Both the position numbers and the translations under genes were made by a program. Positions 1 through 24,767 of a stretch of DNA of 24,767 bases are shown here, in pieces. The notes below the pieces were generated by a model. The model ran no database searches. It was given only the letters and a program-made list of their open reading frames with translations, and was not told the origin of the DNA. This stretch comes from a virus. The stretch is from positions 1-24,767 of the IMG/VR virus record IMGVR_UViG_3300025141_000708; one strand, written 5' to 3'. Position 1 is the stretch's first letter, and the number at the start of each line of letters is the position of its first letter.

Positions 1-1
1 A

Positions 2-1282
2 GGTTCATTGGAGTTAGAAAATGGCAGTAAGATATTGGCAGCTTCTACATCTGCGAGTGCTGTCAGAGGCATGTCGTTCAATATCCTCTTCCTCGATGAA
101 TTCGCCTTCGTCCCTAATCACATCGCTGACTCCTTCTTTGCATCTGTTTATCCTACTATTACTTCTGGTAAAAGCACAAAAGTCATCATAGTTTCAACCC
201 CACATGGTATGAACCATTTCTACCGTATGTGGCATGATGCTGAAAGAGGAAAAAATGAATATATTCCCACTGATGTTCATTGGTCTGCAGTTCCGGGGAG
301 AGATGCTGAGTGGAAGAAGCAAACTATTGCCAACACATCTGAGCAGCAATGGAAAATTGAGTTTGAATGTGAATTTTTAGGATCTGTTGATACTTTAATA
401 GCTCCATCTAAACTTCGAACTCTTGTTTATGATCAACCCATAACAAGAAGTGGGGGGTTAGATATGCATGAACCCCCGCAGGATAAGCATGACTATATTA
501 TTACTGTTGATGTTGCTAGAGGCGTTGTAAAAGATTATTCTGCATTTGTTGTAGTGGATATAACTACCTTCCCACATAAAATAGTTGCAAAATATAGGAA
601 TAATGAAATTAAACCTATGATGTTTCCAAATATAATTTATCAAGTAGCAACTAAGTATAATAAAGCATATGTTTTATGTGAAGTTAATGATGTGGGAGAT
701 CAAGTAGCTGCTATATTAAATTATGATATGGAGTATACTAATCTTCTGCAGAGTTCTATGAGAGGAAGAGCTGGTCAAGTTATTGGACAAGGATTTTCTG
801 GAAAGAAAACTCAATTGGGAGTTAAGATGTCTAAGACTGTTAAAAAGGTTGGTGCTCTTAATTTAAAGACCATGATAGAAGAAGATAAACTTATCTTTAG
901 TGATTATGAGATATTAAGTGAATTAACTACTTTTATTCAAAAACATAATTCTTTTGAAGCGGAAGAGGGATGTAATGATGACCTTGCAATGTGTCTAGTA
1001 ATATATGCATGGTTAGTTGCTCAGGATTATTTTAAAGAACTTACTGATCAAGATGTCAGGAAAAGAATATATGATGAGCAGAAGAATCAAATAGAACAAG
1101 ACATGGCTCCATTTGGATTTATTACTGATGGATTGGATGATAATAGTTTTGTAGATGATGATGGGGATAGGTGGTATGTAGATAAAGATGGTACTCACGG
1201 TTTGGAAAGATTGAGAGATGGACCTAGTACATGGAATGTAGATGAGTATGGAGATAGGTCTTACATGTGGGATTACATGTAA
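2..1282 (+). CDS. 17: Terminase large subunit gp17, C-terminal about 425 residues (5' end outside window)
   Basis: This is the large terminase subunit, the ATPase/nuclease motor that packages DNA into the prohead through the portal. The reading frame is open from base 2, so the true start lies upstream; T4 gp17 has 610 residues. Residue numbers here count from the TTG at 8. Walker B is ILFLDE at about 26-31, followed by the coupling region VSTPHG at 62-67. The RNase H-fold nuclease follows, with candidate metal ligands D168 in TVDVARG, the CEVND stretch at 224-228, and D324/D325 in GCNDDLAM, which aligns with GYHDDLVM of T4. The C-terminal 40 residues are acidic and aromatic. The 5' third uses noticeably more C-ending codons than the rest, and an inverted repeat lies at the domain boundary. 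gp18 follows after a 55-base gap. The identification is secure. Confidence 0.97.
   Translation, partial: GSLELENGSKILAASTSASAVRGMSFNILFLDEFAFVPNHIADSFFASVYPTITSGKSTKVIIVSTPHGMNHFYRMWHDAERGKNEYIPTDVHWSAVPGRDAEWKKQTIANTSEQQWKIEFECEFLGSVDTLIAPSKLRTLVYDQPITRSGGLDMHEPPQDKHDYIITVDVARGVVKDYSAFVVVDITTFPHKIVAKYRNNEIKPMMFPNIIYQVATKYNKAYVLCEVNDVGDQVAAILNYDMEYTNLLQSSMRGRAGQVIGQGFSGKKTQLGVKMSKTVKKVGALNLKTMIEEDKLIFSDYEILSELTTFIQKHNSFEAEEGCNDDLAMCLVIYAWLVAQDYFKELTDQDVRKRIYDEQKNQIEQDMAPFGFITDGLDDNSFVDDDGDRWYVDKDGTHGLERLRDGPSTWNVDEYGDRSYMWDYM
453..477 (+). repeat. Inverted repeat inside gp17 at the ATPase-nuclease junction
   Basis: GGGGGTT at 453-459 and AACCCCC at 471-477 form a perfect 7-bp stem around an 11-base loop. 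The loop holds an in-frame ATG at 464. G/C runs this long are rare in this AT-rich window. A role in RNA structure or internal initiation is inference only. Confidence 0.5.
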
Positions 1283-1293
1283 AGTGTTATTTT

Positions 1294-1301
1294 AATAAAT
1301 A
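1294..1301 (+). promoter_or_regulatory. Putative T4-type late promoter for gp18
   Basis: AATAAATA lies in the gap between gp17 and gp18, 36 bases before the gp18 ATG. It matches the T4/cyanophage late consensus TATAAATA at seven of eight positions. AT-rich spacers produce chance matches, so support comes mainly from its repeated occurrence before other structural genes. Confidence 0.5.
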
Positions 1302-1337
1302 TTTTATAGAGAACTGAGACCTTCGGAGAACAAAAAC

Positions 1338-3782
1338 ATGGCAACTCCTCAACTATCTCCAGGATTATTGGTCAGGGAGATTGATCAAACACTGGGAAGA
1401 GTAGGAAACGTTGTAGATACTACTGGAGCACTTGCCGGTCCTTTTAAAATTGGACCAGTAGATGGCACTCCCATTAGAATTACAACGCAGCAAGAATTTA
1501 TCAATACTTTCGGTACCCCATTTAGTACTGATAGACAGTATGAGTATTGGATGACTGGATCTGAGTATCTTAGTTATGGTGGTGTCCTTTCTGTTGTGAG
1601 AACAGATGGATCTAACCTAAACAATGCTAATGCTGGAACAGATGAAGCATATGCCTCTTCCTTTAAGATTAAAAACTTTGATGATTATGAAGCAAATTAT
1701 ACAGATACAACATCAGTTTATTGGTCTGCCAGAAATCCAGGAGAATGGGCAAATAAACTAAAAGTCTGTGTAATTGATGGATCAGCAGACCAAAAGATTG
1801 GTATTTCTTATACTAACCCAATAGGAGCAGGATTTACTGTTGGTTATGGTGTAACCACAGGAATTACAACCTCTCTAGCAGGAGATGGTACAACTTCTTC
1901 CTTTACTGGTTATCTCAAAGGTATTATTACAGGTGTTACCACAGATTCTACCGATGGAAATAGTTCCATTGATGTTAAGATTGTCTCTAGGGTCTCCTAT
2001 GCAGCAACACAATATAACCAGACTTTAGAAACAACAACAAGTCAGATTGTTGCTGCTAACTCAACTATTATTGCTGTTGAAAGTCTAACTGGTATTAGTA
2101 CACTTGATACTCTAACATTATCTAATGCCTCTGGACAAAATATTCAGAATTGGACTGTTACTGCAGTTGGAAGCACAGGCGTAACTATTGGTGCAAACAC
2201 TTATGGAATAATTGCTGCTGGATATGCTGTTACATTTAGTAGATTGGTAACTATTGGTGGAACAGAAACTTCCATTGATTATCAGGAGAGTGATAGATCA
2301 GCATCCTTCACTAGTTCTGATACTCTTTATATTTCCAATACTGTTGATGGTAATAATGAACCAGTTAATTCTGCTAGTTCTGCTGTAGCAAGTGTAGAAG
2401 ATTGGTATGATGCACAAACTCTTGGATTAACTAATAATACTGTTTATTGGAAATCTTTCGCTCCTAAACCTAAGACTAGTAATTATGTTGCCCAAAGAAA
2501 GGGAGCCAATGATACCCTTCATGTGGCTATTGTAGATGATACTGGTGAAGTAACAGGTGTTGAAGGAAATCTGTTAGAAGTTTGGAAAGGTCTCTCCAAA
2601 GCATCTGATGCTGTACTGGATGGAAACAATCCAACTAAGTCATATTATAAGACCTTTATCCAAAATAACTCTCAGTATGTTTATGCTGGATATAATCCAT
2701 CCATTGCATATGATGCAACCTGGAATACTTATCCAAAACCAACTGGATTCTCCACTCAGTTTACTGCTAACACTTTCTCAGAAGGTGTTTGGAATCAGAA
2801 TGCACAGGGAGTTACCTTCAGTGGATTGGGTAATGTTTCTTACACATTGACCGGTGGTGCTGATTATGGTGCTAGTGGTGGAATGACTGCTGCACTAAGT
2901 AATTTGAAGACATCCTATGAATTGTTTAACAATAAGGATGAGACAACTGTAGATTACTTATTGATGGGTCCAAGTGGAGCAAGTCTCCTTGAGTCTCAAG
3001 CAAAAGCAAATCTTCTAATTTCTATTGCAAATACTAGAAAAGATTGTATTGCTTGTATTTCTCCTCATAGAGAAGGTATTGTAGGCGTTACTAATGCTAC
3101 AACTAAGACTAATAATATTCTAGAATTCTATAGTTCTGTTAGTTCTTCTTCTTATGCTGTATTTGATAGTAGTTGGAAGTATACATATGATAGATTTAAC
3201 AATGAGTTTAGATATGTTCCATGTAATGGTGACGTTGCTGGATTGTGTGTAAGAACATCTATTAATTCCTTCCCATGGTTTTCACCTGCAGGTGCAAGAA
3301 GAGGTATTCTTAACAATGCTGTTAAACTAGCATATAATCCCAATAAGGATCAAAGAGATCTTCTTTATAGTGCTAGGATTAACCCAATCTCTAATGTTAG
3401 AGGATCTGGAATTCAACTCTTTGGTGATAAGACTGGTCTTTCTTATGCTTCTGCATTCGATAGAATCAATGTTAGAAGACTATTCCTTACAGTAGAGCAG
3501 GCACTTGAAGGTGCTGCTAATGCTCAACTCTTTGAAATCAATGATGATGAAACTAGAGACAACTTTACTAATATTGTCACACCATACTTGAGAGATATTC
3601 AATCCAATAGGGGAATTGAAAACTTTAGTGTAATTTGTGATCAAAGCAATAACACTCCTGATGTGGTTGATAATAATGAATTTAGAGCTGATATATTCAT
3701 TCAGCCTACTAAATCCATTAACTACATCACTTTGACATTCGTTGCTACAAGAACAGGCATCAGTTTTGCTGAGTCAGTTTGA
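1338..3782 (+). CDS. 18: Tail sheath protein gp18
   Basis: This is the contractile tail sheath subunit that surrounds the gp19 tube and contracts during infection. The N-terminus (LSPGLLVREID, then a GPF..GP segment near residues 35-41 and FINTFGTP near 54-61) and the C-terminus (NNTPDVVDNNEF..IFIQPTKSINYITLTFVAT) match T4 gp18, where the C-terminal part forms the conserved core of the sheath. At 814 residues it is about 155 longer than T4 gp18 (659). The extra length appears to lie in the middle, roughly residues 160-350, which is rich in Thr, Ser and Gly and probably enlarges an outward-facing domain. A GGAG ribosome binding site sits at 1325-1328. The gene follows the late-promoter octamer at 1294 and precedes gp19. 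The identification is secure. Confidence 0.97.
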   Translation: MATPQLSPGLLVREIDQTLGRVGNVVDTTGALAGPFKIGPVDGTPIRITTQQEFINTFGTPFSTDRQYEYWMTGSEYLSYGGVLSVVRTDGSNLNNANAGTDEAYASSFKIKNFDDYEANYTDTTSVYWSARNPGEWANKLKVCVIDGSADQKIGISYTNPIGAGFTVGYGVTTGITTSLAGDGTTSSFTGYLKGIITGVTTDSTDGNSSIDVKIVSRVSYAATQYNQTLETTTSQIVAANSTIIAVESLTGISTLDTLTLSNASGQNIQNWTVTAVGSTGVTIGANTYGIIAAGYAVTFSRLVTIGGTETSIDYQESDRSASFTSSDTLYISNTVDGNNEPVNSASSAVASVEDWYDAQTLGLTNNTVYWKSFAPKPKTSNYVAQRKGANDTLHVAIVDDTGEVTGVEGNLLEVWKGLSKASDAVLDGNNPTKSYYKTFIQNNSQYVYAGYNPSIAYDATWNTYPKPTGFSTQFTANTFSEGVWNQNAQGVTFSGLGNVSYTLTGGADYGASGGMTAALSNLKTSYELFNNKDETTVDYLLMGPSGASLLESQAKANLLISIANTRKDCIACISPHREGIVGVTNATTKTNNILEFYSSVSSSSYAVFDSSWKYTYDRFNNEFRYVPCNGDVAGLCVRTSINSFPWFSPAGARRGILNNAVKLAYNPNKDQRDLLYSARINPISNVRGSGIQLFGDKTGLSYASAFDRINVRRLFLTVEQALEGAANAQLFEINDDETRDNFTNIVTPYLRDIQSNRGIENFSVICDQSNNTPDVVDNNEFRADIFIQPTKSINYITLTFVATRTGISFAESV

Positions 3783-3792
3783 TTATCATTTC

Positions 3793-3800
3793 TTAAATAA
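3793..3800 (+). promoter_or_regulatory. Putative late promoter for gp19
   Basis: TTAAATAA lies in the 38-base gap before gp19, 20 bases ahead of the ATG. It is followed by a good Shine-Dalgarno sequence, AGGAGA at 3805-3810. It differs from TATAAATA at two positions and is supported mainly by position. Confidence 0.35.
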
Positions 3801-3820
3801 ATTCAGGAGAACTTAAAACA

Positions 3821-4612
3821 ATGGCAAATCTAGACACAAAAACAATTTCGGAGTTTAAGACTAAACTAGCTGGAGGCGGTGCAAGACCGAATCTATTTGA
3901 AGTGTCACTTGCATCACTTCCATCAGGCATCAAAGCACAAGGTGCTAAGTGGGACCCTATCCAGCAAGGTGATTTTAAATTTCTTTGTAAATCTGCTCAA
4001 TTACCCGGATCTACTGTTCCTGCAGTTAGTGTTCCTTTTAGGGGAAGAATTCTTAAAGTTGCAGGAGATAGAACCTTTGATGATTGGACAATTACAGTCA
4101 TTAATGATGAAAACTTTAGGGTGAGAACTGCTTTTGAGCAATGGGCTAATGGCATGAGCAAATTGGATGATGGAACAGGTATTGTTAATCCATCTGCTTA
4201 TATGGCTGATGCTCAAGTTAGGCAGCTTGGTAGAGCAAAGCTGAGCGAGAGTACTGATAATAACGTTGGTGCAGGGGGTTACAATTCTATTCTCAGAACT
4301 TACAAGTTCTATGATATTTTCCCAACAGAAGTTGGGGCTATCGATTTGAGTTATGATAGTAGTGATACTATTGAAGAATTTACTGTAACCTTTGCAATTC
4401 AATACTATGCTGTTGGGAGAGATTCAGCTGATAAGGCTATCGCTGGCCAAGTTGCTATTCCCGACACACTTTCAGCATACACCAAGCCGAAAACATCAGC
4501 AACATCAGGTAAACCACCCACCGGTAAGAATCCTGTAGTACCTGGTGGATCTGGTACTGCTGGTGCTAGGCCACCTGGGGTTGGTCCTGGTGGCCAGGGC
4601 CCGGGCCCCTAA
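3821..4612 (+). CDS. 19: Tail tube protein gp19 with a Pro/Gly-rich C-terminal tail
   Basis: This is the inner tail tube subunit through which DNA passes. Synteny (after gp18, before gp20) and the sequence of the first 200 residues fit the T4 gp19 family: FLCKSAQLPGSTVPAVSVPF, DDWTITVINDENF, ITERRS-type surface loops replaced by a GVGAGGYNS-type loop, and a final strand EFTVTFAIQYYAV. At 263 residues it is about 100 longer than T4 gp19 (163). The last 60 residues or so are a low-complexity Pro/Gly/Thr tail ending in GGQGPGP. The DNA coding for this tail contains a 12-base GC palindrome at 4597-4608. The ATG at 3821 has AGGAGA 10 bases upstream. The tube core is certain; the role of the tail is unknown. 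Confidence 0.93.
   Translation: MANLDTKTISEFKTKLAGGGARPNLFEVSLASLPSGIKAQGAKWDPIQQGDFKFLCKSAQLPGSTVPAVSVPFRGRILKVAGDRTFDDWTITVINDENFRVRTAFEQWANGMSKLDDGTGIVNPSAYMADAQVRQLGRAKLSESTDNNVGAGGYNSILRTYKFYDIFPTEVGAIDLSYDSSDTIEEFTVTFAIQYYAVGRDSADKAIAGQVAIPDTLSAYTKPKTSATSGKPPTGKNPVVPGGSGTAGARPPGVGPGGQGPGP
4597..4608. repeat. 12-bp perfect GC palindrome at the gp19 3' end
   Basis: GGGCCCGGGCCC is its own reverse complement and ends two bases before the gp19 stop codon. It is the most GC-rich spot seen in the window. It has no loop and no following T-run, so it does not look like a normal terminator. Confidence 0.8.
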
Positions 4613-4621
4613 ATTAATCTC

Positions 4622-4629
4622 CTAAATAC
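4622..4629 (+). promoter_or_regulatory. Putative late promoter for gp20
   Basis: CTAAATAC lies in the 44-base gap between gp19 and gp20, 27 bases before the ATG of gp20. It keeps the TAAATA core of the late octamer. The match is weak alone and is supported by its position. Confidence 0.35.
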
Positions 4630-4656
4630 TAGAAGCATAAACTTTTAGTTATAATA

Positions 4657-6330
4657 ATGGCGAGATTATTTGGTTTCTCAATTGAGGATACAGAAAAAAC
4701 CCCACCTAGCGTAGTCTCTCCGGTCCCCCCTAATAATCAGGATGGATCTGAGAACTATGTCAGCAGTGGGTTTTTTGGTTCGTATGTAGATATTGAGGGT
4801 GTTTATAGAAATGAAAGTGAATTAATCAGAAGATATAGAACTATGGCTCTCTATCCAGAAGTGGATAGTGCTATTGAGGATATTGTAAATGAAGCAATTG
4901 TATCTGATTTAAATGATAGTCCAGTTACACTTGAGTTATCAAATTTAAATGCTAGTGATGGCATTAAAAAGAAAATTAGAGAAGAATTTAAATATGTTTT
5001 AGAACTTCTAGATTTTGATAAAAAAGCTCACGAAATATTCAGAAATTGGTACATCGATGGTAGATTATATTATAATAAAGTAATTGATCAAAAGAAACCA
5101 GAGGAAGGTCTTCAGGAATTAAGATATATTGATTCCTCTAAGATGCGTTTTGTTCGTCAATTGAAGAGAAAGGGAAAAAATAGTCTCCATTCTGTAATAA
5201 CATCTGATAAAGATAGTCCTCAGGCCTATGAATTTCCCGAAATTGAAGAGTATTTTCTTTATACTGAAGGACAAACTGTTGGTGGCGTAGTAACTAATAA
5301 TTATGGTGCTGGCGCAGGAAAAGGAGTCAAAATGACTCGTGATTCTGTTACTTACTGCACTTCTGGATTAGTAGATAGAAATAAAGGATCAACTCTTTCT
5401 TGGATTCATAAAGCAATCAAACCTATCAATCAATTGATGATGATTGAGGATAGTTTGGTTATCTATCGTCTGTCAAGAGCACCAGAAAGAAGAATTTTCT
5501 ATATTGATGTAGGTAATCTTCCTAAGATTAAGGCAGAACAATATCTCAGAGATGTGATGATGAGATATAGGAATAAGTTAGTATATGATGCTAACACCGG
5601 TGAAATCAGGGACGACAAGAAATTTATGTCCATGATGGAAGATTTCTGGTTACCACGTAGAGAAGGTGGTAGAGGAACTGAGATTACTACTCTTCCTGGT
5701 GGTCAAAATCTGGGAGAAATTACTGATATTCAATATTTCCAGAAGAAACTCTATAGGGCATTGAACGTTCCTGAAACTAGATTGCAAGGAGAAAGTGGTT
5801 TTAGTCTTGGTAGATCTTCTGAAATTCTAAGAGATGAAATTAAATTCAGTAAATTTGTTGGACGTTTGAGGAAGAGATTCTCTCATATGTTCAATGATAT
5901 TTTGAGAACTCAATTAATATTGAAGAATATTATCACCCCAGAAGACTGGGATGTGATGGAAGATCATATTCAATATGATTATCTTTATGATAATCACTTT
6001 GCTGAACTAAAAGAAGCAGAGTTGTTGAATGAGAGAATTACTCTTGCTCAGACTGCAGAACCTTATGTGGGGAGATATTTTTCTCAGGATTATATAAGAA
6101 GGAATATTCTGCGTCAAACTGACGAGGAGATAGAAGAACAGGATAAGATTATCAAAAAAGAGATAAAAGATGGAGTGATTCCTGATCCTGCTCAAATGCA
6201 GATCGATCCAGTTACTGGACAACCTATGCCAGCATTGGGAGATCCAGTAATGGATCCAACTACACAAGCAGTGGATGCTAATGTGGATTTATCTGCCAAT
6301 ATTGCTCCACCCAAAGGTGGTGAGATATAA
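4657..6330 (+). CDS. 20: Portal vertex protein gp20
   Basis: This is the dodecameric portal at the unique head vertex. It initiates prohead assembly and forms the docking channel for gp17 and the tail. Its 557 residues compare with 524 in T4. The central block is highly diagnostic: a WIHKAIKPINQL stretch near residue 248, then SRAPERRIFYIDVGNLPK, a DVMMRYRNKLVYD segment, a DFWLPRREGG..TEITTLPGG stretch and QYFQKKLYRALNVP, all typical of T4-type portals. The C-terminal 50 residues are Pro/Asp-rich and variable. No clear Shine-Dalgarno precedes the ATG at 4657. The stop codon lies inside the next late-promoter octamer. This gene is widely used as a marker for marine T4-like phages. The identification is secure. 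Confidence 0.97.
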   Translation: MARLFGFSIEDTEKTPPSVVSPVPPNNQDGSENYVSSGFFGSYVDIEGVYRNESELIRRYRTMALYPEVDSAIEDIVNEAIVSDLNDSPVTLELSNLNASDGIKKKIREEFKYVLELLDFDKKAHEIFRNWYIDGRLYYNKVIDQKKPEEGLQELRYIDSSKMRFVRQLKRKGKNSLHSVITSDKDSPQAYEFPEIEEYFLYTEGQTVGGVVTNNYGAGAGKGVKMTRDSVTYCTSGLVDRNKGSTLSWIHKAIKPINQLMMIEDSLVIYRLSRAPERRIFYIDVGNLPKIKAEQYLRDVMMRYRNKLVYDANTGEIRDDKKFMSMMEDFWLPRREGGRGTEITTLPGGQNLGEITDIQYFQKKLYRALNVPETRLQGESGFSLGRSSEILRDEIKFSKFVGRLRKRFSHMFNDILRTQLILKNIITPEDWDVMEDHIQYDYLYDNHFAELKEAELLNERITLAQTAEPYVGRYFSQDYIRRNILRQTDEEIEEQDKIIKKEIKDGVIPDPAQMQIDPVTGQPMPALGDPVMDPTTQAVDANVDLSANIAPPKGGEI

Positions 6331-6333
6331 ATA
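6326..6333 (+). promoter_or_regulatory. Late promoter (perfect TATAAATA) for gp67
   Basis: This is an exact TATAAATA overlapping the gp20 stop codon (6328-6330), 35 bases upstream of the gp67 ATG. It is one of the perfect late octamers in the window and probably serves the prohead-core genes. Confidence 0.65.
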
Positions 6334-6368
6334 TTAAAGATTCCAATACAATATATGGTATTTAAACT

Positions 6369-6623
6369 ATGGATGAACTGATGGATTTGCTTGTTAAGGA
6401 TGATTCTCCTTCTCAGATTAGCGATAAAATTAAAGATATGCTCTATGTAAAAAGTGCAGAGAAGGTGGAAAATATTAAGCCTACCGTAGCATCATCACTT
6501 TTTGGAAATGAGATTGATGCAGAACTCCAAGGAGAAGTAGATGCAGCTGCATCTGTTATTGCTGGAGAAGATCCTAGGGCTATGGAATATAATTCCGACT
6601 CAGAGTCAGAATCTGAAGAATAA
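6369..6623 (+). CDS. 67: Prohead core protein gp67
   Basis: This is a small acidic prohead core protein. In T4, gp67 is an internal scaffold component needed for head shape and is degraded by gp21. Its 84 residues compare with 80 in T4. The N-terminus MDELMDLLVKDD resembles MEELIEAIKSND of T4, and a helical middle leads to an acidic Ser/Glu tail (about residues 75-84), like the Asp/Glu-rich tail of T4 gp67. Its place between gp20 and the protease gene is the T4 position. Primary identity is low outside the N-terminus, so the call rests on length, composition and synteny together. Confidence 0.8.
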   Translation: MDELMDLLVKDDSPSQISDKIKDMLYVKSAEKVENIKPTVASSLFGNEIDAELQGEVDAAASVIAGEDPRAMEYNSDSESESEE

Positions 6624-6631
6624 CTAAATAA
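6624..6631 (+). promoter_or_regulatory. Putative late promoter before the gene at 6664
   Basis: CTAAATAA follows directly after the gp67 stop and lies 32 bases before the next ATG. The same CTAAATAA form recurs at 18852 and 19124 before accessory genes, which supports its being a used variant of the octamer. Confidence 0.4.
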
Positions 6632-6663
6632 AGAGAGGACTACTTTATTCGGAATATTATAAA

Positions 6664-7290
6664 ATGGCTTTAAATCCAGTAGGGGCAGGTACTTCAATAG
6701 CTTTAGTGGCTGCTGGTACGGTAATACAAAATCAGTCAGGTGCTCAAACCCATCAATCTGCATATTTAAGATGTGTGGCTGTTGATTGCCCAGTCAATGT
6801 AGCAGTTTCTATGGCTACTACTGCCGCTGCTACTCCTGGAATTACAAGCTTCTTTATAAGAAAAGATACTTCAGAAACTTTGTTTATAGGGAAACCTAGA
6901 AGCAATAGAGTTGTTGGTCTTACTACTGAAACTAATGGTACTACAACTATTGATTTTGCTGAAGGAACTGGAACACCATTTAATGGTGGAGATGCAGTTA
7001 GTTTAACTGTTACAGGTCAAGATTATTACAATTTTAGTCATAAAATTGTTAATAGTGTAAATTCCACTTCAGGTTTAAATGGTTATTATAGTACTAGAAT
7101 AAATGTTGATTATGATTATGGGGATGATAATCCTGGTGGAATTCAAACAACATTTAATAATGCTGGCCAAGTAAATTGGGCAGAAATGAGAAGTTCCTTT
7201 GTGGTTGGTGCTCAATCTGCCACTGGATTAGGAGCTCAGGGTCAAGGTGCTCTTTATATTCAACAAGTTCAAACATCCGGGGATGCTTAA
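6664..7290 (+). CDS. Unrecognised probable virion protein in the gp68 position
   Basis: I do not recognise this 208-residue protein. It is rich in Gly, Thr, Ser, Ala and Asn, low in Lys, has no membrane segment or signal peptide, and looks like an all-beta protein. In T4 this slot holds gp68, a 141-residue acidic helical prohead core protein, and this sequence does not resemble it. The composition is closer to a virion surface or decoration protein. It ends with TAA directly abutting the gp21 ATG (TAAATG at 7288-7293), so the two are probably translated together. The start at 6664 is the first ATG after the late-like octamer at 6624. A structural role is inferred from context only. Confidence 0.75.
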   Translation: MALNPVGAGTSIALVAAGTVIQNQSGAQTHQSAYLRCVAVDCPVNVAVSMATTAAATPGITSFFIRKDTSETLFIGKPRSNRVVGLTTETNGTTTIDFAEGTGTPFNGGDAVSLTVTGQDYYNFSHKIVNSVNSTSGLNGYYSTRINVDYDYGDDNPGGIQTTFNNAGQVNWAEMRSSFVVGAQSATGLGAQGQGALYIQQVQTSGDA

Positions 7291-7941
7291 ATGAAACTCA
7301 TTAGAGAAGAAATTGAATCTGTAGAGTTTCTTGTCGAACAAAAAAATGGCAAGAAATCTATGTATATAGAAGGTGTCTTCTTACAAGGTGACCTTCAGAA
7401 TAGAAATGGTAGGATGTATCCTATAGCTGTCCTGAGAAAGGAAGTTGCTCGTTATAATGAGGCTCATATCAAATCAGGTAGAGCACTTGGAGAACTTGGT
7501 CACCCCGATGGACCAACTGTCAATCTTGATAGGGTTTCCCATAAAATTGTTTCCCTAAAAGAGAGTGGTTCTAATTTCATTGGTAAGGCTAAAATTCTTG
7601 GTACTCCAATGGGTAAAATTGCATCTTCTCTTATAGAAGAAGGTGTAAAACTAGGTGTTTCATCTAGAGGTATTGGTTCCTTAAAACCAACAAGAGAAGG
7701 TGTAAATGTGGTCGGTGATGACTTTATGCTTTCAACTGCAGCAGATATTGTTGCAGATCCATCCGCTCCTGATGCTTTTGTTGAAGGAATTATGGAAGGA
7801 AAAGAGTGGGTATGGGATGGTGGTGTTCTCCGTGAGAGATCTGCTGCTAAAGCATACAGAGAAATTAACACTCTAGTAACGCAAAAACAGTTGGATGAGA
7901 AAAAGTTGGATGTATTCAACAATTTCCTCAATAGCCTGTAG
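7291..7941 (+). CDS. 21: Prohead core protease gp21
   Basis: This is the serine protease of the prohead core that cleaves gp22, gp23 and other head proteins during maturation. Its 216 residues compare with 212 in T4. The T4 catalytic His lies in ALGELNHP; here ALGELGHP places it at H71. The T4 catalytic Ser lies in GVSSRGLGS; here LGVSSRGIGS places it at S124. The YIEGVFLQGDLQNRNGRMYP segment (25-44) and PSAPDAFVEG (about 157-166) also match the family. The start codon touches the stop of the preceding gene, so translation is likely coupled. The spacer after it carries the strong late promoter for gp22. The identification is secure. Confidence 0.96.
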   Translation: MKLIREEIESVEFLVEQKNGKKSMYIEGVFLQGDLQNRNGRMYPIAVLRKEVARYNEAHIKSGRALGELGHPDGPTVNLDRVSHKIVSLKESGSNFIGKAKILGTPMGKIASSLIEEGVKLGVSSRGIGSLKPTREGVNVVGDDFMLSTAADIVADPSAPDAFVEGIMEGKEWVWDGGVLRERSAAKAYREINTLVTQKQLDEKKLDVFNNFLNSL

Positions 7942-7953
7942 AACTTTACATAT

Positions 7954-7965
7954 TATAAATAAATA
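7954..7965 (+). promoter_or_regulatory. Double late promoter for gp22-gp23
   Basis: A perfect TATAAATA at 7954-7961 overlaps a second octamer, AATAAATA, at 7958-7965. They lie 35-39 bases before the gp22 ATG, which has GGAG at 7988-7991. No late octamer is visible before gp23, so this is the best candidate for transcription of both scaffold and major capsid genes. Confidence 0.7.
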
Positions 7966-8000
7966 TAGATTTAATTACAGATAAATCGGAGCTGTCCAAA

Positions 8001-9122
8001 ATGTCTCGTGGTACGAAATTACAAGAAATGGAGCAATCTAAAACTGCTGTGAAAGCCAATGCCGCCAAAAGCGATCCCCTCCCTAAGGAAGGTAGTAATG
8101 CTGCTGGTGTCAAACCCCCTGGCAACTCACCTCCATTTGAAGATCTAGGTGGTCCTACACCTGAAAATAATAGTCCAACTGACGATTCAAATAAATTGAA
8201 GACCCCAGGTAAGACTCTTAAACAGGTTAGTGACGTAGTCACTAATAAAAAACCACCTGCTGGGAATGGGCAATCTGCTGGTACTAGCGCTACTGCTGTA
8301 AAAGTACCTGAGGAAGTGGAATCAGAAGATTCTGTAATTGAAGAATCTCCAGAAATTACTGATGAAGTAGTAACTGAAGAGGAAGTAACTGAAGAAGATT
8401 ATGACATCGAAGAAGATGTTAATGCCCTCTTTGGTGGAGAAGAACTCAGTGAAGAGTTCAAGGCAAAAGCCAAGACAATCTTTGAAGCTGCCATTGGTTC
8501 TAGGACCAGGGAAGTAAGAGAAGCACTGGAAGTCCAGTATGCTGAGAGGATTGCTGAAGCAACTGAAGATCTTGAAGTATCACTTCAAGAAAGAATTGAT
8601 TCTTATCTTGAGTATGTTGCTGAAGAATGGCTAACAGAAAATGAGCTTGCTGTAGAAGCAGGTCTCAAGACAGAAATGACAGAATCATTCCTTGGTGGAA
8701 TGAAGGATCTTTTTGAAGAACATTATGTACAAATCCCTGAAGACAAATATGATGTTATTGAGAGTATGGTAGACAAATTAGATGATATGGAAACCAAGCT
8801 CAATGAGCAAATCGAGAAGAATATCGGATTAAACAAGCGTCTCGCAGAGTCGGTTGCTGATAGTATCCTTGAATCAGTTTCTGATGGATTAGCTTCCACT
8901 CAGAAAGAGAAGCTCGCCTCACTTGCCGAAAGTGTTGAGTTTGAAAGTGAAGAAGAATATCGTGAAAAGTTGGAAACTCTGAAGGAATCATATTTCTCCA
9001 GATCTCCTGCTGCTAAGAATGACTCACAAACCCTTTCTGAGGGTGTAGATAGTACTGCTGCTCCTGTATCTGCAGGAATGGAAGCCTATCTCAAGACCTT
9101 GGGAGCATTCAAGCAAAACTGA
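8001..9122 (+). CDS. 22: Prohead scaffolding core protein gp22
   Basis: This is the major internal scaffold of the prohead, removed by gp21 before DNA packaging. From about residue 141 onward the protein matches T4 gp22: ALFGGEELSEEFKAKAKTIFEAAI (142-165), then a long helical region, YVAEEWLTENELAVEAGLK, SFLGGMKDLFEEH and STQKEKLASLAESVEF. The first 140 residues or so are an added low-complexity part: first a Pro/Ala/Asn/Lys-rich stretch (20-100), then a Glu-rich acidic stretch (103-140). This makes the protein 373 residues against 269 in T4. GGAG at 7988 sets the start at 8001. The identification is sure; the function of the extension is unknown. Confidence 0.94.
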   Translation: MSRGTKLQEMEQSKTAVKANAAKSDPLPKEGSNAAGVKPPGNSPPFEDLGGPTPENNSPTDDSNKLKTPGKTLKQVSDVVTNKKPPAGNGQSAGTSATAVKVPEEVESEDSVIEESPEITDEVVTEEEVTEEDYDIEEDVNALFGGEELSEEFKAKAKTIFEAAIGSRTREVREALEVQYAERIAEATEDLEVSLQERIDSYLEYVAEEWLTENELAVEAGLKTEMTESFLGGMKDLFEEHYVQIPEDKYDVIESMVDKLDDMETKLNEQIEKNIGLNKRLAESVADSILESVSDGLASTQKEKLASLAESVEFESEEEYREKLETLKESYFSRSPAAKNDSQTLSEGVDSTAAPVSAGMEAYLKTLGAFKQN

Positions 9123-9167
9123 ATTTAATATTAATTCAAACGTAAACTTAATTTAGGTAAAATAGCA

Positions 9168-10616
9168 ATGTTCCAATCAGAACAGTTGCAGGAAAAGTGG
9201 GCACCTCTTCTAGACTATGAAGGTCTAGATCCAATCAAAGATGCACATCGCAGAAGTGTTACTGCCGTCCTGCTAGAAAATCAAGAAAAATTCCTTAAGG
9301 AAGAATCAGCATTTAATAATGGTATCAACCTGCTAGATGAGCAGGTTGTACCAACTAACGTTGCTAACGCTGCTGGCGCTAGTGGTGGTTATGGTTCAAG
9401 TGCAGCCGCTGCTGGTCCAGTTGCTGGTTTCGACCCAGTTCTAATCTCGCTGATTAGACGTGCAATGCCAAACTTGGTCGCATATGACCTTGCTGGTGTT
9501 CAACCAATGTCCGGTCCTACTGGACTTATCTTTGCAATGAGATCTCGTTATACCAGTCAGTCTGGCAATGAGACATTCTATGATGAAGTTAACTCTGCCT
9601 TCTCTGGTCAGGATAATAATGTAGACCTGACTGCTGGATATGCAGATGGCCCAGTTGGTTTTGGTACTACCAACCAGACTGGTACTAACCCTTCAGTTCT
9701 TAACCCTGTTGGTACTGCATCCACTAACACTGGCGTCTATAACGTTGGTGAAGGTATGGCCACAGGTGATGCTGAGGCACTCCGTGGAACAGGCAACAAT
9801 GCCTTCCAACAGATGGCATTCTCTATTGAGAAAGTCACTGTTACTGCTAAGTCTAGAGCACTAAAAGCTGAGTATTCACTTGAGCTTGCCCAGGACTTGA
9901 AAGCCATCCATGGTTTGAATGCTGAAGCAGAACTTGCTAATATCCTCTCTACTGAGATCCTCGCTGAAATCAACAGAGAAGTTATTAGAACAATCTATAA
10001 GGTTGCTGAGCAAGGCGCTGTTTCTAACACTGCAACAGCTGGTATCTTTGACCTAGACATTGACTCCAATGGTAGATGGTCTGTTGAGAAGTTCAAAGGA
10101 CTTCTATTCCAGATTGAAAGAGATGCTAATGCTATCGCACAGAGAACTCGTCGCGGAAAAGGCAACATGATCCTCTGCTCTGCAGACGTTGCATCCGCAC
10201 TAACCATGGCAGGTATCCTAGACTATACTCCTGCACTCAATGCTAACCTGAATGTTGATGATGCTGGCAATACATTTGCTGGTACAATCAATGGTAAGTT
10301 CAGAGTATACATTGACCCATATGCTGCTAACCTAGGTTCTACAACTAATACTGCTACCAACTCTGGTAATCAGTACTATGTTTGTGGTTACAAAGGTTCT
10401 TCACCATATGATGCTGGTATATTCTACTGCCCATATGTTCCTCTACAAATGGTTCGTGCTGTGGGTGAAAACTCCTTCCAGCCCAAAATTGGCTTTAAGA
10501 CCAGATATGGTATTGTTGCCAACCCATTTGCTGAAGGTACAGAACAGGGTCTTGGAAGACTCAGACTTAATGCCAACCGCTACTACAGAAGAGTTGCTGT
10601 TAAGAACCTCATGTGA
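9168..10616 (+). CDS. 23: Major capsid protein gp23
   Basis: This is the major head subunit with an HK97-type fold. Its 482 residues compare with 521 in T4. Diagnostic segments include QLQEKWAPLLDYEGLDPIKD (7-26), FDPVLISLIRRAMPNLVAYDLAGVQPMSGPTGLIFAMRSRY, VTAKSRALKAEYSLELAQDLKAIHGLNAEAELANILSTEILAEINREV, and near the C-terminus QPKIGFKTRYGIVANPF. A short N-terminal propeptide is expected to be removed by gp21; candidate sites of the (L/I)xE type are near E45 and E58, undecided by eye. Codon use is more C-ending than in most neighbours, as expected for a very highly expressed gene. The Shine-Dalgarno is only AGG at 9155-9157. A strong terminator follows. The identification is secure. Confidence 0.98.
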   Translation: MFQSEQLQEKWAPLLDYEGLDPIKDAHRRSVTAVLLENQEKFLKEESAFNNGINLLDEQVVPTNVANAAGASGGYGSSAAAAGPVAGFDPVLISLIRRAMPNLVAYDLAGVQPMSGPTGLIFAMRSRYTSQSGNETFYDEVNSAFSGQDNNVDLTAGYADGPVGFGTTNQTGTNPSVLNPVGTASTNTGVYNVGEGMATGDAEALRGTGNNAFQQMAFSIEKVTVTAKSRALKAEYSLELAQDLKAIHGLNAEAELANILSTEILAEINREVIRTIYKVAEQGAVSNTATAGIFDLDIDSNGRWSVEKFKGLLFQIERDANAIAQRTRRGKGNMILCSADVASALTMAGILDYTPALNANLNVDDAGNTFAGTINGKFRVYIDPYAANLGSTTNTATNSGNQYYVCGYKGSSPYDAGIFYCPYVPLQMVRAVGENSFQPKIGFKTRYGIVANPFAEGTEQGLGRLRLNANRYYRRVAVKNLM

Positions 10617-10653
10617 TATAGATGGACATCAATGGACTGTCCATTCCATTTCA

Positions 10654-10681
10654 AAGGACTCCTTCAAGGGGTCCTTTTTTT
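10654..10681 (+). terminator. Intrinsic terminator after gp23
   Basis: AAGGACTCC (10654-10662) pairs over 9 bp, with one G-T pair, with GGGGTCCTT (10668-10676) around a TTCAA loop, and a T-run continues to 10681. Just upstream, ATGGAC occurs twice (10622, 10633) and GTCCAT once (10639), giving a second small hairpin. This ends the structural transcript. Confidence 0.9.
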
Positions 10682-10690
10682 ATGCTTTAA

Positions 10691-10698
10691 TATAAATA
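10691..10698 (+). promoter_or_regulatory. Late promoter (perfect TATAAATA) after gp23
   Basis: An exact TATAAATA lies nine bases after the terminator and 23 bases before the ATG at 10722, with the Shine-Dalgarno AAGGAG at 10702-10707. It restarts transcription for the small gene, the gp3-like gene and probably uvsY. Confidence 0.65.
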
Positions 10699-10721
10699 TA
10701 TAAGGAGACCTGCGTAGAAAA

Positions 10722-10874
10722 ATGATTTGTGGTAAAAGGATGAGTCTAGAAGACCGTCGTGCATTCAAACTTAAGATGTATAATTTTTGGCAAGATACTC
10801 TTGAGGAGCGATTGGCAGGAGTTAAAGCTGCTAAGTCTAAACTCGAAGAACAGATGTCCAGAGATGAGAACTAA
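10722..10874 (+). CDS. Small hypothetical protein, 50 residues, upstream of the gp3-like gene
   Basis: This short reading frame starts MICGKRMSLEDRRAFKLK and encodes 50 residues. It is highly charged and predicted helical, with the pattern NFWQDTLEERLAGVKAAKSKLEEQM suggesting an amphipathic or coiled-coil helix. It has a perfect late octamer and AAGGAG upstream, although the spacing from AAGGAG to the ATG at 10722 (14 bases) is long; the next ATG at 10740 would give 44 residues. Its stop overlaps the ATG of the next gene (TAATG at 10872-10876), which strongly suggests real, coupled translation. I do not recognise a family; a small structural or chaperone role is a guess. Confidence 0.7.
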   Translation: MICGKRMSLEDRRAFKLKMYNFWQDTLEERLAGVKAAKSKLEEQMSRDEN

Positions 10875-11455
10875 TGGCTTCTACCAGAATAAGACAAGAA
10901 AAAGATCCCAATAAGAAAGCTCTGAGTAATCAGATAGTAAATAGGAACTTTCTAGCGCCAACTGGATTTAAATTTCTAGTTTCTAGAGCACCTAAGATTT
11001 CTTATTTTGGAAATCAAGTGAATGTTCCTGCTCTAACCTTAGGAATTGCTAATCAACCATCTTATTTGAAGGATATTCCTAGACCTGGGGACAAGATTGA
11101 TTTTGAAGATTTGACTTTAAGATTTTTAGTTGATGAAGATTTAGAAAATTATATGGAAATTCAAAATTGGATAAGAGGAATAGGATTTCCGGAAAGTTTA
11201 GATCAAATATATGATTTTCAAAACGATGACTCTCATACAATTAAAGCAAAATATACAGAAGAAATAAATTTATTTTCTGATGGAACCTTGACTATTTTAG
11301 ATAATGTAAATCTTCCAAGATTCAAGGTTGTTTTTGATGGATTATTTCCTTATAGTTTAAGTACTTTAAATTTTGATGCTACACAAACCGACTTAGAATA
11401 CTTTACAGCAGAGGTATCTTTCAAGTATAATATATACAATATTATAAGCGCTTGA
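10874..11455 (+). CDS. 3: Tail-tube-fold protein, probable tail completion protein gp3
   Basis: This 193-residue protein lies after gp23 and before uvsY, where marine T4-like phages carry gp3, which caps the tail tube and stabilises the sheath at the head-proximal end. T4 gp3 has 176 residues. The sequence also resembles gp19 of this same phage. FKFLVSRAPKISYFGNQVNVPALTLG followed by RPGDKIDFEDLTLRFLVDEDLENYMEIQNWIRG parallels FKFLCKSAQLPGSTVPAVSVPF followed by AGDRTFDDWTITVINDENFRVRTAFEQWANG in gp19. A tube-like fold is therefore likely. Start overlap with the preceding gene (TAATG) supports the ATG at 10874. The family is well supported; the specific gp3 name rests mostly on synteny, and a tube-initiator role (gp54-like) cannot be excluded. 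Confidence 0.65.
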   Translation: MASTRIRQEKDPNKKALSNQIVNRNFLAPTGFKFLVSRAPKISYFGNQVNVPALTLGIANQPSYLKDIPRPGDKIDFEDLTLRFLVDEDLENYMEIQNWIRGIGFPESLDQIYDFQNDDSHTIKAKYTEEINLFSDGTLTILDNVNLPRFKVVFDGLFPYSLSTLNFDATQTDLEYFTAEVSFKYNIYNIISA

Positions 11456-11457
11456 CA

Positions 11458-11892
11458 ATGATCGATCTGGATCAACTCCAGAAGATGTGGGAAGAAGATG
11501 CAAAAATAGATCCTGATAATTTACATACAGAATCATTGAAGATCCCATCTCTTCATGCAAAATACTTTCAATTATATAATACTATATTCCTCCTGAGAAA
11601 GAAAGCAGAACAGCAACGTAAGAATATTCGTCATGAGCGTTATGAATATTTTTCTGGCAAATCTGACCCCGAGGTATATGTAGAGAATCCCTTTCCAAAG
11701 AAGATACGGGATAAGGATACTATGCAAAAGTATTTGGATGCAGATGAGAAACTTTCCAATACTTCATTGAAGATTGATTATTATGATACAATGTTGGTAT
11801 ACTTAGAGAGTATATTAAAAGTAATTCAAAATAGAACTTATCAAGTAAAGAATGCTATCGAATTTATGAGGTTTAATTCTGGATTGGGGTAA
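11458..11892 (+). CDS. uvsY: Recombination mediator UvsY
   Basis: This mediator loads the UvsX recombinase on gp32-covered single-stranded DNA. The ATG at 11458 gives 144 residues (T4 UvsY has 137). The in-frame TTG at 11452 is less likely because the ATG aligns the N-terminus with T4: MIDLDQLQKMWEEDAKID against MRLEDLQEELKKDVFID. The shared pattern continues with LHAKYFQLYNTIFLLRKKAEQQ, RYEYFSGKSDP (T4 DYYSGRGD), a KYLDADEKL segment (T4 VLSADKDVL) and a C-terminal QVKNAIEFMRFNSG (T4 AIKHIQDMRAFEAG). The start lies three bases after the stop of the gp3-like gene. No UvsX is in the window. The identification is strong. Confidence 0.92.
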   Translation: MIDLDQLQKMWEEDAKIDPDNLHTESLKIPSLHAKYFQLYNTIFLLRKKAEQQRKNIRHERYEYFSGKSDPEVYVENPFPKKIRDKDTMQKYLDADEKLSNTSLKIDYYDTMLVYLESILKVIQNRTYQVKNAIEFMRFNSGLG

Positions 11893-11909
11893 TAAATACT
11901 AGTACATGA

Positions 11910-13382
11910 ATGTGTGTAGTGAGTGATTTAATCATCCAAAAAGTAAACGAGGTGTATCTTAAAATAGATACTCAACCTCATATTGAATATGAATTAAGAG
12001 ATAGGTTTACTTTTGAAGTTCCTAATAAAAAATTCATGCCTCAATATAGAGGTAAGTTTTGGGACGGTTATGTTCATTTGTTTAATATGAAAACCAAGAG
12101 AATCTATGTTGGTCTTTTGGATAAAATTATAGCATTCTGCGAGAATGCTGAATATACCTATAAATTTGAAGATAATAAATTTTATGGTCTTCCTTTTGAA
12201 GTCAATGAAATGATTTCTAAGGCTGGTGTGAAAGATTATATGAAGAGTATTACCAGTTTTAAACCCAGAGATTATCAAATAGATGCTGTTTATGATGCAC
12301 TCAGATATAATAGGAAATTACTAATTTCTCCTACTGCATCTGGTAAGTCTTTAATGATCTATGCTATTACCAGATATTTTGTAGGGAGGAAGAATAAAGT
12401 TCTTTTAGTAGTTCCTACCACTTCTTTGGTGGAACAAATGTTTAAAGATTTTGAAGAATATGGATGGGATGCTAAAAATCATTGCCATAGGATATATGCT
12501 GGTAGAGAAAGGACCAATGTTAACGAAGTTACCATTACTACTTGGCAATCTGTTTATAATTTAGATAAAGGATTTTTCGAAGATTATGATGTAATAATAG
12601 GAGATGAAGCTCATTTGTTCAAGAGCAAATCACTTGTAGGGATCATGGGCATGTTGCATCATGCAAAGTATAGGTTTGGGTTCACTGGTACTTTAGATGG
12701 CACACAGACCCATAAATGGGTCTTAGAGGGTTTGTTTGGACCATCGTATCAAGTAACTCAAACTAAGGATTTAATTGAACAAGGACATCTTTCCCAGTTA
12801 GATATCCAATGCGTAGTTCTTAAATACACTCCTAAGAAGTTTGATACCTATGAAGATGAAATTCAATTTTTAATAAGTCACGAAAAAAGAAATAAATTTC
12901 TTTGCAATCTAGCATTAGATCTAAAGGGTAATACATTGATGCTTTATAGCAGAGTAGAAACTCATGGGAAGGTGCTTTATGAAATGATAAATAAAAATGT
13001 AACCCATGGAAGAAAGGTTTTTTTCATTCATGGAGGAGTTGATGCTGAAGACAGGGAATCAGTTAGAAAGATAACTGAAGAAGAAAATAATGCTATAATA
13101 GTGGCTTCTTATGGCACTTTCAGTACAGGCATCAATATTAAAAATTTGCATAATGTTATTTTCGCCTCTCCTTCCAAATCTCGTATAAGGAATTTACAGA
13201 GTATTGGAAGAGTTCTTAGAAAAGGTAAGAATAAAACCAAAGCAAAACTTTATGATATTGCTGATGATCTTACTAAAGGATCAAGAAAAAATTATACTTT
13301 GAATCATTTTATTGAAAGAGTAAAAATTTATGTACAAGAGCAATTTAACTATGAAATTACATCAATCAACATAAAAGACTAG
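11910..13382 (+). CDS. uvsW: Recombination and replication helicase UvsW
   Basis: UvsW is a superfamily 2 helicase that unwinds branched DNA and R-loops, moving T4 from origin-dependent to recombination-dependent replication. Its 490 residues compare with 503 in T4. The N-terminal domain (about 1-110) keeps the ELRDRFTFEVP..F.P..R..FWDG pattern. Helicase motifs follow in order: Walker A PTASGKS (141-147), VVPTTSLVEQM (168-178), TWQS (211-214), DEAH (232-235), FTGTLDGT near 258, VASYGTFSTGINIKNLHNVIFA near 395-415 and QSIGRVLRKGK near 435. The start at 11910 gives MCVVSDLIIQKV; the true start could be a GTG a few codons in, as no clear Shine-Dalgarno decides it. The identification is secure. 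Confidence 0.95.
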   Translation: MCVVSDLIIQKVNEVYLKIDTQPHIEYELRDRFTFEVPNKKFMPQYRGKFWDGYVHLFNMKTKRIYVGLLDKIIAFCENAEYTYKFEDNKFYGLPFEVNEMISKAGVKDYMKSITSFKPRDYQIDAVYDALRYNRKLLISPTASGKSLMIYAITRYFVGRKNKVLLVVPTTSLVEQMFKDFEEYGWDAKNHCHRIYAGRERTNVNEVTITTWQSVYNLDKGFFEDYDVIIGDEAHLFKSKSLVGIMGMLHHAKYRFGFTGTLDGTQTHKWVLEGLFGPSYQVTQTKDLIEQGHLSQLDIQCVVLKYTPKKFDTYEDEIQFLISHEKRNKFLCNLALDLKGNTLMLYSRVETHGKVLYEMINKNVTHGRKVFFIHGGVDAEDRESVRKITEEENNAIIVASYGTFSTGINIKNLHNVIFASPSKSRIRNLQSIGRVLRKGKNKTKAKLYDIADDLTKGSRKNYTLNHFIERVKIYVQEQFNYEITSINIKD

Positions 13383-13397
13383 AAAAGGAGAATCTGG

Positions 13398-13787
13398 ATG
13401 ATAGAAGACGATTTTTATGCAACGCTTAAATTAAAATATAGTGGAGAAGAAATATTTGCTAAAGTAGCAGCATCTGATGAGGAGGATAGAACCATGTTGC
13501 TAGTTTCTAATCCGGTAGTTATAGAAGAAGTTAAAATGAGAAATCAATGTATGGGATATAAATTTGAACCCTGGATCAAAACTTCTTCAGAAGATATGTA
13601 TATTATGAATCTAGATGATATCTTAACGATGTCTGAATCAGAAGATATAGAGATGATTAATTATTATCAAGATTTTATCCAAAAATCTAACAAGAAGAAT
13701 CGTACTAAGATGTCTAAAAAAATGGGATATATCGGTAATGTGAATGAAGCAAAAGGAATGTTAGAAAAGATTTATAATAATAAGTAG
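13398..13787 (+). CDS. Conserved-looking hypothetical protein with possible Sm-like N-terminal domain
   Basis: This 129-residue protein lies between uvsW and gp55. The first 75 residues look like a small beta barrel: FYATLKLKYSGEEIFAKVAAS, TMLLVSNPVVIEEV, YKFEPWI and MYIMNLDDILTMSE. That order, with a gEEI turn between the first two strands, is reminiscent of Sm-like proteins of phages. The rest is helical and basic (NKKNRTKMSKKMG). An excellent Shine-Dalgarno, AAGGAGA at 13385-13391, fixes the start at 13398. It is probably transcribed with uvsW. The 102-base gap after it holds the promoter for gp55. The Sm-like assignment is inference from pattern; an RNA-binding or transcription-related role is possible but not shown. 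Confidence 0.75.
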   Translation: MIEDDFYATLKLKYSGEEIFAKVAASDEEDRTMLLVSNPVVIEEVKMRNQCMGYKFEPWIKTSSEDMYIMNLDDILTMSESEDIEMINYYQDFIQKSNKKNRTKMSKKMGYIGNVNEAKGMLEKIYNNK

Positions 13788-13836
13788 TAAATTCCTTCCA
13801 TCCTTAACAAACCTATTCTACATATATTTCATATAC

Positions 13837-13866
13837 TTGTCAACTAGGTAGATTGTCTGCTATAAT
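13837..13866 (+). promoter_or_regulatory. Sigma70-type promoter with extended -10, driving gp55
   Basis: The -35 is TTGTCA at 13837-13842 (one mismatch to TTGACA). An 18-base spacer follows, then TGC at 13858-13860 and a perfect -10 TATAAT at 13861-13866. Initiation is expected near 13873, giving a leader of under 20 bases with AAGGA at 13879-13883. This is the only strong host-type promoter I see in the window. It would let host RNA polymerase make gp55 and the downstream recombination genes before late transcription starts. Confidence 0.85.
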
Positions 13867-13889
13867 CTATTTAAAGATAAGGATATATT

Positions 13890-14396
13890 ATGCCTTTTAC
13901 CCCTGCTTATGGGACAATGAAGAGAACTCCTAAGAGATCCGAGCATTATGTTAATAATAAAGAGTTCTTGGCTGCCCTAGAGAATTATTTTGCTGAGGTG
14001 GAAAGGGCTGCATTGAATGATAAACCTAAACCTCAAATACCTAGGTATATTGGTGAATGTTTTTTAAAGATTGCTAACCATCTATCATATAAGCCAAACT
14101 TTGTGAATTATATGTTTAAGGATGATATGATATGTGATGGTATTGAAAATTGTGTGAGATATATTGCTAATTTTAATCCAGAGAAATCTAAAAACCCCTT
14201 TGCTTATTTTACTCAAATAATTTATTATGCTTTCCTTAGAAGGATTTCGCAAGAGAAAAAGCAATTAGAAATTAAGAATAAGATTTTAGAAAAGACTAAT
14301 TTTGATGAAGTCTTTGATGCTAATGATATGGATAGTGCTAATTATTCAGAGTATAACTCTATCAAAGATAGCGTGCATTCTAAATTGAGAAATTAA
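13890..14396 (+). CDS. 55: Late-transcription sigma factor gp55
   Basis: gp55 is the small sigma factor that redirects host RNA polymerase to late promoters. Its 168 residues compare with 185 in T4. The match covers HYVNNKEFLAALENYF (19-34; T4 YNYVNNKELLQAIIDW), MICDGIENCVRYIANFNPEKSKNPFAYFTQIIYYAFLRRISQEKKQ (T4 [46 protein letters not shown]). In T4 the extreme C-terminus carries the clamp-binding peptide SLDFLYE; here the protein ends in SIKDSVHSKLRN with no such motif. The start at 13890 follows AAGGA; a second ATG lies at codon 10. The stop overlaps the gp47 start (TAATG). The identification is strong. Confidence 0.92.
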   Translation: MPFTPAYGTMKRTPKRSEHYVNNKEFLAALENYFAEVERAALNDKPKPQIPRYIGECFLKIANHLSYKPNFVNYMFKDDMICDGIENCVRYIANFNPEKSKNPFAYFTQIIYYAFLRRISQEKKQLEIKNKILEKTNFDEVFDANDMDSANYSEYNSIKDSVHSKLRN

Positions 14397-15436
14397 TGCG
14401 TGTAGCTATTATTACGGATACTCATTTCGGAGCAAGAAAGGGTTCACAACTCTTTCATGATTATTTTGAGAACTTTTATCAGGACGTCTTTTTTCCGGTA
14501 TTGATTGGAGAGGAGATTGATACTGTAATTCATATGGGGGATGCTTTTGATAGTAGACGTGGGGTTGAATTTAAGTCTTTAGATTGGGCAAAGAGAGTAG
14601 TATTTAATCCTCTCAAAGAACAAGGGATTACTATGCATTTAATGGTTGGAAACCATGATGCTTATTATAAAAATACTAATGAAATAAATTCTGTTGATTT
14701 ATTATTAAGAGAATATGATAATATTATTCCATATTCTGTTTCTACAGAAGTTAAGATTGGTGGTTTAGATATTCTTTTTGTTCCGTGGATAACAGAAGAA
14801 AATAAGAAATATACTTTTGAGTGTTTGAAGAAGACTAATTGTGAAGTAGTGATGGGTCATCTTGAGTTAAATGGGTTTAAAGCAACTCAAGGACATATGA
14901 TGGAAGATGGCACATCTGTGTCTGAGTTTGAAAGGTTTAAAAGAGTTTACTCCGGACATTTTCATTGTAGATCAAATAGGAATGGGATATATTATTTGGG
15001 GAATCCTTATGAAATGTTTTGGAATGATGCTGCAGATACAAGAGGATTTCATATTTTTGATACTGAGACATTAGAGCATACTCCAGTTAATAATCCTTAT
15101 AGGATGTTTTATAAAATTTATTATGATGATACTCCTCATCAAACCTTTGATACTAGACAATATGAGAATAAAATTGTTAAAGTAATTGTGCGTCAGAAGA
15201 CAAGTCCTATTAAGTTTGAGAAGTTTATTGATAAATTATTATCTTCTGGTGTTGCTGATTTAAAAATTGTTGAAAATTTTCAACTCATAGAATCGGGAGA
15301 TTTTGAAATAGAAGAATCAGAAAATACACTTTCTATTCTTGATAGATATATTGAAGAATCTGAAACAGAATTAGATAAGTCAACTATACAAAGTTTGATA
15401 AGAAAAATTTATCAAGAATCTTGTGAGATTGTGTAA
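14396..15436 (+). CDS. 47: Recombination endonuclease subunit gp47 (Mre11-like)
   Basis: gp47 is the nuclease subunit of the gp46/gp47 complex, which resects DNA ends for recombination-dependent replication. Its 346 residues compare with 339 in T4. The metallophosphoesterase motifs of Mre11 are present in order: DTHFG (8-12), GDAFDSR (48-54), GNHD (about 85-88), the GH of VMGHLE (about 159-160) and the GHFH motif (about 188-191). The C-terminal 100 residues form the usual capping/binding domain and end acidic. The start overlaps the gp55 stop, and the stop overlaps the next start (both TAATG), indicating a coupled operon. The identification is secure. Confidence 0.96.
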   Translation: MRVAIITDTHFGARKGSQLFHDYFENFYQDVFFPVLIGEEIDTVIHMGDAFDSRRGVEFKSLDWAKRVVFNPLKEQGITMHLMVGNHDAYYKNTNEINSVDLLLREYDNIIPYSVSTEVKIGGLDILFVPWITEENKKYTFECLKKTNCEVVMGHLELNGFKATQGHMMEDGTSVSEFERFKRVYSGHFHCRSNRNGIYYLGNPYEMFWNDAADTRGFHIFDTETLEHTPVNNPYRMFYKIYYDDTPHQTFDTRQYENKIVKVIVRQKTSPIKFEKFIDKLLSSGVADLKIVENFQLIESGDFEIEESENTLSILDRYIEESETELDKSTIQSLIRKIYQESCEIV

Positions 15437-15708
15437 TGCATATTATTACAGTTAATGGCAAAGAAAAGGATGGTGCTTACTCTGTTAGAGATGATGATGG
15501 GGACCAGGTTCTTTATATTTTTCAACAAGAAGATGATGCCATTAGATATGCTATGCAACTTGAGGATAGGGGATATCCTGAGATGCATGTCATTGAAGTA
15601 GAAGATGATGTAATGATTAAAACATGCGAAATACACGACCATAGATATGCTATTATCTCGCCCCATGATATTGTGATACCTCCTGACAGCCAAAATGATT
15701 ATATTTGA
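15436..15708 (+). CDS. DUF3110-like small protein between gp47 and gp46
   Basis: This 90-residue acidic protein is inserted between the two subunits of the Mre11/Rad50-type complex. Residues 22-85 match the pattern I know for DUF3110, a small family of cyanobacteria and plants: a strand VLYIF, then QEDDAIRYAMQLEDRGYPEMHVIEVEDDV, a Cys in KTCEIHDHRYAII, and PHDIVIPP. Its molecular function is unknown. The start overlaps the gp47 stop by TAATG, and its last 14 bases overlap gp46, so all three are likely translated as a unit. This might modulate gp46/47 or be a host-derived regulator; both are guesses. Family assignment is from memory of the motif, moderately sure. Confidence 0.8.
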   Translation: MHIITVNGKEKDGAYSVRDDDGDQVLYIFQQEDDAIRYAMQLEDRGYPEMHVIEVEDDVMIKTCEIHDHRYAIISPHDIVIPPDSQNDYI

Positions 15709-17404
15709 AAAGATTTCGTGGCGCAACTTTTTAAGCACTGGCAATCATTCTACAGAAGTTATACTTAATCAAAATCCTACTACTTTAGTTGTAGGTCAAA
15801 ATGGAGCAGGAAAGTCTACTATTCTGGATGCATTGACTTTTGTTTTATATGGAAAGTCTTTTAGGAAAATTAATAAATCACAACTAGTTAATAGTTCTAA
15901 TGAAAAAGATTGTTTCGTAAATATTGAATTTTCTATTACTGGAACTAATTGGAAGATTGAAAGAGGAATAAAACCTAATATCTTTAAGATCTTTAGGAAT
16001 GGGGAAGAGATGGATCAATCACATTCTGCGTTGAATCAGCAGAAGTGGTTAGAACAGTCTGTTCTAAAGATGAATTATAAATCTTTTACACAGATTGTTA
16101 TTTTAGGTAGCAGCACTTTTGTGCCATTTATGCAACTGCTTCCTGGAAGTAGGAGGGAAGTTGTAGAAGATTTATTGGATATTAAAATCTTTTCTTCGAT
16201 GAATGTTCTTATTAAAGAGAAAATAAGAGGAGTAAAGGATGAAATTAAAACTTTAGATTTAAAGAAAGAATCTTTAAAGGATAAAGTAGAGATGCAAAAG
16301 AAATTTATTGAAGAGGTAGAGTCTAGAGGAAAAGAAACTATAGAAGAAAAGAATAAGAAGATTGATGAACTAGATCTATCTGTAGCAAAGTTAATAAAGG
16401 ATAATGAATTCTATGAAGATGAAGTAGTAGGATATACAAAGATGAGAGAGAAGAGTGTGGGTGCTACAGAAAAACTTCTTAAGTTAGCTGGATTAAGAGG
16501 TAAGATCTCTAACAAAGTATCAACTATTACCAAAGAACATAAGTTTTTCACAGATAATACTGTTTGTCCTACTTGTACTCAACCAATTGAGGAGGGATTC
16601 AGAATAAATAGGATTGAAGATGCTCAAACTAAAGCAAAAGAGTTGCAATCTGGTTTTAAAGAACTAGAGGAGGCAATTAAAACAGAAGAAGAAAGAGAGC
16701 GTCACTTTACTACTGTATCTAAGGAGATTATTCAACTCACGCATGGCATTTCTAAAAACAATACTCAGATCGCTGGCTGCCAACGACAAATCAGGGATCT
16801 TGAATCGGAAATTCAAAGAGTTACCGAGCAACTTGCAAACAGAAATACTGAGCATGAGAAGTTAGAATCTTTTAGAAATAGTCTTCAAGACACCTACCAA
16901 CATTTGGCTGAGAAGAAAGAGACTATTTCTTACTATGATTTTGCTTATGGACTCCTGAAAGATGGTGGAGTTAAAGCAAGCATAGTTAAAAAATATTTGC
17001 CTTTGATAAATCAGCAAGTTAATAAGTACTTGCAGATTATGGATTTTTATATTAATTTTAAATTGGATGAGGAATTTAATGAGACTGTGGAGTCTCCCAT
17101 CCATGAAGATTTTTCTTACTCTTCTTTCAGTGAGGGAGAGAAATCTAGAATAGATTTAGCTCTTATTTTTGCCTGGAGAGAAGTTGCCAGGTATAAGAAT
17201 TCTGTTAATACAAATCTAATGTTATTTGACGAAGTATTTGATTCGTCTTTAGATGGGTATGGTACCGATGAATTCATGAAGATTATTAGGTTTATTGTAA
17301 AAGACGCTAATATCTTTGTTATTTCTCATAAAGATTCATTACACGATAAGTTTGCAAGTTTAATAAAATTCGAAAAAGTAAAAGGATTTAGTAGGATAGC
17401 GTAA
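15695..17404 (+). CDS. 46: Recombination endonuclease subunit gp46 (Rad50-like ATPase)
   Basis: gp46 is the SMC/Rad50-type ATPase partner of gp47. Its 569 residues compare with 560 in T4. Walker A GQNGAGKST lies at 34-42; two coiled-coil arms (about 175-285 and 305-400) flank a zinc hook CPTC at C291-C294; the ABC signature SFSEGEKSR is near 476-484; Walker B LMLFDE ends at D512/E513; and the H-loop VISHKD is near 543-548. Everything expected of an active enzyme is present. It overlaps the DUF3110-like gene by 14 bases, and its stop overlaps the first sulfotransferase start (TAATG). The identification is secure. Confidence 0.97.
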   Translation: MIIFEKISWRNFLSTGNHSTEVILNQNPTTLVVGQNGAGKSTILDALTFVLYGKSFRKINKSQLVNSSNEKDCFVNIEFSITGTNWKIERGIKPNIFKIFRNGEEMDQSHSALNQQKWLEQSVLKMNYKSFTQIVILGSSTFVPFMQLLPGSRREVVEDLLDIKIFSSMNVLIKEKIRGVKDEIKTLDLKKESLKDKVEMQKKFIEEVESRGKETIEEKNKKIDELDLSVAKLIKDNEFYEDEVVGYTKMREKSVGATEKLLKLAGLRGKISNKVSTITKEHKFFTDNTVCPTCTQPIEEGFRINRIEDAQTKAKELQSGFKELEEAIKTEEERERHFTTVSKEIIQLTHGISKNNTQIAGCQRQIRDLESEIQRVTEQLANRNTEHEKLESFRNSLQDTYQHLAEKKETISYYDFAYGLLKDGGVKASIVKKYLPLINQQVNKYLQIMDFYINFKLDEEFNETVESPIHEDFSYSSFSEGEKSRIDLALIFAWREVARYKNSVNTNLMLFDEVFDSSLDGYGTDEFMKIIRFIVKDANIFVISHKDSLHDKFASLIKFEKVKGFSRIA

Positions 17405-18033
17405 TGTCCATTTATAAACATCCCGAGGGGAAAAGGTTTTTATTCATTCATATTCCCAGAACTGGAGGAAGATTTATTGAGTCAAATTTAGAATCTAACG
17501 AATGGAGGTGTGAACCCATAGATTATTATGGAGTGCCTCATTATAATCATTCATTTATAGATGATTGTGAAATAACTCATTTTCATAGACAATTGTATGA
17601 AAAGTATTTTAATGCAAAAGATATTCCTCATATTTCCATCATTAGGAATCCCATTGATAAATTCTTTTCGGCATCCATTTATTTGACTCAAGCCTATGGA
17701 CCTAATATTCAGGAGGCTGCTGAAGACGAATCTCAATTTAATGACATGTTGAAGGATTTTCCTAAACCAGAGAATCTTAATTGGTGGAGATCACAGGTGG
17801 ATTTTCTTTCAGATAAAACTCATATTTGGAGATATGAGGATGGATTGGGACCTAAGTTTGCTCAGTGGATAAGTAAAATGGTTGGAATGGATATTAAGAT
17901 AGATGCATATGCCAAATATCCTATGAATCATCATGAAAGAACTGGTCAACTACTAAGGACTCCTAAACTTATAGAAAATATCAAAAAACTTTGTAGACGA
18001 GATATAGAACAACTTTATCCTGAATTGATGTAA
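17404..18033 (+). CDS. Sulfotransferase-like protein, copy 1
   Basis: This 209-residue protein looks like a PAPS-dependent sulfotransferase of the Sulfotransfer_2 type. The 5'-phosphosulfate loop is HIPRTGG at 16-22, with Arg where Lys is usual. The 3'-phosphate site is RNPIDKFFSAS (81-91), where R81 and S89 have the canonical eight-residue spacing. DFLSDKTHIWRYED (about 138-151) and the C-terminal CRRDIEQLYPEL also fit such enzymes. No signal peptide or membrane segment is seen, so it would act in the host cytoplasm; the acceptor is unknown. It is a clear paralogue of the next gene and is coupled to gp46 by TAATG. The Arg for Lys change leaves activity open. Confidence 0.75.
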   Translation: MSIYKHPEGKRFLFIHIPRTGGRFIESNLESNEWRCEPIDYYGVPHYNHSFIDDCEITHFHRQLYEKYFNAKDIPHISIIRNPIDKFFSASIYLTQAYGPNIQEAAEDESQFNDMLKDFPKPENLNWWRSQVDFLSDKTHIWRYEDGLGPKFAQWISKMVGMDIKIDAYAKYPMNHHERTGQLLRTPKLIENIKKLCRRDIEQLYPELM

Positions 18034-18674
18034 TGGCAACCTTTAAGCATGTAGAAAGTGGAAAGAGATTTCTTTTTGTTCATATACCCAGAACTGCTGG
18101 TAGATTTGTAGAATGGAATTTAGAAGCTCAAGGGTGGGTGTGGGATGATAAGAATGTTATTGATAAGATGTATAAGAGTGTGGAGGGAATAGAACTTGCA
18201 CATTTTCACAGAGAGTTTTATGAAAAGTATTTGGATGTAAAGGATATTCCCCATATTTCCATTGTGAGAAATCCTATTGATAGATTTATTTCTGCATCTA
18301 TTTGGTTGACCAGATTATATGGAGACGACATTCAAGAATCTATGGAAGATCCTATGATGTTTTCTTCTATGATTTATAATTTCCCTGCATCAGAATCTCT
18401 TAATTGGTACAGACCTCAAGTGGATTTTATTTCGGATAAAACTCATGTATGGAAATTTGAGGATGGTATTGGGGATGAGTTTTCCAGATGGATAAGTGGC
18501 ATAGTGGGGGTAGACATTAAGATGGATAAGGACTTAAAGTACTTGAAGCATCCTAGGATGCGGGAAGATAGTGTGGAGAGTCGACTGAAGAAAACAGATG
18601 CTCTTATACATAATCTTAGTATTTTTTATAGGAAGGATTTCTTTAAATTCTATCAAGACAATGAAAGTCCCTAA
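18033..18674 (+). CDS. Sulfotransferase-like protein, copy 2 (tandem paralogue)
   Basis: This 213-residue protein is related along its whole length to the preceding gene, from GKRFLFVHIPRTAGRFVEWNLE (10-31) through AHFHREFYEKY, KDIPHISIVRNPIDRFISASIWLT (70-93), LNWYRPQVDFISDKTHVWKFEDG to the C-terminal FYRKDFFKFY. The PAPS-binding loop is HIPRTAG at 17-23, and the 3'-phosphate pair is R79 and S87. By eye about half of the aligned residues are identical, so the duplication is old, and the central loop (residues 35-55) and C-terminal quarter differ most, as expected if acceptor choice has changed. The start overlaps the previous stop (TAATG). Its last 14 bases overlap a short basic reading frame. 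Confidence 0.75.
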   Translation: MATFKHVESGKRFLFVHIPRTAGRFVEWNLEAQGWVWDDKNVIDKMYKSVEGIELAHFHREFYEKYLDVKDIPHISIVRNPIDRFISASIWLTRLYGDDIQESMEDPMMFSSMIYNFPASESLNWYRPQVDFISDKTHVWKFEDGIGDEFSRWISGIVGVDIKMDKDLKYLKHPRMREDSVESRLKKTDALIHNLSIFYRKDFFKFYQDNESP

Positions 18675-18798
18675 TTGGCAACATCATTCTAAAAAATTAC
18701 AAAAACGAACTTTGAAACCTCAAGCATTGAGACAAGCAAAGGCAAGAAGACAAGCACTTAAGAGGAAACTCAAAGGTGCTTTTTTAGTATGGGTATAA
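18661..18798 (+). CDS. Possible small basic protein, 45 residues
   Basis: The reading frame starts MKVPNWQHHSKKLQKR and continues as a strongly basic helix-forming sequence (QALRQAKARRQALKRKLKG) ending AFLVWV. It overlaps the second sulfotransferase by 14 bases, the same geometry as gp46 over its upstream gene and gp45 over its upstream gene, which favours real coupled translation. Against it, the last 15 codons or so are made of an intrinsic terminator (18753-18785), an unusual arrangement. If real, it may bind nucleic acid. I recognise no family. Confidence 0.4.
   Translation: MKVPNWQHHSKKLQKRTLKPQALRQAKARRQALKRKLKGAFLVWV
18753..18785 (+). terminator. Intrinsic terminator at the end of the gp55-gp46-sulfotransferase cluster
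   Basis: AGCACTT at 18753-18759 pairs with AAGGTGCT (ending 18780), with an inner GAG/CTC pair around a GAAA tetraloop, and a run of six T ends at 18785. It lies inside the 3' part of the possible small gene at 18661. It closes the transcript that starts at 13873. Confidence 0.75.
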
Positions 18799-18851
18799 AT
18801 TCATAGGCATTTATTTTTGTTAAATTCTTGTAGTATATCTGGATTTCAACA

Positions 18852-18859
18852 CTAAATAA
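18852..18859 (+). promoter_or_regulatory. Putative late promoter before the gene at 18883
   Basis: CTAAATAA lies 23 bases before the ATG at 18883, just after a terminator. It is the same octamer variant as at 6624 and 19124. The strong GGAGG at 18872-18876 follows. Confidence 0.4.
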
Positions 18860-18882
18860 GTGTAGGTGATTGGAGGTGTATT

Positions 18883-19053
18883 ATGCACAATTTGGTATCA
18901 CACAATGAGCTGGCCAGCTGGAAATGGGATGAAAAAAACACCCAAGATGAGAAATATACACAAGTATCCGATTATTTCCAGTGCATTTCAGAATGTGATA
19001 TTGTAGACCATCAGGCAAGGAGATTCTGTAGACACATCCTAACAGTCGATTAA
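18883..19053 (+). CDS. Small hypothetical protein, 56 residues
   Basis: This short gene starts MHNLVSHNELASWKWDEK and ends RRFCRHILTVD. It has a very good ribosome binding site, GGAGG at 18872-18876, six bases before the ATG, and a late-like octamer at 18852. The protein is polar and charged, with three Cys (C34, C38 and C49) and His residues at 2, 7, 43 and 51, so weak metal binding is possible but there is no clear ribbon. No signal or membrane segment is seen. It stands alone between two hairpins. I do not recognise it; the quality of the start signals is the main reason for calling it. Confidence 0.7.
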   Translation: MHNLVSHNELASWKWDEKNTQDEKYTQVSDYFQCISECDIVDHQARRFCRHILTVD

Positions 19054-19085
19054 CGTTAACCTTAAAAAGGAGAACAACCCCCAAG

Positions 19086-19111
19086 ATCCCCTCTGATGAA
19101 AAGGAGGGGAT
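19086..19111 (+). terminator. GC-rich hairpin after the 56-residue gene, possible terminator
   Basis: ATCCCCTC at 19086-19093 and GAGGGGAT at 19104-19111 form a perfect 8-bp stem around a 10-base loop. The following bases TTGGTTCGTTT are only partly T, so this is either a weak terminator or a transcript-stabilising hairpin. Confidence 0.5.
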
Positions 19112-19123
19112 TGGTTCGTTTAT

Positions 19124-19131
19124 CTAAATAA
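19124..19131 (+). promoter_or_regulatory. Putative late promoter before the repeat-protein gene
   Basis: CTAAATAA lies 21 bases before the ATG at 19153, just after the hairpin. Late expression would fit the proposal that the downstream protein is packaged into the head. Confidence 0.45.
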
Positions 19132-19152
19132 TACTTAGGGTATTGTGAAGAA

Positions 19153-19707
19153 ATGAAGAGTTTTTTACAATTTAATGAAGATGCTGAATCAGCACATAGA
19201 TCTATGACTTCGGGATTAGGACAATCTCGTTCTGGTACTATAGGTGGTAGTTATAATAAACCATCTGTAAGACCTAAGACTGGTATAGGTGGATTCCTCA
19301 AAGATAAGATAAATCAAATGAGGAAACCTGAGTTGCGATCCCAGCAAAAAAAGGCTTCATCTTTAACTAAGAAGCCAGATACGTCAGTTCAAAAAGTAAA
19401 CGTTAGTGTTCAGGATAGGGGGAAAGAACGTCCGGCATATAGACCAAGACTTACTCCTGCAGAGAAACAGAAAGTATCTGCTGCTAAACAGAAAAGACTT
19501 TCTTCAAGCGCCAAAAGGAAAGCACTTGTCCCTATTCCCCAACAAAAAGCTCTTCCCCCTAGTCCCCAACAAAAAGAACTTCCTCCTAGTTCTAAACAAA
19601 AAGAACTTCCTCCTAGTTCTAAACAAAAAGAACTTCCTCCTAGTCCCCAACAAAAAGCACTTCCTCCTAGTTCTAAACAAAAAGCACTTCCTCCTGCCAG
19701 ATCATAA
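19153..19707 (+). CDS. Basic repeat protein with a capsid-targeting-like N-terminus; candidate internal head protein
   Basis: This 184-residue protein is strongly basic and low in complexity. Its N-terminus MKSFLQFNEDA resembles the capsid-targeting peptide of T4 internal proteins (MKTYQEFIAE), which directs them into the prohead and is then removed by gp21 after a (L/I)xE-like site; here the matching cut would follow FNE (E9). Residues 30-125 are rich in Lys, Arg, Gln, Ser and Pro. Residues 129-182 are six nine-residue repeats of the form (P/S)(Q/K)QK(A/E)LPPS. A late-like octamer lies at 19124 and a strong terminator follows, so it is a single-gene unit. The real gene call is good; packaging and injection with DNA is inference from the N-terminal motif and charge. 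Otherwise it may be a structural linker protein. Confidence 0.75.
   Translation: MKSFLQFNEDAESAHRSMTSGLGQSRSGTIGGSYNKPSVRPKTGIGGFLKDKINQMRKPELRSQQKKASSLTKKPDTSVQKVNVSVQDRGKERPAYRPRLTPAEKQKVSAAKQKRLSSSAKRKALVPIPQQKALPPSPQQKELPPSSKQKELPPSSKQKELPPSPQQKALPPSSKQKALPPARS
19537..19698 (+). repeat. Six tandem 27-bp coding repeats
   Basis: Six consecutive 27-base units are built on cc..AACAAAAAG.(A/C).CTTCCTCCTAGT. Two kinds of unit start alternate: CCCCAA in units 1, 2 and 5, and TCTAAA in units 3, 4 and 6. Units 3 and 4 are identical. The repeat is in frame and encodes nine-residue units in the gene at 19153. Copy number probably changes by slippage or recombination. Confidence 0.95.
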
Positions 19708-19717
19708 AGTGTCTACT

Positions 19718-19743
19718 ACCTTCTCAATTGAGGAGGTTTTTTT
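19718..19743 (+). terminator. Intrinsic terminator after the repeat-protein gene
   Basis: ACCTTCTC (19718-19725) pairs over 8 bp, with one G-T pair, with GAGGAGGT (19730-19737) around AATT, and seven T follow to 19743. This is a strong terminator 27 bases before the cobT-like gene. Confidence 0.9.
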
Positions 19744-19770
19744 GTATGATGGAGGGATAGAAAAAATAGT

Positions 19771-21837
19771 ATGATCAATTACGAAATCAAGTCCCATCTT
19801 GCTAAGCTTCTTGCTACTGAGGATTTGGTGGTAGAACATCAGCATGTAGATACTGCTCAATTTAATGTAGAAACTAGGGTGTTGACTTTGCCTTTGTGGA
19901 AAAAGGCATCTAGTGTAGTTTATGATATGTTGGTTGGTCATGAGGTAGGACATGCGCTTTTTACTCCCAATAGATGGGATTTTAAAATTCCTAAACAGTT
20001 TGTAAATGTATGTGAGGATGTACGTATTGAGAAATTGATGAAGCGTAAATATCCTGGTATTGCTAAAACATTATATGTTGGATATAATGCATTACATGAT
20101 GAAGATTTTTTTGATATAGATGGTGAAGATCTTACTACTTTTAATCTTGCTGATAGGATTAATCTATACTATAAGGTGGGTTCGTTCGTTGATTTGGATT
20201 TTGACCCTATTGAAAAGGAGATTGTCGATTTAGTTGGTGCTGCTGAAAGTTTTGATGATGTTTTGTATGCTGCTCAAGCTTTGTATGATTACTGTAAACA
20301 GCAGATAGAAGAACCCAAGGTTCCCTCTATAGAAAATAAGGATATTCCTCCTCCGGAGGAGCAAGGTGAAGAAACTTTTGAGGAGCAATTTTTTGATGAT
20401 GGAGTTGAAGAAGAGGAAGAATTAGATTCTACAGATAATAGTTCTAGTGGTGATCTGGAAGTTATTACTGATACTGCTTTTGAGGAGGGGTCTCAGCAAT
20501 TAAATGATCTCACAAATAATTTAGAGAGTGTATATGTTGAGATTCCTAAGGTAAATATCAATGCTATAATTGAATCTAATTTAGAAATTCATTCTACCTT
20601 AGAAGAAAGTTGGAAAGATCAACTTTTTCCTTATACTGATTCTTCAATAGCAGATTTTAGTTTCTGTGATTCTCATTATGAGCAATTTAAAAGTTCTGCT
20701 CAAAAAGAAGTTAATTATTTGGTAAAGGAATTTGAATGTAAGAAAGCATCTGACAGTTATGCTCGTGCTACTACAGACCGTACTGGGGTTCTCGATACAA
20801 CGAATCTTCAAACATATAGATTTAATGAAGACCTTTTTAAGAGAGTTACTGTCCTTCCGGATGGTAAGAGTCATGGACTTATTTTCATTTTAGATTGGTC
20901 TGGATCTATGGGAACTGTTTTAGAAGATACTGTGAAGCAATTATATAATCTTGTTTGGTTCTGTAGTAAGGTTCAAATTCCTTTTGATGTTTATGCATTC
21001 ACTGATGGTTATGGTCAATGGAAACATAAGGATGAATTGCCTCTTCCTAGGATGAAAAAGGAAGAAGGTAAATTGTATGTTAATGATCAATTCTCATTGA
21101 TGAATATTTTTACTAGTAAAGTAAGTAGAAATATATTAGAAAAGCAAATGAAATCTTTTTGGAGGGTGACTTTTTATTTGAGTCATATGAGGATGATGCC
21201 TAAGTATGATATTCCTCTTCAGTATAGATTATCTGGAACACCTTTAAATGAATCTTTGATCGCTTTGCATCAAATTATCCCTCAATTTAAAAAAGAAAAT
21301 AGGGTGCAGAAAGTTCAATGCGTTATTTTAACTGATGGAGAATCAAATGCACTGCCTTACCATAAGATAGTACAACGTTATTGGGAGGATGAACCTTATA
21401 TGGGATGTAGGAATATTAGTCCTCATCATACCTACCTTCGTAATCGTAAAACTGGACATACTTATCAATTTGGATATAAGTATTGGGAGTTTAGTGAGGT
21501 TCTTTTGGAGGATTTAAAGGAAACTTTTTCTGATACTAATTTTATTGGTATTAGATTACTTTCTAGTGGAGATTTTGGAAAATTTGTGAGGAGATATAAT
21601 CCTTTTATTAGTGATAATAAAATGAGACAAGCGAGAAAGAATAAGTCTTATATTATTAATAATAGTGGATATCATTCTTATTTTGGTATTCTATCTTCTT
21701 CTCTTTTTAATGATGAATCATTTGAAGTGGAAGAAGATGCACCTAAAGCAAAGATTAAGAGTGCATTCATCAAATCTTTGAAGAATAAGCAACTAAATAA
21801 AAAGATATTAGGAGAATTTATAGAGCTGGTAACCTAA
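19771..21837 (+). CDS. CobT-like protein: HExxH metallopeptidase-like region plus VWA domain
   Basis: This 688-residue protein pairs with the AAA+ ATPase downstream. Near the N-terminus it has HEVGH (57-61) followed by VCEDVRIEKLMKRKYPGIAKTL (80-101), a zinc-peptidase-like arrangement; the segment around E82-K91 also recalls CobT of aerobic cobaltochelatase. An acidic low-complexity linker covers about 206-262. The C-terminal half is a VWA domain with MIDAS residues D375, S377 and S379 in LDWSGSMG and T521/D522 in LTDGES. Such VWA proteins work with MoxR/CobS-type ATPases to remodel or metallate a target. GGAGGG at 19751 is 14 bases before the ATG. Architecture is clear; the substrate is unknown, and real B12 synthesis is unlikely to be the direct role since no CobN is present. 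Confidence 0.85.
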   Translation: MINYEIKSHLAKLLATEDLVVEHQHVDTAQFNVETRVLTLPLWKKASSVVYDMLVGHEVGHALFTPNRWDFKIPKQFVNVCEDVRIEKLMKRKYPGIAKTLYVGYNALHDEDFFDIDGEDLTTFNLADRINLYYKVGSFVDLDFDPIEKEIVDLVGAAESFDDVLYAAQALYDYCKQQIEEPKVPSIENKDIPPPEEQGEETFEEQFFDDGVEEEEELDSTDNSSSGDLEVITDTAFEEGSQQLNDLTNNLESVYVEIPKVNINAIIESNLEIHSTLEESWKDQLFPYTDSSIADFSFCDSHYEQFKSSAQKEVNYLVKEFECKKASDSYARATTDRTGVLDTTNLQTYRFNEDLFKRVTVLPDGKSHGLIFILDWSGSMGTVLEDTVKQLYNLVWFCSKVQIPFDVYAFTDGYGQWKHKDELPLPRMKKEEGKLYVNDQFSLMNIFTSKVSRNILEKQMKSFWRVTFYLSHMRMMPKYDIPLQYRLSGTPLNESLIALHQIIPQFKKENRVQKVQCVILTDGESNALPYHKIVQRYWEDEPYMGCRNISPHHTYLRNRKTGHTYQFGYKYWEFSEVLLEDLKETFSDTNFIGIRLLSSGDFGKFVRRYNPFISDNKMRQARKNKSYIINNSGYHSYFGILSSSLFNDESFEVEEDAPKAKIKSAFIKSLKNKQLNKKILGEFIELVT

Positions 21838-21838
21838 A

Positions 21839-22006
21839 ATGGAAGATTGGACAGTTTGTCCTTATTGTGAAAGGTCGGATAGATTATGCTCCGAGATACT
21901 CAGTATAGAATCTGCTTATGCTCGAGATGATTGTAGAAAAAGACATCGTGCACAGACACCTGACAAAGTGTCCTATTATGGTGTTTATTATAATGATATA
22001 GATTAG
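21839..22006 (+). CDS. Small Cys-rich protein, 55 residues, possible zinc-binding
   Basis: A short reading frame begins one base after the stop of the cobT-like gene and encodes MEDWTVCPYCERSDRLC and onward, ending YYNDID. Cysteines lie at 7 and 10 (CPYC), 17 and 32, with His at 36, so a small zinc site using C7, C10, C17 and C32 is possible. The C-terminus is Tyr-rich. Its place between the VWA gene and its ATPase partner suggests it is co-translated and could be an adaptor or regulator, but that is a guess. I recognise no family. The tight junction and absence of a better frame in this gap support it. Confidence 0.65.
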   Translation: MEDWTVCPYCERSDRLCSEILSIESAYARDDCRKRHRAQTPDKVSYYGVYYNDID

Positions 22007-22030
22007 AATATTTTTAATTGAAAAGCACAC

Positions 22031-23101
22031 ATGGTAATGAGTATTGATAATATAGTTTCTTCCCTTGCAGATCTTTATGGTACTGAAGTAGTGGCTGCTG
22101 ATATCCGTGCTTGGTGTTCTATGAATAGTGGTAATTATCAAACAGTGACTAAGAAAATAGAACAGTATAAAGTTGGACGTGGTAAGTGGAATCTAACTTA
22201 TACAGAGAAACTTGAAAAAACTTATAATGCTCCTGCTGTTGTTCCTAATATAGAGCAAAATCTTATTCCTCAAAAAGATGATACCTTCATCAACTTTGGT
22301 CCTTTTAATGATATTAAGACCATTATCCAAACCAATTTGTTCTATCCTACATTCATTACTGGCCTTTCGGGCAATGGTAAAACGTTTGGTGTTGAACAAG
22401 CCTGTGCGCAACTTAGAAGGGAACTGATTCGTGTCAACATCACAATCGAAACCGACGAAGACGACCTTGTTGGTGGGTTTCGCCTTATTGATGGTAACAC
22501 TGTATGGCATAATGGACCAGTTATCGAAGCACTGGAAAGGGGAGCTATCCTCCTTTTAGATGAGATTGATTTAGCATCCAATAAAATTCTTTGCTTGCAA
22601 CCTATTCTTGAGGGTAAAGGTATTTTCCTCAAGAAGATAGGTAGGTTTGTTCATCCTGTTCCTGGATTTAATGTTATTGCTACTGCCAATACAAAAGGAA
22701 AAGGTTCAGAAGATGGTAGATTCATTGGTACTAACATACTTAATGAGGCATTCCTGGAGAGATTTCCTGTAACTTTTGAGCAGAATTATCCATCACCTTC
22801 CGTGGAGACTAAGATTTTAGGAAAAGTCGCTTCTTCTTTAAAGATAGATGATAAAGATTTTTGCAAGCGTTTGGTAGATTGGGGTGACATTATTCGTAAA
22901 ACATTCTATGATGGAGGTATTGATGAGATTATTAGCACTAGGCGTCTTGTTCATATTCTATGTGCTTATTCCATTTTTGGCGATAAGATGAAAGCAATTC
23001 AAGTTTGTGTAAATCGATTTGATGATGAGACTAAACAAGCATTCCTTGAACTTTATGACAAGGTAGATGCAACAGTTCAACTTCCGGTTGACCAAGAATA
23101 G
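22031..23101 (+). CDS. cobS: CobS-like MoxR-family AAA+ ATPase
   Basis: This 356-residue AAA+ ATPase is of the type annotated as cobS in T4-like cyanophages. Walker A GLSGNGKT lies at 111-118, Walker B ILLLDEID has D177/E178, sensor 1 is in ATANT (about 217-221), and the arginine-finger region is LNEAFLERFP (about 237-246). The ETDEDDLVGGFR segment (138-149) and QPILEGKGIF also match CobS. A helical N-terminal 90 residues replaces the usual CobS N-terminus. In aerobic B12 synthesis CobS and CobT drive cobalt insertion by CobN; here the partner is the gene at 19771. The start could also be the ATG at 22037. Identity as a CobS-type ATPase is sure; the biological target is not. Confidence 0.88.
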   Translation: MVMSIDNIVSSLADLYGTEVVAADIRAWCSMNSGNYQTVTKKIEQYKVGRGKWNLTYTEKLEKTYNAPAVVPNIEQNLIPQKDDTFINFGPFNDIKTIIQTNLFYPTFITGLSGNGKTFGVEQACAQLRRELIRVNITIETDEDDLVGGFRLIDGNTVWHNGPVIEALERGAILLLDEIDLASNKILCLQPILEGKGIFLKKIGRFVHPVPGFNVIATANTKGKGSEDGRFIGTNILNEAFLERFPVTFEQNYPSPSVETKILGKVASSLKIDDKDFCKRLVDWGDIIRKTFYDGGIDEIISTRRLVHILCAYSIFGDKMKAIQVCVNRFDDETKQAFLELYDKVDATVQLPVDQE

Positions 23102-23116
23102 GAGGGGTGGTAGAAT

Positions 23117-23779
23117 ATGGCATGGTGGTTAACTTATGAGGAACTTTATGGAAACATGGACAAGGAGTATCCAATTATGAATAAAAATGATGATGACGTT
23201 GTAATTTTAGGTGGAACTGATGAAGGTAATGTTGCTGGAGAAGATAGTATAGATTTCAATCAGGGTTGGTGGGAAGGTGATGGAGTCAGTGTGACTGGAA
23301 ATCCATTTGGAAACCCATTTACTTCTGCAGCTGCAGATACTCTTAACATTACTGGATCTAGAGTTCCTGGAGCAATGGGTGAGGACCATATTAATTTTGA
23401 TATGGGTGCTGCCAATACTGCTTATGATGATGCTAAGTACTATGCTACATACAAACCCCAACCTAACTTTAAGAGATCATCAGCTCAAAAATACAAAGAA
23501 AATGTAGGCATTAAAGATCTTAAAGATTATATCTCTTCTACTTACCAGGGACATTATACAAATGACAGTTCAGACGTACAGACATTGGATCTTATCCAAT
23601 CCGTTGGTGATGCTGAATCTTTTTGTCGTTCTAATGCAATCAAATACTTGAGTCGGTATGATAAGAAGGGACAAGCAAAACGTGATATACTAAAAGCAAT
23701 GCATTATTGTCTATTGCTATATTACTTCAGTGGCAACACAAACGATGAAATTACGACCCGTGGTTATGAAACTTTCTGA
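23117..23779 (+). CDS. DUF3310-domain protein with acidic N-terminal extension
   Basis: This 220-residue protein has a DUF3310-type C-terminal domain, the family that includes T7 gp1.7, a nucleotide kinase. The pattern is GHY (145-147), DLIQSVGDAESFCRSNAIKYLSRYDKKG (158-185), then D190, K193 and a terminal helix; N173, K176, Y177, R180, K183 and K184 are the conserved positions. The first 140 residues are an unrelated acidic, Gly/Asn-rich segment in which GEDSIDFNQG (41-50) is echoed by GEDHINFDMG (88-97). AGGAGGGG before the ATG gives a strong start. It overlaps gp45 by 14 bases. A role in nucleotide supply next to replication genes is plausible, by family analogy only. Confidence 0.8.
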   Translation: MAWWLTYEELYGNMDKEYPIMNKNDDDVVILGGTDEGNVAGEDSIDFNQGWWEGDGVSVTGNPFGNPFTSAAADTLNITGSRVPGAMGEDHINFDMGAANTAYDDAKYYATYKPQPNFKRSSAQKYKENVGIKDLKDYISSTYQGHYTNDSSDVQTLDLIQSVGDAESFCRSNAIKYLSRYDKKGQAKRDILKAMHYCLLLYYFSGNTNDEITTRGYETF

Positions 23780-24431
23780 TAAAACTATTCTCCTCCTCAA
23801 GAACTTCTCTTCTATTAATCAATCTATTCTTTTTAAACAGGGGAATAAATTGCGTTCTATTAGTGTAATGAAGAATATTCTTGCTGAGGCAACAATTGAT
23901 GAAGATCTACCTAAAGATTTTGGTATCTATGATTTGAATCAATTTCTTAATGGTCTTTCATTGCATCAAAGTCCAGAATTGGATTTTACTAATGAACAGT
24001 ATGTGGTGATTAAAGAAGGAAAGATGCGTTCTAAGTACTTCTTTGCAGATTCTTCTGTAATTATATCTCCGCCAGATAAGGAGATTACACTGCCTTCTGA
24101 AGATGTATCTTTTATTCTTGCTAGTCAGCAATTGGAGAAATTGAAGAAAGCAGCATCTATTTATCAACTCTCAGATATCTCTGCTATTGGAGAGAATGGT
24201 GTGGTAAAGTTAGTTGCTAGAGATAAGAAGAATGATACTTCTAATGATTTTTGTATTGTAGTGGGGGAAACAGATAAAAACTTTGTTTTTAACTTTAAGG
24301 AAGAGAATTTGAAGATTATTCCTGGTACATATGATGTAATTGTTTCTTCTAAACTTCTATCTAAATTTACTAGTCAGAATTATGCGTTAACTTATTACAT
24401 TGCATTAGAACCCGACTCTACATTTGAATAA
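23766..24431 (+). CDS. 45: Sliding clamp gp45
   Basis: gp45 is the trimeric clamp that holds the phage polymerase on DNA; in T4 it also activates late transcription. Starting at the ATG at 23766 gives 221 residues (T4 has 228) beginning MKLSDKTILLLKNFSSINQSILFK, which aligns with T4 MKLSKDTTALLKNFATINSGIMLK. The in-frame ATG at 23730 would add 12 residues with no counterpart. Other matches are FGIYDLNQFLNGLSL (T4 VAIYDLNGFLGILSL), FNFKEENLKIIPGTYDVIVSS (T4 FIINMANMKMQPGNYKLLLWA) and the end YIALEPDST (T4 VVALEADST). It overlaps the DUF3310 gene by 14 bases. The identification is secure. Confidence 0.95.
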   Translation: MKLSDKTILLLKNFSSINQSILFKQGNKLRSISVMKNILAEATIDEDLPKDFGIYDLNQFLNGLSLHQSPELDFTNEQYVVIKEGKMRSKYFFADSSVIISPPDKEITLPSEDVSFILASQQLEKLKKAASIYQLSDISAIGENGVVKLVARDKKNDTSNDFCIVVGETDKNFVFNFKEENLKIIPGTYDVIVSSKLLSKFTSQNYALTYYIALEPDSTFE

Positions 24432-24433
24432 TT

Positions 24434-24673
24434 ATGGCACTCTACAAAGTAGAAGATACTGAATTTGAGAGTTGGACAGAAGCACAAGATGAAGCTGTCC
24501 GACTATTAGAAGAAGGTGAGGAAACTGTTGAGGTTTTAATATGGAGCGATAAACATAATGGGTGGGGAATGCTACAAGAATTGAATTTGGAACGGGGTAT
24601 TGAACCTAAAAAAGGGTGCTATAATACTCAGGTCCTTGCACCATATTATTGGAAATTGAGATATGAGGGATGA
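24434..24673 (+). CDS. Small acidic hypothetical protein between gp45 and gp44
   Basis: This 79-residue protein begins two bases after the gp45 stop and overlaps the gp44 start by 11 bases. It is acidic in the first half (EAVRLLEEGEETVEVLIW) and ends with an aromatic, basic segment (APYYWKLRYEG). The pattern of strand, helix and strand suggests a small alpha-beta domain. No Cys pair, signal or membrane segment is seen. Tight packing between clamp and clamp-loader genes supports its being real and co-translated. I do not recognise a family; whether it touches the clamp loader is unknown. Confidence 0.75.
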   Translation: MALYKVEDTEFESWTEAQDEAVRLLEEGEETVEVLIWSDKHNGWGMLQELNLERGIEPKKGCYNTQVLAPYYWKLRYEG

Positions 24674-24767
24674 ATTCCTCTGGGTTGAGAAATATCGACC
24701 CAAGACAATTGAAGAGTGTATTCTCCCAGAGAATATAAAGAAAACCTTTAAGGATTTTCTAAATAAA
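24663..24767 (+). CDS. 44: Clamp loader large subunit gp44, N-terminal 35 residues (3' end outside window)
   Basis: The reading frame from the ATG at 24663 runs off the window. The visible N-terminus MRDEFLWVEKYRPKTIEECI followed by LPENIKKTFKDF matches T4 gp44 (LEQKYRPSTIDECILPAFDKETFK), the AAA+ clamp loader ATPase. The Walker A lies beyond the window. It overlaps the preceding small gene by 11 bases and follows gp45, the normal T4-like order. The identification is good despite the short piece. Confidence 0.9.
   Translation, partial: MRDEFLWVEKYRPKTIEECILPENIKKTFKDFLNK

Follow-up and report, generated by a model that had tools for sequence, protein, structure and literature searches.

Introduction

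Targeting of the T4 internal protein IPIII requires its first ten residues, among which residues 4 and 7 are the chief ones, according to the accessible sections of a study of this signal (PMC9026906). In the same sections, the T4 protease gp21 cuts after L/I-x-E, processing hinges on residues 8 and 10, and processing is inhibited by an Asp at residue 10, which still permits targeting. The available part of a cyanophage survey (PMC3037559) describes T4-like phages as ubiquitous throughout the marine environment. When the literature was searched for capsid targeting together with cyanophage, the sole co-occurrence in the text available was the word 'cyanophage' in a title within a reference list, and a search on internal or prohead proteins of Prochlorococcus phages, judged by titles, returned none about cyanophage heads. 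To our knowledge, hardly anything is known about what marine T4-like phages inject besides DNA.

Here, we analyzed the full 24,767 bases of a virus record and refer to this stretch as the window. The record is T4-like, and its nearest relatives are marine cyanomyoviruses, with 72-78% DNA identity among the 20 listed of 56 matching phage records. Judged from its sequence, one gene of the window probably encodes an accessory, late-expressed, capsid-targeted internal head protein of a T4-like cyanophage, to which we assign a probability of roughly 0.6.

Results

The gene and its predicted protein

An earlier note on this DNA had placed an open reading frame at 19153-19707, and these coordinates are correct: on the plus strand, the coding sequence of the candidate capsid-targeted, basic internal protein runs from the ATG at 19153 to the end of the stop codon at 19707 and encodes 184 aa. 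The upstream neighbor (18883-19053, plus strand) encodes a conserved 56-aa protein that matches phrog_665 in PHROGs, and the downstream neighbor (19771-21837, plus strand) is a conserved phrog_459 gene, annotated as a peptidase and known as T4-GC 146 in P-SSM2. Also on the plus strand are genes for a gp21-type head maturation protease, which would trim tagged proteins (7291-7941; phrog_207, 1.1e-81), a gp22-type head scaffold (core) protein as the presumed partner that binds the tag (8001-9122; phrog_237, 4.4e-108) and a gp55-type late sigma factor (13890-14396; phrog_234, 2.5e-65). The presence of these three in the window supports the capsid-targeted reading. A gp23-type head protein and a portal are likewise encoded in the 24.8-kb window, no tRNA was found in it, and nothing around the 19153-19707 gene reached the Rfam gathering score. 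Two adjacent sulfotransferase-like genes (phrog_3347), with Pfam matches below cut-off, lie in tandem at 17404-18674.

The protein had been described as very basic and of low complexity. Both descriptions are borne out, with 39 Lys and Arg against 12 Asp and Glu and a pI of 10.8, and with a low complexity that resides chiefly in one tandem array of 27-nt repeats (19519-19695, plus strand), whose 6.6 copies encode 9-aa units of the KQKELPPSS type. In a structure model made from four sequences, residues 4-19 form a helix of moderate confidence (mean pLDDT 76 and 69 in the first two ten-residue blocks) and no confident fold appears past residue 19 (mean pLDDT 59.8 overall); the model suggests that the 184-aa protein is mostly disordered.

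Neither Pfam nor NCBIfam gave a match to the 184-aa protein, and the PDB search with the profile of the family alignment, A1, returned none. A tape-measure match in PHROGs was weak (E 0.071) and was rejected for low complexity. With tblastn against phage records, five records were matched, the best being Caudoviricetes sp. (E 3e-4, 57% coverage), and four mycobacteriophage records were at E 0.6. Considering that the repeat part is covered and the tag is not, these matches were rejected as composition.

Family members and divergence

When the phrog_459 gene was used as the query, 53 loci were obtained, two of which (L005 and L006) have an ORF that resembles the 184-aa one at the equivalent place. 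With L006 as the viral-contig query, 3 of 25 matches were confirmed and L058 was added. The viral-contig search with the 184-aa protein itself matched a pattern in 17 stretches, none of which was confirmed, and that with alignment A1 gave 3 confirmed matches of 77, every contig being already known. The family consists of five copies, four complete (window, L005, L006 and L058) and one truncated at its 5' end (L003), in which the repeats of the window protein were not found as an array. The three complete relatives have 93-101 aa and a pI of 11.4-11.6, and they end in KPNPITKGLGARPA where the window protein carries its repeats. A basic and divergent body is found throughout, with pI values of 10.8-11.6 across complete members. 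All four complete members keep M1, K2, F4 and F7 together with the block SAHxxxT.G.....SGT[IV]GG...RP.xG, which corresponds to the family-specific conserved region at 19189-19287 on the plus strand (SAHxxxTxGxxxxxSGT[IV]GG ... RPxTG in alignment A1). The proteins of L005, L006 and L058 had no match in PHROGs; among phage records, the L005 protein had no match and the L006 protein had one, at E 1. A DruH match in PADLOC, for L058 only, was weak (E 0.02) and was rejected, and none of the PADLOC defense profiles was accepted for the family.

Poor conservation of the protein is evident in these contigs. The proteins of L005, L006 and L058 are 37-39% identical to that of the window, and 40-42% when only aligned residues are counted, versus 64-69% for the neighboring phrog_459 protein in these three contigs. 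Between the window and L003, the peptidase is identical at 688 of 688 residues and the 184-aa-family protein at 65 of 93 aligned, but this contrast was not accepted as a demonstration of rapid evolution, given that the reference block is recombined or chimeric. Near-identity of the two is confined to the stretch that begins with the peptidase and ends with a cobS-like gene (2066/2067, 168/168 and 1071/1071 bases); in gp45, 532 of 666 bases are identical. Window positions 19771-23101 (~3.3 kb) are virtually identical to L003, and the genes further out, the 184-aa gene and gp45, are identical at about 77-80%. Since the near-identical block has divergence on either side, it reflects either recent recombination or a chimera of the metagenome assembly. 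With gp45 as a fairer reference, the 184-aa gene still shows an excess of non-silent changes: non-silent and silent codon differences between the window and L003 numbered 35 and 12 in the 184-aa gene versus 35 and 68 in gp45 (Fisher p = 7e-6), in a rough test in which the alignment of the repeat part is uncertain.

Transcription signals and the genomic slot

The gene had also been credited with a late-like element and a terminator of its own, and both find support. A late-promoter-like CTAAATA is located at 19124-19130 on the plus strand, 29 nt 5' of the ATG. The number of CTAAATA occurrences in the window does not exceed expectation (6 versus 8.1), so it is the placement that serves as evidence. 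Ten of the 14 forward [AC]TAAATA sites in the window are intergenic, where intergenic DNA makes up 1071 of 24767 bases; the single site on the reverse strand is not intergenic, and the intergenic sites are all on the coding strand. Those with a downstream gene in the window lie 18-46 nt 5' of the CDS start, the gp20- and gp22-like genes included. The cyanophage late promoter consensus is given as NATAAATA in the accessible part of its source (PMC2984593), and the site of the 184-aa gene departs from it as TCTAAATA. At the equivalent position, L005, L006 and L058 have [TG]ATAAATA. The putative late promoter upstream of 19153 is significant in its placement and does not match the published consensus exactly.

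On the 3' side of the gene, a terminator-like hairpin (stem 19718-19737) and a T run occupy 19718-19744 on the plus strand. Comparable hairpins, as seen by eye, precede the phrog_459 gene in several loci that lack the 184-aa gene. An upstream hairpin at 19085-19112 (plus strand) was placed as the terminator of the preceding gene, and loci without the 184-aa gene have, again by eye, a terminator-like hairpin after that gene at the equivalent position. The 35 bases at 19088-19122, which comprise this hairpin and the sequence after it, are identical among the window, L006 and L058, where the phrog_459 proteins are only 64-67% identical.

The repeat array and the lack of an accepted database homologue would suit a degenerate or non-coding ORF that is maintained by repeat expansion. 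Since promoter-like and terminator-like elements flank the ORF, its differences from L003 preserve the frame and the frame is intact in four other contigs, we consider this extremely unlikely.

The gap between the phrog_665 and phrog_459 genes was examined in 54 sequences: 52 of the 53 loci (all but L004, whose match starts at base 1), together with the window and L058. The script recognized the upstream gene in 41 of the 54 and failed in 13. Among the 41 gaps, 32 measure 127-154 nt and have no room for a gene, 6 measure 797-812 nt, and 3 (window, L006 and L058) hold the family of the 184-aa protein. Three of the six long gaps were read (L019, L022 and L049), and each contains a reverse-strand ORF of 214-216 aa. 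The start of this ORF, MKKLLST[LI]FASI.LSTP.SA, is signal-peptide-like, and three further loci have a gap of equal size. In several of the short gaps that were printed, two hairpins are already present by eye, and the 184-aa gene sits between their equivalents. Based on the gap sizes, the other occupants and the empty sites with two hairpins, the slot looks like an accessory-gene site.

An accessory slot with alternative occupants and many amino-acid changes among the copies could also point to a narrower form of the internal-head-protein reading, in which the packaged protein has a specific job as an injected anti-defense protein against a cyanobacterial nuclease, like T4 IPI, an inhibitor of a modification-dependent restriction nuclease. 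The T4 internal proteins are diverse with the targeting sequence alone conserved, as described in the accessible text of PMC3012670, which is in line with such a job. However, no defense-related profile was accepted and no folded domain is predicted, whereas the fold of IPI* is compact in the same text, and this specific role seems unlikely.

The N-terminal tag across phages

The first ten codons (19153-19182, plus strand) encode MKSFLQFNED, a tag that resembles a capsid-targeting sequence on the grounds of family conservation and enrichment in an ORF survey. The earlier note had compared the N-terminus with MKTYQEFIAE, and the resemblance proved to be above chance in the survey and by the invariance of M1, K2, F4 and F7 in the family; residues 4 and 7, the main targeting positions in T4, are both Phe in four of four complete members. 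The survey counted MK[STKN][FYL]xxFx(1,2)[ED] starts among 2246 ORFs of seven cyanophage genomes, with 300 shuffles as the null. Thirteen ORFs were tagged, versus a shuffled mean of 0.16 and a maximum of 2 in any of the 300 shuffles, where the pattern alphabet had been broadened after the first matches and the null is thereby somewhat generous to enrichment. A strict form closer to T4, MK[ST][FY]x[QE]Fx(1,2)E, was present in 4 of the 2246 and in none of 300 shuffles. The median pI of the 13 tagged ORFs was 9.8, versus 5.5 for all ORFs (p = 1.6e-5). P-SSM2, S-SM2 and P-TIM68 have three each, S-SSM7 two, S-SM1 and Syn9 one each and S-PM2 none. Because five of the 13 are copies of T4-GC190, which is the only tagged ORF in S-SM1 and Syn9, the 13 are not independent cases. 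A search for unrelated phage proteins that share the tag had been proposed, and otherwise unrelated, mostly basic proteins with the tag do occur in six of the seven cyanophage genomes. As a control, 3 of 293 T4 ORFs were tagged, namely two MKTYQEFIAE proteins and gp61.1. The pattern misses the T4 MKTFKEFTST protein, which we take to be IPI. At the DNA level, MK[ST][FY]xxF had 24 matches in 18 records versus 7 for the reversed pattern, several of the 24 being short frames.

In IMG/VR, the pattern MKSFx[QE]F[LIVFM]xEA had at least 120 matches, and no closed ORF shorter than 40 aa that starts with it was found among the 120 listed. After removal of the tag, the 119 listed sequences that were long enough fell into 10 single-linkage groups. 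The largest comprises 109 sequences and has a representative that resembles T4-GC190; the others are a pair and eight sequences that stand alone, the L058 member among them.

The pI of 10.8-11.6, the lack of a confident fold and a window copy without a cleavage site would likewise fit a late DNA- or RNA-binding protein outside the virion, histone-like, whose N-terminus matches the tag by chance or simply forms a helix of another kind. Such a protein appears quite unlikely, given tag positions that are invariant even though the members are only 37-39% identical to the window protein, and a tag that is well above chance across phages.

T4-GC190 links the tag to the virion. Mass spectrometry of purified S-SM1 virions identified 41 proteins, T4-GC190 being one of them, as reported in the available part of Sullivan et al. 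(2010, PMC3037559), and the S-SM1 copy, SSM1_190, starts MKKFSAFLNEAE. Ten orthologues were found in 11 records and seven have a readable tag, that of S-SSM7 from a GTG start; a readable tag was not found in those of P-HM2, S-PM2 and S-RSM4. On this report, T4-GC190 is located in the virion, perhaps inside the head.

The tagged gp111 of P-TIM68 is two genes downstream of the major head protein. S-SM2_108 and S-SSM7_235 are beside a tail-fiber gene or gp114, before GC119, which means that the tag may not be confined to head proteins. Their placement, together with T4-GC190 being known, in the accessible report on S-SM1, from the virion only, would be compatible with a tail or baseplate protein of the virion, or with a general virion-assembly factor, whose N-terminus docks on another partner. 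Against this, the matching T4 tag is a head targeting signal in the sections of PMC9026906 cited above, P-TIM68 gp111 lies close to the major head protein, and a disordered polycation body would fit DNA-associated head proteins better than tail parts; we judge it highly unlikely. S-SM2_065 (L320:1023-1604), with the tag MKTLGQFLAEAYDKD... and a pI of 10.7, is directly 5' of an annotated type II restriction-system gene. T4 gp61.1 (L096:767-931; T4 18966-19130, minus strand), with its MKTFKEFIKED start, adjoins gene 61.2 (adfA), and the gp61.1/61.2 region is a possible anti-TA island according to the accessible part of PMC9391042.

Cleavage of the tag

Residues 7-10 are FNED in the window protein and FAED in L006, and the gp21 motif [LI]xE is absent from both proteins over their entire length. 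In L005 and L058, the motif is present at residues 8-10 as LKE and INE, respectively. The earlier note had expected a mature form that starts at residue 10, with the cut after E9; because [LI]xE is absent and residue 10 is Asp, the T4 rule does not predict this form. P-TIM68 and S-SSM7 likewise have tagged proteins with Glu at position 9 (FSEN and FQEA, respectively). Residue 8 is Leu or Ile in 111 of the 120 listed IMG/VR matches, in line with [LI]xE, under a pattern that restricted this position to five residue types and required E10. In the window protein, the tag may be retained, or the cyanophage protease may be looser.

Discussion

Taken all together, the claim of a packaged head protein is upheld in part: the targeting-type N-terminus, the late promoter placement, the basic body and the poor conservation speak for it, and the mature form from residue 10 was not borne out. 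On sequence grounds, the 184-aa protein represents a credible new family of T4-style capsid-targeted proteins in cyanophages. It would work like a T4 internal protein, as a candidate member of that class in which one defining trait, the cleavage site, is missing. As an internal head protein, it would fold residues 1 to about 10-19 into a short helix, dock through it on the gp22-type scaffold core and in this way be enclosed in the prohead before DNA packaging. The basic disordered body would remain with the packaged DNA and be ejected together with it. The gp21-type protease probably cleaves after E10 in L005 and L058; in the window protein and L006, where the cleavage site is altered, the tag is probably kept or inefficiently cut. 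The likeliest roles would be to neutralize the charge of DNA in the head or to condense it there, or to shield the DNA as it enters the cell.

These results suggest that the ocean relatives of T4 may share its head-loading tag. A broader proposal, which we hold tentatively and at somewhat less than even odds, is that marine T4-like phages use a portable ten-residue tag to load many unrelated proteins into the head, from where they are delivered to cyanobacteria, with the 184-aa family as exchangeable cargo, some cargoes delivered without removal of the tag, and, jointly with this, a cargo range that includes enzymes (T4-GC190) and disordered polycations. Should the tag function as it does in T4, the packaged proteins of marine T4-like phages could be listed from sequence, and the core cyanophage protein T4-GC190 would be a candidate packaged enzyme.

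Comparison with known systems

P1 DarB is similar in that its first 30 N-terminal residues suffice to bring a reporter into the head, as far as the accessible description goes, but it is another protein of another phage lineage and the likeness is by description, not sequence. T4 gp61.1 (phrog_1823) has the MKTFKEFIKED start, whereas it is a 54-aa protein with a pI of 5.5 that is annotated as hypothetical, and no relation to the 184-aa protein was seen past the tag. T4-GC190, a cytidyltransferase-like core cyanophage protein present in the S-SM1 virion, starts with MKSFxxF[LF]xE or MKKFSAFLxEA; in contrast with the 184-aa protein, it has an enzyme-like FGRFNPP domain and about 380-460 aa, and no relation between the two was seen past the tag. 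T4 IPI, IPII and IPIII have a compact fold, where the model of the 184-aa protein shows no confident one, and an L/I-x-E site, which the 184-aa protein lacks; no sequence relation was seen beyond the tag, but they share with it M-K-[ST]-[FY]-x-[QE]-F at residues 1-7 and are likewise small, basic and poorly conserved.

Follow-up and report, generated by a model that had tools for sequence, protein, structure and literature searches.

The CobS-like ATPase gene carried by many marine phages and the VWA-protein gene that precedes it may encode an ATP-driven machine for remodelling and cutting proteins, which lies among the phage replication and recombination genes and is not a cobaltochelatase. 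This is the explanation that we tentatively favour. It takes the 356-residue protein as a MoxR/CbbQ-type AAA+ ring ATPase and the 688-residue protein as its VWA partner. The pair itself is already known; new here is its gene context. In cyanophages, cobS is regarded as part of the core metabolic gene set, is interpreted as a B12 gene and serves as an ecological phage marker. Should the pair prove to be a protease machine of DNA metabolism, this interpretation would be wrong for one of the commonest marine virus genes, and a function would be suggested for an apparently unstudied module of IncC and other resistance plasmids. The window referred to below is the whole stretch of DNA analysed, 24,767 nucleotides of the viral record IMGVR_UViG_3300025141_000708.

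Genes and domains at the locus

The ORF list confirmed all three genes of the initial annotation, on the plus strand and at the coordinates given there (Table 1), with the mini-gene one base past the stop of the VWA gene. The HEVGH motif at residues 57-61, the acidic linker, of low model confidence over about residues 182-230, and the VWA domain with intact MIDAS were likewise recovered in the 688-residue ORF.

Table 1. Features of the locus and neighbouring context genes, with positions in the window
Feature	Coordinates	Strand	Basis
HExxH-VWA protein, 688 aa, phrog_459 'peptidase'	19771..21837	+	ORF; phrog_459 E 4.5e-244
N-terminal zincin-like domain, residues 1-180	19771..20310	+	AlphaFold2 model mc4a8fa26a085, pLDDT 90.2; top structural matches metallopeptidases
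HEVGH, residues 57-61, predicted metal-binding and catalytic motif	19939..19953	+	82/82 homologues
E82-D83 of N-V-x-E-D-x-R-I-E, candidate third metal ligand, following helix	20014..20019	+	Invariance; helix 75-93 in model
Acidic disordered linker, about residues 186-230	20326..20460	+	Sequence; pLDDT 31-41
VWA domain and conserved C-terminal tail, about residues 365-688	20863..21834	+	Structural matches MDN1, NorD
MIDAS motif DWSGS, residues 375-379	20893..20907	+	Conservation
Cys-rich mini-gene, 55 aa, C-x2-C-x6-C-x14-C-x3-H	21839..22006	+	ORF; relatives in same slot
CobS-like MoxR/CbbQ-type AAA+ ATPase, 356 aa	22031..23101 (start possibly 22037)	+	AAA_5; phrog_249 E 1.1e-133
Walker A GLSGNGKT, ATPase residues 111-118	22361..22384	+	Translation
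gp47, SbcD-like recombination nuclease (context)	14396..15436	+	phrog_100 E 1.7e-111
gp46, SbcC-like recombination nuclease (context)	15695..17404	+	phrog_77 E 3.7e-181
gp45 sliding clamp (context)	23730..24431	+	phrog_223 E 6e-84; Pfam gp45-slide_C over cut-off

The HExxH motif was kept in all 82 viral homologues, together with N79, E82, D83 and R85. Since these homologues share only about 50-55% identity, this conservation is not attributable to chance. In an alignment of 27 phage and bacterial sequences, only nine positions of the N-terminal domain were invariant, among them H57, E58, H61, N79, E82, D83 and R85. The conservation of the three motif residues across phages, a point raised in the initial annotation, was thereby established, and the third ligand sought there has an invariant candidate in E82. 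The AlphaFold2 model of the domain was confident (pLDDT 90.2). Its best matches in the PDB were ArdC, ZMPSTE24, abylysin, selecase, IrrE and Wss1, nearly all of them zincins, at Z scores of only 4.7-7.1. Conservation and predicted fold thus support the assignment of the domain as a predicted zincin metallopeptidase with an intact HExxH...E site. The relative in phage nickie lacks HExxH and still has the pair, suggesting that some members can do without proteolysis. In T4-like cyanophages the gene carries the label 'peptidase'.

The MIDAS residues of the VWA domain were conserved among homologues (DxSxS, with T490 and D522 invariant). Structural comparison placed the MIDAS domain of MDN1/Rea1 first (Z 16-17, top 17.4) and the VWA domain of NorD second (14-15.5), whereas other VWA domains scored about 12. 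Midasin/Rea1 and NorD are known partners of AAA+ proteins. The ATPase matched Pfam AAA_5 with 62.4 bits (cut-off 22) and carries the Walker A motif GLSGNGKT and the Walker B sequence LLLDEID. The C-terminal domain CbbQ_C scored 20.2 in the window ATPase, against a cut-off of 20.6, and 24.5 in the homologue from a Pelagibacter phage. The AAA_5 domain with its Walker motifs and the MDN1/NorD-like VWA domain with its MIDAS argue for a MoxR/VWA-type ATPase pair, as had been supposed at the outset.

The mini-protein contains four cysteines (C7, C10, C17 and C32) and H36. Relatives in S-SCSM1 and at loci L130 and L131 are each located between the genes of the pair, and distant relatives (38-39% identity) in this slot retain all four cysteines and H36, indicating that the gene is real; its product is likely a small zinc-binding protein. 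We rejected a role as conserved general adaptor on the basis of distribution. The gene was found in three lineages only and is missing from nearly all phages, although its relatives occupy the same slot, and the gap between the pair leaves no room for any gene in 24 of 70 loci. The initial suggestion that the small protein is the adaptor of the machine is thus not supported as a general role. We regard the Cys4-His protein as an optional accessory of the locus in a few lineages, and a tie to the machine would be a guess.

Gene context and distribution

The pair is located between gp46/47 and gp45. In 49 of the 53 loci with room, gp46 was found upstream, and CobS and gp45 followed downstream in 33 of 35. 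The same arrangement of gp46, pair and gp45 was seen in phages of Pelagibacter and Ochrobactrum, and almost all marine T4-like phages carry the pair. Homologues were present in 463 phage records for the VWA protein and in 509 for the ATPase. The T4-like gene order is inherited, so that the 463 records represent approximately one event.

Similar pairs occur on plasmids and in phages that infect Cyanobacteria, SAR11, Ochrobactrum, Pseudomonas, Rhizobium and Vibrio. In another four phages, CobS-CobT pairs lie close to genes for primase, ligase, DNA polymerase, helicase or RecA-like proteins. The nearest non-phage relatives belong to an SSB-RecT-exonuclease-MoxR-DUF3150-VWA module of conjugative plasmids. 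SSB, RecT/Bet and/or nuclease genes lay nearby in 12 of 15 plasmid or element loci, and a toprim gene was found in the remaining three. IncHI-type plasmids bear the module with no adjacent RecT/exonuclease gene. For plasmid Rts1, the accessible part of the published account lists bet and exo among the genes reported necessary for conjugation and names no MoxR or VWA gene among them. No paper on DUF3150 was found in the literature searched. Neither cobS nor the peptidase is mentioned in the main text of the paper on the P-HM2 infection transcriptome, and models of anti-phage defence systems gave no match to the three window genes.

Proposed machine and alternative functions

In the machine that we propose, the VWA domain and the C-terminal tail would probably dock on the ATPase ring, by analogy with NorD on NorQ, and the N-terminal zincin domain would be tethered by the flexible acidic linker. 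ATP hydrolysis would pull or twist the VWA protein, and a substrate bound at the MIDAS would be remodelled and handed to the protease. Given the genomic positions of the pair and its relatives, this substrate would most likely be a phage replication or recombination protein, or a protein stuck on DNA. A broader and more speculative, but possible, proposal is that cyanophage 'cobS' is not an auxiliary metabolic gene. Together with its VWA partner, it would form one branch of a widespread machine of mobile elements, shared between conjugative plasmids, T4-like phages and several further groups of phages. In this machine, a metalloprotease tethered through the VWA protein and powered by a MoxR ring would take apart or cut protein complexes on DNA undergoing replication or recombination. 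On this view, CobT would be a relative in which the protease site has been lost.

According to the standard label in the literature, the proteins serve cobalamin synthesis, with phage CobS and the VWA protein as CobT inserting cobalt together with host CobN during infection. CobS is the closest NCBIfam model to the ATPase, but the score was 74.4 bits, far below the cut-off of 558.55 for the CobS equivalog TIGR01650. No match to the CobT equivalog TIGR01651 was found in the window (E <= 0.001), the VWA protein did not match the Pfam CobT N-domain PF06213 at the gathering score, and HExxH was present at the matching position in none of 26 genuine CobT proteins. When the phage protein was compared directly with these 26 by profile, the similarity was weak (N-domain E 0.0097, in register at NVxEDxRIE), and the phage-CobT link therefore rests on bacterial intermediates. 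The bacterial relatives L104, L106 and L107 reach the PF06213 gathering score. The fold-match lists contained no CobT structure, which excludes nothing. Pelagibacter phages have the pair, and their SAR11 hosts possess neither MetH nor MtgBCDE, the methionine synthases that depend on cobalamin; no corrin genes were seen nearby in the loci examined. The absence of CobN from the window, to which the initial annotation had appealed, is a weak argument, since 24 of 26 Prochlorococcus-group genomes contain a CobN/ChlH-family gene, many of them two. Its doubt about a pure B12 role is nevertheless upheld by the CobT comparison and the equivalog scores, and we consider cobalamin synthesis highly improbable. 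DNA metabolism fits better, because of the gene context and the lack of HExxH in genuine CobT.

It is unlikely that the pair is a head or tail assembly chaperone whose protease domain trims structural proteins. Such a role was proposed for group 2.2 jumbo phages with this architecture, with a precedent for tail assembly from an archaeal virus (PMC7824862), and phages use dedicated prohead proteases. However, the pair sits in a DNA module away from the structural genes, and in a small comparison the late-promoter-like NATAAATA occurred upstream of structural genes and not of the pair (the density of TATAAATA within the window was not above chance, and only positions are informative). Moreover, the pair carries no virion label in the record of phage S-SCSM1, for which virion mass spectrometry was done, and relatives reside on plasmids, which have no virion. 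Remodelling or cleavage of a host protein during takeover, the kind of role suggested in the initial annotation, which also allowed a phage target, appears distinctly unlikely. The conserved protease site and the AAA+ partner would suit this task, and host-directed phage zincins were proposed earlier (PMC7824862), but the occurrence of the same pair type across such diverse phage hosts and plasmids favours a conserved substrate, and the pair adjoins replication genes, not known host-takeover genes. A non-catalytic N-domain, used for metal binding or docking in a pure chaperone, would be in line with CobT and the nickie protein, which keep the VWA domain without HExxH, and with NorD, which acts by remodelling. 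The strict invariance of the catalytic glutamate and both histidines in phage and plasmid proteins that have diverged widely makes this very unlikely.

Comparison with known systems

At the window locus, a MoxR gene neighbours a gene for a metallopeptidase-VWA fusion, the arrangement that Iyer et al. (2021; PMC7824862) described in group 2.2 jumbo phages. The pair is thus less novel than the initial annotation implied. The plan is the same in both cases: in large phages, a protein with an N-terminal metallopeptidase fused to VWA is encoded next to a MoxR ATPase. Virion assembly was guessed for the jumbo phages, whereas the phage gene context described here speaks for a role in DNA replication and recombination.

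Cobaltochelatase CobS-CobT has the ATPase family and the VWA-partner plan in common with the phage pair, and the CobT N-domain keeps E-x-A-R-x-E. In contrast to the phage protein, CobT lacks HExxH; the phage proteins fall far under the equivalog cut-offs, and no CobN is encoded in the phage loci examined. NorQ-NorD and Midasin/Rea1 have the structurally closest VWA domains and share the mechanism of ring ATPase plus VWA, but NorD and Midasin remodel without a protease domain of the phage type. ArdC, Wss1/SPRTN and IrrE are zincins that work in DNA settings and resemble the predicted fold of the phage N-domain. This similarity is modest (see Z scores above), and they lack a VWA or AAA+ partner joined to them or encoded next door as in the phage pair.

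The module of plasmids and ICEs (IncC and others) differs from the phage pair in its DUF3150 gene, not seen in the phage loci examined, in recombination genes of the RecT/YqaJ type instead of gp46/47, and in a low overall protein identity. Like the phage pair, it combines an HExxH N-domain, a motif of the N-x-x-E-D-x-R-I-E type, a VWA domain and a CobS-like ATPase with adjoining recombination genes.

Gene order around the VWA-ATPase pair

The window, a virus record of 24.8 kb, has a T4-like gene arrangement. It starts with genes for terminase, tail sheath, tail tube, portal, scaffold and major head protein and continues from a UvsW-like helicase through gp55, gp47, gp46, two sulfotransferase-like genes and a repeat protein to the pair and gp45. 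ORF analysis of the window reproduced exactly the coordinates that the initial annotation had assigned to the VWA gene, the Cys-rich mini-gene and the ATPase gene. The mini-gene starts 1 base past the VWA stop codon and is followed by the ATPase gene.

Coordinates of the pair and of neighboring or related genes
Feature	Sequence	Position	Strand	Description
Tandem sulfotransferase-like genes (two)	window	17404-18674		phrog_3347; separate gp46 from the VWA gene
Repeat protein	window	19153-19707		LPPSxxQK-type repeat run at the C-terminal end; directly upstream of the VWA gene
VWA protein	window	19771-21837	+	688 residues; HEVGH at 57-61, DWSGS of the VWA domain at 375-379
Mini-gene	window	21839-22006	+	55 residues, Cys-rich
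ATPase (CobS)	window	22031-23101	+	356 residues
DUF3310 gene	window	23117-23779		C-terminal DUF3310 (nucleotide-kinase-associated) domain; overlaps the gp45 start
nickie "CobT"	Pseudomonas phage nickie (L147)	3454-5538		lacks HExxH, yet retains the VWA domain and a CobS partner

Among viral loci with sufficient flank, gp46 lay upstream of the pair in 49 of 53. Downstream of the VWA gene, CobS and gp45 were both present in 33 of 35. Pelagibacter phage Mosig has the same order as the T4-like loci (gp46, VWA, CobS, gp45). The order is likewise kept in an Ochrobactrum phage, in which the pair is annotated as CobT and a cobalt chelatase subunit.

A conserved HExxH domain in phages and plasmids

Homologues of the VWA protein were found in 463 of 50,697 phage records. 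Nearly all of these records are cyanophages, and "peptidase" is the annotation of most of those listed. The loss of HExxH from most homologues, named in the initial annotation as evidence against its proposal, was not seen: the motif is kept by the window protein, by 80 IMG/VR loci and by S-SCSM1, all 82 of the viral homologues compared. H57, E58, H61, N79, E82, D83, R85 and E87 are invariant in this set. Widening it to the phage proteins of Pelagibacter and Ochrobactrum changes this for E87 alone, which may be Asp. Alignment of the N-domain with three bacterial proteins left nine invariant residues, seven of which are H57, E58, H61, N79, E82, D83 and R85.

The full-length model (mean pLDDT 76) includes an acidic linker that is predicted to be disordered. 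Its VWA part resembles the MIDAS domains of MDN1/Rea1 (Z 16-17), followed by NorD (Z 14-15.5) and other VWA domains (about 12). Modeled alone, the N-domain (pLDDT 90) consists of three strands, an active-site helix (48-64) with HExxH and a following helix (75-93) with E82/D83. Its best PDB matches are zincins almost without exception, namely ArdC (Z 7.1), ZMPSTE24 (6.8), abylysin (6.4), selecase (6.0), IrrE (5.3) and Wss1 (4.7). Because these Z values are modest, the tentative assignment of a zincin fold draws jointly on the motif, the model and how consistently zincins recur among the matches.

A genome scan for relatives returned chiefly phage contigs binned into bacterial genomes, and a few bacterial loci. 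Many MAG and SAG contigs (L087-L103), such as those binned under Woesearchaeota and Rhodopirellula, resemble T4-like phage contigs. The Pseudovibrio, Lamprocystis and Desulfacinum proteins have an intact HExxH, score above the Pfam CobT N-domain cut-off and neighbor DUF3150 and a CobS-like ATPase, accompanied in Pseudovibrio by RecT and a YqaJ exonuclease. Residues 27-110 of the window protein align with the Pseudovibrio protein (E 1e-8), and the alignment keeps both HExxH and ED-RIE in register. The latter protein matched 1,333 plasmids, mainly conjugative, including an IncC plasmid with the order ssb-bet-exo-DUF3150-VWA and an AAA ATPase immediately upstream. In 15 distinct loci, some picked by DUF3150 alone, HExxH was kept in 14 (the other has HEAGGH); SSB, RecT/Bet, an exonuclease or a PD-(D/E)XK nuclease was nearby in 12, and a toprim gene in the other three. 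A module SSB-RecT-exonuclease-MoxR-DUF3150-HExxH-VWA-toprim is conserved in plasmid and ICE loci (L104, L109-L115, L137-L143). No paper on DUF3150 was found in the literature searched.

CobS-CobT pairs also lie close to primase, ligase, DNA polymerase, helicase or RecA-like genes in four further phages (nickie, RHph_N1_15, JSF27 and Mae-Yong1326-1), a pattern given as plain counts from phages some of which may share ancestry. All except nickie keep HExxH. The nickie pair is close to DNA polymerase III alpha.

The B12 label and the mini-gene

In the literature the phage ATPase goes by the name cobS and counts as a B12 gene that belongs to the cyanophage core. Some papers call it "cobalamin synthetase" or place it at the last step in making cobalamin. 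The last-step enzyme is a different one that shares the name. The window ATPase belongs to AAA_5, with a borderline match to the CbbQ C-terminal domain; its closest NCBIfam model is CobS, but it scores 74 bits where the cut-off is 558. HExxH is missing at the matching position from all 26 genuine CobT proteins; most read H-D/N-x-x-x-H or similar there, although E-x-A-R-x-E is usually retained, and one has HEPAH at an unrelated place. The initial annotation had argued against a B12 role from the lack of CobN in the window. This argument is weak, and missing host CobN is no argument for the Prochlorococcus group, since 24 of 26 genomes of the group carry CobN/ChlH-family genes. The pair is also found in phages of SAR11, hosts without cobalamin-dependent methionine synthases.

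Searches of IMG/VR and phage records for the mini-gene returned only L123 and L124, which are nearly identical to the window, plus L130, L131 and S-SCSM1 gp057. Each of them sits between the VWA gene and the ATPase gene. The four Cys and a single His persist at 38-39% identity, a pattern that suggests a small zinc-binding protein. Of 70 loci with both flanking genes, 24 have a slot too short for any gene; the others hold assorted small genes, and a Rho_N/SAP-like family is represented in 11 (Pfam match under the cut-off). Across the viral loci (L001-L080) the slot ranges from 37 bp to about 4 kb and small genes rotate, Rho_N/SAP-like and GPxSL families among them. The mini-gene is thus a real, position-fixed yet rare gene inside a variable slot. 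The adaptor role proposed for its product is possible in the few lineages that carry it, but its rarity excludes a general one.

Comparison with known systems

In four genomes, NATAAATA, the T4-like late promoter core, occurred within 80 nt upstream of about one third of the structural gene starts examined and upstream of 1 of about 33 replication-region starts; it was absent from the same interval upstream of every VWA, CobS and mini-gene start examined. In the record of S-SCSM1, a phage whose virion was analyzed by mass spectrometry, many proteins are marked as virion components, the VWA protein and ATPase not among them. The architecture has been reported in jumbo phages, with a suggested role in virion assembly (Iyer et al., 2021; PMC7824862). 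Our analysis adds the DNA-recombination context that the phage versions share with those on plasmids, and arguments against reading phage cobS as a B12 gene.

The observations made here concern conservation, predicted folds and synteny; complex formation, proteolysis and the nature of the substrate are inferred. In NorQD, a VWA finger sits inside the ring pore, with a C-terminal contact and linker twisting (PMC13036017). The C-terminal tail of the phage VWA protein is conserved, and its protease and VWA domains are joined by a long linker, which makes a NorQD-like action plausible. By this analogy, the ATPase ring would twist the VWA part, which could thereby hand substrate to the tethered protease domain.
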